Source: Panacagrimonas perspica
GTDB taxonomy: Bacteria; Pseudomonadota; Gammaproteobacteria; Nevskiales; Nevskiaceae
NCBI RefSeq assembly: GCF_004364935.1
Contig: NZ_SOBT01000008.1
Coordinates: 1,801,534 to 1,865,533 of the forward strand
Direction of reading: 5' to 3'
DNA: 64,000 nucleotides
The translations under genes were made by a program, and so were the position numbers. The notes under the pieces were generated by a model, which had not been told where the DNA came from, made no database searches, and saw nothing but the letters and a program-made list of their open reading frames with translations. Positions 1-64,000 of this stretch are shown here, one piece after another (positions within the stretch are counted from its first letter, which is position 1; each line of letters begins with the position of its first letter).

Positions 1-922
1 TCAGCTCGGGGACGACCTGGAACAGATCGCCGACGAGACCGAAATCGGCCACTTCGAAGATCGGCGCCTCGGCGTCCTTGTTGATTGCCACGATCGTGCG
101 GGCGTCCTTGATGCCGGCCAGATGCTGGATCGCACCCGAGATGCCGATGGCGATGTACAGCTCCGGCGCGATGATCTTGCCGGTCTGGCCCACCTGCATG
201 TCGTTGGGCACGTAGCCCGAGTCGACGGCGGCACGCGAAGCGCCCACGCCGGCGCGGAGCTTGTCCGCGAGGTCGTAGATGATCTTGAAGTTTTCGCTGC
301 TGGCCAGCGCACGGCCGCCCGAGACGACGCGGTTGGCCGACTGCAGTTCCGGACGATCCGACTTCTGCGCTTCGAGATTCACGAAGCGCGTGTGCGTGGG
401 AATCGTCGCGGACACGCTGGCCGATTCGACCGCCGCACTGCCGCCCTGCGCCGCAGCCTGGAACGAGGCCAGGCGCACGGTGCCGAGAATCAGCGGGCTG
501 GCCGGGGCTTCGACCGTGGTGATCGCGTTGCCGGCGTAGATCGGACGATCGAACGACGTCGGCGAATTGACGGCCATGATGTCGCTGACCTGCTGCACGT
601 CGAGCTTGGCGGCCACGCGCGGGGCGAGGTCCTTGCCGAACGTGGTGCCCGGGAACAGCACGTGGCTGTAGCCCTTCGCGAGTTCGACGATCTGCGGTGC
701 GAGCGCAGCGGCGAGCAGATGCTCGTTGGCGGCGTTGTTGACCGTCAGGACCTTGGTGACGCCGGCGATCTTGGCGGCCTCGGCGGCGACGGCAGCGCCG
801 TCGACGGCGAACACCGCGACGACGACTTCACCGCCGATGGCGACGGCAGCGGACACGGTCTTGGAAACAGCTGCGCTGAGCTTGCCGTCGGCGTGCTGCG
901 CAATGACGAGAACTTTGGACAT
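1..922 (-). CDS. etfA: Electron transfer flavoprotein subunit alpha (3' end outside window)
   Basis: Alpha subunit of the soluble FAD/AMP heterodimer that takes electrons from acyl-CoA and other dehydrogenases and passes them to ETF-quinone oxidoreductase. The frame reads [10 protein letters not shown] from the ATG at 922. The conserved C-terminal FAD domain is present, with [12 protein letters not shown] and the FAD loop [12 protein letters not shown] followed by [10 protein letters not shown]. The last visible residues, DLFQVVPEL, are where the family ends, so only a few codons are missing beyond base 1. It lies 29 bases downstream of etfB on the same strand, in the usual B-A order. Identification is secure. 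Confidence 0.96.
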
Positions 923-951
923 GATTTCGAATTCCTGTTGAGAGCGGGCGC

Positions 952-1698
952 TTAGAGCAGGCCCTTGCCCTTGAGCGCGGCAACGAGTTCATCGACGGTC
1001 TTGACCACGATGCCCTTGGAGCGCTTCGGCGGCGCCGACGTCTTGGTGGTCTTCAGTCCGGCGCCCGGCGTGACGCCCAGCGACGAGAAGCTCTGCACGT
1101 CGATCGGCTTCTTCTTGGCCTTCATGATGTCCGGCAGCTTGAGATAGCGCGGCTCGTTGAGGCGAAGATCGGCGGTGATGACGGCCGGCAGATCCACTTC
1201 CAGCGTCTCGAGACCGGCGTCGACTTCGCGCGTCACGGTGGCCTTGTTGCCGTCGAGCTCGACCTTGGACGCGAACGTCGCCTGCGGCAGGTCGAGCAGC
1301 GAGGCGACCATCTGGCCGGTCTGGTTGGCGTCGTCGTCGATGGCCTGCTTGCCGGCGAAGAACACCTGCGCGCCTTCCTTCTTGAACGCGGCGGCCAGGG
1401 CCTTGGCGGCGGTCAGCGGCTGGATCTCGCCTTCTTCCTTGATGTGGATGGCGCGATCGGCACCGAAGGCGAGCGCGGAGCGCAGCGTCTCTTCGTTCTT
1501 CGCACCACCGACCGTGATCGCGATGATCTCGGTGATCTTGCCCTTTTCCTTCAGACGGACCGCTTCTTCCATCGCGATCTCGTCGAACGGATTCATCGAG
1601 TGCTTGACGCCCTCGGTCACGACACCGGATCCGTCCGGCTTGACCTGGATGCGGACGTTGTAATCGACCGCTCGCTTGACGCTGACAAGTGCTTTCAT
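952..1698 (-). CDS. etfB: Electron transfer flavoprotein subunit beta
   Basis: Beta subunit of ETF, binding structural AMP and forming the docking surface for dehydrogenases. 248 residues, the usual family length. It begins MKALVSVKRAVDYNVRI and carries the recognition-loop region (LPQATFASKVEL) and the ETF-beta signature region VDLPAVITADLRLNEPRY. It is followed by etfA and preceded by the ETF-QO gene, from which it is separated by a palindromic repeat (1710-1780). All three genes point the same way, giving a complete route from flavin dehydrogenases to ubiquinone. Confidence 0.96.
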   Translation of the reverse strand: MKALVSVKRAVDYNVRIQVKPDGSGVVTEGVKHSMNPFDEIAMEEAVRLKEKGKITEIIAITVGGAKNEETLRSALAFGADRAIHIKEEGEIQPLTAAKALAAAFKKEGAQVFFAGKQAIDDDANQTGQMVASLLDLPQATFASKVELDGNKATVTREVDAGLETLEVDLPAVITADLRLNEPRYLKLPDIMKAKKKPIDVQSFSSLGVTPGAGLKTTKTSAPPKRSKGIVVKTVDELVAALKGKGLL

Positions 1699-1709
1699 TG
1701 CTTCCCTCT

Positions 1710-1780
1710 GTAGGGTGCGCCCAAGCGCACCGTTTCTCTCTGTGTTCTCGTCGCGGAAAGGTGCGCGGAGCGCACCCTAC
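1710..1780. repeat. GTAG-type REP doublet (REPIN), GGTGCGC family
   Basis: Two inverted copies of GTAGGGTGCGC-N3/4-GCGCACC face each other, at 1710-1731 and 1760-1780, each able to form a hairpin. The right copy overlaps the end of the ETF-QO gene: the G of its last codon (ATG) plus the stop TAG make the GTAG head of the repeat. Short GTAG-headed hairpins in inverted pairs are the hallmark of REP/REPIN elements mobilised by RAYT transposases. Confidence 0.75.
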
Positions 1781-3435
1781 ATATTTGCGTAGTTGGGGCC
1801 GCCGGAGCCTTCGGGCGCCACCCAGGTGATGTTCTGAGCCGGATCCTTGATGTCGCAGGTCTTGCAGTGCACGCAGTTCTGCGCGTTGATCTGGAAGCGC
1901 TTGGCGTCGCCCTCGCCCACCACTTCGTACACACCCGCCGGGCAGTAACGCTGCGCCGGCTCGTCGTACAGCGGCAGGTTCTTCGCGATCGGAATGCTCG
2001 GGTCCGTCAGCTTGAGATGGACCGGCTGATCTTCCGCGTGATTGGTGCTGCTGATGAAGACCGACGACAGCTTGTCGAAGCTCAGCTTTCCGTCCGGCTT
2101 CGGGTACGCGATTTTCGGAGACTCCGACGCCTTCTTCAACGTCAGGTGGTCGGGCTTGAGATCGTGGACCGTCCACGGCGCCTTGCCGCGGAACCAGTTC
2201 TGTTCGATGTAATTGATGCCGCCACCGACGATGGCGCCGAACTTGTGCAGCCAGACGCCGAAATTGCGGCTCTCGTACAGCTCCTGCCACAGCCAGCTTT
2301 CCTTGAACTTCACCGGGAACGCGGCCAGTTCGTCGCCACCTTCCGAGCCGGCGAACAGCGCCTCGGCCGCGGCTTCGGCCGCGATCATGCCGGACTTCAT
2401 CGCGGTGTGGCTGCCCTTGATCTTGGCGAAGTTCATCGTGCCCAGATCGCAGCCGATCAGCGCGCCGCCAGGGAAGATGCTCTTGGGCAGCGAGTTGAAG
2501 CCGCCCTTGCAGATCGCGCGGGCGCCGTAGCTGATGCGCGTTCCGCCTTCGAGATACTGCTTGATCGTGGGGTGGTGCTTGAAGCGCTGGAATTCATCGA
2601 ACGGCGACAGGTGCGGGTTCGAGTACGACAGGTCGACGATCAGGCCGACGAGCACCTGGTTGTCCTCGAAGTGGTACAGGAACGAACCACCCGGGTTGGC
2701 GTTGTTCAGCGGCCATCCCGCACCGTGGACCACGAGGCCCGGCTTGTGCTTGGCCGGATCGATCGTCCAGATTTCCTTGAGGCCGATCGCGTAGTGCTGC
2801 GGGTCCGCCTTCTCGGCGAGGTTGTAGCGTTCGATCAGGCGCTTGCCCAGATGCCCGCGGCAGCCTTCGGCGAACAGCGTGTACTTGGCGCGCAGTTCCA
2901 TGCCGGGCGTGAAGTCGCCTTCGCGCGGCGTGCCGTCATGGCCGATGCCCATGTCGCCGACCTGGATGCCGCGCACGATGTTCTGATCGTCGATCAGCAC
3001 TTCCTGCGCCGCGAAGCCCGGGTAGATCTCCACGCCCAGGGCCTCGGCCTGCTGGCCCAGCCAGCGGCACAGGTTGCCCAGCGAGATGATGTAGTTGCCC
3101 TCGTTGTGCATCGTGGCCGGCACGAAGAGATTGGGCATCTTGACCGCGGACGTCTCGCTGAGGAAAAAGTAGACGTCGTCGCCAATGACGGGGACGTTCA
3201 GCGGAGCGCCCTTCTCTTTCCAGTCCGGAAAGAGTTCGGTCAGGGCGCGCGGCTCGAAGACGGCGCCGGAAAGGATGTGCGCGCCGATCTCGGAGCCTTT
3301 TTCCACCAGGCAGACGCTGATTTCCTTGCCCGTCTCGGCGGCTTTCTGCTTGAGACGGCACGCAGCAGCCAGGCCGGCGGGTCCACCGCCGACGATGACC
3401 ACGTCGTACTCCATTACGTCGCGTTCGATCTGCAT
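1777..3435 (-). CDS. Electron transfer flavoprotein-ubiquinone oxidoreductase
   Basis: Membrane-associated FAD/4Fe-4S enzyme that oxidises reduced ETF and reduces ubiquinone. 552 residues. The N-terminal dinucleotide fold is VVIVGGGPAGLAAACRLK. The C-terminal ferredoxin-like segment has the cluster cysteines at about C498 (CPAGVYEV) and C521, C524 and C527 (CVHCKTCDIKDP), and the protein ends GGPNYANM as family members do. The start at 3435 is the outermost ATG; an internal ATG at 3414 (MEYDVVIVGG) is an alternative because neither has a strong ribosome binding site. The stop codon lies inside a REP repeat. Upstream is an 18-bp dyad (3467-3484) that may be a regulator site. Confidence 0.95.
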   Translation of the reverse strand: MQIERDVMEYDVVIVGGGPAGLAAACRLKQKAAETGKEISVCLVEKGSEIGAHILSGAVFEPRALTELFPDWKEKGAPLNVPVIGDDVYFFLSETSAVKMPNLFVPATMHNEGNYIISLGNLCRWLGQQAEALGVEIYPGFAAQEVLIDDQNIVRGIQVGDMGIGHDGTPREGDFTPGMELRAKYTLFAEGCRGHLGKRLIERYNLAEKADPQHYAIGLKEIWTIDPAKHKPGLVVHGAGWPLNNANPGGSFLYHFEDNQVLVGLIVDLSYSNPHLSPFDEFQRFKHHPTIKQYLEGGTRISYGARAICKGGFNSLPKSIFPGGALIGCDLGTMNFAKIKGSHTAMKSGMIAAEAAAEALFAGSEGGDELAAFPVKFKESWLWQELYESRNFGVWLHKFGAIVGGGINYIEQNWFRGKAPWTVHDLKPDHLTLKKASESPKIAYPKPDGKLSFDKLSSVFISSTNHAEDQPVHLKLTDPSIPIAKNLPLYDEPAQRYCPAGVYEVVGEGDAKRFQINAQNCVHCKTCDIKDPAQNITWVAPEGSGGPNYANM

Positions 3436-3466
3436 CTTGGGCTTGCCTGGATGAGAATTGGATAAT

Positions 3467-3484
3467 TAGTATTGAACCATACTA
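3467..3484. promoter_or_regulatory. 18-bp dyad upstream of the ETF-QO gene
   Basis: Perfect inverted repeat TAGTAT-N6-ATACTA in an unusually AT-rich stretch 32 bases upstream of the ETF-QO start. Its size and symmetry fit a dimeric repressor site. No regulator gene is adjacent, and I do not recognise the motif. Confidence 0.35.
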
Positions 3485-3549
3485 CTTTGCGCAGCGCGTC
3501 ATTTTAATCCTCGCGAACGGCCGAAGCGACCGACCGCCGCGCCGATCGG

Positions 3550-4251
3550 CTACGTCGGTTCCGGCATTTCGCTGCGCAGCTTCGCCGAGTAGCGGGCCCG
3601 CTCCGCCAGAATCATGCTGACACTGCGCGCGCGCATCTCGGAAAGATCGCAGGGACCGTCGATCGACAGGTCGAGGTGCCGCAACAGCCCGTCGCCGAGT
3701 CGATAGATCCAGCCATGCACGCTCAGCTCCTGGCCGCGCGCCCAGGCGTCGAGCACCGCGGCGCTCGAGCACACGTTGAGCGCCTGCTCGAGGACGTTCA
3801 ATTCGCCGAGCAGCGATTCCTTGCGCCGGTCGGTGGGCTCGGCGTCGATCAGGTGCTGATGCAGGCCATGGACGTCGCGCACGTGACCGAGCCAGTAATC
3901 GACCACGCCCGAGGACCGCGAGCGGTCGAGCGCCGCATGCACGCCGCCGCAGCCGTAGTGGCCCACGACCATGATGTGCCGCACCTTGAGCCGGTCCACC
4001 GCGAACTGGATGACCGACTGGCAGTTGATGTCGGAGTGCGCGACCACGTTGGCCACGTTGCGGTGAACGAAGATCTCGCCCGGCAGCATGCCGATGATCT
4101 CGTTGGCCGGTACGCGCGAATCCGAGCACCCGATCCACAGGAAATCCGGCTTCTGCAGCTTCTCCAGCCGCTTGAAGAAATCGGGATCGCGCTCGCCCAT
4201 CTTCCGCGCCCAATCACGGTTGTTTTCCAGCAGTTTCTGCAGGTCTTCCAT
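3550..4251 (-). CDS. can: Beta-class carbonic anhydrase
   Basis: Zinc enzyme interconverting CO2 and bicarbonate in the cytoplasm. 233 residues from the ATG at 4251 (MEDLQKLLENNRDWARKM). The beta-class zinc ligands and catalytic dyad are visible: C42, D44 and R46 in GCSDSRVPAN, and H98 and C101 in VGHYGCGGV. These are the same positions as in the E. coli enzyme. The open frame extends further upstream, but that part lies over pgpA and is not coding. The gene starts two bases beyond the pgpA stop, so it is probably the last gene of the nusB-thiL-pgpA transcript. Confidence 0.95.
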   Translation of the reverse strand: MEDLQKLLENNRDWARKMGERDPDFFKRLEKLQKPDFLWIGCSDSRVPANEIIGMLPGEIFVHRNVANVVAHSDINCQSVIQFAVDRLKVRHIMVVGHYGCGGVHAALDRSRSSGVVDYWLGHVRDVHGLHQHLIDAEPTDRRKESLLGELNVLEQALNVCSSAAVLDAWARGQELSVHGWIYRLGDGLLRHLDLSIDGPCDLSEMRARSVSMILAERARYSAKLRSEMPEPT

Positions 4252-4253
4252 GC

Positions 4254-4772
4254 TCAGATCTGTCCTGCGCCCCAAAGTACGCCGGCCGCCGCCATGCCGG
4301 CCACCGCGTCGTCGATCATGATCCCCAGGCCGCCGTGAACGTGGCGGTCGAGCAGCCGGATCGGCCAGGGCTTGAGAATGTCGAACAACCGGAACAATGC
4401 GAAAGCAGCCAGCAGACCGATCGCCAGATGCCAGGTCGGCCCCTGCAGGCCGGGCAGCAGCGGAATGCAGGCGATCAGGAAGCCCACGATTTCGTCGAAT
4501 ACGAAGCCCGGGTAGTCGTGCACCTGCAGAAGACGCGAACTCGCCCCGCAGACCCAGCAGCCGAATACGAACAGCAGCGCCGTGACGGCGGTGTAGACCG
4601 GCCAGGGCAGCCAGAACAGCGCGAAGAAGAACGGGATGCCCACCAGCGTGCCGAACGTGCCGGGGGCCACGGGCGCGAGCCCCGCACCGAACCCGAACGC
4701 GATGAAATGCTCCGGTGTGCTCAGCACGAGGCGCGCCGGGGGCGGCGGAATGTCTCGTTTGCCTGGCTTCAC
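4254..4772 (-). CDS. pgpA: Phosphatidylglycerophosphatase A
   Basis: Inner-membrane lipid phosphatase converting phosphatidylglycerophosphate to phosphatidylglycerol. 172 residues with four hydrophobic segments. Family motifs are present: GFGAGLAPVAPGTFGTLVG near the N-terminus, FDEIVGF in the middle, and FRLFDILKPWPI with HGGLGIMIDD near the C-terminus. The start codon overlaps the thiL stop (ATGA at 4769-4772), so the two are translationally coupled, as in other gammaproteobacterial nusB-thiL-pgpA operons. Confidence 0.95.
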   Translation of the reverse strand: MKPGKRDIPPPPARLVLSTPEHFIAFGFGAGLAPVAPGTFGTLVGIPFFFALFWLPWPVYTAVTALLFVFGCWVCGASSRLLQVHDYPGFVFDEIVGFLIACIPLLPGLQGPTWHLAIGLLAAFALFRLFDILKPWPIRLLDRHVHGGLGIMIDDAVAGMAAAGVLWGAGQI

Positions 4773-5707
4773 TCGAAGTGCCGGTAACCGTGAGGCGGGA
4801 CCGCAATGGTAGCGCCTGAGGCGTCCACGAAGCGCAGTCCGGGCACAGGCGACAGGCAGCCGATGACGGTCAGCGGGACGTCGAGGCCGGCCCTGGCACC
4901 CGCGAGATGGCCGGGTGGCAGGCAGACGCAGAGCTCGTAGTCGTCCCCGCCCTGGACCTGCAGCGCCAGCCGGGACGTGTCGACGTCACCGACTCTCTGG
5001 AGGAACTCCGGCGACGCGGGGAGCTGCGAGGCGTCGATATCGGCACCCACCCCACTCGCACGAAGGATGTGGGACAGATCCCCCGCGAGGCCGTCGGACA
5101 GGTCGATGGCGGCGCTCGCCAGGCCTCGCAGCCGCAATCCGGCTGCAACGCGTGGCTCGGGGCGATCCAAACGTCCGCGCAACGACTCGCCGGCATTCGC
5201 CCCCAGCTTCAGCGCCAGTGCCGCATCCCCGAGCGTGCCGGTGACGCACACGAGGTCCCCCGCGCGTCCAAGATCCCGGCGTAGCGCCTTCGCGAAAGGC
5301 ACCTGCCCCATCGCGGTCACCGTGATGCTCGATGGCCCGCGCGTGGTATCGCCGCCTACCAGCGCGACGCGATGCCGATCGGCCAGATCACGCAGTCCTC
5401 GCACGAACTCGGCCAGCCAGCTCTCATCGGCCTTGCCGAGCGTGAGCGCCAGCGTGAACCAGCGCGGCTCGGCGCCCATCGCAGCCAGATCCGACAGATT
5501 CACCGCCAGCGATTTCCAGCCGATGTCGTAGGGCGCGGTGTCCAGCGGGAAGTGGCGACCCGCCACCAGTGTGTCGGTGGTGACGACCAGTTCCTGCCCC
5601 GCATCGAGCGTGAGCAAGGCAGCGTCGTCGCCGATGCCGATGCGCACACCCTCGGCCGACGACGTCAGCGCAGCGAAGTACCGCTGGATGAGCTGGAATT
5701 CGTCCAT
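4769..5707 (-). CDS. thiL: Thiamine-monophosphate kinase
   Basis: Phosphorylates thiamine monophosphate to thiamine diphosphate, the last step of cofactor synthesis. 312 residues from the ATG at 5707 (MDEFQLIQRYFA), with GGAG upstream. It shows the metal-binding motif GIGDDAALL (D27, D28), a kinase loop GGDTTRGPSSITVTAMG and the C-terminal ATP-grasp-like region GGDDYELCVCLPP. The frame is open far upstream, but that stretch overlaps nusB and is not coding. It sits 56 bases downstream of nusB. Confidence 0.94.
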   Translation of the reverse strand: MDEFQLIQRYFAALTSSAEGVRIGIGDDAALLTLDAGQELVVTTDTLVAGRHFPLDTAPYDIGWKSLAVNLSDLAAMGAEPRWFTLALTLGKADESWLAEFVRGLRDLADRHRVALVGGDTTRGPSSITVTAMGQVPFAKALRRDLGRAGDLVCVTGTLGDAALALKLGANAGESLRGRLDRPEPRVAAGLRLRGLASAAIDLSDGLAGDLSHILRASGVGADIDASQLPASPEFLQRVGDVDTSRLALQVQGGDDYELCVCLPPGHLAGARAGLDVPLTVIGCLSPVPGLRFVDASGATIAVPPHGYRHFE

Positions 5708-5763
5708 CCGGACTCCGCTGCGTCCTTCGAGAGGCCGGCACGATTGCGCCGGCAAGCCTGGTC

Positions 5764-6207
5764 TCAGCCGCCCATCTCGGCGCTGCGCGAACTGCGCGCG
5801 AGCTTGTCGAGCACACCGTTGACGAACTTGTAGCCGTCCTCGGCTCCGAACATCTTGGCGAGGTTGACCGACTCGTTGACCACGACCTTCCACGGCACTT
5901 CGGGCTTGCTCGCCATCTCGTAGGCGCCGAGCAGCAGGATCGCGTGTTCGACCGGATCCAGCTGATTCAGGGGACGATCGAGGTGCGGCACCAGCGACAT
6001 CGTGAGCGCCACCGCGTCGGCGACCGTCCCCTTGAGCAGTTCCTCGAAGTAGACGGGATCGGCGCGACCGAGTCCTTCTTCCTGATCGCGGAACTGCTTG
6101 AGCAGCGTCTCGGGCTGCGTCTCGTTGACCAGCCACTGGTACAGCGCCTGGACCGTCAGGCGGCGCGACAGCCCGCGCCGGCTGATCGGAGGCGCTTCAC
6201 CGGTCAC
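5764..6207 (-). CDS. nusB: Transcription antitermination factor NusB
   Basis: All-helical RNA-binding protein that works with NusE (S10) at boxA in rRNA antitermination. 147 residues, the normal length. Recognisable are the N-terminal RRLTVQALYQW helix and the C-terminal signature VVVNESVNLAKMFGAEDGYKFVNGVLDKLAR. It follows ribH with a 40-base gap and precedes thiL, the classical ribH-nusB-thiL arrangement, so it should be cotranscribed with the riboflavin genes. Confidence 0.95.
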   Translation of the reverse strand: MTGEAPPISRRGLSRRLTVQALYQWLVNETQPETLLKQFRDQEEGLGRADPVYFEELLKGTVADAVALTMSLVPHLDRPLNQLDPVEHAILLLGAYEMASKPEVPWKVVVNESVNLAKMFGAEDGYKFVNGVLDKLARSSRSAEMGG

Positions 6208-6247
6208 GAGGCGACCTCCGCAGGCACGCGAATCTCTCGTCCGTAGC

Positions 6248-6739
6248 TCACGAGGCCGCCGTGATCAGTCGGATCATGTCGAGCGCGGCACTCACGGCCT
6301 CGTACCCTTTGTTGTCGTCGCCGGGGCCGCAGCGCTCGGTCGCCTGCTGCGGTGTATTGACCGTGAGCACGCCGAACGCCACCGGCTTCCCCGCACGCAG
6401 TTGCACATCCATCAAGCCGCGAGCGCATTCGCCGGCGACGTATTCGAAGTGCGGCGTGTCGCCGCGGATCACCGCGCCCAGCGCGATGACCGCATCGAAC
6501 TTTCCGCCGGTGATCAACGCTTGCGCCGCCAGCGGCAGTTCGTAGGCGCCGGGCGCATGAAACTCGGCGATGTGCGCTTCGCGCACGCCCCAGACTTTCA
6601 GCGCGCGATGCGCACCCGCCAGCAGGGCGTCGATGATCTCGACGTTCCAGCGCGTGGCAAGAAGCGCGACACGCGTCGCGCTGAATTCACCCGCCGCGGG
6701 CGCGGCGGGAGCAGCAAATCCTGATTTGACGTCAGACAT
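6248..6739 (-). CDS. ribH: 6,7-dimethyl-8-ribityllumazine synthase
   Basis: Condenses 3,4-dihydroxy-2-butanone 4-phosphate with the ribitylaminopyrimidine to make lumazine, the penultimate riboflavin step. 163 residues with a slightly long alanine-rich N-terminus. Substrate-binding motifs FHAPGAYELP and GAVIRGDTPHFEYVA (catalytic His) are present, as is FGVLTVNTPQQATERCG. It starts 6 bases after ribB, in one operon with ribD-ribE-ribB. Confidence 0.96.
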   Translation of the reverse strand: MSDVKSGFAAPAAPAAGEFSATRVALLATRWNVEIIDALLAGAHRALKVWGVREAHIAEFHAPGAYELPLAAQALITGGKFDAVIALGAVIRGDTPHFEYVAGECARGLMDVQLRAGKPVAFGVLTVNTPQQATERCGPGDDNKGYEAVSAALDMIRLITAAS

Positions 6740-6745
6740 GAAGGC

Positions 6746-7903
6746 TCAATCGCAGGGAACGTATTCGACCACTTCGAGGCCGAAGCCGGAAATGCCGTGC
6801 AGACGCTTGGGCGCCGACAGCACGCGCATGCGGCGCACACCCAGATCGAAAAGAATCTGCGCGCCGATGCCGTAGGTGCGCAGCACCTTCGGATCCGACG
6901 GATTCTCTTCCTGGAAAACGGGCTGCGAGCGGTTGAGGTTGATGATCTGCTGCACCAGTTCGCGCGACGCTTCTGACTTGCGCAGCACGACGATCACACC
7001 TGCGCCCTCTTCCGCGACGCGTTTCATCGCGCGCTTGAGCGGCCAGCCGAAGTGCTCGGACTCGGCACCGATCATGTCGGCGAGCGTGTTCCGCAGATGC
7101 ACGCGCACGAGCGTGGGCTTGTTCGGATCGACCTGACCTTTCACCAGCGCGAGGTGCACGGTGCTGTCCACCGCGTCCTGATAGGTGAGCAGATGGAAGT
7201 CGCCGTACTCGGTGGTGATCTTGGTCTCGGCAACGCGCTCGATACTGTGTTCGTTGTCGAGGCGGTAGCGGATCAGGTCGGCGATCGTGCCGATCTTCAG
7301 TCCGTGCTCCGTCGCGAACTTCTGCAGATCGGGACGTCGCGCCATCGTGCCGTCCTCGTTGAGGATCTCGACGATGACCGACGCGGGCTCGAGGCCCGCG
7401 AGCCTCGCCAGATCACAGCCCGCCTCGGTGTGACCCGCGCGGGCCAGAACACCGCCCGGCTGCGCGCTCAGCGGAAAGATGTGGCCGGGCTGCACCAGGT
7501 CGGTGGGCCTCGCCTCGGGCTTCACCGCTGCGCGGATCGTGTGTGCACGATCGAACGCGGAGATGCCGGTGGTGACGCCCTCTGCGGCTTCGATCGAAAC
7601 CGTGAAGGCGGTTTTGTGCACGTCACCTTCCTGCGCGACCATCGGTGGGAGCCGCAGCTGGCGGCAGCGCTCGGCGGTCAGGGTCAGGCAGATCAGGCCA
7701 CGGCCGTAACGCGCCATGAAGTTGATGTCTTCGGGGCGAACCAGGCTCGCCGCCATGATCAGATCGCCTTCGTTCTCGCGATCTTCGTCGTCCATCATCA
7801 CCACCATCTTGCCGGCCTTGATGTCGGCGACGATGTCGGAGATGTAGTCGAGGCCCTTGCGGCCTTCCTCAGTGCTCTTGGAAATGCTGGTGACCTTGCT
7901 CAT
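6746..7903 (-). CDS. ribB: 3,4-dihydroxy-2-butanone-4-phosphate synthase with degenerate GTP cyclohydrolase II domain (RibBX type)
   Basis: The N-terminal half (about residues 1-220) is a RibB synthase, with the acidic metal loop MMDDEDRENEGDLIMAA and the region GRGLICLTL followed later by ARAGHTEAGCDLARLAGL. It makes the four-carbon precursor from ribulose 5-phosphate. The C-terminal half aligns with RibA but lacks the zinc-binding cysteines: where active enzymes have a SECLTGD...RCDCG type segment, this one has RNTLADMIGAESEHFGWPLK. The arginine/tyrosine loop is also changed. It should therefore not hydrolyse GTP, and a separate ribA is expected elsewhere. It overlaps ribE by four bases (ATGA). 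Confidence 0.92.
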   Translation of the reverse strand: MSKVTSISKSTEEGRKGLDYISDIVADIKAGKMVVMMDDEDRENEGDLIMAASLVRPEDINFMARYGRGLICLTLTAERCRQLRLPPMVAQEGDVHKTAFTVSIEAAEGVTTGISAFDRAHTIRAAVKPEARPTDLVQPGHIFPLSAQPGGVLARAGHTEAGCDLARLAGLEPASVIVEILNEDGTMARRPDLQKFATEHGLKIGTIADLIRYRLDNEHSIERVAETKITTEYGDFHLLTYQDAVDSTVHLALVKGQVDPNKPTLVRVHLRNTLADMIGAESEHFGWPLKRAMKRVAEEGAGVIVVLRKSEASRELVQQIINLNRSQPVFQEENPSDPKVLRTYGIGAQILFDLGVRRMRVLSAPKRLHGISGFGLEVVEYVPCD

Positions 7904-8502
7904 GGTGTCTCGCGTGCCTGCAGCAGGCGTTCGAGGTAGCGCGCGATGAGGTCGACCTCGAGGTTTACCGCATCGCCAGATTGAAGATCGCCCAGGGTCG
8001 TCTGACCCAGGGTGTGGGGGATGATGTTAACGCCAAAGCGCTGGGCCTCGACGTCATTCACCGTCAGGCTGATGCCGTCGATCGTGATGGAGCCCTTCCG
8101 CGCGATGTATTTGGCCAGATCGACCGGCACCTCGAACTGCATGCGCCACGACCGGGCTTCTTCGTATCGCTCGACCAGACGGCCGATGCCGTCCACGTGC
8201 CCCGACACCAGATGCCCGCCCAACGGCTTGTGCGGCGTCAGGGCCTTTTCGAGGTTCACGCGGCGCCCGGCGCTCCAATAGCCGCTGCTGGTTGCCTGCA
8301 GTGTCTCGACCGACAGATCGGCCGTGAAGCCCTTTTCGGTTTTTTCGCGAACGGTCAGGCAGATGCCGCTGACCGCAACGCTGTCGCCCAGTGCGACCCC
8401 GGCGAGATAGCCGTCATCCGATTCGATCAGCATGCGGACGTCCCCGCCACGCGGCTCGACCGCCACGATACGGCCCTGTGATTCGATGATGCCCGTGAAC
8501 AT
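7900..8502 (-). CDS. ribE: Riboflavin synthase alpha chain
   Basis: Dismutates two lumazines to riboflavin and the pyrimidine. 200 residues from the ATG at 8502 (MFTGIIESQGRI), the invariant N-terminus of the family. The two lumazine-binding repeats are visible: GDSVAVSGICLTV in the first half and GSITIDGISLTVND in the second, with GGHLVSGHVDGIG between them. The frame continues upstream, but that part overlaps ribD. Start and stop are packed against ribD and ribB. Confidence 0.95.
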   Translation of the reverse strand: MFTGIIESQGRIVAVEPRGGDVRMLIESDDGYLAGVALGDSVAVSGICLTVREKTEKGFTADLSVETLQATSSGYWSAGRRVNLEKALTPHKPLGGHLVSGHVDGIGRLVERYEEARSWRMQFEVPVDLAKYIARKGSITIDGISLTVNDVEAQRFGVNIIPHTLGQTTLGDLQSGDAVNLEVDLIARYLERLLQARETP

Positions 8503-8504
8503 GC

Positions 8505-9596
8505 CTAGCGAGCTCCGGTGACGGGAATGGCGGTGATTCGCAGGTCCGGACCGACCTGGCGCACATCGACGAACTTCAACTGGACACGCTGATCGAGTCG
8601 ATCGAGACCGGGCATCTGCGCAAGACTGCGCGCGGCATCGCCCAGCAATGTCGGCGCGAGATAGCAGATCAGTTCGTCCACCAGATTGTCCTGCAGGAAG
8701 GCACCGGCCAGGCCGGCGCCGCACTCCACGAGCACGTGGTTGACCTCACGACGTGCCAGTTCCCGAAGTGCTGGTTCCAGTGCGATTCGGCCGGTCGAGG
8801 TCAGCGGAACCACGATCCGTTCGACGCCTTCGGCTTCCGTGGCCGACGTTCCCGAAATACGAAAGCGGCGCGCGCCATCGCGCGCCCAAACCCTCGCCGA
8901 GTTGCCGACACGCGCCGTCGAGTCCAGCACGATGCGATCGGGCTGGCGTGTGCCGCCAACAAAGTCGCGCACGGTCATTCTCGGATCGTCGGCCAACACG
9001 GTGCCTGCTCCGCTGAGCACAGCGCCCGCATCGGCGCGCAGGCGATGCACGTCGGCGCGCGCCGCTTCGCCGGTGATCCATTGAGATTCCCCGTTCGCCA
9101 TCGCCGTGCGCGCGTCGAGGCTTGCGGCGAGCTTGAGCGTCACGAAAGGTCGCCCACGCTCCATGCGTGAAACGAATCCACGGTTCAGTTCGCGCGCCGG
9201 CCCTTCCAGCAAGCCCACGTCGACCTCGATCCCGGCTGCCTTCAGGCAGTCGAGCCCCTGGCCTGCGACGCGCGGATTCGGATCGCGCATCGCCGCCCAA
9301 ACTTTTCTGACGCCCGCGGCGACCAGCGCGTCGGCGCAGGGCGGCGTGCGTCCATGGTGAGAGCAGGGCTCGAGCGTCACGAACAGATCCGCGCCGCGCG
9401 CCTTCGCGCCCGCGGCACGCAGGGCGTGGATCTCGGCGTGCGGTTCACCGGCAATTTCGTGGCAGCCTTCGCCGACGATGGCGCCGTCGCGAACGACGAC
9501 ACAGCCCACCCGCGGATTGGGAAAGGTCGTGAAACGGCCGCGCTCCGCGAGCTGCAGCGCGCGCGCCATGAATTCCACGGGATCCCGCGAATTCAT
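8505..9596 (-). CDS. ribD: Bifunctional pyrimidine deaminase/reductase RibD
   Basis: Catalyses the deamination and NADPH-dependent side-chain reduction that follow GTP opening in riboflavin synthesis. 363 residues. The N-terminal cytidine-deaminase-type zinc site reads HAEIHAL and [11 protein letters not shown]. The C-terminal reductase domain begins about residue 145 ([17 protein letters not shown]) and contains [13 protein letters not shown] and the NADPH loop [12 protein letters not shown]. It overlaps nrdR by four bases and is followed two bases later by ribE. Confidence 0.95.
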
Positions 9597-10147
9597 CTCG
9601 ACTTCGGCTTGCGCGGCGCTGCTTCAGCCGGCGGCGTCGCGCCGGACTCGCCGGCGCTGATCAGCGACATCTGGCTGCGCCGCTGCTCGGCAGTAGGCAG
9701 ATGCTGCAGGCGCTCGATCTCCTCGCGGAATGCATTGAGATCCTCAAAGCTCAGATAGATCGATGCGAATCGCACGTACGCGACGTGATCGAGATCCCGC
9801 AGTTCTTCCATGACCCATTCGCCGACCTGGCGCGAAGGCACTTCGCGTTCGCCGCTCTGGCGCAGTTTGCGCATCACGCTTTCGACCGCATGGTCGACCG
9901 CGTCGGGAGATACGGGACGCTTGTAGAGCGCACTCTCGAAGCCGCGACGCAGTTTTTCTTCCTCGAACGGCTCGGGACTGCCGCCGCGCTTGATGATGTT
10001 GGGAATGGTGAGTTGCGCGCGCTCGAAGGTCGTGAAGCGCCCCTTGCACTCCGCGCACTCGCGCCTGCGCCGGACCTGCGTCCCCTCTTCGGCGAGACGC
10101 GAGTCGATGACGCGCGTATCGGTCGCGCTGCAGAAGGGGCACTGCAT
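9593..10147 (-). CDS. nrdR: Transcriptional repressor NrdR
   Basis: Zinc-ribbon/ATP-cone repressor of ribonucleotide reductase genes. 184 residues: zinc ribbon with C3, C6 (CPFC) and C31, C34 (CAEC), then the ATP-cone (about residues 49-139) including [21 protein letters not shown]-type helices. The last 35 residues are a low-complexity Pro/Ala/Lys tail longer than in E. coli NrdR (149 residues). It is encoded between glyA and ribD, a common gammaproteobacterial position. No NrdR-box pair was seen in the window. Confidence 0.95.
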
Positions 10148-10159
10148 CAGGAATTCACC

Positions 10160-11446
10160 TCAGGCCGCGCGACGGTCCTTGCCGTACACCGGGAAGCGCG
10201 CGCAGAGCTTCTCGACTTCGCCGCGGACGCGGCCGATCACGCCCTCGACGTCGCCGGCGGCCGACATCGCATCGACGATCTCGACGATCCAGCCCGCGAC
10301 CTGCGCCATCTCCGGCTCGCCGAAACCACGCGTGGTGGAAGCCGGCGATCCGAGACGCAGACCCGAGGTCACGAAAGGCGACTTCGGATCGTTCGGAACG
10401 GAGTTCTTGTTCACCGTGATGTGGGCGCGGCCCAGCGCGGCCTCGGCGTCCTTGCCAGTGACGTTCTTCGCGATCAGGTCGAGCAGGAACAAATGGTCGT
10501 CGGTACCGCCGGAGACGACCTTGTGCCCGCGTTCGATGAACACCTTGGCCATCGCGCGTGCGTTGAGCACGACCTGCTTCTGGTAGGTCTTGAAGCTCGG
10601 ATCGAGCGCTTCCTTGAACGCCACGGCCTTGGCGGCGACGACGTGCATCAGCGGACCGCCCTGGATGCCCGGGAACACGGCCGAGTTGAGCTTCTTGTTG
10701 AAGTCCTCGCTCTGGCCCTTGGACAGGATGATGCCGCCACGTGGCCCACGCAGCGTCTTGTGCGTGGTCGAGGTCACGACGTGCGCATGCGGGAGCGGGC
10801 TCGGGTACTCGCCCGCTGCCACCAGACCCGCGACATGCGCCATGTCGACCCAGAACAGCGCGCCGACCTTGTCCGCGATCTCGCGCATCCGCTTCCAGTC
10901 CTTGACGCGCGAATACGCGGAGAAGCCGCCGATCAGCATCTTCGGCTTGGTCTCGAGCGCGATGCGCTCCATCTCGTCGTAGTTGATCAGCCCGGTCACC
11001 GGGTCCAGACCGTACGGCACGATCTTGTGGTGACGGCCGGAGAAGTTGGCGGCGTTGCCATGCGTCAGGTGACCGCCCTGCGCCAGGTTCATGCCCATCA
11101 CGGTGTCGCCGGGCGCCACCAGGCTCAGGAAGATTGCGGCGTTGGCCTGGGCACCCGAATGCGGCTGCACGTTGGCGAAGTCGCAGTCGAACAGCTTCTT
11201 CACGCGGTCGATGGCGAGCTGCTCGGCGACGTCGACGTGTTCGCAACCACCGTAGTAGCGCTTGCCGGGATACCCCTCGGCGTACTTGTTCGTCAGCGAC
11301 GAGCCCTGCGCTTCCATGACGGCCGGGCTGCAGTAGTTCTCGGAGGCGATCAATTCGATATGCGCTTCCTGGCGCGCATTCTCGGCGGCGATGGTCGCGG
11401 CGAGCTCAGGATCGGACTGGGTCAGGCTGGGGGCGTTGGTCCACAT
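10160..11446 (-). CDS. glyA: Serine hydroxymethyltransferase
   Basis: PLP enzyme converting serine and tetrahydrofolate to glycine and methylene-tetrahydrofolate. 428 residues. Features seen include [13 protein letters not shown] near the N-terminus, the [15 protein letters not shown] substrate loop, and the Schiff-base lysine in [14 protein letters not shown]. It lies 12 bases upstream of nrdR on the same strand. The ATG at 11446 has no strong Shine-Dalgarno sequence, but no other in-frame start keeps the conserved N-terminus. Confidence 0.96.
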
Positions 11447-11552
11447 GGGCGTGCGATGAGGTCGAGCAGAAGCGAAAAAGGGGGCGTTGTCGGCTAGGCG
11501 CGATCACCGGGGATCCCGCGCCTCACCCGATATGGGGGATCGAGCGCGTTGC

Positions 11553-12650
11553 TCAATCCACCACTTCAAGCATCAGGTCCAGCGCCTTGCGCGCGGGGTC
11601 GGCGATGTTCTGCGGTACGCGAATCTGGTTGACGATCTGGCCGGCGACGAGGTTGTCGAGCACCCAGGCCAGATGCTGCGGATCGGTGCGGAACATCGTG
11701 GAGCACATGCAGACGGTCGGGCTCATGAACTGCACCTGCACGCCCTTGGGCTTCATCTCGTCGGCGAGGCGGTTCACCAGGTTCAGCTCGGTGCCGACCA
11801 GCCAGTGATCGCCCGGCTGGCTGGCGCGCACGGTTCGCAGGATGTATTCGGTGCTGCCGACGAAGTCCGACTTCTCGCAGACTTCCATCGCGTTCTCCGG
11901 ATGGCTGATGACCTTGCCTTTCGGATTGGCCTTGCGGAAGTTGTCGATGTGCGCCGGCTGGAACATCTGGTGGACCGAGCAGAAGCCTTTCCACAGGATG
12001 ATCTTCGCATTGCGGATCTGGTCTTCGGTCAAGCCCCCACGCGGCTTCATGAAGTCCCAGGTGACCATCTGGTCGAGCGGGATGCCCATCCTGTAGCCGG
12101 TGTTGCGTCCGAGATGCTGGTCGGGGAAGAACAGGACCTTCTCGCGTCGCGCGAACGACCACTGCAGCACGGCCTTGGCATTCGAACTGGTGCAGACGAT
12201 GCCGCCGTGGTTGCCGCAGAAAGCCTTCAGATCGGCCGCGGAATTGATGTACGTGACCGGCGTGACGGTCTGATCCGGGTCGATGACCTGGGAGATCTCC
12301 TCCCAGCACTTGCGCACCTTCACCAGGTTGGCCATGTCGGCCATCGAGCAACCCGCGGCAAGGTCCGGCAGGATCACCTTGCGCTCGCCGAAGGTGAGGA
12401 TGTCCGCCACCTCGGCCATGAAGTGCACGCCGCAGAACACGATGAATTCGGCATCCGAATTTGCGGCCTGCTGCGAGAGCTTGAGCGAGTCGCCGGAATA
12501 GTCGGCGTGCTTGAAGACTTCGTCGCGCTGGTAATGGTGACCCAGAATGGCCAGTCGCTTGCCGAGGATGGCCTTGGCGGCAATGATCCGGGCATCGCAG
12601 CTCGAATCGTCGAGCAGGCTGAACTGGTCAAGCTTTAGAACGGCGGCCAC
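11553..12650 (-). CDS. nadA: Quinolinate synthase A
   Basis: 4Fe-4S enzyme condensing iminoaspartate with dihydroxyacetone phosphate to quinolinate in de novo NAD synthesis. 365 residues. The three cluster cysteines expected for the long NadA type lie in DLAAGCSMAD, WKGFCSVHQMF and SPTVCMCSTMF. Conserved motifs GHHYQRDEV and HPENAMEVC are present. It reads away from rplY. No nadB or nadC is next to it; the window also holds NAD salvage genes (nadR, pnuC) near its other end. Confidence 0.95.
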   Translation of the reverse strand: MAAVLKLDQFSLLDDSSCDARIIAAKAILGKRLAILGHHYQRDEVFKHADYSGDSLKLSQQAANSDAEFIVFCGVHFMAEVADILTFGERKVILPDLAAGCSMADMANLVKVRKCWEEISQVIDPDQTVTPVTYINSAADLKAFCGNHGGIVCTSSNAKAVLQWSFARREKVLFFPDQHLGRNTGYRMGIPLDQMVTWDFMKPRGGLTEDQIRNAKIILWKGFCSVHQMFQPAHIDNFRKANPKGKVISHPENAMEVCEKSDFVGSTEYILRTVRASQPGDHWLVGTELNLVNRLADEMKPKGVQVQFMSPTVCMCSTMFRTDPQHLAWVLDNLVAGQIVNQIRVPQNIADPARKALDLMLEVVD

Positions 12651-12834
12651 AGCGTTTTCCAGTGTTCGGCGGGGGCGCAGTTTAGCCCATCAGGCCACCC
12701 TTCTCGCGGCATTTCCCATCGTCGCGCGCTGCTCGCGCTCGCACCGGCCCACGTGCTCCCCTACACTACGCGGCCCTTCGGTCGGTCGCAGGCCGGAGAT
12801 ATGCAGTTTTCTACTGATTTTCTGGAGATTTTTC

Positions 12835-13542
12835 ATGGCGCAAGGTTTTGTAGTGAATGCAGAACCGCGCGACGAGCAGGGCACCGGTGCGAGCCGCCGC
12901 CTGCGTCGCACGGGCAGACTTCCGGCAATCGTCTATGGCGGCAACAAGCCCCCGCAGGCACTGTCGGTCAACCACAACGAGCTGTGGAAGGGCCTCAAGC
13001 AGGAAGCCTTCTATTCGAAGATCCTGACGCTCAACGTCGGCAGCGAGTCCGAGCAGGTCGTCCTCAAGGATCTGCACCGTCACCCGGTTCGCGACGAGGT
13101 CATGCACATGGACCTGCAGCGCGTGCTGGCCGACGTGGCCATCCGCATGCGCATTCCCCTTCATTTCAAGGGTGAGGCTCTGGCCCCCGGCGTGAAGACC
13201 GGCGGCGGCATCTTCGAGCACCTCGCCAACGAAGTGGAAATCGAGTGCTTGCCCAAGTTCCTGCCGGAATTCATCGAAGTCGATGTGTCGGCCATGGAAG
13301 TGAATGACGCCATCCACCTGTCGCAGCTGACGATTCCGGAAGGCGTGACGCTGGTGGAACTCAAGCACGAAAACGACCAGGCAGTCGTCGCCGTCCACCT
13401 GCCGCGTGCAGCCAAGGAAGAGGACGAAGCCCCGGCGGCCGACGCCGCGACCGCGGCCGTCCCTGCCAGCGCCCAGAAGGCGCCGGAAGCGGGCAAGGGC
13501 GAGCCGGCCAAGGACGCGAAGAAGGACGACAAGAAGAAGTAA
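12835..13542 (+). CDS. rplY: 50S ribosomal protein L25 (long CTC/TL5 type)
   Basis: Binds 5S rRNA. 235 residues from the ATG at 12835, with GGAG seven bases upstream. N-terminal L25 domain (about 1-95: SRRLRRTGRLPAIVYGG, then LHRHPVRDEVMHMDLQRV), followed by the TL5-type beta domain (about 96-185) and a flexible Ala/Pro/Lys tail ending in a lysine run. The open frame extends upstream of 12835, but that part has no ribosomal similarity. The prs gene that usually precedes rplY is absent here; nadA lies divergently upstream. A strong terminator follows. Confidence 0.95.
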   Translation: MAQGFVVNAEPRDEQGTGASRRLRRTGRLPAIVYGGNKPPQALSVNHNELWKGLKQEAFYSKILTLNVGSESEQVVLKDLHRHPVRDEVMHMDLQRVLADVAIRMRIPLHFKGEALAPGVKTGGGIFEHLANEVEIECLPKFLPEFIEVDVSAMEVNDAIHLSQLTIPEGVTLVELKHENDQAVVAVHLPRAAKEEDEAPAADAATAAVPASAQKAPEAGKGEPAKDAKKDDKKK

Positions 13543-13630
13543 GCGGACGGACGGCCTGAAGGGCACTCTCGGCAGAAACGCCGGGAAAATCGCCCTCGCC
13601 GCCTGACTGCGTGTCGAGTCGGTACGATCA

Positions 13631-13667
13631 CCCGCCCGTTCGGAATCACGAACGGGCGGGTTTTTTA
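13631..13667 (+). terminator. Rho-independent terminator after rplY
   Basis: A perfect 12-bp stem (CCCGCCCGTTCG at 13631-13642 pairing with 13649-13660), a 6-base loop and a T-rich tail (TTTTTTATT). It separates rplY from pth, which starts 24 bases after the T-run. Confidence 0.92.
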
Positions 13668-13690
13668 TTGGGCGAACTCTTCATAACGAC

Positions 13691-14278
13691 ATGGTGGAAT
13701 CCAGAGTCATCGGCCTGATCGGCCTCGGCAACCCGGGATCCGAGTACGCACGTACCCGCCACAACGCCGGTTTCTGGCTGGCCGATCGTTTCGTCGATCG
13801 CCACCGCGGCAGCTTTCGGCCCGAATCGAAGTTTTTCGGGGAACTGGCCCGCGTGAAGGTGGCTGGAACGGATGTTCTGGTCCTGAAACCTTCCACTTAC
13901 ATGAATCGCAGTGGCCAGGCGGTCTCCGCGCTGGCGCAGTTCTACAAGCTACCCGTGGATGACCTGCTGGTGGCGCACGACGAGCTGGATCTGCCGGTCG
14001 GAACGGTGCGGCTCAAGCTCGCCGGGGGACATGGCGGGCACAACGGCCTTCGCGACATCCACAAGCCCTTGGGAGATGGTTACCGGCGTCTGCGTATCGG
14101 GGTTGGCCATCCAGGGGAACGGCACCTCGTGATGCCCTATCTCACCGAGCAGCGACCGTCGAAGGTCGACGAGGCGGCACTGATGGCCGGGATCGAAAGG
14201 TCGATCGACGCGCTGGAGCTCTGGCTGGGCTCCGGTTGGGACAAGGCGGTCCAGGCGTTGCACACACCCGGTACCTGA
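13691..14278 (+). CDS. pth: Peptidyl-tRNA hydrolase
   Basis: Releases tRNA from peptidyl-tRNAs that drop off the ribosome. 195 residues. Family motifs: GLIGLGNPGSEYARTRHNAGF with the catalytic His at residue 24, PSTYMNRSG, HDELDLPVG and GGHGGHNGLRDI. It lies downstream of rplY, as in most proteobacteria, and so close to the preceding terminator that it needs its own promoter or read-through. The next plus-strand gene, ychF, is separated from it by an antisense gene. Confidence 0.96.
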   Translation: MVESRVIGLIGLGNPGSEYARTRHNAGFWLADRFVDRHRGSFRPESKFFGELARVKVAGTDVLVLKPSTYMNRSGQAVSALAQFYKLPVDDLLVAHDELDLPVGTVRLKLAGGHGGHNGLRDIHKPLGDGYRRLRIGVGHPGERHLVMPYLTEQRPSKVDEAALMAGIERSIDALELWLGSGWDKAVQALHTPGT

Positions 14279-14287
14279 GTTCCTTTC

Positions 14288-14776
14288 CTACAGCGTCGGA
14301 TACGGATTCGTCGCCGGACCGTCCGAGCTCGCACCGGTCACCGGATCCAGCCCCTCGACCGTTGCCCGGACCGTGATCAACCCCTGGGCCGTCGCGACCT
14401 CGTACACCTGCGCCTTGCCCAGCTCGACCCCGAGCGTCGGCGCAACCAGCCGACGCGGCTCGGCGCCCTCGAGGCGGAAGAATTCCAGTTCGAGCAGCGC
14501 CATCTTCTTACCGGCCCCGGGAAAGCGGGTGACCCGCTGATTCACGAGCAAGGGCGGCGAACGGCGGCCCATGTCGACCTGGGTGGTCGCGGACTGCCCT
14601 TCCGGCACGGTCTGCTCCGGTGCGCCCATATGGATGCGGTTACGTGCCACTTCGAGCCGCACGTGATACGCCGCGTACCCGGCGATCGAGGCGTCTTCGG
14701 GCGCATTGGCCAAACCAGGTACCGAAACGAGCGAATACAGCGCAATGGCGGCGATAATAGGAGCGGAACGGCGCAT
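14288..14776 (-). CDS. Secreted protein of unknown function
   Basis: 162 residues starting MRRSAPIIAAIALYS, with a typical Sec signal peptide cleaved near SVPGLANA. The mature part is a small mixed protein with no cysteines (ends TNPYPTL) and includes VRLEVARNRIHMG and KKMALLELEFFR. I do not recognise a family. It is odd in position: it lies antisense between pth and ychF, which normally adjoin. Its frame remains open upstream over the ychF start region, but the signal peptide marks 14776 as the start. Codon use and the clean signal sequence argue for a real gene. Confidence 0.7.
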   Translation of the reverse strand: MRRSAPIIAAIALYSLVSVPGLANAPEDASIAGYAAYHVRLEVARNRIHMGAPEQTVPEGQSATTQVDMGRRSPPLLVNQRVTRFPGAGKKMALLELEFFRLEGAEPRRLVAPTLGVELGKAQVYEVATAQGLITVRATVEGLDPVTGASSDGPATNPYPTL

Positions 14777-14891
14777 GGCGGGGTCTGTCGGTTTCGGCGA
14801 AGGCCGCGGAGTGTTGCGATGCAACATGAACACCCGATGACCTGATGCCCGTTCACCCTTACTTTTCTGGAACACCGAGGCGCGATCACAC

Positions 14892-15986
14892 GTGGGAATC
14901 AAATGCGGCATCGTCGGCTTGCCCAATGTCGGCAAGTCCACCCTTTTCAATGCCTTGACCAAGGCCGGCATCGCCGCGGAGAACTATCCCTTCTGCACGA
15001 TCGATCCGAACGTCGGCATCGTGCCGGTTCCCGATCCCCGCCTAGCCGCATTGGCCGAGATCGTGAAGCCGCAGAGGATCCTCCCCACGACCGTGGAATT
15101 CGTCGACATCGCCGGTCTGGTCGCGGGCGCAAGCAAAGGCGAAGGCCTGGGCAACCAGTTCCTCGCGCACATCCGCGAGACCGACGCGATCACCCACGTC
15201 ACGCGCTGCTTCGCCAACGACGACATCATCCACGTCGCAGGCGGCGTCGACCCGATCCGCGACATCGAAATCATCAACACCGAGCTGGCCCTGGCCGATC
15301 TCGACGGCGTCACCAAGGCCTGCGACCGGGCGGCGAAGGTGGCCAAGACGGGTGACAAGACCGCCATTGCCAAGCATGACTTCTACAAGCGTGTCCTGGA
15401 AACGCTGGACCAGGGTCGCCCGGCGCGAGCCATGGCCATCGAAGGCGACGAGCGTCTCTGGATGCGCGAACTGCAACTGATCACGGCCAAGCCCGCGCTG
15501 TACATCGCCAACGTCGACGAGAAGGCGCTGCGTGAAGGTAACGAGTACCTGCGCGCCGTCGAGGCCTACGCGAAAGCCGAGAACGCCCTCGTCGTCCCGG
15601 TATGCGCCGCGATCGAAGCCGAGATCGCCCAGCTCGACGAGGCCGACAAGGCCGACTTCCTGCGTGACCTCGGGCTGGAGGAGCCGGGCCTGAATCGCGT
15701 CATTCGAGGCGCCTACGCGCTGCTCGGCCTGCAGACTTACTTCACGGCCGGTGTGCAGGAAGTCCGTGCCTGGACGGTCAAGGCCGGCGCCACCGCCCCG
15801 CAGGCAGCGGGCGTGATCCACACCGATTTCGAACGTGGCTTCATCCGCGCCGAGGTCATCGGCTACGACGACTACGTCCGGTATCGCGGTGAAGCCGGAG
15901 CCAAGGAAGCAGGGCGCTGGCGGCTCGAAGGCAAGGAATACGGGGTGCACGAAGGGGATGTCATGCACTTCCGGTTCAACGTCTAG
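14892..15986 (+). CDS. ychF: Redox-regulated ATPase YchF
   Basis: Obg-related P-loop ATPase that binds ribosomes and influences translation and oxidative-stress responses. 364 residues from a GTG start. G1 motif [14 protein letters not shown], then [20 protein letters not shown]. The G4 position reads NVDE rather than NKxD, which is the hallmark of ATP rather than GTP preference. The C-terminal TGS domain (about 280-364) ends VMHFRFNV. It is the last housekeeping gene before the accessory region that begins near 16.2 kb. Confidence 0.96.
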
Positions 15987-16231
15987 AGATCGTTCGGACC
16001 AAGGCCGGTGTGATCCCGGCAGGCACACCACGCGGCTTGTGCAGCTCCCAGCACCCGTGTGGTTTTCTCTGGCCAACGAGTCGCTTACGGCTTAATGTCT
16101 GATCTGATTCCGCATTCGGATCATCGCGAGCGCCCGGAGGGCTCGGAGGACGGACGATAACCTTGCAAGCGCCTCGAACCGCAGGCCCTCACCGGCCCGT
16201 CACGACCGTTCAATCTTTCCTTGCTCTCGCA

Positions 16232-16747
16232 ATGACCTCGCCGACTGACTCTCCTCGCTCCGCTCCGAATCGAGCCTTGTGGTTTTCACTTGGCGTTCTG
16301 CTGAGTGTTCTGACTGCGGTGGCATACCAGGCGGTGCTCTACGTACAAAAGGGTCATCCCTCTTTGCCGCAGATCGCCAAAGGCTTCAGCATCGCCGCGG
16401 TGGAGGACTCGATCAACGAGGCCTGGGTTCTCGAAGGCGCCCCGAAACTCACCAGCACACAGTTCTTTCGCTCGACAGATGGAAAAGTGTCGGCGGGAAT
16501 CTGGGAAGCCACAGGACCGTCGAAATTCGAGTGGCATTACGGAACGGATGAAACCGTGCTGGTGCTCGAGGGCGGTGCCAAGCTCACGCACGACGGAGAG
16601 ACCACCGATATCGGGGCTGGCAACAGCGTGTTTTTTCGCGCCGGTGAAGTCGTCATCTGGGAGGTGCCGCATCGGATAAGGAAGACGTGGGTCCTCCACG
16701 AACCGGGCCGTGTCGCCAGAAGGCTCCGCTCCGTGATCGGCGACTGA
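16232..16747 (+). CDS. Membrane-anchored cupin-domain protein
   Basis: 171 residues from the ATG at 16232. One N-terminal transmembrane segment (about 14-36: ALWFSLGVLLSVLTAVAYQ) is followed by a single cupin barrel. That part has FEWHYGTDETVLVLEGGAKL and GAGNSVFFRAGEVVIWEVPHRI, which resemble the Cupin_3/DUF861 group of small sugar- or amine-binding cupins. Function is unknown. It is the first gene of a tight operon (AcpS-like starts one base after its stop), so it likely serves the carrier-protein pathway that follows. The frame is open to 16163, but the upstream part has no hydrophobic anchor. Confidence 0.75.
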   Translation: MTSPTDSPRSAPNRALWFSLGVLLSVLTAVAYQAVLYVQKGHPSLPQIAKGFSIAAVEDSINEAWVLEGAPKLTSTQFFRSTDGKVSAGIWEATGPSKFEWHYGTDETVLVLEGGAKLTHDGETTDIGAGNSVFFRAGEVVIWEVPHRIRKTWVLHEPGRVARRLRSVIGD

Positions 16748-16748
16748 C

Positions 16749-17204
16749 GTGGCCACTACGCAACCACTCTCCCGGCCGGTGATCGGCGTAGACCTGGTTG
16801 ACGTTGCTGCAATTTCGGAATCGATTCGGCTTCACGGAGACGCCTATCTTCATCGTGTCTACACCGAAGGCGAGCTCGAGTACGCGAGGGAAAGCAGCTC
16901 CGAACTGATGCGCCGGCTTGCAGCGCGATTCGCTGCAAAGGAGGCGACCCTCAAGATTCTTCGGCCCAAAGGGAATTGGCTCGACTGGCGCCTGATCGAG
17001 GTGATGCGCTCGGCGCACGGCCATTGCGAACTTCTTCTCCACGGAGAAGCGGCACGCTTGTCGCAGGAGCAGGGAATCGCCTCTCTTTCCGTTAGTCTTT
17101 CGCACGAGAACCACATGGCGATCGCCGCGGTCGTCGGCCTTCAAGTGCTGAGCGCGATCACCGACGCCGCAGCGGGCAATGACAACGTACCAAGTACAAG
17201 GTGA
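16749..17204 (+). CDS. AcpS-type 4'-phosphopantetheinyl transferase
   Basis: Transfers phosphopantetheine from CoA to a serine of a carrier protein. 151 residues from a GTG start. AcpS magnesium-site motifs are visible: VIGVDLVDVAAI near the N-terminus and RLAARFAAKEATLKIL in the middle, followed by the SVSLSHENHMAIAAVV strand. It is placed between the cupin and a dedicated carrier protein, so it most likely activates that carrier rather than being the housekeeping AcpS, which is normally encoded with pdxJ. Confidence 0.85.
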   Translation: MATTQPLSRPVIGVDLVDVAAISESIRLHGDAYLHRVYTEGELEYARESSSELMRRLAARFAAKEATLKILRPKGNWLDWRLIEVMRSAHGHCELLLHGEAARLSQEQGIASLSVSLSHENHMAIAAVVGLQVLSAITDAAAGNDNVPSTR

Positions 17205-17208
17205 GACG

Positions 17209-17448
17209 ATGGAAGATCAGATTAGAAATATTCTCAAGGAACATGGCCGGCTGGCGTCCGATGCGGCAACGCTCGCGGACAACGCAGATCTCTATCAGGC
17301 AGGCATGACTTCGCATTCGAGCGTGAACGTCATGCTCGCGCTCGAAGCCGAATTCGATGTCGAGTTTCCGGATCGGATGCTCAAGCGTGCCGTGTTCGGA
17401 AGCGTTGCTTCCATCCGCGCGGCAATCGAAGAACTGACGGCAGCCTGA
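17209..17448 (+). CDS. Acyl/aminoacyl carrier protein
   Basis: 79-residue carrier protein. The modified serine lies in AGMTSHSSVNVML (S35), where ordinary ACPs have DSL; the Asp is replaced by Thr and the Leu by His. The remainder (ALEAEFDVEFPDRML) matches the ACP fold. The ATG at 17209 is preceded by AGGTGAG. The unusual TSH motif resembles carriers charged by seryl-tRNA-synthetase-like amino acid ligases, and such a ligase is encoded two genes downstream. Predicted to carry an amino acid as a thioester. Confidence 0.85.
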   Translation: MEDQIRNILKEHGRLASDAATLADNADLYQAGMTSHSSVNVMLALEAEFDVEFPDRMLKRAVFGSVASIRAAIEELTAA

Positions 17449-17456
17449 GGAACCCC

Positions 17457-18629
17457 ATGCCCCCTGCCCCGCAGACGTCTACGCGGCTCGATGCCGCTCA
17501 TCGAATCGGCCGCGAGATCGCCGCCGTTCATGCCGGCGACGTCGACAAGAACGCCCGGTTTCCAAGGGAGTCGATCGCGGCCCTGAGAGATGAAAAGCTT
17601 CTCTCGGCGCTGGTCCCGGTCGAACTGGGTGGCATGGGCATGGGAATGATGGAACTGTCGACCATCTGCACCGCACTCGGACAGTACTGCTCGGCGACGG
17701 CCATGGTTTTCGCCATGCATCAGATCCAGGTGGCCTGCCTCGTGCGACATGCGCTGTCGTCTTCCGATCTGCGCGCTTATCTGCAATCCGTTGCTTCGGA
17801 GCAACGGCTCATCGCGTCCGTCACCTCCGAAGTAGGCGTCGGTGGCGATACTCGCAGCAGTATCTGCGCGATCGAACAGACGCAGGACCGTTTCGTGCTG
17901 GCCAAGGATGCAACCACGATCTCCTACGGAGAGCATGCGCAAGACCTGCTCGTGACCTGCCGACGGCATCCCGCCGCCGCGAGCGGCGATCAAGTGATGG
18001 TTCTGTTGAAGCAGGGAGATTTCCAGCTGGAGCGCACTTCGTCGTGGGACACCCTCGGAATGCGCGGTACCTGCAGTCCTGGCTTCAAGCTCACGTCGAG
18101 CGGTCACGTCAGTCAGATCGTGCCCGGAGACTATGGCGCCATGTCCAGCCAGACGATGGTCCCGTTCTCTCACGTGCTTTGGGCCAGTCTGTGGCTGGGC
18201 ATCGCCATCGACGCAGTAGCACGTACCGGAAGCTTCGTACGCGCCCAGGCGCGCGCCAAGCCTGGCGTTGTTCCACCCGCTGCGCTGAGGCTCGCAGAGG
18301 TTTCGAACATGCTGCAGGTCCTCCGGATCAGCACGCACGACGTCGCCGATGAATGCGAGCGTCTGATGTCCTCGAGCGAAGGGAACGAAGCCATGCTGGC
18401 CATCGGCTTCTCGTTGAAGATGAACAACGTCAAGATCTACGCCTCGGAGCAAACCGTTGCCATCATTCAGGCCGCACTTCAGATATGCGGCATCGTCGGG
18501 TACAAGAACGACACCAAATACAGCCTCGGCCGTCACCTGAGGGATGCGTTCTCCGCTTCTCTGATGGTCAGCAACGACCGCATCTACGCGAAGAATGCGT
18601 CGATGCTGCTGGTGCACAAGGATCCCTAG
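17457..18629 (+). CDS. Acyl-CoA dehydrogenase-like flavoprotein
   Basis: 390 residues with the acyl-CoA dehydrogenase fold: an N-terminal helical domain, central LIASVTSEVGVGGD-type beta region and C-terminal helices ending in ICGIVGYKNDTKYSLGRHLRDA. That matches the family's GGxGY...RxxRDA segment. The base Glu that normally follows in YEGT is replaced (the segment reads FSASLMVSNDRIYA by eye), and the alternative helix-G Glu is not evident. Given the neighbours, it probably oxidises or binds an aminoacyl group on the carrier protein, by analogy with the prolyl-carrier dehydrogenases of pyrrole pathways. This role is inference. Confidence 0.82.
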   Translation: MPPAPQTSTRLDAAHRIGREIAAVHAGDVDKNARFPRESIAALRDEKLLSALVPVELGGMGMGMMELSTICTALGQYCSATAMVFAMHQIQVACLVRHALSSSDLRAYLQSVASEQRLIASVTSEVGVGGDTRSSICAIEQTQDRFVLAKDATTISYGEHAQDLLVTCRRHPAAASGDQVMVLLKQGDFQLERTSSWDTLGMRGTCSPGFKLTSSGHVSQIVPGDYGAMSSQTMVPFSHVLWASLWLGIAIDAVARTGSFVRAQARAKPGVVPPAALRLAEVSNMLQVLRISTHDVADECERLMSSSEGNEAMLAIGFSLKMNNVKIYASEQTVAIIQAALQICGIVGYKNDTKYSLGRHLRDAFSASLMVSNDRIYAKNASMLLVHKDP

Positions 18630-18666
18630 CTTCAGGGCTCTACGAACAAGCAACTGGAATACGTCG

Positions 18667-19584
18667 ATGACCGTGGCAATGACCTACGACTCGAAAGCGC
18701 TCTATGACGAGCTTGTCGCCAACAAGCTCATCATCCCGACCAGCGTGAAGGGTGTATTCGGGCGAGGCGCCGTATTCGAAGACGTGCTCTTTCATCTGAA
18801 CTCGAAAATTTCGCGGATCGCCGAGAACGATGGTGCGGAAGTCATGCTGTTTCCGCCGACGCTGGACCGGAAGGTCTTCGAGAAAAGTGGTTACCTGAAG
18901 TCGTTTCCTCATCTGGCCGGTGTTGTGTTCAGCTTTTGCGGCAGCGAGGCGCAACACCAGGATTTGGTTTGCTGTCTCGCTGAGGGCAAACCCTGGGCCC
19001 ACACCCAGACCATGACCGATGTCGTTCTCACTCCCGCTGCCTGCTATCCGGTCTATCCCTCGTTCACCGGCACCGCGCCCGAACAAGGGCGGCTGGTGGA
19101 TATGCAGAACTGGGTTTTCCGCCACGAGCCTTCATCGGAACCCACCCGGATGCAGGCATTCCGCATCCGCGAATTCGTGCGGGTAGGAACGCCGCAGATG
19201 GTGGTGGAATGGCGCGACATGTGGCTTGCAAGGGGCATCCAGCTGCTGAGGGACCTCGGTCTGCCGGCAGAATCGGATGTCGCCGCGGATCCCTTTTTCG
19301 GACGTGGTGGACGGATGCTGGCAGCCAACCAGAAAGCGGCGAGCCTCAAGTTCGAGGTTCTCGTGCCCATCATCTCCAAAGAAAACCCTACGGCGTGCTG
19401 CTCGTTCAACTATCACGAGGATCATTTCGGCTCCAGCTTCGACATCAGGACGGCGGACGGGGCGGTCGCACACACCGCCTGCCTGGGCTTCGGGCTCGAG
19501 CGAATCTGCATGGGTCTGTTCAAGCATCACGGCTGCGATCCGCTGACTTGGCCCAACGACATTCGTGATCTGCTTTGGGGCTAG
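18667..19584 (+). CDS. Amino acid:[carrier protein] ligase (seryl-tRNA-synthetase-like)
   Basis: 305-residue class II aminoacyl-tRNA-synthetase paralogue lacking the tRNA-binding arm. Such enzymes adenylate a small amino acid and load it on a carrier protein instead of tRNA. The three zinc ligands expected from the characterised Bradyrhizobium enzyme fall at C126 (TPAACYPVYPSF), E169 (FRIREFVRVG) and C272 (HTACLGFGLERI). The spacing of 43 and 103 residues is almost the same as the published site as I recall it. Motif 2 (FRIREF) and motif 3 (GFGLERI) are clear. The ATG at 18667 is chosen because upstream frame overlaps the dehydrogenase. Known enzymes use glycine or alanine; specificity here is unknown. 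Confidence 0.9.
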   Translation: MTVAMTYDSKALYDELVANKLIIPTSVKGVFGRGAVFEDVLFHLNSKISRIAENDGAEVMLFPPTLDRKVFEKSGYLKSFPHLAGVVFSFCGSEAQHQDLVCCLAEGKPWAHTQTMTDVVLTPAACYPVYPSFTGTAPEQGRLVDMQNWVFRHEPSSEPTRMQAFRIREFVRVGTPQMVVEWRDMWLARGIQLLRDLGLPAESDVAADPFFGRGGRMLAANQKAASLKFEVLVPIISKENPTACCSFNYHEDHFGSSFDIRTADGAVAHTACLGFGLERICMGLFKHHGCDPLTWPNDIRDLLWG

Positions 19585-19587
19585 GTC

Positions 19588-20571
19588 GTGCCACGAGTAA
19601 AGGTCTACCCGATCCAAGCGGCCGACTACCGGCCGAACGCGTTGCACGGCGATGGCGTCGCCTGGGTGGAGAAGAATTGCTACGTCGACGTGTGGATCGA
19701 GGCGATTCATGCGAATGGGCAAGATCCTCTCGCGATGCTTCCGTTCGTATTCCGGGTCGACTTCGAAGGCGACCAGTGGACATTTTTCAAGCCTCCGCAC
19801 GAGGACATCACGTCGCTCTACGGAATGGAAGTCGAAGAGCTCAATTGCTGGCGTTCGCTGATCCTGCACGCGGGCCATCACCTCGGGCGCGGAAATCTCG
19901 TCTTCACCGAAGCTGACGCGTTCTTCCTGCCCGACACGCAGTCGACCGACTATCGGAACACCCATACCAAGTCCACCATCGTCATCAACGACCTCGATGT
20001 GGATGCCCGTCACCTGGGCTACTTTCACAACGCGGGCTATTACGAATTGTCCGGAGAAGATTTCGCGCGGACGTTCCAGCTGGACAGCCCGTCAGACCCC
20101 GCCTTCATGCCGTTCTACGCCGAGTTCGTGCGCCTCGACCGAGTTCGCCGCCTGCCTGCCAACGAGCTTGTCGCGATCTCTCTGGGACTTTTGCGAAAGC
20201 ATCTCGGACGACTGCCGGCGGTCAATCCGATCGCCCGCTTTGCCGAGCAGTTCGCTTCCGATGTCCGTTGGCTGCAACAGCAGCCCATCGCGACGTATCA
20301 CGGCTATGCCTTTGCGTTGATTCGCCAGCTCGGAGCCGCGTTCGAGCTGGGTGCGCAGTATCTGCGCTGGCTCTCGGTCAACGGTGAACAGGATCTGGAT
20401 GCCGTCGAGCAGCACTGCCTGGGAATTTCCAATGGTGCGAAGGCGCTCATCCTGAAGACCGCTCGCTCCGTCAACTCGAAAAAAGAAGCGGACTTCGGTC
20501 CACTGCTTGGCGACATGGCGGCCCATTGGGACGCAGCCACCCGGATCTTGAGAACGCGGTACGCCAGTTGA
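19588..20571 (+). CDS. DUF1839 family protein
   Basis: 327 residues from a GTG start three bases after the ligase stop. It matches what I remember of the DUF1839 proteins that accompany amino acid:[carrier protein] ligases. Visible features are a His/Asp-rich first half (KPPHEDITSLYG, HAGHHLGRGNLVFTEADAFFLPD) and a mostly helical second half. No signal peptide or membrane segment. Biochemical role unknown. Its position suggests it receives or transfers the aminoacyl group, since no other acyltransferase is in the operon; this is inference. Confidence 0.75.
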   Translation: MPRVKVYPIQAADYRPNALHGDGVAWVEKNCYVDVWIEAIHANGQDPLAMLPFVFRVDFEGDQWTFFKPPHEDITSLYGMEVEELNCWRSLILHAGHHLGRGNLVFTEADAFFLPDTQSTDYRNTHTKSTIVINDLDVDARHLGYFHNAGYYELSGEDFARTFQLDSPSDPAFMPFYAEFVRLDRVRRLPANELVAISLGLLRKHLGRLPAVNPIARFAEQFASDVRWLQQQPIATYHGYAFALIRQLGAAFELGAQYLRWLSVNGEQDLDAVEQHCLGISNGAKALILKTARSVNSKKEADFGPLLGDMAAHWDAATRILRTRYAS

Positions 20572-23153
20572 TCACCTGGCCCAAAGGCGTAGGCGGCGCT
20601 CACGTTGCTGTCGAGCTGGCGCGCGATTGGCAGTACACGTCGACGCCGCCAGGCGCGGCCCTCGAACCGGACGAACTGGACGGCGCTGTCGTCAATTGGA
20701 TCCCCGCGCAGGTACCGGGTACCGCCGCGGGAGCGCTGCGAGCGGCAAAACAATGGTCTTTCGATCACCAAACGCGGGACTTCGATGCCGAAGACGGCTG
20801 GTGGCGGGTCCAATTCGATAACGATCCCGAGCCGTCGTCCTCGCTCTGGCTGCGCTTCGAGGGACTGACCACGCCGTCCGAGGTCTGGCTCAACGGCACG
20901 AAGATTCTCGAAAGCCGCAACCAGTTCGTGGCGCACGAGGTGAATGTCACCGCACAGCTCGTGGCCGGCTCCAACGTGCTTCATCTGCGCTGCGGAGCAC
21001 TGAACACGGCCTTGAAGGCCAAACGGGCGCGCCCCCGCTGGAAGACCCGCCTGGTCGCCAGTCAGCAATTGCGCTGGCACCGCGCCTGCCTGCTGGGACG
21101 AATCCCGGGATGGTCTCCGCCAGTGGCCGCCACCGGCCCCTGGCGCGCCATCCAGCTGATCTCGCGCCGCAGGCTTCGCGTCACGTCGGCTCATCTTCAG
21201 TCGAGTACCGATGGGCACGTCGGCACGATCACGGCGCGGATCACGCTGGGGTCTGAAGGAGAGCTGACCGTTCTGGGAGCTCGACTGCATGTCGGCGATT
21301 GCAGCGCGCCGATGGCGCTCGCCCCGCATGAATCGAGTCAGGACGTCGAGCTGACCGCCACTGTCACGCTTCCCGACGTCGTGCTGTGGTGGCCGCACAC
21401 CCACGGCGAGCAGGCGCTGTATCAGGTGCGTGTTTCCGTCGATTGCGGCACCCAGATCATCGAACTGGACTGGGATCGAACGGGATTTCGTACCGTCGCG
21501 ATCGACCGGGAGAACGATGGCTTCGCGCTGCGGATCAACGGCGTGCCGATATTCTGCCGCGGCGCTTGCTGGACTCCGCTGGATGTCGTGACGCTCGCCG
21601 GCGATGACGCCGAACTGTTGCGGACACTCGATCAGTTCCGCGAAGCAGGATTCAATCTGCTGCGCATCGGCGGCACGATGGTTTATGAGTCGCAGGCGTT
21701 CTACTCGGCATGTGCCGAGCGCGGCATCATGGTGTGGCAGGACTTCTGCTTCGCCAACATGGACTACCCCTTCGAGGACGCGGCTTTCCGCGAAAGCGTC
21801 CGCGAGGAAGCGCATCAGTTCCTGTCGCGCACCCAACTCAATCCGGCGCTGGCGGTCCTTTGCGGAAATAGCGAGATCGAGCAGCAGGTCGCCATGCTGG
21901 GGCAAGGGGCGGACTTGTGGCGCAATCCGATGTTCGACGACCTTCTGCCCTCGATCGGCCACGAACTTCGCCCCGATCTGCCTTACGTGACGTCCAGCCC
22001 CACCGGTGGTGCGTTACCGTTCCAGATCGACAAGGGCCTGTCCCATTACTACGGCGTCGGCGCTTACATGCGTCCACTCGAAGATGCGAGACGGGCGGGG
22101 GTGCGTTTCACGTCCGAATGCCTCGCGTTTGCGAACGTGCCGGAACCCGAGACTCTGGAGTCCTTCCTGGGCGACGGGCAGGTATCTGCGCAGCATCCAC
22201 GCTGGAAGACCCGTGTACCGCGCGATTCGGGTGCCGGCTGGGATTTCGACGACGTACGCGATCACTATCTTTCCCGAGTGTTCGGAGTCGACCCCACGCG
22301 CCTGCGGTACGCCGACGTGGAGCGCTATCTCTATCTCTCGCGTCTGGCCAGCAGCGAAGCAATGTCGCAGGCGATGAACGAGTGGCGACGGACGGGATCG
22401 GCTTGCAGCGGCGCGCTGGTGTGGTTCTGGCGTGACCTCTGGCCGGGTGCAGGTTGGGGACTGATCGACAGCCGCGGCGTGCCCAAAGCGCCCTATTACG
22501 CGCTCAAGCGCGCCTGCTCCGCGGTGTGCCTGTCATTGATCGACGAAGGACTCAACGGTCTCGACTTGCACGCGACCAATGATCGTCCGGATGCGATGGA
22601 CGTCCGCCTCACGCTATCGCTGTACCAGTACGGCGAGGTCCTGGTTGCCGAAGGATCGCAACTCGCGACGCTGCCAGCCCGTGGCGGCCTGCGTGTCGGC
22701 GGTGATCAACTCATCGGCCGGTTCACGGATCTCACGCATAGCTACCGGTTCGGTCCGCCGGGGCACGATGTCGTCGTCGCAACACTCTCTGCGGCTTCCA
22801 CCGACGAGATTCTCGGCCGCGCGTTCCACGTGCCCGACATGGGCGCCCTCGATCGCATCGGGGATCCGGCCCTCTCGGCGTCGGCGGTACCCACCCGCGA
22901 CGGCGGCTACGTCGTCAGCCTCGAGAGCCGGAAATTTGCGTACGGCGTGTGGCTCGAAGCCCGCGGCTATGCCGCGAGCGACAACTATTTTTCACTCGCG
23001 CCTGGACATCGGCACGACGTCATCCTGACACCGCGCGGCGCCTCCGCCCGCTTCCAGGCATGGGTTCACAGCGTCAATGGGCGCACGCCGGTTCGTGTAC
23101 TCGTGGACGCGCCCTTGCCGGCCGATCGCACCGGCATGCCCTCCGCCTCGTGA
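20568..23153 (+). CDS. Glycoside hydrolase family 2 protein (beta-mannosidase-like)
   Basis: About 861 residues. A TTG at 20568 overlapping the preceding stop (TTGA) is the likely start, giving MITWPKGV. Domain order is the GH2 one: N-terminal jelly-roll (WLRFEGLTTPSEVWLNG), two immunoglobulin-like domains, then a TIM barrel from about residue 320 with NGVPIFCRGACWTP. The acid/base is in CGNSE (E436) and the nucleophile in RFTSEC (E517), both intact, resembling beta-mannosidases. There is no signal peptide, so it should act in the cytoplasm. A glycosidase in this operon is the main reason to connect the pathway with a polysaccharide or glycoside. Confidence 0.85.
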   Translation: MITWPKGVGGAHVAVELARDWQYTSTPPGAALEPDELDGAVVNWIPAQVPGTAAGALRAAKQWSFDHQTRDFDAEDGWWRVQFDNDPEPSSSLWLRFEGLTTPSEVWLNGTKILESRNQFVAHEVNVTAQLVAGSNVLHLRCGALNTALKAKRARPRWKTRLVASQQLRWHRACLLGRIPGWSPPVAATGPWRAIQLISRRRLRVTSAHLQSSTDGHVGTITARITLGSEGELTVLGARLHVGDCSAPMALAPHESSQDVELTATVTLPDVVLWWPHTHGEQALYQVRVSVDCGTQIIELDWDRTGFRTVAIDRENDGFALRINGVPIFCRGACWTPLDVVTLAGDDAELLRTLDQFREAGFNLLRIGGTMVYESQAFYSACAERGIMVWQDFCFANMDYPFEDAAFRESVREEAHQFLSRTQLNPALAVLCGNSEIEQQVAMLGQGADLWRNPMFDDLLPSIGHELRPDLPYVTSSPTGGALPFQIDKGLSHYYGVGAYMRPLEDARRAGVRFTSECLAFANVPEPETLESFLGDGQVSAQHPRWKTRVPRDSGAGWDFDDVRDHYLSRVFGVDPTRLRYADVERYLYLSRLASSEAMSQAMNEWRRTGSACSGALVWFWRDLWPGAGWGLIDSRGVPKAPYYALKRACSAVCLSLIDEGLNGLDLHATNDRPDAMDVRLTLSLYQYGEVLVAEGSQLATLPARGGLRVGGDQLIGRFTDLTHSYRFGPPGHDVVVATLSAASTDEILGRAFHVPDMGALDRIGDPALSASAVPTRDGGYVVSLESRKFAYGVWLEARGYAASDNYFSLAPGHRHDVILTPRGASARFQAWVHSVNGRTPVRVLVDAPLPADRTGMPSAS

Positions 23154-24952
23154 GCGACTTCGTCGCCCCTTCACTCGGCAGCATCGACGCGCCTCGCGCG
23201 ATACCGTTCTACTTCGGCCCCGAAGGCAGAAAATGCTTCGGCTGGCTGCATCGGCCTGCTTCGGACAAGGCCACGAACCTGGGGGTCGTTCTTTGCAATC
23301 CCCTTGGCTACGACGTGATGTGTGCGCATCGCAGCTATCGGTACATCGCCACGCGACTCGCGGCAGAAGGCATCGCGACCGTCCGGTTCGACTATCCGTC
23401 CGGCGGAGATTCGCCCGGCAACGTCGATGATCCGGATCGGGTTGCCGCCTGGATCTCGAGCATTCGGGACGCCTGTTCGGAGATCAAGCGTCATGCCGGC
23501 GTAACCCGACTCGTACTTTTCGGTCTCCGGGCCGGAGGAACTCTGGCCGCGGAAGCCGCGCGCGGCATTCCAGACCTCGTCGGTTTCGCGGCGTGGTCTC
23601 CGTTCGTCTCCGGCACGCTGCTGATTCGGGAATTGAGAGCACTCGCGGGGATGACCTCCCAGGCGGAAGGAGGAACGAGCTCGATCATTCGCGCCGACGG
23701 CGGACTCCATGTCGCCGGCTTCGCGCTGAGCCTGCAGACCGTCGACGATCTGCAAAAGATCTCACTCACGAAGCTCGCGGAACCGCCGGCTTCGTGCTGC
23801 TTGCTCATGGCACGCGATGACTTGCCCAGCGATTCGCGATTGTCCAAGCATTGGTCGGCTGTCGGTAGCCGCGTCCTCAGCGTCACGGTACCGGGCTACG
23901 CGCAGATGATGCGCGATGCATTTGAATCCAGCCTCCCGCTGGAAGCGGTCGAAACGCTGACGGACTGGGTCAAGAATCTGAGAACGCCCTTCGAGACCCA
24001 TGTCGAGGTCACCGACCTTGCGAATCAGCGTGCAAGGGTGCCGGCGGCTCCGGGAGTGCTCGAGCAGGCCGAATGGTTCGGGCCTGGACTCGAACTTTCC
24101 GGCATCAGCAGCCGCCCCGAATCGGGAACGCCGAAAAGAACGGCCATCCTGTTCGGAACCGTAGGCGCCAATCATCGAATCGGCTCCAATCGCCTCCACG
24201 TCGAGATTGGCCGCGACCTGGCGAGGCTCGGATATCTGTCCTTGCGCATGGACATCGGAGGCACCGGAGACAGCGGACAAGTCTGCGAGCGCGAACGTTT
24301 CTGGGAGTACAAGCGCGACACGCATCTCGACATCGTCGAGGGCGTCGAATGGTTGTTGCGGCAACCCCGCGTCGAGGCGGTCGTGCTTTGGGGCATCTGC
24401 TCCGGAGCCTATATGTGCTACCACGCAGCGCTCGCGAGCGAATCCGTTTCCGGGGCTCTGCTGTTCAATCTCCAGTTATTCCGCTGGCGCGAGCAGGAAG
24501 TAAAGGAAAATCTGGCACGTGGCCGCGTGAAATCCTTCGCTTTCTACGCAAGAAAGGCGGTGGAGATTCCGACATGGCGCAGATTTCTCGCGGGCTCCAT
24601 CGACGTGCGGAGCATCGCGGGAGGAATAGCCGCGCGTGCGACCAAACGCATCAAGGTCGGTCTACACCAGATGGTCTTCGGCTCATCGGGTGCTGGCTTG
24701 CCTCGACATCAGATTGCTCAGCTTTCGAAACGGGGCTGCCGTCTGAGCTTCGTATGCACTCCCGAGGACACGGGTCTTCACGAGATACGGATTCATCTGG
24801 GCGCGAACGCCAGTCTCGTTTCTCATTTGCCTGGCGTCGAATACGTAGAAGTCGGCCAGGACACCGGAGCAGACCATACATTCACCGCAGCGGCCGCGCA
24901 GCACTGGGTAAAATCCTGGACGCAGGCCCAGATATTGAAATACTTTTCCTGA
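23150..24952 (+). CDS. Tandem alpha/beta-hydrolase protein
   Basis: 600 residues from a GTG overlapping the GH2 stop (GTGA). Two alpha/beta-hydrolase domains lie in series, about 10-285 and 310-600. The first has GLRAG at the nucleophile elbow (R127 where Ser is expected), so it is probably not a classical hydrolase. The second has GICSG with a cysteine (C417). These elbows resemble, from memory, the separate hydrolases 2 and 1 of exosortase/EPS loci, here fused into one chain. The gene ends 8 bases from the convergent epsG, fitting a role in exopolysaccharide chemistry. Confidence 0.75.
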   Translation: MSDFVAPSLGSIDAPRAIPFYFGPEGRKCFGWLHRPASDKATNLGVVLCNPLGYDVMCAHRSYRYIATRLAAEGIATVRFDYPSGGDSPGNVDDPDRVAAWISSIRDACSEIKRHAGVTRLVLFGLRAGGTLAAEAARGIPDLVGFAAWSPFVSGTLLIRELRALAGMTSQAEGGTSSIIRADGGLHVAGFALSLQTVDDLQKISLTKLAEPPASCCLLMARDDLPSDSRLSKHWSAVGSRVLSVTVPGYAQMMRDAFESSLPLEAVETLTDWVKNLRTPFETHVEVTDLANQRARVPAAPGVLEQAEWFGPGLELSGISSRPESGTPKRTAILFGTVGANHRIGSNRLHVEIGRDLARLGYLSLRMDIGGTGDSGQVCERERFWEYKRDTHLDIVEGVEWLLRQPRVEAVVLWGICSGAYMCYHAALASESVSGALLFNLQLFRWREQEVKENLARGRVKSFAFYARKAVEIPTWRRFLAGSIDVRSIAGGIAARATKRIKVGLHQMVFGSSGAGLPRHQIAQLSKRGCRLSFVCTPEDTGLHEIRIHLGANASLVSHLPGVEYVEVGQDTGADHTFTAAAAQHWVKSWTQAQILKYFS

Positions 24953-24960
24953 GCGCCGCG

Positions 24961-25842
24961 TCAAAAACGATTGAGCACGCTACCGATGATCGTGGCGCGA
25001 GTGGACTCCAATCGGCGAATCATGTCCCGTGCTTGCGCGATCATCGTGTGGTTCAGTCTGGACACGATCAGCACACGCTGTGCGTGCGTGGCCACTGCCA
25101 GGGCATCCGAATAAAGCGATACGGCCGGCGTATCAAGAATGAGATGGCGGTAACGCCGCTTCCACCCGGACAGCATTTCGCCGAACGTGGGATCGGACAG
25201 CAGTTCCAGCGGCGTCGACGGGCGCCGGCCCGCCGTCAGCAACGAAAGGCTCGCCAGCCCCAGGACACCCTGCACTTTCGGCGCCCGCCCCTCCATCAGG
25301 GCCTGCGACAAGCCCTCATCGTGATCTGCCGAGAAAAGATCATGCAGCGTGGAGCGGCGAAGATCGGCATCGACGAGCAACGTCGCCTGGCCCAATTGAG
25401 CAAAGGAAATCGCAAGCTCCGATGCCAATCGCGATCGCCCTTCACCTCTGCCAGGACTCACGATCACGATGACATTTGCATCGTCGGCCGGCGCACGCAT
25501 CAAGAGCTCGGTGCGCAGCGCCCGGACATTTTCACTGAACGGGTCGAAGGGATCGTGCGCACTGATCAGATGAGAAGATGGGCGTGCGACGGCCTTTGGA
25601 TGTTCGGCTTCCGCACGCTCTCCGGCGAGCACCTCGTCCAGATCGGACTGCGTGACCAGACCCAGTCGCATCGCAGCCTCGATAAATCCCAGGCCGAGCT
25701 GTTCCTGGACAGCACTCACACGATGAAGATCACTTTCGCTCAGGCCGCTTCGACGGGCCAAAGCCTGCGAAAGCCGCTGAGACCCCACGAGATCAGGCTC
25801 GCGTCGGACGCGTGATTCCGAATCGGCGTTGAGCTGAGTCAA
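24961..25842 (-). CDS. epsG: EpsG-like chain-length-determinant ATPase
   Basis: 293 residues from a TTG at 25842, which has GAGAGA eight bases upstream; an outer TTG at 25944 would overlap epsF. An N-terminal regulatory segment (GLVTQSDLDEVLA) precedes a CpsD/BY-kinase-type P-loop ATPase domain. The Walker A is SPGRGEGRSR, with arginine where the lysine of GEGKS is expected. Walker A' (LLVDADLRR) and B (HLILDTPAV) are intact. There is no C-terminal tyrosine cluster, so autophosphorylation is doubtful. It is expected to pair with EpsF to control polymer length at the inner membrane. Confidence 0.82.
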   Translation of the reverse strand: MTQLNADSESRVRREPDLVGSQRLSQALARRSGLSESDLHRVSAVQEQLGLGFIEAAMRLGLVTQSDLDEVLAGERAEAEHPKAVARPSSHLISAHDPFDPFSENVRALRTELLMRAPADDANVIVIVSPGRGEGRSRLASELAISFAQLGQATLLVDADLRRSTLHDLFSADHDEGLSQALMEGRAPKVQGVLGLASLSLLTAGRRPSTPLELLSDPTFGEMLSGWKRRYRHLILDTPAVSLYSDALAVATHAQRVLIVSRLNHTMIAQARDMIRRLESTRATIIGSVLNRF

Positions 25843-25891
25843 ATTCGATTTCTCTCGTTGTGAAAACAGGTCTTCCGTTTCAGCGAAAAGC

Positions 25892-27289
25892 TCATGACGC
25901 AGACCGCAGCTCGACAAGAACCGGCGTACGCAGATCGTTCTCAAGATCTTCGCGGCAGCGCACGCGCCGATTCAGCAATTCGTACATCAATGAGCCGCCG
26001 GCACCGATGATGAAACCCAGGCCGACAATCAGGATGAACTTCTTCTTGCGTCCCGCCTTGGGCAGGGACGGAGGCGCCGCACGATTGGCGATGCTGACGG
26101 CACTGGCGGCGGTCTGCGTGCCGAGTTGCGCGCTCTCCAACGCGTCCAGCGCTCCCTGGTAGACCTTGGTGGCCGACTCCAGCTCCTGAAGAAGACTGGC
26201 CCCCTCGTCCTGCTGTGTACGGGTGGACATCACCTTTGCACGTTGCTGACTGACTTCCTGGCGTAGCCGTTCTTCGACGGTGCGGGCGGCGGCCAGCTCG
26301 GCCCGGGCACTTTCGGTATGAATGCCGATCTCTCGCTTGAGCTGGCTGTCCAACTGCGCCAGCTCGCCTTGCAGCGAAACGATCTGCGGATGCCGCGCAC
26401 CGAGCGAGCCGCGCAAGTCCGACAGCAGCGCCTCCTTCTGCTGAAGCTGGGCCTTGAGCGTCTGCACCAGCGGAGAGCTGAGCACTTCGGAATCGCCCTG
26501 TCCGGCGCGTGCCAGGCGCATTTCGGCCTGCTGGCGTGCGGCCGATGCTTCCGTCGCGCGACTGTCGAGATCCGTCAGCCGCGTCGAATCCTGGTCGGTC
26601 TTGCCGGTCAGGTCGATCAACCCGGTCTTGCGCCGGAATGCAGAGACCTTGGCCTGTGCGTCATCCACGTTCTTGCGCAGATTCTCGAGCTGCTTGCCGT
26701 AGCGCTGAATGCGGTCCTTCGCCGGTTCGATGAACTGGCGCATCTGTTCTTCGAGATAGACGTCGGCAACGGTGTTGGCCAGCTTGGCCGCCATGACCGG
26801 ATCCGGGTCATCGGCCGAAACGTAGATGAATCGGCTGGCCTGCCCGGGAGTGATGGTCAGCCGTTTGAACAGGATGGTCATCGCGTACTGGCGCACGCTC
26901 TCCTTGGTTCCGTCGCCGACATAGCCTGCGATGTATTCCTTCTTCTCGATCAGGCCCAGCTGATCGATCACCGGCAACAGGGTGGACTCGCTCTTCAGCA
27001 ATTCGAGCTGCGTGCCGAGATAGCTGTAATTGTTCAACTCGGAGTAATTGCCGCCCGACATCGGGTCGTCGGCCTTGTAGGCGACCAGCAATGTCGCCGT
27101 CGCCTGATACACGCGCGGAAGCAGATACTTCAGTGTGAGGGCACCTGCGATACCGAACAGGATCGGCACGATGATGATGACGTAGCGGTAGGCCCACGCG
27201 ATTGCCCACAGCTGTTTCAGGCCAAGCGCCGGCCCACCCATGTCATAGGTCGTCGATCCGAACGAATCGCTGTCGCTGGTACGCGCCAT
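25892..27289 (-). CDS. epsF: Exopolysaccharide chain-length determinant EpsF (Wzz/PCP family)
   Basis: 465 residues, an inner-membrane polysaccharide co-polymerase. Transmembrane helices lie at about 33-53 (VIIIVPILFGIAGALTL) and 420-440 (ILIVGLGFIIGAGGSLMYELL). Between them is a long periplasmic coiled-coil region (about 170-390), and the Wzz-type PP-rich motif APPSLPKAGRKKK lies before the second helix. The start overlaps the epsE stop (ATGA). The three genes epsE-F-G correspond to those of methanolan-type and PEP-CTERM-associated EPS loci. Confidence 0.88.
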   Translation of the reverse strand: MARTSDSDSFGSTTYDMGGPALGLKQLWAIAWAYRYVIIIVPILFGIAGALTLKYLLPRVYQATATLLVAYKADDPMSGGNYSELNNYSYLGTQLELLKSESTLLPVIDQLGLIEKKEYIAGYVGDGTKESVRQYAMTILFKRLTITPGQASRFIYVSADDPDPVMAAKLANTVADVYLEEQMRQFIEPAKDRIQRYGKQLENLRKNVDDAQAKVSAFRRKTGLIDLTGKTDQDSTRLTDLDSRATEASAARQQAEMRLARAGQGDSEVLSSPLVQTLKAQLQQKEALLSDLRGSLGARHPQIVSLQGELAQLDSQLKREIGIHTESARAELAAARTVEERLRQEVSQQRAKVMSTRTQQDEGASLLQELESATKVYQGALDALESAQLGTQTAASAVSIANRAAPPSLPKAGRKKKFILIVGLGFIIGAGGSLMYELLNRRVRCREDLENDLRTPVLVELRSAS

Positions 27290-28212
27290 CAGAACAAGCG
27301 TTCCTTCACGTTGATGACGTCTTCGGCCATCACCTCGTCGTCGATCTCGGCGTCGGAGCGCTGGCTCTTGCCGTCCTTGAGCCGGCGCTTGATCTCGATG
27401 CGACGGCTGGAGCCGCGCGGCGTCAGGCCACCGGCGATGGAGATGGCCTCGATGACCGTGATCTTCGAACGCAGCGGGAAAGCGCCGGGCCGGGAGACCT
27501 CACCGTAGATATAGAAAAGCGGCGCCTTGGGTATCACGATCGTGTCCCCGGCGCGGATCTGCACCACCTGCCCGGAGCCGGCGGACAGCAGGTCCTGCAG
27601 GTCCACTTCGAAGCGCTCGACCCCGTCCATCGATCTACGCAGGATGAAGGCCCGTTCGGCGCCCAGCGGCGAAATACCGCCAGCCTGTGCCAGCGCATCC
27701 AGAATCGTGGTTCGCGTATCCATCGGAAAACGGCCCGGCCGCACCACCTCGCCCACCACGCTGATCTGCTGGCTGCGAATGGCAGCGAGCACGATGTTGA
27801 CCTGCGGATCGATCAGGTACTCGCCTTCGCGATATGCCGTGGCAACGCGCTCTGCGGCCTGTGTAGGCGACAGCCCCGCCACCGGGATGCTGCCCGCGAG
27901 CGGCACATCGATCGTTCCCGAATCCGAGACGTAACCGGTCAGCGTCAGTTCCGGACGGCCGAACACCGTCATCGTCACCGAGTCGCCCGGAGCGAGCGTC
28001 ACCGTTGCCTGATCGAGAATGGCCGGTGGCGTGACCGACAGCGCATTCGGCGGCGTTGCATTCGGAACCAGCGGATCCACGGGATAGCCAACCGGTGCGA
28101 CCGATGGTTCTGCGGCAACGACTCCGCACGTCAACGCGAAGACCGCCGCGACAAATGTCCGCGCGAGTCGGGGGCTGAACCGGCCAGCTGCTCGTACTCG
28201 CATGACTTCCAT
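27289..28212 (-). CDS. epsE: Polysaccharide export protein EpsE (Wza/OPX family)
   Basis: 307 residues from the ATG at 28212, chosen for its AGGAGC ribosome site; the open frame goes on to 28347 without one. It has a signal peptide (about 1-30, LARTFVAAVFALTCGVVAA). The polysaccharide export domain (LAPGDSVTMTVFGRPELTLTG) is followed by SLBB repeats, ISVVGEVVRPGRFPMDTR and FYIYGEVSRPGAFPLRS. It forms or plugs the outer-membrane export channel. It is first in the epsEFG operon, divergent from clpB, with no glycosyltransferase alongside. Confidence 0.9.
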   Translation of the reverse strand: MEVMRVRAAGRFSPRLARTFVAAVFALTCGVVAAEPSVAPVGYPVDPLVPNATPPNALSVTPPAILDQATVTLAPGDSVTMTVFGRPELTLTGYVSDSGTIDVPLAGSIPVAGLSPTQAAERVATAYREGEYLIDPQVNIVLAAIRSQQISVVGEVVRPGRFPMDTRTTILDALAQAGGISPLGAERAFILRRSMDGVERFEVDLQDLLSAGSGQVVQIRAGDTIVIPKAPLFYIYGEVSRPGAFPLRSKITVIEAISIAGGLTPRGSSRRIEIKRRLKDGKSQRSDAEIDDEVMAEDVINVKERLF

Positions 28213-28321
28213 CGAAAATATGCTCCTGAACCTGCAGGCTTGGCAGAATATCAGAAGCTCACCGTCGGCTTTGACCGCACCCTGCGTCCGGCGCGACTCA
28301 CGACTCGCAGCGTCGTCGCAT

Positions 28322-28349
28322 CTTGAACCGATTTCCATGGCCTCCATGT
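28322..28349 (+). promoter_or_regulatory. Sigma-32-type heat-shock promoter of clpB
   Basis: CTTGAA at 28322-28327, a 14-base spacer, and CTCCATGT at 28342-28349, matching the heat-shock consensus CTTGAA / CCCCATNT in all but one defined base of the -10. It lies 27 bases upstream of the clpB start and in the right orientation. Confidence 0.8.
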
Positions 28350-28376
28350 TTCCCGCAAGAAAACAGGAGGTTTGAA

Positions 28377-30983
<2,607 letters not shown>

Positions 30984-30991
30984 TTCATCGC

Positions 30992-31858
30992 CTACGCTGC
31001 GCCAGGCCGGTATTCCTGGTGCACGCGCACAACGCGGGCGGCCGTGATGCAGACCATCAGCCATGTGCCGCCCGACACCAGCGCTGCGAGCACGTCGCTG
31101 AGGTAGTGCACCTGCAGCACGATGCGGCTGTAGCCCACGAGCAGCACCACCAGCAGCGCCGATAGCGTGATCGGCAGGTGCCAGGCGGGCGGCGCGGCCC
31201 GCATGCCCAGGTACGCCAGCATTCCGTAGATCACGACCGCGCCCGAGGTGTGTCCGCTGGGAAAACTCCAGCCGTGCTCCAGGGTCAGGCCGTGCTCGTG
31301 CAGCGGACGCGTACGCTCGAACAAGGCCTTGAGCACGCGGTTCATCACGCCGTTTCCGGCAACCGCCACGAGCCAGCTCGCAGCGAGCAGCCGGCGCCCG
31401 CGTACGATCAGCACCAGCGCGACGACCACGCCCAGCCCCCACTGCACGATGGCGTCGCCGAGGTGGGTCACCGTGGCGAAGAACGTCAGCGTCTGGCGAG
31501 ACAAGGCGCGTGACAGTTCCGCGGCCAGCGCCACGTCGAAACGGCCCAGGCCTTCGTCGAGCCCGATCTCGTCGGCGATCCCGAAAAACAGTGCCACCGC
31601 CGCCAGCACGACGACGAAACCGAGCAGCAGATCCAGCAGCAAGGGCCCGCCCTGCCAAGCAGCCGGCGTGCGCAGACGCGACAGCGGCACCCATCGCCCC
31701 GTCGCGCGTTGCCAGGTCGTCCGAAGAACGTTCCACAGCGGTTCGCGCAGACGGCGCAGCAGCAGCCAGACCGAGACCGCCGTCGTCACCGCCACCAGAG
31801 CGAAGACGAGGAAGACCTCGACGGGGTGCAGCGCGATCAGGCGCGGAAGCGAATCCAT
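30992..31858 (-). CDS. PAP2-family membrane phosphatase
   Basis: 288 residues with about six hydrophobic segments. The three lipid-phosphatase motifs are intact: KALFERTRP, PSGHTSG and SRIVLQVHYLSDV. Substrates in the family include undecaprenyl pyrophosphate, phosphatidylglycerophosphate and other lipid phosphates; the sequence does not decide. The N-terminal 80 residues before the core include one extra helix and a basic cytoplasmic stretch. It is followed downstream only by the convergent clpB. Upstream, on the same strand, are a metallophosphoesterase and a diacylglycerol-kinase-like gene, which suggests a lipid-phosphate group of genes. Confidence 0.88.
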   Translation of the reverse strand: MDSLPRLIALHPVEVFLVFALVAVTTAVSVWLLLRRLREPLWNVLRTTWQRATGRWVPLSRLRTPAAWQGGPLLLDLLLGFVVVLAAVALFFGIADEIGLDEGLGRFDVALAAELSRALSRQTLTFFATVTHLGDAIVQWGLGVVVALVLIVRGRRLLAASWLVAVAGNGVMNRVLKALFERTRPLHEHGLTLEHGWSFPSGHTSGAVVIYGMLAYLGMRAAPPAWHLPITLSALLVVLLVGYSRIVLQVHYLSDVLAALVSGGTWLMVCITAARVVRVHQEYRPGAA

Positions 31859-31912
31859 CCGCGGATCGTGCGCAGCAGCGGGTTCGGGTTCAAGCGCGGG
31901 GCCTCGAGTTCC

Positions 31913-32734
31913 TCACAGTGACGCATCGCGCTGCAGGTCGAGCTCCCACACCTCGGCCAGTTCGAAGCGGCCGCCGCTCGCCACGAAATCCCAGCGCTCC
32001 ACCGTGCAGCGAAGCGCGCGCCCGGGCAGGCCGTAGCGCATCAGGTTCACCGAATTCGGCGCATCCGGTCGAACGCGCCATGACGTCGCCGTGCCGGCCT
32101 GGACGCACCAGGAACGCCGCTGCAGATCGGGAAAACGCATCGTCAGCGGGCGCACGTACGGCAGGTGGATGTGCCCGCCCATGAACACGTCGGCGCCCGC
32201 ATCGGTCCACGCGCGAGCGGCACGCGCGTGTCCATGCAGCAGGTCGTGCTCGTCGCGACGATGCGGCACGTCGACCGGCTGATGCGTGACGACGACGCGC
32301 AACTGATCCGGCGCCGCGGCGCGCAGGCGCGCGCTCACCCGTTCGATCTGCGCGCGAGAGACCTGGCCGTCGATGTGACGCCAGCGCCGCGTCGTGTTCA
32401 CGCACATGACGAGCAGGCCGGGGATATCGAGCATCGGCTCGAGATCGTCACCGAACACGCGCCGGTGCCGTGCGTACGGCTGGAACGCGCGGGTGAAGAA
32501 ATCCATCAGCGGGATGTCGTGATTGCCGGGCGTCACCAAGGTCTGCGCGATGCCGAGCCGATCGAGGAAGCGCTTGGCCGCCGTGAACTGCCAGGGACGC
32601 GCGCGCTGCGTGATGTCGCCGGAGAGCACCAGCACGTCCGGCTTCTGCGCGGCCGAAAGTGCCGCGAGCGCCTCGACCACCCGCGGCAGCGTCGCGCCGA
32701 AATGTGGATCCGATATCTGGAGCAGAACGCTCAC
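31913..32734 (-). CDS. Cytoplasmic metallophosphoesterase
   Basis: 273 residues with the full calcineurin-like metal motif set: ISDPHFG, LSGDITQR, TPGNHD, THQPVD and GGHIHLPY. No signal peptide or membrane helix. It resembles the YfcE/CpdA-like group of small phosphoesterases acting on nucleotides or phospholipid headgroups, but the substrate cannot be read off. The start overlaps the stop of the diacylglycerol-kinase-like gene (ATGA at 32731-32734), so the two are cotranslated and probably functionally linked. Confidence 0.85.
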   Translation of the reverse strand: MSVLLQISDPHFGATLPRVVEALAALSAAQKPDVLVLSGDITQRARPWQFTAAKRFLDRLGIAQTLVTPGNHDIPLMDFFTRAFQPYARHRRVFGDDLEPMLDIPGLLVMCVNTTRRWRHIDGQVSRAQIERVSARLRAAAPDQLRVVVTHQPVDVPHRRDEHDLLHGHARAARAWTDAGADVFMGGHIHLPYVRPLTMRFPDLQRRSWCVQAGTATSWRVRPDAPNSVNLMRYGLPGRALRCTVERWDFVASGGRFELAEVWELDLQRDASL

Positions 32735-33732
32735 TTCACTTCGACCCGGTCTTCGGGCGCCGGCACCATCAGCAACAGGGGTTCGGGTGCGACACGGAAC
32801 ACCAGCGGTGCCCGCAGGTGATTCACCTCGCCGTCGGTTGCGACCTTGATCATCCGGTGACGATGGGGGTGCACCGTCAGCCGGTGCATCGGGAAGCGGA
32901 TGAGGTTGTCCGCGTCACCGAGGCGGCCCAGCGCGCCGCGTAGCGCCAGACCCAGCATGGCCAGCGCACGCGTCGGCTTGACGACGATGGCCGCCAACTG
33001 GCCATGCTCCAGCGCCTCGCCTTCCGGAAGGCCCAGGCGATCGAACTGAAGGCGGTTGTTGCCGACGAAGACGCTCGGCGTGCGAATGCTGCGGCTCTGG
33101 CCGCGCGCCTCCAGCGTCAGGCGCAACTGCCGACGCTCGCGCATCAGCGTCATCAGACCTGCGCCCATCGCGACCAGCCGGCTGCGACCGAGCTGCGCCT
33201 TGGCGGTTTCGCGATCCTCCAGCAGCTTCGTGTACAGCCCGAGACTGGCGTTCACGAGAAACACCTTCTCGTTGACCAGTCCGACCTGCACCGGCGTCGG
33301 GATCGCACGCAGCAGGGCCTTGGCCGCGACCTCCGTCTCCTGCGAGATGCCGTGCACGCGACCGAAGTAGTTGAAGGTGCCCTGCGGCAGCACGCCGAAA
33401 GCGCAGGGATGGCCGAGCACGTGCTGGGCGACGCCATTGATGGTGCCGTCGCCGCCGGCCGCGACGACGATGCCGCCCTGCTCGCAGGCGAGCCGTACCG
33501 CCTGCTTCGCCCTGGACTCGATGTCGGTGGCGCTGTCGAGCAGCAGGAACTCGTGACGTCGACCCGCTGCGTCGAATATCCCGGCCAGCGTCTGTTGCGT
33601 ATCGCCCGCGTCGTGCTTCCCCGAACCTGCATTCAGCACGATGAAGAGCGGAGCATCGGCCTTCATCGCCAGCTGCGCGGAAGAAGAGACGGCGGAGAGA
33701 TCATTCATCGGACGAAGGATAAGGGGAGGCAA
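32731..33732 (-). CDS. Diacylglycerol kinase-catalytic-domain lipid kinase
   Basis: Up to 333 residues; the ATGs at 33732 and 33708 are both possible. The core opens with FIVLNAGSGKHDA and has the nucleotide motif VVAAGGDGTINGVAQHVLG followed by GVLPQGTFNYFGR. This is the DAGK/YegS/sphingosine-kinase superfamily, acting on lipid hydroxyl groups. It is transcribed divergently from the LpxH-like gene across about 90 bases. Together with the overlapping phosphoesterase and the PAP2 phosphatase it forms a small lipid-phosphate cluster. Exact lipid unknown. Confidence 0.87.
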   Translation of the reverse strand: MPPLILRPMNDLSAVSSSAQLAMKADAPLFIVLNAGSGKHDAGDTQQTLAGIFDAAGRRHEFLLLDSATDIESRAKQAVRLACEQGGIVVAAGGDGTINGVAQHVLGHPCAFGVLPQGTFNYFGRVHGISQETEVAAKALLRAIPTPVQVGLVNEKVFLVNASLGLYTKLLEDRETAKAQLGRSRLVAMGAGLMTLMRERRQLRLTLEARGQSRSIRTPSVFVGNNRLQFDRLGLPEGEALEHGQLAAIVVKPTRALAMLGLALRGALGRLGDADNLIRFPMHRLTVHPHRHRMIKVATDGEVNHLRAPLVFRVAPEPLLLMVPAPEDRVEVK

Positions 33733-33825
33733 GCGTCATCTGCGCTTAACGAAACCGTCACGGGTGGGTCAATCCGGCGCTTCATGCTTCGGTCACACAT
33801 GGAAAACAAGACAGGGGCCTAGACC

Positions 33826-34653
33826 GTGGCCAGGAAAGACGAAACCAAGACCGCCAGGTACCGCACGCTGTGGATCTCCGACGTGCATCTCGGCACGCCG
33901 GGATGCAAGGCGGAGCATCTCGTGGACTTCCTCAAGCACACCGAGTGCGAGAACCTCTACCTGGTCGGCGACATCATCGACGGCTGGAAGCTGCGCAGCT
34001 CGTGGTTCTGGCCACAGGAACACACCAACGTCGTCCGCAAGATCCTGACCAAGTCCAAGCGCGGGACCAAGGTGTACTACGTCACCGGCAACCACGACGA
34101 ATTCCTGCGCAAGTTCGTCGGCTTCGGTCTTGCCATCGGCAACATCCGCATCGTCAACGAGCACGTGCACACCACGGCCGACGGACGCCGCCTGCTGATC
34201 ACCCACGGCGACGCCTTCGACGTGATCACGCGCTATCACCGCTGGATCGCCCTGGTCGGCGACTTCGCGTACGAACTCACGATGCAGGCCAACGATCATC
34301 TGAATCGCCTGCGCCGCGTGTTCGGCATGCGCTACTGGTCGTTGTCGGCGTTCGCGAAGAAGAGCGTGAAGAACGCGGTCAACATCGTTTCCGAGTTCGA
34401 GCAGAGCGTGGCGCACGAGTGCCGCCGCCGGGGCCTGGATGGCGTGGTCTGCGGCCACATCCACCACGCCGAGATCCGCGACATCGACGGCGTGCAGTAC
34501 CTCAACAGCGGCGACTGGGTCGAGAGCTGCACCGCGCTGGCGGAAGACTTCAACGGCCGCATCGAGGTGCTGCGCTGGGTGCAGATCGATCACCTGCACG
34601 AATCGCCGAAGGTCACGCCGCTGAAACGGCCTGCCGCCAAGAAGGCCGCGTAG
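33826..34653 (+). CDS. UDP-2,3-diacylglucosamine diphosphatase-like metallophosphoesterase
   Basis: 275 residues from a GTG start. Metal-site motifs in order: SDVHLGTPG, GDIIDGWKL, TGNHDEFLRK, THGDAFD and CGHIHHAEI, the pattern of the LpxH (COG2908) family that removes UMP from UDP-diacylglucosamine in lipid A synthesis. It is about 35 residues longer than E. coli LpxH and ends in a basic tail (KRPAAKKAA), so it may be a paralogue rather than the main LpxH. Its TAG stop is formed by the head of a REP repeat. Confidence 0.8.
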   Translation: MARKDETKTARYRTLWISDVHLGTPGCKAEHLVDFLKHTECENLYLVGDIIDGWKLRSSWFWPQEHTNVVRKILTKSKRGTKVYYVTGNHDEFLRKFVGFGLAIGNIRIVNEHVHTTADGRRLLITHGDAFDVITRYHRWIALVGDFAYELTMQANDHLNRLRRVFGMRYWSLSAFAKKSVKNAVNIVSEFEQSVAHECRRRGLDGVVCGHIHHAEIRDIDGVQYLNSGDWVESCTALAEDFNGRIEVLRWVQIDHLHESPKVTPLKRPAAKKAA

Positions 34654-34712
34654 CCCGGGTGCAACCCGGGATCTTTCTCTTGGGCTCGCAAGAGTCCCGG
34701 GTTTCACCCGGA
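34650..34712. repeat. GTAG-type REP doublet, CCCGGGTG family (right half decayed)
   Basis: The left copy GTAGCCCGGGTGCAACCCGGG (34650-34670) includes the stop codon of the LpxH-like gene. The right copy is an inverted, partly decayed partner (CCCGGGTTTCACCCGG) without the terminal CTAC. Confidence 0.7.
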
Positions 34713-34716
34713 CAAC

Positions 34717-34745
34717 AAAAAAGGCGGCCCGAAGGCCGCCTTTTT
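34717..34745. terminator. Bidirectional rho-independent terminator
   Basis: A-run, then GGCGGCC (34723-34729), loop CGAA, GGCCGCC (34734-34740), T-run. The A- and T-runs on the two flanks allow termination on both strands. It lies between the convergent LpxH-like and aldehyde dehydrogenase genes. Confidence 0.92.
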
Positions 34746-34761
34746 CGTTACGCGACGAGGC

Positions 34762-36165
34762 TTACTTCGCGACGTTCACGACTTGGCTCTGCGTGAACTC
34801 GGACAGGCCTTCTTCCGAGAACTCCACACCCATGCCGGACTGCTTGGCGCCACCGAACGGGATACCGGGCGCAAGGTCGAGATGCTTGTTGACCCAGGCC
34901 GTGCCGCTCTCGAGGCGTGCCGCGATGCCCGAGGCGCGCTTGGTGTCCTTGCCCCAGACCGAACCACCCAGGCCGAACGGCGAGGCGTTGGCGCGCTTGA
35001 GCGCATCTTCCGAGTCCGAGAACTTGATGATCGGCAGGACCGGCCCGAACTGCTCTTCGTCGACGATGCGATCGCCGTCGGTCACGTCGCGCACGATCGT
35101 CGGGCGGATGAAGTAACCGCCGCCGTCGTCGGACTGCCCGCCGGTCACGACCTTGCCGTTCTTCTTGGCTTCGGCGATCAGATCCTTGACCTTCTCGAAC
35201 TGCATCTTGTTCTGCAGGGGGCCGAGCGTCGTTCCCTTCTCGAGGCCGTCACCGACCACGGCTGCGTTGGCGAGCTTGGCCAGCTCGTCGACCATGCCGT
35301 CGTAGATCTTCTCGTGCACGTAGAGGCGCTTGATCGCGACGCAGACCTGGCCGTTGTTGGCGAAGGCGGCGCCGAAGATCTTGGCAGCCGCTTCCTTCGG
35401 GTCGACGTCGTCGAGCACGATGGCCGCATCGTTGCCGCCCAGTTCGAGCGTGACGCGCTTGACCGTGTCGGCGGCGCTGGCCATGACCTTCTTGCCGGTC
35501 GCGGTGGAACCCGTGAACGACACCTTGCGCACGTCGGGGTGCTGGGTCAGCACGTGGCCCAGATCGTTGGCGTCGGTGACGACGTTGAACACGCCGGCCG
35601 GGAAGATCTTGGAGGCGACTTCACCGAGCAGCAGCGTGGTCAGCGGCGTGGTCGGCGCAGGCTTGGCCACCAGCGTGTTGCCGGACAGCAGCGCCGGCGA
35701 CAGCTTGCCGATCAGCAGCAGCACCGGGAAGTTCCAGGGAATGATCGCGGCGACGACGCCCAGCGGCTTGCGATGCTGTTCGACGCGACGGATCTCGCTG
35801 TCTTCGATGACCTTCGGCTCGACCTTGAGGCCGGCGAAGTAGCGGATGAAGGCGAGCGTGCCGCCGATCTCCCACTGCGCGTCGGCGGTCGGCTTGCCCT
35901 GTTCCTGCGTCAGCAGCGTGGTGAATTCCTCGAAGCGGGCTTCGATGGCGTCGGCGAACTTGGCGAGCACGGCGCTGCGCTCGGGATAGCTCAGCGCAGC
36001 CCAGGCCGGGAAGGCCTTGTTGGCGGCCGCAACAGCCTGGTTGGCCTGGTCGACCGACGCGCGCGGACTCTTGGTCAGCAGCTTGCCGGTGGCGGGATTG
36101 ATGACGTCCATCGTCGAATCGCCATCGACGAGTTTGCCACCGATGAGAAGCTTGAATTCCTGCAT
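34762..36165 (-). CDS. NAD(P)-dependent aldehyde dehydrogenase
   Basis: 467 residues from the ATG at 36165, preceded by AGGAGG. Class-3-type ALDH fold: the cofactor-binding part has IPWNFPVLLLIGKLSPALL, then VSFTGSTATGKKV. The catalytic base is in LELGGND and the nucleophile Cys in NNGQVCVAIKRL. It resembles the succinate-semialdehyde/medium-chain aldehyde dehydrogenases. Upstream frame to 36519 overlaps the GST gene and is not coding. Substrate is undetermined. The GST gene lies 26 bases upstream on the same strand. Confidence 0.9.
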   Translation of the reverse strand: MQEFKLLIGGKLVDGDSTMDVINPATGKLLTKSPRASVDQANQAVAAANKAFPAWAALSYPERSAVLAKFADAIEARFEEFTTLLTQEQGKPTADAQWEIGGTLAFIRYFAGLKVEPKVIEDSEIRRVEQHRKPLGVVAAIIPWNFPVLLLIGKLSPALLSGNTLVAKPAPTTPLTTLLLGEVASKIFPAGVFNVVTDANDLGHVLTQHPDVRKVSFTGSTATGKKVMASAADTVKRVTLELGGNDAAIVLDDVDPKEAAAKIFGAAFANNGQVCVAIKRLYVHEKIYDGMVDELAKLANAAVVGDGLEKGTTLGPLQNKMQFEKVKDLIAEAKKNGKVVTGGQSDDGGGYFIRPTIVRDVTDGDRIVDEEQFGPVLPIIKFSDSEDALKRANASPFGLGGSVWGKDTKRASGIAARLESGTAWVNKHLDLAPGIPFGGAKQSGMGVEFSEEGLSEFTQSQVVNVAK

Positions 36166-36191
36166 GGGACTTCCTCCTGATGAATGCGGGG

Positions 36192-36821
36192 TCACGCCGC
36201 GGCACTGGGGCGGGACGAGACCGAACGGTACCACCGCTGTACGTTCGGGTGTGAATCCGTCGGGGTCACTTTGAGCCAGCCCATGAAATCCACGACGCAC
36301 AGGGCGGTGATGTCGGCCAAGCTGAAGCTGGTACCTGCGACGAATTCCGACTTGCCGAGCATGCCGTCGAGCGTGTCGATGAAGCGCCGGCTGCCGGCCA
36401 TGCCGCGCTCGGCGAGCGCGGGAATCGCGGTGATTCCGCCCAATCCGGGAATACCCCGGTCGCCGAATCCCGGTGCCGAATTGCGGAAGGCCTCGGAGGC
36501 TCGCAGGAAGCCGTCCCATTCCATCGCCAGCGTCCTGGACGTGATCACGGCGCGGCTTTTTGCGTCGGTGCCGAGCATCGGCTTCTCCGGATGGAGTGCC
36601 TCGAGGTACTGGCAGATCGCCAGGGTCTCGTCGATGAGCGTGCCGTCGTCGAGCTGCAGCGCCGGCACGATGCCACGCGGATTGATCTTCAGGTACGCCG
36701 GCTGGATGTTCTCAGCGGTCATCAGGTCGACCTGCACGGTGTCGATCTTGATGCCCTTCTCGGCCAGAAAGATGCGGACGCGGCGGGGGCTGGGCGCCAT
36801 GGCGCAGTCGTAGAACTTCAT
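36192..36821 (-). CDS. Glutathione S-transferase family protein
   Basis: 209 residues. Thioredoxin-like N-terminal domain (about 1-80) with the cis-proline motif RGIVPALQLDDG and the glutathione-binding acid/serine pair in LIDETLAICQYLE. The helical C-terminal domain contains FVAGTSFSLADITALC, the GST capping motif. N-terminal APSPRR is at the catalytic position. Encoded just upstream of the aldehyde dehydrogenase, possibly for detoxification of reactive aldehydes; that link is inference. Confidence 0.9.
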   Translation of the reverse strand: MKFYDCAMAPSPRRVRIFLAEKGIKIDTVQVDLMTAENIQPAYLKINPRGIVPALQLDDGTLIDETLAICQYLEALHPEKPMLGTDAKSRAVITSRTLAMEWDGFLRASEAFRNSAPGFGDRGIPGLGGITAIPALAERGMAGSRRFIDTLDGMLGKSEFVAGTSFSLADITALCVVDFMGWLKVTPTDSHPNVQRWYRSVSSRPSAAA

Positions 36822-36978
36822 TTTTATGTTCTCCTCGGTGGTCAGCGCGCTGCCTCAGTGGACAGGGCGTCTCGACCCTCAGTTTGCCATGCAGTGCCCG
36901 CCGGTTCAGCCTATTAGGCGCCCAAAACAGGACGCCTGCCCCCACCAGAAGTTGGGGCCGTCAGCCCACTCGCAGGGC

Positions 36979-37839
36979 TCAGTCTTCGGCTTCGGCCGCT
37001 TCCTCGCGACCGCGCTGCCTGCGTTCGGCCTCGCGGCGCGCTTCCTCGATCTGCAGCATCACGTCGTCGACGTCGACCGACGTTCCGTCGTCGACCCAGA
37101 CTCCCGTCAGCACGGTGTCCGGCTTGAGTTCGGCGTGCTGGTAGAGCTGCCAGATCTCGCGCGCGTACTGGGTTTCCAGCAGTTCGGGAGCGTACTGACC
37201 GAAGTAGGCCGCCATGTTGCCGACGTCGCGCGCGAGCATCGCGAACGCGCTGTTGTTCACCGAAGCTTCCACCGCCTGCGGAAGATCGATGACCACCGGG
37301 CCACCGGTATCGAGCAGCACGTTGTACTCGGAAAGATCGCCGTGGATCAGGCCGGCGCAGAGCATCAGCACGATCTGCCGGATCATGAATTCATGGTACT
37401 GGCGCGCCAATTCCGGGCTCAGCGACACTTCGTTCAGGCGTGGCGCCGGGTTGCCGTTCTCGTCGGCGATCATTTCCATCACCAGCACGCCGACGAAATA
37501 GCCGTAGGGGCGTGGGACTCGCACGCCGGCGGCGGCCAGGCGATACAGGGCATCGACCTCGGCGTTCTTCCACTCCTCTTCCTGCTGCTTGCGGCCGTGC
37601 CGCGAGCGCTTGCCCATCGCCCGCTCGTCACGGCTACCGCGCGCCTTGCGGCCTTCCTGGTACTGCGCAAGCTTCTGGAACCCGCGGTGGTTGGCGTCCT
37701 TGTAGACCTTCGCGCACCGCAGCGAGTCGCCACTGGCCACCAGGAAAACCGCGGCTTCCTTGCCGCTCTTCAGGGGGCGTACGACCTCGTCGATGATGCC
37801 GTCGTCGATCAGCGGCTGGAGGCCGCGGGGAATTTTCAT
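36979..37839 (-). CDS. RIO1-family serine/threonine protein kinase
   Basis: 286 residues from the ATG at 37839 (MKIPRGLQPLID); a GTG at 37854 is an alternative. RIO kinase motifs: the ATP loop GKEAAVFLVASG, the catalytic loop LIHGDLSEYNVLL and the metal loop VVIDLPQAVE. A basic insertion (KRSRHGRKQQEEEW) lies between lysine and hinge, and the C-terminus is an Arg/Glu-rich helix. Bacterial RIO1 proteins are known from many proteobacteria but their targets are unclear. Divergent from the small lysine-rich gene. Confidence 0.88.
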   Translation of the reverse strand: MKIPRGLQPLIDDGIIDEVVRPLKSGKEAAVFLVASGDSLRCAKVYKDANHRGFQKLAQYQEGRKARGSRDERAMGKRSRHGRKQQEEEWKNAEVDALYRLAAAGVRVPRPYGYFVGVLVMEMIADENGNPAPRLNEVSLSPELARQYHEFMIRQIVLMLCAGLIHGDLSEYNVLLDTGGPVVIDLPQAVEASVNNSAFAMLARDVGNMAAYFGQYAPELLETQYAREIWQLYQHAELKPDTVLTGVWVDDGTSVDVDDVMLQIEEARREAERRQRGREEAAEAED

Positions 37840-38048
37840 GGAGTCTGCGCGCACCGCGAGTCAGGCCGCGCGGGAGGCCCGACGCCGGCAACGAATGTTG
37901 TCGCACGCCCCGAAGCGCGTGCGGTAACGAGCAGTCTAACGGGCGGCCGACCTATCCACCCGCTGCGTGCCAGTGTATGAAGGCGCAGCGTCGCTCATCG
38001 TCCGACGTGGAAGACCCATCCGGCGATGCTCACGCAGGAGAAATTCGT

Positions 38049-38150
38049 ATGGCCAAGGGAATGAACGCGAAGAAGAACGAGAAGAAGAAGCCGCAGAAGA
38101 CGCCGGCTGAAAAGAAGGCGGCGAAGGCAGAGAAGAAGAAGGGCCGGTAG
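38049..38150 (+). CDS. 33-residue lysine-rich small protein
   Basis: A short frame starting MAKGMNAKKNEKKK, of which about half the residues are lysine, ending KKKGR. The ATG is preceded by AGGAG at good spacing. Composition suggests a nucleic-acid- or ribosome-associated basic peptide. It lies between RIO1 kinase (divergent) and acs (convergent). It is too short for most gene callers, but the ribosome site and clean start and stop support it. Confidence 0.65.
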   Translation: MAKGMNAKKNEKKKPQKTPAEKKAAKAEKKKGR

Positions 38151-38186
38151 TCGCGCGATTCGATCTTCAAGAGCGAACGCTGTGCT

Positions 38187-38223
38187 CCCTCTCCCCACGC
38201 GGCTTCATCGCATGGGGAGAGGG
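38187..38223. repeat. CCCTCTCCCC palindromic intergenic repeat
   Basis: Inverted arms CCCTCTCCCCACGC (38187-38200) and GCATGGGGAGAGGG (38210-38223), one mismatch, with a 9-base loop, continuing into GTTGGGATGAGGGG. A short inverted partner CCCCTCACCCC lies at 38290-38300. This GGGAGAGGGTTGGG...GAGGGG word is a familiar dispersed intergenic repeat in proteobacteria. Confidence 0.55.
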
Positions 38224-38303
38224 TTGGGATGAGGGGCGGTTCGGGAGTTCTCGAATGGCGACTTGCATCGGGCCTTTTGAAAAAGCGGCCCCTCACCCCG
38301 GTT

Positions 38304-38339
38304 CAGGAACTGGAGCGACTCAATGCACTCCAGTTCCTG
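38304..38339. repeat. Perfect 12-bp stem-loop downstream of acs
   Basis: CAGGAACTGGAG (38304-38315) and CTCCAGTTCCTG (38328-38339) pair perfectly around a 12-base loop, 20 bases past the acs stop. There is no T-run on either side, so it is not a standard terminator; an mRNA 3' stabiliser or an attenuated REP remnant are possibilities. Confidence 0.5.
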
Positions 38340-38359
38340 AGGGCGCATCACGCCAAGCG

Positions 38360-40321
<1,962 letters not shown>

Positions 40322-40472
40322 CTCTTCTCTCTCCTGATTCGCTCTCTATAAGTCGACGATCATAGGCCGCGCGAAAATCGGGGCAAACCGTCCCGATGGG
40401 TAGGTCGTCGGGGGGTGGTCGCCGCGGCGGCGGCCCGGCGCGTGCGCAAGGGCCGGCCGCAGCGGCGCCCGC

Positions 40473-42083
40473 TCAGCTGTCCAGCGAGCGGCGGTCCTTT
40501 CCGCGAAGAAACAGCACGCCCACGACCACGCTCATCAGCGCCACGCCGATCGGGTACCACAGGCCGTAGTAGATGTTGCCGGACGCGGCGACCATCGCCG
40601 TGGCCAGCAGCGGCAGCATGCCGCCGAACCAGCCGTTCCCGATGTGGTACGGCAGGCTCATCGAGGTGTACCGGATCCGGGTCGGGAACAGTTCCACGAG
40701 CCATGCCGCGATCGGTCCATACACCATCGTCACGTAGATCATCAGGATGAAGAGCAGCAGCAGGGTCAGCGGGTAGTTGACCTGCGCGGTATCGGCCTCG
40801 GTCGGATACCCGGCCGTCGCCAGTGCCGCCTTGTAGGCGGCCTCGTCCCAGCCCGTCAGCACGACATCGCCGATCCGCGTGGTCACGCTGGCGCCGCCCT
40901 CGACCGGCAGCGACTCGAACGACAGCCCCGACTTGGTCAGGAAATCCTTCGCCTTGTCGCAGTCGGTGAAGTTCGTGCCGGGCAGCACGAAGATGTGGAA
41001 GTTGCAGTCGGTCGCCGCCACGCTCAGCGTCGTGCGCTGCTGGAATGCCTCGAGCGCGGGGTTCACCGCATGCGTGAGCCCCTTGAAGATCGGCACGAAC
41101 GTGAGCGCACCGAGCAGGCAGCCCGCGAGGATGATCTTCAGGCGGCCGATGCGATCCGACAGCGCCCCGAAGACCACGAAGAACGGCGTGCCGACCAGCA
41201 GCGCCACGGCGAGCAGCGAATAGGCCGTGAAGTAGTCGAGCTTGAGCGTGATCGTCAGGAAGAACAGCGCGTAGAACTGGCCCGTGTACCAGACCACGCC
41301 CTGCCCCGCGACCGCGCCGAACAGCGCGAGCGCGACGTACTTGTTGTTGGGGTAGCGCAGGAAGCTGTCCGTCAGCGGCGACTTCGAGGTCTTGCCCTCG
41401 GCCTTCATCTTCTGGAACAGCGGCGACTCGTTGAGCTTGAGACGGATGTAGATCGAGAAGAGCAGCAGGACGATCGACACCAGGAACGGCACGCGCCAGC
41501 CCCACTCGGCGAACGCGGCCTTGTCCATCGACACGCGGCAGCAGCCGATGATCAGCAGCGACAGGAAGAACCCGATCGTCGCCGTCGCCTGGATCCAGCT
41601 CGTCGCGTAGCCGCGCCGGTTGTCGGGCGCGTGCTCCGCCACGTAGGTCGCAGCGCCGCCGTACTCACCGCCCAGCGCCAGGCCCTGCAGCAGTCGCAGC
41701 ATCACGAGGATGATCGGCGCCGCGACGCCGATGGTCTCGTAGGTCGGCAGGAAGCCGACGGCGGCCGTCGCGCTGCCCATGACCACGATCGTGACCAGGA
41801 AGGTGTACTTGCGCCCCACGATATCGCCGAGCCGTCCGAACACCAGCGCGCCGAACGGACGCACCAGAAAACCCGCGGCGTAAGTGGCAAAGGCCGACAG
41901 CAGCGCGGCGGTCTCGTTGCCCTTGGGGAAGAACAGGGCAGCGAAGAACGGCGCCAGGGTCGCGTAGAGGAAGAAGTCGTACCACTCGAACACCGTGCCC
42001 AGGGACGACGCGAAGATCACGCGCCGCTGTTCGGCGGGACTCACCTTCGTGTCGGCCGCACCCGTATTCACCGCTGCACCCAT
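40473..42083 (-). CDS. MHS-family major facilitator transporter
   Basis: 536 residues from the ATG at 42083 (RBS GGGAG), about twelve transmembrane segments. MHS/ProP-like features are clear: the N-terminal SSLGTVFEWYDFFLYATL, the loop motif GRLGDIVGRKYTF between helices 2 and 3, and RLLQGLALGGEYGG in helix 4. A periplasmic loop of roughly 85 residues with two cysteines (ATDCNFHIF, NFTDCDKAKDF) interrupts the C-terminal half, longer than in ProP or KgtP. Substrate is likely an organic acid or zwitterion; the adjacent acs points to a carboxylate, but this is inference. Confidence 0.88.
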   Translation of the reverse strand: MGAAVNTGAADTKVSPAEQRRVIFASSLGTVFEWYDFFLYATLAPFFAALFFPKGNETAALLSAFATYAAGFLVRPFGALVFGRLGDIVGRKYTFLVTIVVMGSATAAVGFLPTYETIGVAAPIILVMLRLLQGLALGGEYGGAATYVAEHAPDNRRGYATSWIQATATIGFFLSLLIIGCCRVSMDKAAFAEWGWRVPFLVSIVLLLFSIYIRLKLNESPLFQKMKAEGKTSKSPLTDSFLRYPNNKYVALALFGAVAGQGVVWYTGQFYALFFLTITLKLDYFTAYSLLAVALLVGTPFFVVFGALSDRIGRLKIILAGCLLGALTFVPIFKGLTHAVNPALEAFQQRTTLSVAATDCNFHIFVLPGTNFTDCDKAKDFLTKSGLSFESLPVEGGASVTTRIGDVVLTGWDEAAYKAALATAGYPTEADTAQVNYPLTLLLLFILMIYVTMVYGPIAAWLVELFPTRIRYTSMSLPYHIGNGWFGGMLPLLATAMVAASGNIYYGLWYPIGVALMSVVVGVLFLRGKDRRSLDS

Positions 42084-42443
42084 CCCCACATCTCCCGTTT
42101 CCAACTCGGCGCGAGCATTGCTCACGTTCGTTTCCCCCGGCATTGCGCGCGACGGGAACGCCGCGCACGCCACCAGCGCCATTTTTCCCAAGGCTACGCG
42201 TGCGACCGGTGCTTGCCCACTTCGGGCGGCCCCGGTTGGCGAGAGAAGAGGTCGGGGCTGACGCCCCTCCTACAAAAGCACGCGACTGTAGGAGGGGCGT
42301 CAGCCCCGACAACCTTCCGAAGCGCGTTCGCCACGCAGAACGAATGATCCGCCTCGAATGGACCGTTGCGCTCGGCAGTCGCGTTGACCCCACCCCGGCC
42401 GCCCCCGATAATCCTCGGCCACCCGGATTCCGGTGGCTCGTGT
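42084..42443. other. Non-coding stretch upstream of the MHS transporter
   Basis: 360 bases between the transporter start and tRNA-Pro. It contains the REP pair at 42251-42310; apart from the transporter ribosome site I see no gene, and open frames here are not supported by start signals. Confidence 0.6.
42251..42310. repeat. Perfect 23-bp inverted repeat, GTAGGAGGGGCGTCAGCCCC family
   Basis: GTCGGGGCTGACGCCCCTCCTAC (42251-42273) and its exact inverse (42288-42310) are separated by 14 bases. Each arm also contains its own GGGGC-TGAC-GCCCC hairpin. The GTAG heads face inward, the opposite arrangement to the other REPINs in the window. Confidence 0.8.
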
Positions 42444-42520
42444 CGGGGTATAGCGCAGTCTGGTAGCGCGCCTGCTTTGGGTGCAGGATGTCGGGAGTTC
42501 GAATCTCTCTACCCCGACCA
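42444..42520 (+). tRNA. tRNA-Pro (anticodon TGG)
   Basis: 77 bases with encoded CCA. Acceptor CGGGGTA pairs with TACCCCG, anticodon stem CCTGC/GCAGG encloses TTTGGGT (anticodon TGG), T-arm GGGAG-TTCGAAT-CTCTC. First of three tRNAs on the plus strand. Confidence 0.95.
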
Positions 42521-42681
42521 TTAATTCCGCGGTCGCGGAGGCGTCTCCTTCCTTCGCAAATGCCCGGGCGCAAACGCACGGCCTCTGCACATGCCGGCGC
42601 CTTCGGATGCAGCGAAGCTAGAAATTCGGGCCTGCCATCTGGAATGACTCGCGTCGAGCCGGTAGACTCCGCCGCCCAATG

Positions 42682-42757
42682 GTGGCCGTAGCTCAGTTGG
42701 TAGAGTCCCAGGTTGTGATCCTGGTTGTCGCGGGTTCGAGCCCCGTCGGTCACCCCA
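42682..42757 (+). tRNA. tRNA-His (anticodon GTG)
   Basis: 76 bases with encoded CCA, plus an encoded G at -1 (42681) typical of tRNA-His. Acceptor GTGGCCG/CGGTCAC, anticodon loop TTGTGAT, T-loop TTCGAGC. Confidence 0.95.
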
Positions 42758-42843
42758 TTTTTTAATGCGTCGCTCCGTGTGGATTTCGCGGATGGAGCGG
42801 CTACAATGCGCGCCCCTCACGGGGCGCATCAGATTTTCGGAAC

Positions 42844-42918
42844 GGGTTGCTAGCTCAATGGTAGAGCAGCTGACTCTTAATCAGTAGGTTCGGGGTTCGA
42901 GTCCCTGGCAGCCCACCA
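42844..42918 (+). tRNA. tRNA-Lys (anticodon CTT)
   Basis: 75 bases with encoded CCA. Acceptor GGGTTGC/GCAGCCC, anticodon loop CTCTTAA (anticodon CTT), T-loop TTCGAGT. The CTT isoacceptor is additional to the universal TTT one. Confidence 0.95.
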
Positions 42919-43310
42919 CTCCTTCCGATCACGCGCTGAAAACAGCGCTGCCGTTCCTTCGGGGACGCGCCTCACACGTCGTTACTCCTACCGTATTGCC
43001 CAACCGGGACACCAGACCTCGGCACCTCGCCGCGCGCGCGGGACTCGGGATCGTGACTCGACGACCGGCCGCGCTGACCGGTCGCTGAACTTGCCGGACC
43101 TTCACCGCGCCGTCCCCGCCGTTCAGCTTTTTTTCATGCCGCAGCTGCAGCATTTCTCACAGGACGACATCGAACGGAGCGCGGGCCATCCGGCCCTCCC
43201 GTATCGAATGCCGTGACGGAAGGTGACTCATTCCGAGAGGCCGCGCATTTTTTGGGGTGCTGCATCCCGTTGCCGGCCAAAACCCATGATCAGACTCGGG
43301 AGGTATGCCC
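42919..43310. other. Non-coding stretch after the tRNA cluster
   Basis: About 390 bases between tRNA-Lys and the small CxxC gene. Apart from the terminator-like hairpin at 43084-43134, I see no gene. A small RNA ending at that hairpin is possible but there is no direct support. Confidence 0.5.
43084..43134 (+). terminator. Probable terminator of the tRNA transcript
   Basis: GCTGAAC (43084-43090) pairs exactly with GTTCAGC (43121-43127), with an inner GGAC/GTCC pairing, followed by seven Ts. It lies about 165 bases past tRNA-Lys. The loop is long, so confidence is moderate. Confidence 0.5.
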
Positions 43311-43547
43311 ATGAAGCTCTGCGATCCATGCGCCCGGCTGCTCCTGGCGCCGACCCGGAACGACATTCCGACGCATCTCCACCTGTTTGATCCATCCACC
43401 GGGAAAATGGCGGCCGCGCCGAAGGCGCGCCTGTTCGACTGCGAGACTTGCGATTCGCGCTGGGGATGGAAGGAGGTGACCGGTTGGCATCTGAAAACGC
43501 CCAACCGCTCGGCACGGGACGCCGAGGATGCTGCCGCGCCGTCCTGA
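43311..43547 (+). CDS. Small two-CxxC protein, probable zinc binder
   Basis: 78 residues from the ATG at 43311, seven bases after GGAGG (an ATG at 43305 is too close to it). The sequence shows one CxxC near the start (MKLCDPCARLL) and a second (FDCETCDSRWGW), the arrangement of a single zinc ribbon, with Trp-rich GWKEVTGWHLKT following. No signal peptide. Family unknown to me. It converges with the PQQ alcohol dehydrogenase gene. Confidence 0.65.
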   Translation: MKLCDPCARLLLAPTRNDIPTHLHLFDPSTGKMAAAPKARLFDCETCDSRWGWKEVTGWHLKTPNRSARDAEDAAAPS

Positions 43548-43574
43548 TATGGGACGGCGCGGCCATACAGCGGA

Positions 43575-45743
43575 TCAACCGATCCAGCCCCACTTGGCGA
43601 GCTGCATCTTGATCATCACGACGATGAAGTGGAATGCGGTCTTGACCTGTTCCCAGGTGCTCGGCTCGTAGCGCGCACGTTCGCGCAGGTAATGGCGCAC
43701 CGCCTCGAGATCTTCGTCCTTGAGTTCGGCGAACGGCGGCATGCCGCGACTCTGCAGCGCGCCGTCGCGAACGATGGCCGCGAACGGCTCGGCCGTGAGG
43801 GGCACCGGCGACGCGCGCAGGTCCGGGGCATAGCCGCCAGCGACCGCGGCCACGCCATGGCAGATCGTGCAGTTCTGCCCGTAGACGCGGCGGCCGTACT
43901 CGACCTTCTGCGGGTCCACGATGAAGGCCGGATCGTCGACGATCTTCGCCTCGCCGGAGGGCGCCGCGGAGGGCGGCAGAGCAGTCTTGCCGTCGAGTGC
44001 GAACACCAGCAGGCGGCGCGAATGTTCGCGCCCGACCCAGCCGTGCTGCGCCGACAGCGTGCCCATCAGCATCTGGCCGCCGGCCCACCCGGCAAGGACC
44101 GCGACGTACTGCTTGCCGTCGAGCTCGTACGTGATCGGCGGCGCCTGCGTGCCGACGCCGAGGTCATGGCTCCAGAGTTCGGCGCCGGTGCTGGCGTCGT
44201 GCGCCACGAAGCGGCCATCGGCCTGCCCCTGGAACACCAGTCCCCCATGCGTCGAGAGCACACCGCCGCCGGTCGCACCCGGCGTGGGTACTCGCCAGAT
44301 TTCCTTCTGCGTCGCCGGATTCCAGGCCAGCAGCGAACTGCTGCCAGCACTCTTCGGGATGTCGTCGAAGAACGCATGCACGCCCAGCGGACCCTCGCGC
44401 AGCGGGTCCCACGTGGCGGGCGTGATGCCGCGCGCGTCGTAGTAGCCGGCCATCTCGCGCGCCGGGATGTACGCCAGGCCGGTATCCGGGCTGTACGACA
44501 TCGGCTGCCAGTTGTGTGCGCCGCCCGGCCCCGGCCAGATCATCGATTCGGTGCCGTCGTAGCGCGCGCCCTTCACTTCGACCGGCCGCCCGGTCGTCAG
44601 GTCCACCTTCTCGGCCCAGGTGACCTTCGCGATCTTCTCGGCCGAGATCAGCTTCCCGTTCTCGCGGTCGATGACGTAGAAGAACCCGTTCTTCGGGGCG
44701 TGCAGCACGACCTTGCGCGGCTCGCCCTCGACCTCGACGTCCGCGAGCACCATGTCCATCGAGGAATTGAAGTCCCAGGTCTCGCCGGGCGTGGTCTGGT
44801 AGTGCCAGACGTATTCGCCGGTGTCGGCGTCGAGCGCGACCACCGAGCACAGGAACAGGTTGTCGCCGCCACCGGGACTGCGCAGCGACTGGTTCCACGG
44901 CGAGCCATTGCCGGTGCCCAGGTAGATGCGGTTGAAGACCGGGTCGTAGGTCATCGCATTCCAGACCGTGCCGCCACCACCCTGCTTCCACAGCTCGCCG
45001 TTCCAGGTCTTGGCCGCCATCTCCATCGCCGGATTCTCGAAGCCCTTCGCCGGGTCGCCGGGCACCGTGTACCAGCGCCATGCCTGCGCGCCGGTCTCGG
45101 CGTCGTAGGCTGTGACATAGCCGCGCACGCGCCCGAAGTCGGCGCCGCCATGGCCGATCAGCACCTTGCCGTTGAACACGCGCGGGGCGCCGGTGATGTA
45201 GCGGTTGTCGCCCGGCTCGCCGGTCTGCGTCTCCCAGGCGAGTTGGCCGGTCTTGGCATCGACGGCCACCAGTCGTCCGTCCTGCACGCCGACGTACACC
45301 TTGCCCTTCCAGAACGCGATGCCGCGGCTGCCCCAGGCCATGCGCATCTTCTTCGGGTCGCACTTCGGGTCGTACTTCCACAGCAACTGGCCGGTGCGCG
45401 CGTCGACCGCGTGCACGACGCTGTAGCCCGCCGCGAAATAGATGACGCCGTCGACCGCCACTGGCGCCGTCGAGACGTTCCACATGTCCGGGAGTTCGAG
45501 CGTCCACGCCAGGCCCAGGCGCTTCACCGATTCGCGATCGATCTGGGCCAGCGGGCTGAAACGCTGCTCGCTGAAGGTGCGGCCCCAGGCCAGCCAGTTG
45601 CGCCCGTCGGCTTCGTCGGCGAGCGCGGCCTGGTCGACCTCGGCATGCGCGGTGGCAGCCGAGAGCAGCGAAGCACCGAGCGCGACTGCGGCGGCAAACA
45701 CGCGCAGGCTCGCGGAACGGACGAAGGAAAACATCATCGGCAC
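43575..45743 (-). CDS. PQQ-dependent quinohaemoprotein alcohol dehydrogenase
   Basis: 722 residues with a signal peptide cleaved near TAHA (residue 34). An eight-bladed beta-propeller binds PQQ; the catalytic Asp is in TPGETWDFN. A C-terminal cytochrome c domain has CTICHG (C625, C628, H629) and Met668 in SRGMPPF. The vicinal disulfide pair typical of alcohol-oxidising members is missing: the expected site reads MRMAWGSRGIAFWKG. The last 26 residues form an unusual hydrophobic helix (FHFIVVMIKMQLAKWGWIG) that could tether it to the membrane. It oxidises an alcohol or aldehyde in the periplasm, possibly the product of the monooxygenase encoded nearby; that link is inference. Confidence 0.9.
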   Translation of the reverse strand: MPMMFSFVRSASLRVFAAAVALGASLLSAATAHAEVDQAALADEADGRNWLAWGRTFSEQRFSPLAQIDRESVKRLGLAWTLELPDMWNVSTAPVAVDGVIYFAAGYSVVHAVDARTGQLLWKYDPKCDPKKMRMAWGSRGIAFWKGKVYVGVQDGRLVAVDAKTGQLAWETQTGEPGDNRYITGAPRVFNGKVLIGHGGADFGRVRGYVTAYDAETGAQAWRWYTVPGDPAKGFENPAMEMAAKTWNGELWKQGGGGTVWNAMTYDPVFNRIYLGTGNGSPWNQSLRSPGGGDNLFLCSVVALDADTGEYVWHYQTTPGETWDFNSSMDMVLADVEVEGEPRKVVLHAPKNGFFYVIDRENGKLISAEKIAKVTWAEKVDLTTGRPVEVKGARYDGTESMIWPGPGGAHNWQPMSYSPDTGLAYIPAREMAGYYDARGITPATWDPLREGPLGVHAFFDDIPKSAGSSSLLAWNPATQKEIWRVPTPGATGGGVLSTHGGLVFQGQADGRFVAHDASTGAELWSHDLGVGTQAPPITYELDGKQYVAVLAGWAGGQMLMGTLSAQHGWVGREHSRRLLVFALDGKTALPPSAAPSGEAKIVDDPAFIVDPQKVEYGRRVYGQNCTICHGVAAVAGGYAPDLRASPVPLTAEPFAAIVRDGALQSRGMPPFAELKDEDLEAVRHYLRERARYEPSTWEQVKTAFHFIVVMIKMQLAKWGWIG

Positions 45744-45865
45744 ACCCCAGGACGGCGACTCCGCAAAACGGGAGTCTTGGTGTCGTCCAGTATTGCGCCG
45801 GGCTTCCGCGCCGCCCTACCCCGTTCGGCTGAACGGACCGGCAACCGGGATTTCCCGTCCATTCC

Positions 45866-45936
45866 GTAGCCCGGGTGAAACCCGGGGCTGTTGCTCTTGA
45901 TCCGGGGAAAGCTCCCGGCGATTGCGCCCGGGCTAC
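45866..45936. repeat. GTAG-type REPIN, CCCGGGTG family
   Basis: GTAGCCCGGGTGAAACCCGGGG (45866-45887) faces an inverted copy ending CGCCCGGGCTAC at 45936. Both arms can form hairpins. Confidence 0.72.
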
Positions 45937-46152
45937 CGCAAGCGCGAAAGACAACGGCTAACGCGAAGGCGCAAAGGAATAAAGCAAGGACGCGAAGAAA
46001 ACATCCTTTGCATCCGTGCTCCGCTTTTCTCTGCGCCTCCGCGTTCGCCCTTCCAAACCGCCCGTAGGCCCCGGTACTTGCAGGTTGCGCGGATACCGCC
46101 CGCCCACGTCGAACCGCGTCTGCGTGATCGGTCCGAGCGAGCAGCAGCGATG

Positions 46153-46219
46153 TCGCCCGGGTGAAACGCGAGGGCCTCCTTGAGGACGAAGCGCAACCCC
46201 GGGTTTCACCCAGGCTACG
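46153..46219. repeat. GTAG-type REPIN, CCCGGGTG family (left arm mutated)
   Basis: The right arm CCCGGGTTTCACCCAGGCTAC ends at 46219, two bases from the desT stop. The left arm begins GTCGCCCGGGTG and has lost the GTAG head. Confidence 0.68.
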
Positions 46220-46221
46220 GA

Positions 46222-46911
46222 TCAGCCGGGCTGGATGTTCTCGGCCACCATGCGCTGCGCGCCGGCGACGATCATGCGCAGCATCACGACGGTCTGCTCG
46301 AGGATCGCCGCGTGGTGTTCTCGCGGCAGATCGATCGCCGCGGCGCCCATCGCGAACACCAGCCGCGTGATCGCCTTGGCGGCGAGCGCCGGCTCCGCGA
46401 TCGGGGCGTTGTTGACCTTCGCCAGGCGGATCAGGTCGACGCACAACTCGTCTTCGAAGAAGCGCAGTTCGCGCTCCACCGCGCGCTTGAAGGCCTCCGA
46501 ACCGGTGTTGCCTTCGCGCAGCAGGATGTGCAGGAATTTTTCTTCCGCGCCGAGCTGCTCCATGAAGGCCTCGACCGAACTGCGGATCACGCTGCGGTCG
46601 ACGGAGGCGCGGTGGCGGGCCTCGCCGATGATCTTGCGCAGCGCGCGGCCGGCGAGGTCGATCAGCGCAATGGCCAGCTCGTCGGTATCGCGAAAGTGCC
46701 GGTAGAAGCTGTTTGGCGCGATGGCCGCTTCGCGCGCGATCTCGCGCAGGCTCAAGGTCGAGATGCTGCGGTTGGGACCCACCAGGCCCAGCGCCGCGGC
46801 GATCAGGTCGTCCCGCGAGATCGAGGGCCTGCGACCGGCTGCGCCCGCGGCGGGCGGACGCGCATCCCGGGCTGAAGAAACACGTTTTCGGACAGGGGAC
46901 TTCGTGGCCAT
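46222..46911 (-). CDS. desT: TetR-family regulator of unsaturated fatty acid genes (DesT/FabR-like)
   Basis: 229 residues from the ATG at 46911 (MATKSPVRKR); further upstream the frame runs into the promoter. The helix-turn-helix reads LSLREIAREAAIAPNSFYRHFRD, very close to the FabR/DesT subgroup, which senses the saturated/unsaturated acyl-CoA balance. The basic Ser/Arg/Ala N-terminal arm is long. It is divergent from desC-desB, the same arrangement as Pseudomonas desT-desCB, with an operator-like palindrome between them. Confidence 0.87.
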   Translation of the reverse strand: MATKSPVRKRVSSARDARPPAAGAAGRRPSISRDDLIAAALGLVGPNRSISTLSLREIAREAAIAPNSFYRHFRDTDELAIALIDLAGRALRKIIGEARHRASVDRSVIRSSVEAFMEQLGAEEKFLHILLREGNTGSEAFKRAVERELRFFEDELCVDLIRLAKVNNAPIAEPALAAKAITRLVFAMGAAAIDLPREHHAAILEQTVVMLRMIVAGAQRMVAENIQPG

Positions 46912-46938
46912 GGGGCCATGATAGTGCGGCCAATAATA

Positions 46939-46960
46939 TACATCTGTATAGACAAATGTA
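46939..46960. promoter_or_regulatory. Operator-like palindrome in the desT/desC intergenic region
   Basis: TACATCTGTATAGACAAATGTA, a 22-bp near-palindrome (TACATnTGTnTAnACAnATGTA, 18 of 22 symmetric). It covers the -35 region of the desC promoter and lies 28 bases from the desT start, as expected for the site of an autoregulating TetR protein. Confidence 0.65.
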
Positions 46961-46976
46961 CTCACGCCCGTATACT
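46949..46976 (+). promoter_or_regulatory. Sigma-70 promoter of desC-desB
   Basis: TAGACA (46949-46954), 16-base spacer, TATACT (46971-46976): one mismatch in each box. The -35 box is inside the palindrome, so repressor binding would block it. Confidence 0.65.
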
Positions 46977-47018
46977 GGCGCTGTCCACTCCCGGACGGCC
47001 GTAGGCGTTCTTCGTCCC

Positions 47019-48089
47019 ATGACCTCGTTGCGGCGCTATCTCCAGCCGCTGGTGTCTCCGCCGGTGTTCGACTTCTGGGCCAGCCGCTTCAGCCCGGCAG
47101 CGTCCTGGGATCGCGTGCTCGCCAAGGTCGTGGCCCGGCGCGTCGAATCGCGCGACGCGGTCACGCTCGAACTGCGCGCCAACCGCCACTTCAAGGGTCT
47201 GCGTCCGGGTCAGCACGTCAATGTCACGGCCGAAGTCGGGGGCGCCCGCCTCACGCGCAGCTACAGCCCTTCGCTGCTCAGTGCCGACGGACGTCGCCTC
47301 TCGATCACCGTCCGCCAGGTCGACGGCGGCAAGCTGAGCACGCAGCTCTGCCAGAACGCGCAGGTCGGTGATGTCGTCGAACTCGGCGCCGCTTTCGGCG
47401 ACATGACGTGGACGGACACGGCGCCGGGCTCGCGTCTTTTGCTCGCGGCCGGTTCCGGCATCACGCCGATGATCAGCCTGATCCGCAGCGCGGTGACCAC
47501 CGGCACCGCACTGGATGTCGATCTCGTCTACTGGGCGCGGCGTCGTGACGAACTGTGCTTCGTCGACGAACTGCGCGATCTGGCGACCCGCATGCCGGGC
47601 CTGCGCTGCCACTTCGTGCTGACGCGCGAAACCGAATTGCGCGACGGCGAACACGCAGGCCGCCCGAACCAGGAGTTGCTGCTGCGCCTCGTGCCGGACC
47701 TCGCACACCGACAGGTATTCGCCTGCGGCCCCGACGGCTTCGTCGAGACCGTGCGCGAGCTGCTGGCGACGCGCGTCGCGCAGTTCCACAGCGAGTCCTT
47801 CACGCCCAGGACCGTGCTTGCCGCGGCCACCGGAACCGTGCGCGTGGAACTGACGCGCTCGCGCCGGACATTTGAAATCCCCGCCGGCATGCCACTGCTG
47901 GCCGCACTCGAATCGCAGGGCCTGCGCCCGGCGTACGGCTGCCGCATGGGCCTGTGCAACACCTGCGCCTGCGGAAAATCCGCGGGCAGCACGCAGAACG
48001 TCGTCGATGGCTCCACCGACGCCGAACCCACTTCCGCGCTGCGCATCTGCGTGAACCGCGCCGCGTCCGATCTGATTCTCGATCTCTGA
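47019..48089 (+). CDS. desC: Ferredoxin-NADP reductase/2Fe-2S electron donor of the desaturase
   Basis: 356 residues from the ATG at 47019. FAD domain (about 30-130) with the RSYSPSL flavin motif; NAD domain with LLAAGSGITPMISLIRSA and VFACGPDGFVETV. A C-terminal plant-type ferredoxin domain has the cluster motif CRMGLCNTCACGK and a distal Cys in LRICVNRA. It supplies electrons from NAD(P)H to the desaturase encoded 15 bases downstream. Confidence 0.9.
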   Translation: MTSLRRYLQPLVSPPVFDFWASRFSPAASWDRVLAKVVARRVESRDAVTLELRANRHFKGLRPGQHVNVTAEVGGARLTRSYSPSLLSADGRRLSITVRQVDGGKLSTQLCQNAQVGDVVELGAAFGDMTWTDTAPGSRLLLAAGSGITPMISLIRSAVTTGTALDVDLVYWARRRDELCFVDELRDLATRMPGLRCHFVLTRETELRDGEHAGRPNQELLLRLVPDLAHRQVFACGPDGFVETVRELLATRVAQFHSESFTPRTVLAAATGTVRVELTRSRRTFEIPAGMPLLAALESQGLRPAYGCRMGLCNTCACGKSAGSTQNVVDGSTDAEPTSALRICVNRAASDLILDL

Positions 48090-48104
48090 ACGAAGACCAC
48101 CTCA

Positions 48105-49202
48105 ATGGCCTGCGCAACGAAATCCCTGTCTCCCGCCACGCTCGAAGCCTTCGGCGCCGAACTCGACGCACTGCGCGCGCGCACCGTCGCCAAGATCGGC
48201 TCCGAGGACGCGCGCTACATCCGGCGCGTCGTGAAAGTGCAGCGCTACTTCGAAGTGGCCGGTCGCGTGCTGCTGTTCGCCAGCATCTTTCCGCCGGCGT
48301 GGTTGCTCGGCACCTTGCTGCTGGGCCTGGCCAAGATCCTCGACAACATGGAGATCGGCCACAACGTCATGCACGGCCAGTACGACTGGATGCGTGACCC
48401 CCACCTCAACGGCAAGACCTACGAGTGGGACATCGCCGGCACCGGCGACAACTGGCGCAAGACGCACAACTTCAAGCACCACACGTACACCAACGTGCGC
48501 GGCATGGACGACGACATCGGCTACGGCCTGCTGCGCCTGTTCCCGGAGCAGCGCTGGCGTCCGTTCTATCTCGCCCAGCCGCTGGTCGCGATCATCTTCG
48601 CGCTGGCGTTCGAGTGGGGCGTGGCGATCCAGGACCTGGAGTTGGGCAAGTACTTCGCGGGCCGCAAGTCCAAGGCGCAGATGCGCGCCGAATGGCAGCC
48701 GGTGGCGCGCAAGATGCGCCGCCAGATCGTCAAGGACTACGTGATCTTTCCGCTGCTGGCCGGCCCGTTCTTCCTGCCGGTGCTGGCGGGCAACTTCGTC
48801 GCCAACATCATCCGGAATCTCTGGACGTACACGGTGATCTTCTGCGGCCACTTCACCGCCGACGTGCACCTGTTCCCCAAGAGCGTCGTCGACAACGAAT
48901 CGCGCGGGCACTGGTACTGGCGGCAGATCCTGGGCTCGTCGAACCTGCGCGGCGGCAAGTTGTTCCACGTGATGACCGGCAACCTGAGCCACCAGATCGA
49001 ACACCATCTGTTCCCGGACATCCCGGCGTGGCGCTACGAGGCCATCGCGCGCGAGGTTCGAGAGATCTGCGGCCGTTACGGCATCCCGTACAACACCGGC
49101 CGCATGTCGGTGCAGTTCAGCCAGGTGGTGTGGCGCATCCTGCGGCACTCGCTGCCGAGCCGCCCGGCACGACTGCCGTCAGTGACGCCCCTCGCAGCCT
49201 GA
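48105..49202 (+). CDS. desB: Membrane acyl-CoA/fatty acid desaturase
   Basis: 365-residue di-iron membrane desaturase. The three histidine boxes are GHNVMH, HNFKHH and HQIEHH, with hydrophobic hairpins between them (ASIFPPAWLLGTLLLGLA, ending about residue 76; PLLAGPFFLPVLAGNFVANI). It introduces a double bond aerobically, as DesB of Pseudomonas does with acyl-CoA. Alkane hydroxylases share the fold but have different His boxes. A REPIN begins six bases after its stop, before the copper monooxygenase operon. Confidence 0.9.
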   Translation: MACATKSLSPATLEAFGAELDALRARTVAKIGSEDARYIRRVVKVQRYFEVAGRVLLFASIFPPAWLLGTLLLGLAKILDNMEIGHNVMHGQYDWMRDPHLNGKTYEWDIAGTGDNWRKTHNFKHHTYTNVRGMDDDIGYGLLRLFPEQRWRPFYLAQPLVAIIFALAFEWGVAIQDLELGKYFAGRKSKAQMRAEWQPVARKMRRQIVKDYVIFPLLAGPFFLPVLAGNFVANIIRNLWTYTVIFCGHFTADVHLFPKSVVDNESRGHWYWRQILGSSNLRGGKLFHVMTGNLSHQIEHHLFPDIPAWRYEAIAREVREICGRYGIPYNTGRMSVQFSQVVWRILRHSLPSRPARLPSVTPLAA

Positions 49203-49208
49203 AGCCCC

Positions 49209-49276
49209 GTAGCCCGGACGCAGTCCGGGATCCCGCTCCGTCGATCGGCAAAAACCCCGGACTGCGTCCGGGCTAC
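49209..49276. repeat. GTAG-type REPIN, CCCGGACG family
   Basis: GTAGCCCGGACGCAGTCCGGGA (49209-49230) and an inverted copy CCCGGACTGCGTCCGGGCTAC ending at 49276. The arms are perfect over 20 bases. Confidence 0.8.
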
Positions 49277-49365
49277 GGTGGACGTGGCGGCCTCCCCGTC
49301 CCCGGCGTATAACTCTCCCAGCCGCATCGACGGCAGGTCCACGCAGACCCTGGAGAGAGAACACG

Positions 49366-50118
49366 ATGAGCGCCACGAACATCGCCACGGTGGAAGCCCC
49401 GCCCAAGGCACCCTGGATCCAGCTCGCGCTGGCCTTGTTCGTCATCGGATCGGTGTTCGCGATCTATCGCGTCTACCAGCACAGCACGGCCTTCACGCTG
49501 GGCCTCGACTACTTCTCCGAGGACTTCCAGACCTACTGGATGACGCTGCTCTACGCGCAGCTCCCTATCCTGACGCTGCTCGGCGCCGGCATCGTCGGCC
49601 GCCTGTGGTTCACGCGCGAACGTTATCCGGCCCAGGTCAGCGCGCGCGAGGAACTGCGCCGTCATTACGTGGTGCTGTCGCAGATCCTCGTGTTCGCGAT
49701 CGTCGCGTATCTCACCGCTTCGATCTTCACCGAGGCCGACGCGGCCTGGCACCAGGTCACCGTGCGCGACACCGATTTCACGCCGACGCACATCGGGCTG
49801 TTCTACTTAGGCATCCCCTGTTTCATCATGGCCGGCATCGTGGCCTTCACGTATGCGCACACGCGGCTGCCGAAGTTCATCGAGCGCGTGTCGCTGCCGT
49901 TCGCGCTGGTCGTCGCCGGCCCGATCATGATCATGCCCAACCTCGGCCTCAACGAATGGGGCCACACGTTCTTCTACGCCGAGGAACTGTTCGCCGCGCC
50001 GATCCACTGGGGCTTCGTGCTGCTGGGCTGGGCGACGTTCGCGGCCGGTGGGCTGGTCGTGCAGCTGTTGACGCGCATCGTCGAACTGACGCGCGTGATG
50101 GACAAACCCGCGGGCTGA
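49366..50118 (+). CDS. pmoC: Copper membrane monooxygenase subunit C (PmoC/AmoC family)
   Basis: 250-residue, about six-helix membrane subunit of the methane/ammonia monooxygenase superfamily. The conserved copper ligands are all present: D125, H129 and H142 in EADAAWH and TDFTPTHIG (spacing D-x3-H-x12-H as in PmoC), and N196 and H200 in LNEWGHTFF. Further family segments are EELFAAPIHWGF and YAHTRLPKF. GGAGAGAG precedes the start. It heads a C-A-B operon. The symbol names the family only; methane, ammonia, a short alkane or alkene are all possible substrates. Confidence 0.93.
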   Translation: MSATNIATVEAPPKAPWIQLALALFVIGSVFAIYRVYQHSTAFTLGLDYFSEDFQTYWMTLLYAQLPILTLLGAGIVGRLWFTRERYPAQVSAREELRRHYVVLSQILVFAIVAYLTASIFTEADAAWHQVTVRDTDFTPTHIGLFYLGIPCFIMAGIVAFTYAHTRLPKFIERVSLPFALVVAGPIMIMPNLGLNEWGHTFFYAEELFAAPIHWGFVLLGWATFAAGGLVVQLLTRIVELTRVMDKPAG

Positions 50119-50182
50119 GCGGCGGGTCACTCGCGGACTTTCGCCACTCCACGAGCGAAGGCCGCACAGGGAGAAGCACCAT

Positions 50183-50953
50183 ATGGCGCAAGACGCCCCC
50201 GCAGCACCGGCGCCCACGCGAACCGCGGTGGCGACGAGCGCCGAACAGCGCCGCGCCTACATCCAGTTCGACCTGCTGATCATTCCGCTGATCGTGCTGC
50301 TGTTCATGGGCATCTTCAGCTTCCACTTCGCGCTGCTCGTCGGCGACTGGGATTACTGGGTCGACTGGCGTGATCGCCGCTGGTGGCCCCTGGTCACGCC
50401 GCTGGCGCTGTCCGTGCTGCCCGGCGTATTCGGTTACCTGCTGTGGGACCGCCTGCGACTGCCGGTGGCGGGCACCCTGACCATCCTGTGCCTGACGTTC
50501 GCGTCCTGGGTCAGCCGCTACCTGAACTTCCACCTGTTCGCGGATTTCCCGATGAACATGGTGTGGCCCTCCACCTACATCGCGCTGGGCCTGATCTTCG
50601 ACTGCATCCTGCTGCTGTCGCGCAGCTTCTTCGTCACCGGGCTCTTCGGCGGCTTCCTGTTCGGGCTGCTGGTGTACCCGCTGAACTGGCCGCTGCTCGC
50701 ACCGTTCCAGGTGCCGGTCGAACTGCACGGCACGATGCTCACCGTGGCCGACCTGCTCGGCTACGAGTACGTGCGCACGGCGATTCCGGAATACGTGCGC
50801 AAGATCGAGCAGTCCACGTTGCGCACTTTCGGCGAGGCGGTGACGCCGCTCACCGCGGTCTTCGCCGGGTTTCTGAACATCCTGAACACCTGGTTCTGGA
50901 TGTGGATCGGATACCTCGGCGCCAAGTCCGTGTGGCTGAGGAAGATCACGTGA
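50183..50953 (+). CDS. pmoA: Copper membrane monooxygenase subunit A (PmoA/AmoA family)
   Basis: 256 residues with about seven membrane helices. Family landmarks are in order: DYWVDWRDRRWWPLVTP, FASWVSRYLNFHLFADFP, LVYPLNWPLLAPFQ, VELHGTMLTVADLLGYEYVR and TAIPEYVRKIEQSTLRTFG. These correspond to the segments of PmoA used as functional markers. Many residues between differ from methanotroph PmoA and nitrifier AmoA, so this belongs to neither classical clade as far as can be judged by eye. It lies 64 bases after subunit C. Confidence 0.93.
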   Translation: MAQDAPAAPAPTRTAVATSAEQRRAYIQFDLLIIPLIVLLFMGIFSFHFALLVGDWDYWVDWRDRRWWPLVTPLALSVLPGVFGYLLWDRLRLPVAGTLTILCLTFASWVSRYLNFHLFADFPMNMVWPSTYIALGLIFDCILLLSRSFFVTGLFGGFLFGLLVYPLNWPLLAPFQVPVELHGTMLTVADLLGYEYVRTAIPEYVRKIEQSTLRTFGEAVTPLTAVFAGFLNILNTWFWMWIGYLGAKSVWLRKIT

Positions 50954-52233
50954 TCGACGCCGCCGGAACACCCACCGCGGCGAAGCTGCGTTCGCGACGC
51001 GAGCGCCTGCGCCGCCGCACGCTGCGGATGCTCGCGCTCTTCTACGTGCTGATGCTGCTGCCGCTGGTGGCGGACGCGCACGGCGAACGCGCGCAGATGC
51101 CGCAGCTGCGCATGAGCACCGTGCACTGGTTCGACATCGAAGTGTCGACGACCAGGCTCGACGTCAACGACGAGATCGTCGTGAAGGGCAGCTTCATGCC
51201 CTCGCGCTTCTGGCCGGAGCACGTGGAATCCATCGAGGGAACGGCGTTCCTCAACATCGGCGTGCCGGGCCCATCGTTCGTGCGTCTCGACTCGCGGGTC
51301 AACGGCGTGCCGATGATCCGCTCCACGCGCTTCATGCGTGGCGAGCTCTACCACTTCGAGATGCGCCTGAAGGCACGCAAGCCCGGCCGCTACCACGTGC
51401 ACCCGCTGATCAACGTCAAGGGCACCGGCCCGATCATCGGGCCCGGGCGCTGGGTCGAAGTCGGCGGCAACGCAGCGGACTTCCGGCTCGAGGCCACCAC
51501 CCTGCTCGGCCAGAAGATCGATCTCGAACACTACGGGTTCGCCAATGCGGCCTGGTGGTCGCTGTTCTGGTTCGTCTTCGGGCTGTCGTGGTTCGTCTAC
51601 TGGCTGCTCGAGTGCCCGATCGTGATTCCGCGCTTCAAGCGGCGCGACGAACTGGGCGTGGATGCCGACCAGATGATCACGAAGGCCGACCGCCGCTTCG
51701 CCTTCATCTATCTGACGCTGACCCTGTCGTTCATCGTCGGTGGCTACCAGTACGCCCAGGCGAGTTATCCGATCACGACGCCGCTGCAGACCGGCCGCGT
51801 CAACGTGCCGCCCGCGGAACGTCCCGCACCCACGGTGAAGGTGGAGATGGTCGAGGCGCGCTATCGCATTCCCGGCCGCAGCTTCCGCATCGAACTCAAG
51901 GTGACCAACAGCGGCAACAGCGCGGTCACCGTCGGCGAACTCGCGGCGGGCAACCTGCGCTTCGTCAACGCGGCGGTCTCGAAGGTCGTGCCTGCCGATG
52001 AAGACGATCTCGTGGCCGCCGACTCGCTGCGCGTGGAGAATGGACCGGTGCAACCGAGCGAAACCAGGAACATCGTGATCTATGCCGACGACGCCATGTG
52101 GGAGACGCAGCGCATGACCACGATGATCAAGTCGCCCGACGCCAACGTGGCCGCGATGCTGTTCTTCTACGGCGCCGACGGCGAGCGCCACATCGTCGAG
52201 ATCGGCGGCCCGATGATCCCGGTGTTCGGCTGA
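50950..52233 (+). CDS. pmoB: Copper membrane monooxygenase subunit B (PmoB/AmoB family)
   Basis: 427 residues from a GTG overlapping the subunit A stop (GTGA). After a long basic leader and signal segment (about 27-43), the mature protein should begin with H44 (HGERAQMPQLR). H44, H149 and H151 (GRYHVHPLINV) form the CuB site, and H59 in TVHWFD matches a further copper ligand of PmoB. Two membrane helices lie at about 196-216 and 240-260, with a C-terminal cupredoxin-like domain after. Everything needed for a functional B subunit is present. Confidence 0.93.
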   Translation: MIDAAGTPTAAKLRSRRERLRRRTLRMLALFYVLMLLPLVADAHGERAQMPQLRMSTVHWFDIEVSTTRLDVNDEIVVKGSFMPSRFWPEHVESIEGTAFLNIGVPGPSFVRLDSRVNGVPMIRSTRFMRGELYHFEMRLKARKPGRYHVHPLINVKGTGPIIGPGRWVEVGGNAADFRLEATTLLGQKIDLEHYGFANAAWWSLFWFVFGLSWFVYWLLECPIVIPRFKRRDELGVDADQMITKADRRFAFIYLTLTLSFIVGGYQYAQASYPITTPLQTGRVNVPPAERPAPTVKVEMVEARYRIPGRSFRIELKVTNSGNSAVTVGELAAGNLRFVNAAVSKVVPADEDDLVAADSLRVENGPVQPSETRNIVIYADDAMWETQRMTTMIKSPDANVAAMLFFYGADGERHIVEIGGPMIPVFG

Positions 52234-52826
52234 TGCGGGCACTGCTGGCGGTCCTGCTGCTCGCGTCGAGCACCGCGCTGCAGGCGCATGGTGGCGTCTC
52301 GATGGAAGACGACCACTGCATCATGCGCATCGGCCCGTACCGCGCCCACTTCACCGGCTACCAGCCGGAGACGCGCGCCACGCAGGAGTTCTGCGAAGAC
52401 ATTCCGGAGCTGGGCAAGGCGATCATCGTCGTCGACTTCGTCGATAAGGTCCTGCGCGAACAGAAGGTCGAGTTCCGCGTGCTGCGCGACACCCGGCAGC
52501 TCGGCAGGAAGGCGCGCCACGAAGATCTGGGAACACCTGCCGAGATCGATGCCGCGACCCTGTTCAAGGCCGACGCGCAGGCCTACCCGAAGGGCACGCT
52601 GACGTTCGAGCAGCGCTACGAACAGCCCGGCTGGTTCATCGGCATGCTCAGCGCCACCGATGCGGACGGCAAGACGCTGCACTCGGTGTTTCCGTTCCAG
52701 GTCGGCGTCTCGCACCCCTGGCGCTATGTGCCGGCCTTCGTCCTGGTCGTCGTCTTGAGCCTGTTGATCTACCGGCTGACGGGGCGCAACCTGCCCTCGC
52801 CCACTCCCGGAAAGAGCGACACCTGA
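52233..52826 (+). CDS. AmoD/PmoD-like periplasmic protein of the monooxygenase operon
   Basis: 197 residues; its ATG shares a base with the subunit B stop (TGATG). Signal peptide (about 1-18) leaves an N-terminal histidine (H19), followed by a Met/His/Cys-rich segment (SMEDDHCIM: M24, H28, C29, M31) and C54, then a soluble domain and one C-terminal helix (about 167-186). This architecture and gene position match AmoD/PmoD, copper-binding proteins encoded after amoCAB in nitrifiers and methanotrophs. Sequence similarity is weak by eye, so the assignment rests on position and layout. Confidence 0.62.
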   Translation: MRALLAVLLLASSTALQAHGGVSMEDDHCIMRIGPYRAHFTGYQPETRATQEFCEDIPELGKAIIVVDFVDKVLREQKVEFRVLRDTRQLGRKARHEDLGTPAEIDAATLFKADAQAYPKGTLTFEQRYEQPGWFIGMLSATDADGKTLHSVFPFQVGVSHPWRYVPAFVLVVVLSLLIYRLTGRNLPSPTPGKSDT

Positions 52827-52831
52827 GCCTC

Positions 52832-53245
52832 ATGCATCGCCGAACGTCTGCTTTGCTTCGCCTCCTCGCGACCGTCGCGTTGTTCGCCGCGAGTCTCGGT
52901 ACCGCCTGGGCCCACGCGGCGCTGACCAAGTCGAGCCCGGGCAACCGCGAAGTGCTGGCCAAGTCGCCGGCGAATATCCACCTGCAGTTCAACGAGAAGG
53001 TGGAAGCCAAGTTCTCGACGGTTTCGATCGAGGACGCCAAGGGCCAGAAGCTCGCGCTGCCGGCGCCCACCGCGTCGCCCGACGACGCCTACGGTCTCGA
53101 CGTGGCCGTGCCGGCGATCCTCGCCGACGGTCGCTACACGGTGAAGTACCGGGTGCTGTCGCAGGACGGTCACGTCATCGAGCGCTCGTTCGCGTTCACG
53201 TTGAAGACCGCAACGAGCGAGTCCGCAGCGCCGACGACGCCGTGA
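52832..53245 (+). CDS. copC: Periplasmic copper-binding protein CopC
   Basis: 137 residues. The signal peptide ends GTAWA, leaving a mature N-terminus HAALTKSSPG whose histidine is the Cu(II) ligand in CopC. The beta-barrel has LQFNEKVEAKFSTVSI, with the second copper motif QDGHVIERSFAF near the end. CopC-CopD pairs are regularly found beside copper monooxygenase genes and supply copper to the periplasm or membrane enzyme. It is followed by copD with a four-base overlap. Confidence 0.92.
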   Translation: MHRRTSALLRLLATVALFAASLGTAWAHAALTKSSPGNREVLAKSPANIHLQFNEKVEAKFSTVSIEDAKGQKLALPAPTASPDDAYGLDVAVPAILADGRYTVKYRVLSQDGHVIERSFAFTLKTATSESAAPTTP

Positions 53246-55161
53246 TCGAGGCCTATGCCGCGGGCGCTCGCGCGCTCGCCGTACTGGCCTCGGCTCACCT
53301 GATCGGCGTCACGCTGTTCCTGCTGCGGGCGGGTCCGCTTCCCGCAGGCGAAGAGCCTCGGGCCTGGGACCGCGGCCTGCGTCGCACCCTGCCCATCGCC
53401 GCGTTGCTGCTGTGCCTGGCATTGCTCGCGGTGCTGCACGCGCAAGCCTGCGGTGTCGCGGGTGGATGGGCGTCGCCCGACCTGATGGCGCAACTGGCGC
53501 GCGATACGGCGTATGGGCATTGGTGGTGCCTGCGTGCCCTGGGCGCCATGGCCGTCCTGTTCATCGCCTGCGTGGCCACCGCCACGCCCGCTCCCTTGCT
53601 GCGCGCTGCTGCATTGGTTGGCACCAGCTTCGCCGCGGCCACCACCATCGCGCTCGCACCGCTGACGGGACACGCGGCAGGCACGGAGCAGGCCGCCTGG
53701 CTGGTGCCCTTGCACATGGCGCATCTGCTCGCGCTCAGCGCATGGCTGGGCGCGTTGCCGGCGTGGATCGGTCTGGCTAGACGTGCCGCGCATGAACCGG
53801 ATGCGCGCATTCGCGATTTCGTCGCGCGTGCGCTCGAGCGCTTCTCGCGCCTGGCGATGGCGTGCATGGCCGTCATCGTCGGCACTGGCGTCGTGCTCGC
53901 GTTCCAGTTCATCGACGACCAGGGCGACCTGCTGGGGACGCGCTACGGCCTGCTGTTGTGCGCCAAGCTGGTCGTGCTCGTCTTCGTGCTGCGCATCGCC
54001 GACGCCGTGCGTCGCCGCGTGCTGCCGCGACTGCGCACGGCCGAGGCGTCCGATGCGTTCGCTGCGGGCGCGACGTCCGTCCGCCTGGAATGGTGGCTCG
54101 CGCTCGGCCTGCTCGGCCTGGGTGCCACCCTTGCCCAGACCGTCCCGGCGATCCACGACCAGCCGTCGTGGTGGATGCCGGTGCGCCTGTCGTTCGAAGC
54201 GGGCTGGGCCGATCCCGCCACGCGCGTCGCGATCTGGCTCGGCGCTGCATTGATCGTCTTCGCCGCGGCGCTGATCGCCCCGATGAGACGCTCGCGCCCC
54301 TTGCGCATGGCCGTCTCGGTCATCGGCGTCGCCGGTGTCGCGACCGCGCTGTGGGGCCTGTCGGTCAGCGCGTTCCCCGACACCTTCCTGCGTCCACCGG
54401 TGCCCTATCTGAGCTTGTCGATCGACCAGGGGCGCCGCGCCTTCGAAGCCAACTGCACGGCCTGCCACGGCAGCGGCGGTCTCGGCGACGGCGCGCTGGG
54501 GAAGACGATGCGCAAGCCGCCGGCGAATCTCAGCGAACCGCACACCGCGCTGCACACGCCCGGCGACATGTACTGGTGGTTCACGCACGGCATGCCGGCG
54601 GGCCCGATGCCGGGATTCGCCGGCGTGCTCGACGACGAGCAGCGCTGGGACCTGGTGAATTTCCTGCGCGTGTTCTCGCAAGGCTTCCAGGCGCGGGTGC
54701 TCGGTCCCCGGGTCGTGCCCGGAAAACCCTGGCTGGGCGCGCCGGATTTCTACTACCAGACCGGCGACGGCAGCAGCGCGCAGTTCAAGGACCTGCGTGG
54801 CCGTTCGCCCGCGCTGGTGGTCTTCGACGTCGCGGAAGATCCGCTCTCCGTCGCCCGGCTCGAGGCGCTGCGTAACGCAGCAGATGCTTCGTTCACGCTA
54901 ATCGTGCCGCGGAGCGAGGACGTCTGGCAGGCCTACCAGTTCCTGACGCGGACCCTGGCGGATCGCGGCGCCAGCGATAGGGTCGGTATGCCGCGCCGTC
55001 ATGTGGAATTCCTGATCGACCGCTTCGGCTATATCCGCGCGCGCTGGATTCCGTCGGACGAGGCGGTGCCGTGGACCGCGTCGTTCGACGTGAAGGCCGA
55101 GGTTGCACGACTCGCGAGCGAGCCGCAGATCCTGCCGCCACCGGATCTGCACCTGCATTAA
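53242..55161 (+). CDS. copD: CopD copper permease fused to cytochrome c and a thioredoxin-like domain
   Basis: 639 residues from a GTG (GTGA overlap with copC). Residues about 1-390 are a CopD-type membrane domain with some nine helices and histidines such as HMAHLLALSAWLGALP. Residues about 395-485 are a cytochrome c domain with CTACHG (C405, C408, H409) and Met ligands in HGMPAGPMPGF. Residues about 505-639 look like a thioredoxin/peroxiredoxin fold without a CxxC pair. Ordinary CopD stops after the first part. The fusion suggests that copper uptake is tied to redox state or electron delivery for the monooxygenase. Confidence 0.85.
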   Translation: MIEAYAAGARALAVLASAHLIGVTLFLLRAGPLPAGEEPRAWDRGLRRTLPIAALLLCLALLAVLHAQACGVAGGWASPDLMAQLARDTAYGHWWCLRALGAMAVLFIACVATATPAPLLRAAALVGTSFAAATTIALAPLTGHAAGTEQAAWLVPLHMAHLLALSAWLGALPAWIGLARRAAHEPDARIRDFVARALERFSRLAMACMAVIVGTGVVLAFQFIDDQGDLLGTRYGLLLCAKLVVLVFVLRIADAVRRRVLPRLRTAEASDAFAAGATSVRLEWWLALGLLGLGATLAQTVPAIHDQPSWWMPVRLSFEAGWADPATRVAIWLGAALIVFAAALIAPMRRSRPLRMAVSVIGVAGVATALWGLSVSAFPDTFLRPPVPYLSLSIDQGRRAFEANCTACHGSGGLGDGALGKTMRKPPANLSEPHTALHTPGDMYWWFTHGMPAGPMPGFAGVLDDEQRWDLVNFLRVFSQGFQARVLGPRVVPGKPWLGAPDFYYQTGDGSSAQFKDLRGRSPALVVFDVAEDPLSVARLEALRNAADASFTLIVPRSEDVWQAYQFLTRTLADRGASDRVGMPRRHVEFLIDRFGYIRARWIPSDEAVPWTASFDVKAEVARLASEPQILPPPDLHLH

Positions 55162-55165
55162 TCCC

Positions 55166-55187
55166 GTAGCCCGGACGAAGTCCGGGA
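55166..55187. repeat. GTAG-type REP singlet, CCCGGACG family
   Basis: GTAGCCCGGACGAAGTCCGGGA begins four bases after the copD stop. A decayed partner may lie near 55210. The family is the same as at 49209. Confidence 0.65.
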
Positions 55188-55270
55188 TCCCGGCTTGAAA
55201 ATGGGAAAAGCCCTGGGTGTAAACCTTATCTGCCAACAGGCACCCGAGCTGCACCAGCACGATCATCACC

Positions 55271-55337
55271 GTAGCCCGGGTGCAACCCGGGATCCCGCTC
55301 GCGAGAGGAGAAAAGCCTCGGGTTGCACCCGGGCTAC
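55271..55337. repeat. GTAG-type REPIN, CCCGGGTG family
   Basis: GTAGCCCGGGTGCAACCCGGGA (55271-55292) faces an inverted copy ending GGTTGCACCCGGGCTAC at 55337. The head of the right copy forms the TAG stop of the minus-strand DUF6122 gene (55334-55336). Confidence 0.8.
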
Positions 55338-55654
55338 GGTTGCTCCATGCGCAGACAGTCAGCCGCATCCAGGGCGATGTGGATGACGAGTCCCAGCCCC
55401 AGCAGCCGCGTCTGCGGCAGCACCAGCATCGCGCCGTACAACGCGATCGCCGGCGCGCGGTGCAGCGGATGAAAACCGATGCTGCAACGATTCGGCGCGT
55501 AGACCGGATCTGCCACCAGGTGATCGACGTCGATCATCCAGCCGCACAGCATCACGATCAGCGCACGCCGCCATCTCACGCGAAAGAACAGCAGCGCCAC
55601 GGTCAAGGGCACGAAGAAATGCAGCAGCACGTGGACGGTCGGCCCGATGCTCAT
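55334..55654 (-). CDS. DUF6122-like small membrane protein
   Basis: 106 residues with three or four hydrophobic segments. Conserved-looking acidic/histidine patches are WMIDVDHLVADP, GFHPLHRAPA and HIALDAADC, the pattern of DUF6122 and related YdjM-like putative membrane metal-dependent hydrolases. Starts inside the nadR stop (ATGA) and ends in a REP repeat, so it is the last gene of the long MoxR operon. Function unknown. Confidence 0.75.
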   Translation of the reverse strand: MSIGPTVHVLLHFFVPLTVALLFFRVRWRRALIVMLCGWMIDVDHLVADPVYAPNRCSIGFHPLHRAPAIALYGAMLVLPQTRLLGLGLVIHIALDAADCLRMEQP

Positions 55655-56706
55655 CGCAAGGCTCTCAGCACCTGATCGACACGCGAGGCCAGCGATCCTT
55701 CGACGCGCAACAGCTTCGCGTCGTGCTCCGACAATCGCTCCAGATACCAGGCGTGCTGCTCGGCCCTGAACGCCGCGTCGCGGCGCGTGCCGTCCTGCAC
55801 GAACGGGAAATCGGGTTCGCACAGGACGTTCAGCGTGTAACGGCGCCGCGAAAGTTCGAGCAGCCGCGACGACGCGGCGCCGTGATCCTTCAGGCTGTAG
55901 AACAACGTCGTCAGCGGTGTCGTGTCGCAGACGATCGCAGCACCTGCGGGCGCGAGGGCAGCGGCACGGTACTCGCGCTCGACCTGCACCTCGGCCACGC
56001 GCTGCAGATCCTCATACGACAGCACGGCGCCGCCCTGCTCCACCCACAACTCGCGTCCGTATTCCTCGACCGTGACCGTGCCGAGCGCCTGCGCGACGGC
56101 ATGTGCGAGGACGGTCTTCCCGCTCGACTCGCCACCCATCAGCGCGATACGCGGAACCAGGCTCGCGTAAACCTCCGGCGCCATCAGCGACCGCCCGGCG
56201 CGCGGGTCACGGCGCAAGGCCGTGCCCGACGCCGGCACCTGCGCTCGTGCCGGATCGACAGCGACATGGTCGACCGGATGCCCGAACTGCCGGGCCAGCG
56301 ATGCCGCGAAACCTTCGCCGTACGCCTCGCTGGTGAACACCGCGTCCACACTCCCGCCGAAAAGCTCGCGGCAGATCCAGCCACAGAACTCGCGATGGTG
56401 TTCCTCAGGATCGTCGTTGCACGGCATCGCGGGCGCCGGCACCGATACACCCCGGCGTGCGCATTCGGATGGCACCTCGTCGGCACCCAGGATCAGCACA
56501 TGAAGGTTCGCTGCACGCGACGCCGGATAGCGAAGACCAAACCAGCGCCGTCGCTCGGCCGGTTCGCAGCCGTCGAACTCGGGCCGCGTGTAGCCGAGCA
56601 CGAACAACTCGTCGCAAACGTCCAGTGCCGTGTCGATGACGTGCTCGTGGCCGTAGTGCAGCGGACAGAATTTCCCGACGACCAGGCCCCGCGCATATCG
56701 CTTCAC
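55651..56706 (-). CDS. nadR: NadR-type NMN adenylyltransferase/ribosylnicotinamide kinase
   Basis: 351 residues from a GTG at 56706 (GTGA overlap with pnuC). The N-terminal nucleotidyl-transferase domain has GKFCPLHYGHEHVI (HxGH-type motif). The C-terminal kinase domain starts at about 185 with Walker A MGGESSGKTVLA and includes VEEYGRELW. It lacks the DNA-binding HTH found in enterobacterial NadR. Phosphorylates nicotinamide riboside and adenylates NMN, making NAD from the riboside brought in by PnuC. Confidence 0.9.
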   Translation of the reverse strand: MKRYARGLVVGKFCPLHYGHEHVIDTALDVCDELFVLGYTRPEFDGCEPAERRRWFGLRYPASRAANLHVLILGADEVPSECARRGVSVPAPAMPCNDDPEEHHREFCGWICRELFGGSVDAVFTSEAYGEGFAASLARQFGHPVDHVAVDPARAQVPASGTALRRDPRAGRSLMAPEVYASLVPRIALMGGESSGKTVLAHAVAQALGTVTVEEYGRELWVEQGGAVLSYEDLQRVAEVQVEREYRAAALAPAGAAIVCDTTPLTTLFYSLKDHGAASSRLLELSRRRYTLNVLCEPDFPFVQDGTRRDAAFRAEQHAWYLERLSEHDAKLLRVEGSLASRVDQVLRALR

Positions 56707-57278
56707 GTCGTGGGTCCCTGCGCCTGCATCAGCTTCCACCAGTGCCGCCACGACACCAGCGCGTTGACCCAGTACACCGCGTACAGCGCGGCCGTGACGT
56801 ACAGGCCGCGGCTGGCGAACAGCGGCACGGCGACGGTGTTCACCAGCAACCAGATGGGCCAGTTCTCCAGACGCCGCTGCATCAGCAGAACCTGCGCGAG
56901 CACACTGAAACTCAGGACCATCGAATCCAGGAACGGTGCGTACGCGTCAGTCCAGACGTGCAGCAGCGCGCCGTAACCTGCCGCGGCGACGCCGCCGATC
57001 GCCGCCGACAGCAGGAACGCGGATCGCGAGATGCGCCGTATCGGCAAGGGCTGGCGATCGCGACCACCATGCAGCCAATGCCACCAGCCCACGATGCTGG
57101 CGGCGACGAAGAAGATCTGCAGGCTCGCATCCGCGTAAAGCTGAGCCTGCCCGAACACGACGACGAACAAGGCGCAGCCGACGATGCCGGTCCACCAGGT
57201 GTGCACGCTGTTGCGGCCGGCGAGCAGGATCGAAATCGTCGTCACGCCGTTCGCAGCGATCTCCAGCGGTCCCGTCAC
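56703..57278 (-). CDS. pnuC: Nicotinamide riboside transporter PnuC
   Basis: 191 residues from a GTG at 57278, with about seven membrane helices. Conserved Trp/Tyr-rich PnuC segments are SIVGWWHWLHGG, RLENWPIWLLVN and YAVYWVNALVSWRHW. Facilitates uptake of nicotinamide riboside, trapped inside by the kinase of the overlapping nadR. No NadQ/NrtR regulator gene or NAD-II-type riboswitch was noticed, and the pair sits in the middle of an otherwise unrelated operon. Confidence 0.92.
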   Translation of the reverse strand: MTGPLEIAANGVTTISILLAGRNSVHTWWTGIVGCALFVVVFGQAQLYADASLQIFFVAASIVGWWHWLHGGRDRQPLPIRRISRSAFLLSAAIGGVAAAGYGALLHVWTDAYAPFLDSMVLSFSVLAQVLLMQRRLENWPIWLLVNTVAVPLFASRGLYVTAALYAVYWVNALVSWRHWWKLMQAQGPTT

Positions 57279-58648
57279 GTCGCCTCCGCGCCGACCAGCG
57301 CCGAGCTGTACTGCAGCACCTTGTCCTGCGCCTGCAGCACGGCGACGGCGATCGGCTGCGCGCCGAACAAGGGTTGCAGCGCCGCGCATGCATCGTCCGC
57401 AAGATCGAGTTCGCCGGGCGCGAGGCTCAGTTGCAGCTCTCCATCGGCGGCTTGGTGGAACGCGTAGCGCGACATCGGCACGCGCGCCAGCGCGTGACTG
57501 ATGTCGATGTTGTTGAACCACGCGCCCTGGACGTTGCGATATCGCAACGGCCTGCGGCCGGACAAGCCGCGGATCACCGGCACTTCGCCTTCGAACGACA
57601 GCGCGCCGAAATCACCGGTGCGATAGCGCAGCAGCGGCAGGCAGAAATTGAAGCCGCCGCTGACGACGATCTCGCCACGCTCGCCGGGCGGCAGCGCCCG
57701 CCCCTGCGGATCCAGGATCTCGACGTGCAGCCGCGGCTGCAGCAACACATGCCCGCCGGCACGCGCGTCGAACACCGCGATCGGACCGACCTCGTTCATC
57801 GAGTAGATGTCGAGAACCGGGCAACGGAACCGATGCTCGAGACGCTCGCGCAAGGCCGGCGACAAGGCCATCGATACCGACACCAGGGCGCGCGGCCGCA
57901 GGGTCACCGGCAGATCGAGCAAGGTCGTGAACGAGATCGGATCTCCGGCGACCACCTCCGGTTCGAGCGCGTCCAAGTAGCGCGCGCGATCCGCCGGATC
58001 GCGCCAGTCGTCCGGGTGCAGGTTGATCTTGGCCAGGCCCGACTCGTCCATCTGCGGCGTCACCGAGACGTAGGTGAAGCAGCGCTGCTGCATGCCCAGC
58101 AACACCACGCCCACCTGGTCGCGACCATGTCGTAGTTCGATGCCGAAGCGCTTCAGGGCGCGCTTGTGGAACACCAGGTAGCGCGCCGCCACCTGCGGAT
58201 GCGAGGCGATCAGCAGCGGGTGGCCGGTGGTGCCGGTGGTGCGGAAGTTGATCAGGCGGTCGATCGGCACCGCGTCCGGCACGAAGCGCGCGATGTCGGC
58301 GGCAAGGTCCGCGCGCGACGTGGTCGGCAACTCTTCGAAGCTCGGCGGCGGTGGACCGAGCGCGCGGAAGTGCGGCACTTCGGAAAAGGTTTGCTCGACG
58401 AAGGCCTGCAGCCACTCGGGCTCGCCGTCCGGAGTCGACCGGACCGGCGCGGACAGCGTCGCTTGCTCGAACTTGCGCAGCGCATCGAGATCCGCGGCCG
58501 TGAGCCGGTTGCCGCTCTGGTTGCGATAGATCGGCGCGGCCGGGTGCTCGCGCAGGCGCTGCAGCATGCGGCGCCCCGCCTCCGTCAACGTCGGGTAGCG
58601 TGCATCGTCGTCCAGGCCGTCGCCGTCCGGCGCGAGCGCTGCGCTCAC
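57275..58648 (-). CDS. Adenylate-forming enzyme (phenylacetate-CoA ligase/CapK-like)
   Basis: 457 residues from a GTG at 58648 (GTGA overlap). The ANL-family P-loop is weakly conserved as NFRTTGTTGHPLLIASH. The mid motif YSMNEVGPIAVFDA and the hinge-side YRTGDFG resemble phenylacetate-CoA ligases and CapK-type proteins, though the C-terminal lysine motif is not obvious. Predicted to activate a carboxylate as an acyl-AMP. In an operon with a radical SAM enzyme and a MoxR/VWA pair, its substrate could be a small acid or a protein side chain; nothing in the sequence settles this. Confidence 0.8.
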   Translation of the reverse strand: MSAALAPDGDGLDDDARYPTLTEAGRRMLQRLREHPAAPIYRNQSGNRLTAADLDALRKFEQATLSAPVRSTPDGEPEWLQAFVEQTFSEVPHFRALGPPPPSFEELPTTSRADLAADIARFVPDAVPIDRLINFRTTGTTGHPLLIASHPQVAARYLVFHKRALKRFGIELRHGRDQVGVVLLGMQQRCFTYVSVTPQMDESGLAKINLHPDDWRDPADRARYLDALEPEVVAGDPISFTTLLDLPVTLRPRALVSVSMALSPALRERLEHRFRCPVLDIYSMNEVGPIAVFDARAGGHVLLQPRLHVEILDPQGRALPPGERGEIVVSGGFNFCLPLLRYRTGDFGALSFEGEVPVIRGLSGRRPLRYRNVQGAWFNNIDISHALARVPMSRYAFHQAADGELQLSLAPGELDLADDACAALQPLFGAQPIAVAVLQAQDKVLQYSSALVGAEAT

Positions 58649-59229
58649 TCGCGCGACCACTTGTCCGCGGACTCCTCGGCGGCCTTCTTCGCCAGCGCTT
58701 CGCGAATGGCACGGGCACGCGCTTCCGCGGCGCGGCTGGCTTCGAGCAACCGACGCCGCTCGACCACACTCAAGCTCGCCAGGCGATCCGTCGCCTGCGC
58801 CAGGGTTTCGCCTTCCGGCCGGCGATCGAGCCGGGCCAGCACGACTCTCGCGAGTTCCTCGCGACGGTCCGGATCCGTCTGGAAGCGCGCCACGGGCGTC
58901 GACTTCGCGAGCTCTTCGGCGCTGCCGTCGAGCACCGTCAGCAGCGCCGGCAACTCCAGCTTCACCGACGTGAACCATTCGTCCGACATCAGCCAGCACA
59001 GCATCGCGACCAGTTGCAGGCGATTGCCGTCGGCCTTGGCGTCGCGCGACGTGAAGCGCGACAGCACGGATTCCGATGCGCGATGACCGAGCCGCGTCAG
59101 CAGATCATTCACCAGCGCCGCAACATGGACGCGCCCGCTCGCCCCGATATGCGGCGCCTCGAGGAACTCGGGCGGCGTGTCGAGCAGGCGACGGTTCAGT
59201 GATTCGATGGGGGGGCCGATCTGCTGCAT
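58645..59229 (-). CDS. Helical protein of unknown function
   Basis: 194 residues (MQQIGPPIESLNRRLL). Almost entirely predicted helical, without signal peptide, membrane helix or cysteine-rich motif apart from a lone Cys in MLCWLMSDEW. The C-terminal 60 residues are a charged Ala/Arg/Glu-rich helix (ASRAAEARARAIREAL), likely coiled coil. I do not recognise a family. It sits between the radical SAM gene (1-base gap) and the ligase (GTGA overlap), so it is probably a partner or substrate of one of them. Confidence 0.7.
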   Translation of the reverse strand: MQQIGPPIESLNRRLLDTPPEFLEAPHIGASGRVHVAALVNDLLTRLGHRASESVLSRFTSRDAKADGNRLQLVAMLCWLMSDEWFTSVKLELPALLTVLDGSAEELAKSTPVARFQTDPDRREELARVVLARLDRRPEGETLAQATDRLASLSVVERRRLLEASRAAEARARAIREALAKKAAEESADKWSRE

Positions 59230-59230
59230 G

Positions 59231-60202
59231 TCAGGCGCTCGCGAATTTCGCAAAGACGTGATTCGAAGGGCAGTCACCGCAGGCTGCGGCCGCCGCACGG
59301 GCTCGCGAGGCGCGGAACCGTCCGCGCAGCGCGACGAGATCGTCCACCGTCCCGAGCTCGTCCACCGGCACGCCGTACTCGGCGGAGCTGAAACTGCAGG
59401 GCGCGATGCGACCCGACTCGTCGACGAACAGGAACTGCTCGCCCGGCGCGCAATCGGCAACCGGCAGTGCCTGCTGTCGCGCGCTGGCCTCCAGACGCTC
59501 CAGGTACGTCGCGCTGCCGCAGAGCTTCACGCCGCGTGCCGCCAGGCGTTCGCGCAGCGGCGCCAGCAGCTGGCGCAGCGATGCGACATCGGCCAGCCGC
59601 AGACCGTGATCGGGAAAGAACTCCGGACGATCGCGCCCACCGAGCTGATTGAACGTGATCTCGTCGATACCCCAACCCGCGAGTTCGTCGCACAGATCGG
59701 AAAAGAGCGGCAGGTTGTCGCGCATCAGCACGACGTTGGCGCGCAGCTTCAGCGACGCGTTGCCCTCGCGACGACGCCGATCCAGCGACACGACGCCCTC
59801 GCGCAGCCGTTGCCACAGACCCGCCCGACCCCGCATCCGGTCGTGGAACGCGGCGGGTCCGTCCACGCTCACCGTGAATTCCGAGAACGTCTGCACGATC
59901 TGCTCGATGACCGGCGCCCGGTGTAGTGCGCTGCCGTTGCTGGTCGCGCTCAGCTCGATTGCGTGGACGTCGCGCAGTTCCTGCGACAGCGCGAACAACG
60001 ACGGCCACAGCAGCGGCTCGCCGCCCAGCCAGCTCAGCATCACGCGCTCGCCGGTCCGGCGGTGGCACAGGCCGAGCAGACGGGCGAAGCGGCGCACCTG
60101 CTCCGGATCCGCGGCGTTGCGGCTGCGCTCGACGCGCCGGTCATAGGCGCAGAAGCCGCAGGCCAGATTGCAGACTTCGGTGACGCGCCACAGGACGATC
60201 AC
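59231..60202 (-). CDS. Radical SAM/SPASM-type protein
   Basis: 323 residues from a GTG at 60202 (GTGA overlap with the VWA gene). The radical SAM cluster motif CNLACGFC (C11, C15, C18) is almost at the N-terminus, followed by the SAM-binding WLGGEPLL and SATSNGS. The C-terminal part has spaced cysteines (KLCGSATYL, DCAPGEQFLF, GRIAPCSFS and C308/C311 in CGDC), as in SPASM domains holding auxiliary 4Fe-4S clusters. SPASM enzymes usually modify peptides or proteins. No precursor peptide was found, so the target may be a protein of the operon. Confidence 0.87.
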   Translation of the reverse strand: MIVLWRVTEVCNLACGFCAYDRRVERSRNAADPEQVRRFARLLGLCHRRTGERVMLSWLGGEPLLWPSLFALSQELRDVHAIELSATSNGSALHRAPVIEQIVQTFSEFTVSVDGPAAFHDRMRGRAGLWQRLREGVVSLDRRRREGNASLKLRANVVLMRDNLPLFSDLCDELAGWGIDEITFNQLGGRDRPEFFPDHGLRLADVASLRQLLAPLRERLAARGVKLCGSATYLERLEASARQQALPVADCAPGEQFLFVDESGRIAPCSFSSAEYGVPVDELGTVDDLVALRGRFRASRARAAAAACGDCPSNHVFAKFASA

Positions 60203-61992
60203 GACACGTCCCGGTAGTGACGTCGCGAGAAGCGCTTCGCGAAGCCGAGCAGGTCCGGCCAGTCCTTGATGGTCTCGATGACCCAGCCCTGCTCGTTCTG
60301 CGCGCGCTGCAGCGCGGCGTCCGGACGTCCGAACAGGTTGAGCACCATCGTGCCGCCGCCACGGGCGCGGGCCAGCGCCTGCGCCGAGACATCCCAGCCG
60401 CTGTTGCCGCGCTCGTCGCGGTCGAACATCGTCGTGATGCCGTCGTCCGAGATCATCAGGATGTGCGCAGGACGATCGCGCTCGGTGCGCCGCGCGAACG
60501 CGTCGCGAAGCTGGTGGATCGGAAACGCCGTGGCGCCGCCGTAGAAGCCGGTGAGCACGCGCAGGATCGCGTCTTCGCTGCGCACGAAACCGTCGGTGTG
60601 CATGAACTGGTTGGCGCCGCTCCACAACGTGGCCTGCACGCGCGCGCCGGCACGCAGCGCCGACAGCACGATCACGGTGCCGGCCAAGGTCAGCCACGAG
60701 GTCTGCTGCTGCGGGTTGGGCATCGAGCCGGAGCTGTCGACGTACAGATCCAGATCCAGCGGCACCGGATCGCGCTGGATGTCGGGCGCCACGCCATAGA
60801 CGCGCCGGACCGTGCTCAGGCCTGGAATCAGGCGCGGCGACTGCATCACGCTCTGCATCGCGTCGAGCGTGTCGAGCGCATCGCCGATGTCCCAGGGTTC
60901 GAGACCCTCCATCTGCGGCTCGAGACTCTGCGGAGCGGGACGGCTCGGAAACGGAATGCGATGCGGCAGCGCGCGCTCGCGGTAGTAGCGCACGGCGATG
61001 TCGTGATCATCGAGTTTCAGTCCGGCGGCACGCAGGATCTCGCCGTACTCGAAAGGTTCGCGGCACTGGCCTGGCGCGTTGGACGTGCGCGTGGACGCAG
61101 CGGGCCCTGGCCTGTCGCCCTTCGAAGCCACCGGCTCGGATTCCTCCTCGCCGGTGATGCGCGGATCGTTGGCGGGATGCACCACGCCGTCGATCTCGTC
61201 CTCGTCGATATCGAGACCGCCCTGCGGCTGCGTGCCCTGCGCCGCGTTCTGCATGTCGTGCCACTGCGCCATCGCCTTGCGCGCCTCGTCGTCCTCCACG
61301 AGGTAGGGCAGCACCAGCGAGGCGAAGCGCCCGGCGCCAGCGAGCCAGTCCCGCGCGTAGACGCGCACGACGCGCGAACCGAGCCAGGCGTCGGCATCGA
61401 TCGTCGCGTCGCGTTCGGTGACGCCGCCGAGTTCACCGCGATCCAGCTTCCACAGCAGTTCGTAGATCCGCAGGTACAGCGTCCACAGGCGGCCGGGACG
61501 CGACTTCTCGCCGCCTTTTTCGATCGCCTCGTGCAGGCGCCGATACACCTCGCCCATGCGCAGCCGCGATTGCCGTTGCAGGCGATCGTTGATGTGCAGG
61601 TCGGTGTAGAGGTTGGCGATCATCGGCGCATGCCGCTCCAGCGTCGGCAGCGCGCGACGGATGCGCGCCAGCAGGCGGAAGTGATCGGTGCCGTTGGCAG
61701 GCGCGTAGACGTGATGGCCGATCTCGTGCGCGAGGATTTCCAGCGCATAGTTCTCGAGACCCAGCTTCTTCACCGATTGCAGGTCCACGACGACGCTCTG
61801 GTCGACGAACCGGATCATCGCGAAGCTTCCGCTCAGGCCTTCGGCTTTGGCCTGCGCCGTCGTGGCGCACAGCAGCGGCGCGTGCAGGCGCGTGAAGCGG
61901 CTCCACGTCGCCAGCGCAGCCGGCCACGCGGCGAGCCATGCCTGTGCCAGCGTCGGCGGCGAAGGCGCGGTTTCGGGCACGTCGGGGTTCAC
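60199..61992 (-). CDS. Zincin-like metallopeptidase with VWA domain (DUF2201-like layout)
   Basis: 597 residues. N-terminal part (about 1-140) carries HEIGHH at 89-94, an HExxH zinc motif, and IANLYTDLHIND at about 125-136, as in DUF2201 metallopeptidase-like domains. A Pro/Asp/Glu-rich linker (about 250-310) follows. The C-terminal VWA domain has the MIDAS motif DSSGS at 419-423 and continues to MISDDGITTMFD. Such proteins work with MoxR ATPases in metal insertion or complex remodelling. Overlaps both neighbours by four bases. Confidence 0.85.
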   Translation of the reverse strand: MNPDVPETAPSPPTLAQAWLAAWPAALATWSRFTRLHAPLLCATTAQAKAEGLSGSFAMIRFVDQSVVVDLQSVKKLGLENYALEILAHEIGHHVYAPANGTDHFRLLARIRRALPTLERHAPMIANLYTDLHINDRLQRQSRLRMGEVYRRLHEAIEKGGEKSRPGRLWTLYLRIYELLWKLDRGELGGVTERDATIDADAWLGSRVVRVYARDWLAGAGRFASLVLPYLVEDDEARKAMAQWHDMQNAAQGTQPQGGLDIDEDEIDGVVHPANDPRITGEEESEPVASKGDRPGPAASTRTSNAPGQCREPFEYGEILRAAGLKLDDHDIAVRYYRERALPHRIPFPSRPAPQSLEPQMEGLEPWDIGDALDTLDAMQSVMQSPRLIPGLSTVRRVYGVAPDIQRDPVPLDLDLYVDSSGSMPNPQQQTSWLTLAGTVIVLSALRAGARVQATLWSGANQFMHTDGFVRSEDAILRVLTGFYGGATAFPIHQLRDAFARRTERDRPAHILMISDDGITTMFDRDERGNSGWDVSAQALARARGGGTMVLNLFGRPDAALQRAQNEQGWVIETIKDWPDLLGFAKRFSRRHYRDVS

Positions 61993-63017
61993 GCCGACGC
62001 AGGCATCACGCGCGGACGAACCCGCAACGCGTAGCTGTACGGCGAACTCACGGCGATCGAATCCTCGGTCGCCGCCACCTCGAGTCCGGCCTCGGGCAGA
62101 TCCAGGGCCCAGGTCGATCCGCCGACGCGCAGCGCTCCCTTCACGATGCTCGCGGGCGGCGCGTAAGGCGCGGGCCGATCACGCGGCGCGCTCTCGAATT
62201 CCGAGACGCCGGCGGGATGCAGCGACCAGCCGTAGACGTCGAGCCGCAACAGGAAGCAGCGCTCGCCGCTGCGCAGCAGGAAGCCGTCGCGACCCGCGCG
62301 GACCTGCGGCGGCTCGGTGAACGCCCCGCCGTAACCGGTGAACGCGCCGACGTGGAAGCCTTCCCACCGGCGTTCGGCCACGGCCGGATCGGGCGACCAC
62401 CAACGTTCCTGCGCGAGCCGAGTGCGCATCGCCGGCCAACTCGAATCCGCCGGAGCATTCAGGGCTGCCACGGCGAGATGTGGGGGCAGCCGGTCCAGCG
62501 CCAGCAGCGCGCCTTCGCGGTAATGCGCCAGGCCCGCCGTCCAGGCCAGTACCTGGCCCAGCGCCAGCAGTTCGTCGTGCGATGCCGCGAGCGCGCCGAA
62601 CCGGCACATGCGCTCGACCCATTCGCCGCCTCGCGCATCCGGTGTGCGTTCGAGATTGATCGCGGCATTCGACAGCGCCGCGATCAGCGGGCCCGGTGCA
62701 GCGGCCACGCGCGCCGGCACTGCCGGCAGGATTTCGCGCCAGGTGCGGTCGAGCAGCACGTTGCGCCGATCCGGCCCGACCAGGCCCTGCGAGACCAGCG
62801 CCAGTGCCGCGTCGAAGGCCGCGACTGCGACGGCCGTGATCGCGTCGGGCGCCCGTGCTGCAACGGCCTCGACCAGCGGCCCCACCCGTTCGCGCAGAAA
62901 GCTGGAGAAGACCTCGGCGTCGAAACGCGGCGAGCGCGAACGAGCCTGCGCGACGCGCGCGTTGAACGCAGGACGCCCTTCGGCGAGAACCCTGGCGAAG
63001 GCGGGCGCGCTCGCCAT
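61989..63017 (-). CDS. Unknown protein of the MoxR operon
   Basis: 342 residues from the ATG at 63017, which overlaps the MoxR stop (ATGA). The first two thirds are Ala/Leu/Arg-rich helices (VEAVAARAPDAITAVAVAAF); the last third is beta-rich (FLLRSGERCFLLRLDVYGW, LRVGGSTWALDLPEAG). No signal peptide or membrane helix. No family recognised. Its place between the ATPase and the VWA protein suggests an adaptor of that machine. Confidence 0.75.
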   Translation of the reverse strand: MASAPAFARVLAEGRPAFNARVAQARSRSPRFDAEVFSSFLRERVGPLVEAVAARAPDAITAVAVAAFDAALALVSQGLVGPDRRNVLLDRTWREILPAVPARVAAAPGPLIAALSNAAINLERTPDARGGEWVERMCRFGALAASHDELLALGQVLAWTAGLAHYREGALLALDRLPPHLAVAALNAPADSSWPAMRTRLAQERWWSPDPAVAERRWEGFHVGAFTGYGGAFTEPPQVRAGRDGFLLRSGERCFLLRLDVYGWSLHPAGVSEFESAPRDRPAPYAPPASIVKGALRVGGSTWALDLPEAGLEVAATEDSIAVSSPYSYALRVRPRVMPASA

Positions 63018-64000
63018 CACTGCGCGCGCAGCCAGTGCAGGTAGTTGGTGTAGCGCTGGTGCAGGTACTTGAGCTTCAGCAGATCGTCGTACAAATGTCC
63101 GTAGAGTTTCTTGCCGCGCACGCGCTCGGCGACGAGCTGCTCGATGCGCACCAGCCGCGCGCGTGTCTCGCGCTCCGACAGGTCGTCGAGTCCGCGATCG
63201 AACTCCGCGCCGAGATTTCCGACGGGATCGTCGCGATCCAGGTCGAGCCGGTCGTATTCCTCGCAGGACAGGTCGAACAGGCGACGCAGCCAGCCCAGGC
63301 GATCGGTCTTGTACGCGCCGTTCTCCGGCAGCGCGAAGAACGGCGCCTCGAGATCCGGGTGCAGCTTGTCCTGCAGCACGAAGGGCAGCACCTGACGCAG
63401 GTCTTCGAGATCCACCGACGGATTGCCGCGGAAGAAGGCCAGGCCCTTCGAATAGATCATCAAGGTCATCAGGTTTCGCACCGACAGGCCGTTGCGGGTC
63501 TGGCAGCCGAGATCCTTCAGGCGATCGCGGCCGTCGTCGCCGGCCGTGATCTCGCTCCACTCCACGCCGGACAACCGCGCGACGTCCTTGGTCATCGTCT
63601 CGAACTGCGCGCCCGCGCCTTCCATCAGCTCGAACTGGCTGGCGAAGAATTCCAGCCGTCGCCGCACCGGCACCGGCAGCTCGACGGCGCGGATCTGGCT
63701 GCCCAGGCGATCCACCTCGGCCTCGGTGAACACGATCTCCTGTGGCACCAGTTCCTCGGGCTTCAGGTTCTGCTCGATGCGCGACAACAGCTGCTCGAGG
63801 AAACGCGGGTTGAACGCGAGCGCTGGCACGACGACGTCGATGCGATCACGCAAGGCCTCGATGACCTGGTACGTGCCGCCGCCGCGATCGTCGTTGGCGG
63901 TGAGGTACCAGGCCGATTCGGGGCATTCGAAGATGTGGTTCAGGACCTCGGCGTAGTTGTCGCCCATCACCGTGAGCAGCGCGCTCTGCGTGCGCGTCGG
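63017..64000 (-). CDS. MoxR-family AAA+ ATPase (5' end outside window)
   Basis: C-terminal part of a MoxR-type ATPase; the coding frame runs through base 64000. Visible are the sensor region NHIFECPESAWYLTANDDRGGGTYQ, an arginine-finger-like ALRDRIDVVVPAL, and a long C-terminal helical domain (RLFDLSCEEYDRLD and onward) beyond the usual lid. Walker A and B lie outside the window. MoxR ATPases pair with VWA proteins to mature metalloenzymes. It is the first visible gene of the overlapping operon. Confidence 0.85.
   Translation of the reverse strand, partial: PTRTQSALLTVMGDNYAEVLNHIFECPESAWYLTANDDRGGGTYQVIEALRDRIDVVVPALAFNPRFLEQLLSRIEQNLKPEELVPQEIVFTEAEVDRLGSQIRAVELPVPVRRRLEFFASQFELMEGAGAQFETMTKDVARLSGVEWSEITAGDDGRDRLKDLGCQTRNGLSVRNLMTLMIYSKGLAFFRGNPSVDLEDLRQVLPFVLQDKLHPDLEAPFFALPENGAYKTDRLGWLRRLFDLSCEEYDRLDLDRDDPVGNLGAEFDRGLDDLSERETRARLVRIEQLVAERVRGKKLYGHLYDDLLKLKYLHQRYTNYLHWLRAQ

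Follow-up and report, generated by a model that had tools for sequence, protein, structure and literature searches.

Pairs of a MoxR-class ATPase and a VWA-domain protein have been described in several settings. NorQ and NorD form a MoxR/VWA chaperone pair, which the available part of the source places beside a respiratory enzyme (PMC13036017). The vWA-MoxR ternary conflict systems of Kaur et al. (2020) carry variable effectors, and the portion of that study considered here stresses their multicellular hosts; it names VMAP, iSTAND or FtsH as their third component and reports one subset with a stand-alone radical SAM protein (PMC7159879). In jumbo phages, MoxR is paired with a metallopeptidase-VWA fusion for which peptidolytic processing was proposed, according to the accessible text (PMC7824862). 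Finally, DUF2201 (PF13203) proteins carry a zincin-like motif followed by a VWA-like region and adjoin a MoxR gene (L097-L099).

The locus described here lies at one end of the window, by which we mean the whole stretch of 64,000 nucleotides of Panacagrimonas perspica that was analysed. It comprises nine minus-strand genes, listed from the high-coordinate end:

63017..64000, minus strand, 3' part of a MoxR-class AAA+ ATPase (AAA_3), cut by the window end
L001:9551-11134, minus strand, the whole MoxR gene (527 aa), extending ~600 bases past the window, to about 64600
61989..63017, minus strand, P342, an unnamed family
60199..61992, minus strand, protein of 597 aa with a zincin-like HExxH domain, then a VWA domain with a MIDAS motif
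59231..60202, minus strand, radical SAM/SPASM-like enzyme (323 aa), an optional part
58645..59229, minus strand, P194, an unnamed all-helical family
57275..58648, minus strand, PaaK-like acyl-adenylate ligase (457 aa)
56703..57278, minus strand, PnuC, a nicotinamide riboside transporter
55651..56706, minus strand, NadR-like NMN adenylyltransferase / ribosylnicotinamide kinase (351 aa)
55334..55654, minus strand, DUF6122 protein (PF19617), the last gene, outside the conserved set

The start of the MoxR gene was picked by a custom gene-calling script. The eight junctions consist of six 4-base ATGA or GTGA overlaps (P342/VWA, VWA/radical SAM, P194/ligase, ligase/PnuC, PnuC/NadR and NadR/DUF6122), one 1-base overlap (TGATG, between MoxR and P342) and one gap of 1 base (between the radical SAM gene and P194). 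The overlapping nine-gene array proposed in a first-pass annotation of this DNA therefore stands, except that the MoxR/P342 junction is not of the 4-base type. Across 82 locus-level gene sets including L001, with genes called by the custom script, an overlap of exactly 4 bases recurred in 59 of 76 adjacent P342-VWA pairs, 41 of 77 P194-ligase pairs and 23 of 32 ligase-NadR pairs. Because the same order is found in distant genomes and these exact overlaps recur, we consider that the array goes beyond chance.

The comparison with the described systems is one of partial likeness. As in NorQ-NorD, a MoxR-class AAA+ ATPase adjoins a VWA protein, and the mechanism that we propose below is borrowed from that pair as the consulted part of the source presents it (PMC13036017). 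Unlike in that account, the VWA protein here has an N-terminal HExxH domain, P342 is added as a putative third subunit, and the accompanying genes encode a ligase, P194 and NAD salvage rather than a respiratory enzyme (PMC13036017). The ternary conflict systems, in the sections considered, share a third component beside MoxR and VWA, whereas the content of the present operon is constant and includes the ligase, P194 and NAD salvage genes; P342, compared against Pfam, matches no family (PMC7159879). The metallopeptidase-VWA fusion of jumbo phages is similar by description, and the available text mentions no ligase, P194 or NAD genes alongside it (PMC7824862). DUF2201 proteins are shorter and, beyond the shared layout and the MoxR neighbour, have a weak profile similarity to our VWA protein, with no PF13203 match in Pfam. 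In agreement with the first-pass annotation, which knew of no described system with this gene set, our literature search found no description of it under another name.

To define the conserved content, we started from a single scan, in which relatives of the HExxH/VWA protein turned up at 201 sites, and analysed the best 80 of the 201, which span six phyla as judged from record titles and in which distant forms are under-represented. Three of these loci (L016, L046 and L054) lie on the same contigs as those of genomes G001, G072 and G224. Presence was scored in the 69 of the 80 loci with sufficient flank; a tblastn match at E<=1e-4 counted wherever it lay in the locus, adjacent or not. By this measure P342 and the VWA protein were present in all 69 loci, MoxR in 68, P194 and the ligase in 67 each, NadR in 61, PnuC in 33, the radical SAM enzyme in 30 and DUF6122 in 1. 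Both order and content are conserved across these 69 loci. The core consists of the zincin/VWA protein with MoxR and P342, and of P194 with the PaaK-like ligase; NadR, often with PnuC, is linked to it, as is the radical SAM enzyme in under half of the loci. The earlier proposal of a single functional unit is supported. The ligase and NadR do travel with it, PnuC in about half of the loci; the radical SAM protein is too often missing to be the defining part that the annotation had made of it. As the outcome that would refute it, that annotation had named MoxR-VWA-radical SAM sets lacking the ligase and NAD genes in most genomes; the opposite was seen, the radical SAM gene being the one that is often absent.

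Core content was constant across these best 80 of 201 loci, with no swapping of effectors. In the host class, the VWA protein and P194 co-occur in the identical 3 of 369 genomes, and 32 of 40 Janthinobacterium genomes carry the operon (4 of those 32 matches list one in-match stop codon). The VWA protein gave no tblastn match in plasmids, a single weak match in viral contigs (30% over residues 39-129; L012) and, in a Chloroflexota sample of 201, 1 match, which was to the query's own genome. A few Chloroflexota loci contain additional genes inside the operon, encoding proline racemase-like, FAD oxidoreductase, PNP-oxidase-like, esterase, GNAT and SnoaL proteins. In two loci from this phylum P194 and the ligase are found as two pairs in each locus, which ties the two proteins to each other. 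MoxR, P342 and the VWA protein stand alone in L089, as one would expect if the motor unit is separable. This locus comes from a metagenome bin, and its missing ligase may reflect incomplete assembly or loss.

The family names given earlier were confirmed by Pfam and NCBIfam, with the caveat that the VWA_2 profile scored under its cut-off on the window protein (15.3 bits vs 27) and that the VWA protein had no NCBIfam match; among 22 relatives, 15 matched VWA_2 at E<=0.5 (best 0.0026). MoxR matched AAA_3 (28.6 bits vs a cut-off of 27) and nothing in NCBIfam or, by phmmer, in the PDB. Its Walker A GGPGRGKT and IIDEYNR motifs are largely invariant in 76 aligned sequences, and nine diverse copies have a mean column identity of 79%. 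In the VWA protein, HEIGHH, N127/D131/N135, D419-S421-S423, T488 and D516 are invariant among 22 diverse sequences; we take D419, S421, S423, T488 and D516 to be the MIDAS motif (DxSxS followed by T and D). The Pfam profile of DUF2201, a group with which a comparison had been suggested, matched neither the window protein nor the 22 relatives. An hhalign comparison of the zincin region with DUF2201 did align HExxH and NxxxDxxIN, at an E-value of 4.6e-4 and a weak probability of 33% (unrelated control, E 0.33), suggesting a possible distant similarity between the two.

The two proteins previously described as lacking a recognisable family, P342 and P194, indeed match no Pfam or NCBIfam family in their window versions. 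The AlphaFold2 model of P342 (pLDDT 94.3) is helical in its N-terminal part, to about residue 219, and beta in its C-terminal part; neither sequence search nor Foldseek (E<=0.001) found a match in the PDB, and its relatives gave stray weak Pfam matches, each confined to between 1 and 3 of the 57 members (best E 0.011). P194 was modelled with a pLDDT of 93.9 and has a conserved C-terminal helix (155-193) with a tail of the SADKW type. Its fold had no Foldseek match at E<=0.001, and the best Z of a second structural aligner, 3.5, is at the chance level for helical proteins. Sub-threshold similarity to DUF4158 was seen in 9 of 51 P194 members at E<=1; of 9 members that were scanned one by one, 5 matched at E<=0.01, the best with 24.0 bits vs 27.4.

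The ligase matched AMP-binding in Pfam (43.5 bits vs a cut-off of 29.9) and the phenylacetate-CoA ligase 2y4o in the PDB (E 1.8e-10). Lys443, presumably the catalytic lysine of adenylate-forming ligases, is invariant in 23 sequences. Assignment as an equivalog of DVU_1553 was rejected (84.4 bits vs 300). The radical SAM protein (Radical_SAM, 46.9 bits vs a cut-off of 29.5) has a profile match to 5wgg over residues 5-313, and in 18 sequences C11, C15 and C18 (CxxxCxxC) are invariant together with the auxiliary-cluster cysteines C251, C269, C308 and C311. A search for alignment columns in the other proteins that follow the presence of this enzyme, uncorrected for relatedness, gave no lead; the best-separated columns were surface-like, lineage-bound changes.

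For the NAD salvage genes, PnuC was identified by PF04973 (164.1 bits) and NMN_trans_PnuC (TIGR01528, 76.6 bits vs a cut-off of 42.45). NadR matched AAA_28 (100.7 bits vs 27), fell short of CTP_transf_like (16.2 bits vs 21) and matched TIGR01526 in two stretches with an E-value of 8.9e-34, at 117.2 bits, below the cut-off of 341.15. NadR was absent near the VWA gene in 8 of the 69 loci (L017, L036, L040, L044, L062, L087, L088 and L089); among those counted as present, the L027 copy is a 55-residue remnant and the L022 copy is cut by a contig end. In L061 and L073 a NadR of another lineage and PnuC lie directly before MoxR, at the operon's opposite end, with gaps of at most 20 bases. The NadR of L094 (Chloroflexota) forms a further lineage outside the main operon clade in a tree in which L113 is the same gene as the operon NadR of L094 and three short kinase-only rows fill less than half of the columns. 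L085 and L091 encode short NMN-adenylyltransferase-like proteins after the ligase. As NadR proteins of separate lineages are found here, in two genomes at the opposite end with PnuC, we conclude that the NAD genes belong to the operon. NadA is present in 21 of 28 carrier genomes searched, so NAD is usually available without salvage. The earlier suggestion of NAD or nicotinamide riboside as a substrate was stated too strongly; what holds from it is the repeated linkage of NAD salvage genes to the machine.

Some neighbouring features proved to be local. An amoCAB-like operon converges on this operon in the window genome and in a same-genus relative (L006/L016), but a general link to copper monooxygenase was rejected, as among 80 loci only the same-genus relative has such an operon; the same-genus genome G002 has AMO without a VWA match, in a fragmented assembly of 480 contigs. 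Likewise, DUF6122 (PF19617, 125.8 bits) was found in 1 of 80 loci, in a same-genus genome, and was set aside as a local addition. The divergent upstream gene at L001:11274-11852, called a transposase by eye, had no Pfam match at E<=0.01.

Our preferred reading, to which we give a probability of about 0.4 as a whole, is that of a cytosolic MoxR/zincin-VWA remodelling machine serving the ligase-P194 module, coupled to salvage from nicotinamide riboside to NAD, with the radical SAM enzyme optional and with an operon that spread horizontally yet is locally stable. By analogy with other MoxR/VWA systems, MoxR and the VWA protein would act as a motor-adaptor pair, with P342 as a third, scaffold-like subunit. 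Their client may be the P194-ligase module. Its two proteins would form one enzyme: the ligase would activate a carboxylate with ATP, P194 would be the partner or acceptor, and the conserved C-terminal helix of P194 might provide a handle. PnuC and NadR could supply or consume nicotinamide riboside, NMN or NAD for the ligase reaction, and the radical SAM enzyme would add a modification dispensable in many lineages. The predicted catalytic residues are kept throughout (Walker A/B, HExxH and MIDAS, ligase Lys443, radical SAM cysteines). The earlier assignment of metal insertion and peptide modification went too far, having been drawn by analogy.

An unlikely alternative is a biosynthetic role, with a pyridine nucleotide as the building block of a new small molecule or cofactor. 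In this reading PnuC and NadR would deliver nicotinamide riboside, NMN or NAD, the ligase would adenylate a carboxylate on it, the radical SAM enzyme, where present, would alter it, P194 would be the carrier, and MoxR/VWA would load a metal or install the product in a target. The repeated recruitment of NadR, the intact adenylating ligase and the usual presence of de novo NAD synthesis in carriers, by which salvage would serve something extra, agree with this, as do the additional small-molecule enzymes inside some Chloroflexota operons, but each of these was seen in no more than two metagenome bins and could be a chance insertion, and most loci lack the radical SAM enzyme. There is a precedent in the nickel-pincer nucleotide, a metal cofactor derived from nicotinic acid, made by LarB, LarC and LarE according to the part of the source consulted; it is an analogy only, LarB/C/E not being among the named families of the operon. 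A narrower form, the assembly of a previously unknown pyridine-nucleotide-derived cofactor, seems improbable to us. Here NadR would turn imported nicotinamide riboside into NMN/NAD, a ligase-activated carboxylate would be joined on, P194 being the carrier, the MoxR/zincin-VWA/P342 motor would load a metal or place the product in a client enzyme, and a radical SAM step would be optional. If true, this would give, besides the nickel-pincer nucleotide, another and unrelated way of making a metal cofactor from NAD.

Protein quality control or proteolysis, with the zincin domain as an active peptidase fed by MoxR and the ligase and NAD genes modifying or protecting the substrate, is doubtful. The (near-)invariant HEIGHH and downstream N-x-x-x-D-x-x-I-N, aligning with the DUF2201 zincin region, would suit a peptidase, as would the jumbo-phage pair in the form the available text gives it (PMC7824862). 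However, the third metal ligand is inferred, the M48 model is matched by only 1 of 22 VWA proteins (E 0.0043), and no operon partner resembles a degradation factor. Slightly more doubtful is an anti-phage conflict system of the MoxR-VWA kind, in which NAD salvage would protect or restore the NAD pool. Such ternary systems have been described, in the sections considered with variable effectors (PMC7159879), and the patchy occurrence over six phyla, including the low count in the host class, speaks for such a system; the constancy of content and the prevalence in Janthinobacterium speak against it. Of six proteins scanned with PADLOC only the radical SAM protein had a match, to viperin models (pVip, 57.6 bits), and this covers the radical SAM core only, with the NCBIfam viperin model far below its cut-off (54.3 vs 180 bits). 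Very improbable, finally, is that chance or shared regulation placed the NAD genes beside the others and that the unit is MoxR-P342-VWA-P194-ligase only. The absence of PnuC near VWA in 36 of 69 loci, and of NadR in the eight listed above, would fit, but NadR otherwise accompanies the core, is drawn from at least two lineages, sits at either operon end and often overlaps the ligase gene by exactly 4 bases, whereas the background of NadR-like matches in the class is 11 of 274 genomes, of which 3 are carriers.

This packed set of about eight genes is kept together in six phyla, and the conserved order of its five core genes, two of them from unnamed families, implies strong selection for an unassigned function. 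Should a MoxR/VWA motor really be coupled to an adenylating ligase and to NAD salvage, MoxR machines would have a new kind of client, and NAD salvage would gain a use beyond filling the NAD pool. As cultured carriers include Janthinobacterium, Duganella and Sphingomonas, the operon is directly testable.

The nine genes of the operon lie on the minus strand and are tightly joined: neighbours overlap by 4 bases at six of the eight junctions and by 1 base at another, and at the remaining one a single base separates them. Pfam and NCBIfam scans gave the products below in order, with no family match for the window copies of the two unnamed families, P342 and P194.

About 64600 (past the window end) to 55334, minus strand: MoxR ATPase, P342, HExxH/VWA protein, radical SAM protein, P194, PaaK-like ligase, PnuC, NadR, DUF6122 protein

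We found the VWA protein in 2 of 61 near-relative genomes and in 3 of 369 genomes sampled from the class, the same three in which P194 occurs. The host genome is 5.4 Mb, and a Panacagrimonas relative of the host also has the operon. Scanning one genome per species returned 201 places encoding a VWA relative, of which we studied the best 80, many of them metagenome bins; by record title, the 79 loci placed in a tree belong to Pseudomonadota (64), Verrucomicrobiota (6), Chloroflexota (5), Acidobacteriota (2) and two further phyla (1 each). Among these best 80 of 201, tblastn detected VWA and P342 in all 80, MoxR in 77, P194 in 76, the ligase in 75, NadR in 67, PnuC in 37, the radical SAM protein in 35 and DUF6122 in one. 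For the 69 loci with at least 4 kb before VWA and at least 6.5 kb after it, the counts were P342 69, MoxR 68, P194 67, ligase 67, NadR 61, PnuC 33, radical SAM 30 and DUF6122 1. The order is MoxR-P342-VWA-(radical SAM)-P194-ligase-(PnuC)-NadR, with overlaps at most junctions, and the flanking genes vary from lineage to lineage. In the genus to which Janthinobacterium sp. LM6 belongs, the operon occurs in 32 of 40 genomes; it is therefore stable there and not a fast-moving island.

Some loci carry additional genes. Thirteen Oxalobacteraceae loci encode an extra protein of about 155-163 aa between MoxR and P342, with no Pfam match (e.g. L021:8529-8996). Chloroflexota operons contain inserted SnoaL-like and GNAT enzymes (L084, with look-alikes of both in L091), a proline racemase family enzyme (L085), or an FAD oxidoreductase, a PNP-oxidase-like protein and an esterase (L094). 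A viral contig (L012:5001-5249) encodes a sequence that matches residues 39-129, the HExxH part of the VWA protein, at 30%.

The window holds further runs of interest, among them a copper membrane monooxygenase operon convergent with the operon described here.

49366-55161, plus strand: AmoC, AmoA and AmoB profiles, then a 195-aa protein, CopC, and CopD with cytochrome c
43575-49202, beside the monooxygenase: PQQ dehydrogenase with cytochrome c domain, TetR-type regulator, ferredoxin-reductase-like protein, fatty acid desaturase family protein
17209-24952: 79-aa carrier-protein-like protein, class II tRNA synthetase-like protein (below cut-off), DUF1839, glycosyl hydrolase 2-like protein

The 195-aa protein, without a Pfam match, is conserved in the same-genus genome too, and PF02461 occurs in all three genomes searched of the host genus; tblastn found the monooxygenase at one of the best 80 of 201 loci. 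The genes at 43575-49202 may form one oxidation pathway with it. The run at 17209-24952 resembles amino acid:carrier protein ligase clusters.

MoxR is unusually conserved (mean column identity 79% over nine diverse copies), and the 22 VWA sequences compared all keep unchanged HEIGHH, the MIDAS residues and a stretch of the form N-x-x-x-D-x-x-x-N. Compared with three DUF2201 proteins, the zincin region gave an hhalign E of 4.6e-4 at 33% probability, against 0.33 for an unrelated control. The ligase matches phenylacetate-CoA ligases in the PDB and retains Lys443 in 23 of 23 sequences. Seven cysteines of the radical SAM protein are conserved in 18 of 18; its best PDB profile match, 5wgg, spans nearly the full length, while viperin-type matches are restricted to the core, with an NCBIfam score far under cut-off. 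Gene association and these intact motifs are all that is directly established. P194 is predicted with high confidence to be all-helical with a long C-terminal helix, its best-conserved part, and some relatives show sub-threshold similarity to DUF4158; P342 is predicted to have one helical and one beta part. Neither model had a Foldseek match in the PDB at E<=0.001.

The NAD genes belong to the operon. NadR lies near VWA in the 61 of 69 loci counted above, versus NadR-like proteins (E<=1e-8) in just 11 of the 274 class genomes, operon carriers making up three of these; the 8 loci lacking NadR nearby count against membership. A NadR tree built by a quick method is split by a supported branch (SH-aLRT 98). 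One side has 57 of the 58 copies from the three-prime end of the operon, plus four non-operon rows that are short or divergent. The non-operon NadRs of the opposite side include in their midst the copy from Chloroflexota L094 and those from L061 and L073, in both of which NadR and PnuC precede MoxR. In L085 and L091 only a short adenylyltransferase-like protein follows the ligase; the NAD-gene association therefore arose more than once. The operon does not simply rescue NAD auxotrophy: of 28 carrier genomes searched, from a set of 31 carriers, 21 have NadA, and nadA lies in the window itself (11553-12650).

A literature search, largely of non-subscription papers, found none with MoxR, NadR and PnuC together. 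Three of MoxR, VWA, radical SAM and NadR are co-mentioned in two papers, one on vWA-MoxR conflict systems (PMC7159879) and one on jumbo phages (PMC7824862), and further searches returned nothing closer among the matches listed. A motor pair of this kind is thus already known, its metallopeptidase-VWA form occurring also in jumbo phages according to PMC7824862, but its combination with the ligase, P194 and NAD salvage seems not to have been described.

Two Chloroflexota loci each carry the P194-ligase pair in duplicate, and the two proteins are therefore read as one enzyme module; MoxR-P342-VWA alone in L089, albeit in a metagenome bin, suggests a separable motor. The main alternative, which is also the boldest, would have the operon synthesize a new cofactor derived from a pyridine nucleotide; readings as a conflict system or as a proteolysis system rank lower. 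In NorQ-NorD, as described in PMC13036017, the motor acts on its target through the VWA partner. By analogy, we propose a machine, with contacts, client, substrate and product that we infer, in which MoxR, the VWA protein and P342 would remodel or activate the P194-ligase module, for which NadR and PnuC may supply or recycle pyridine nucleotide.
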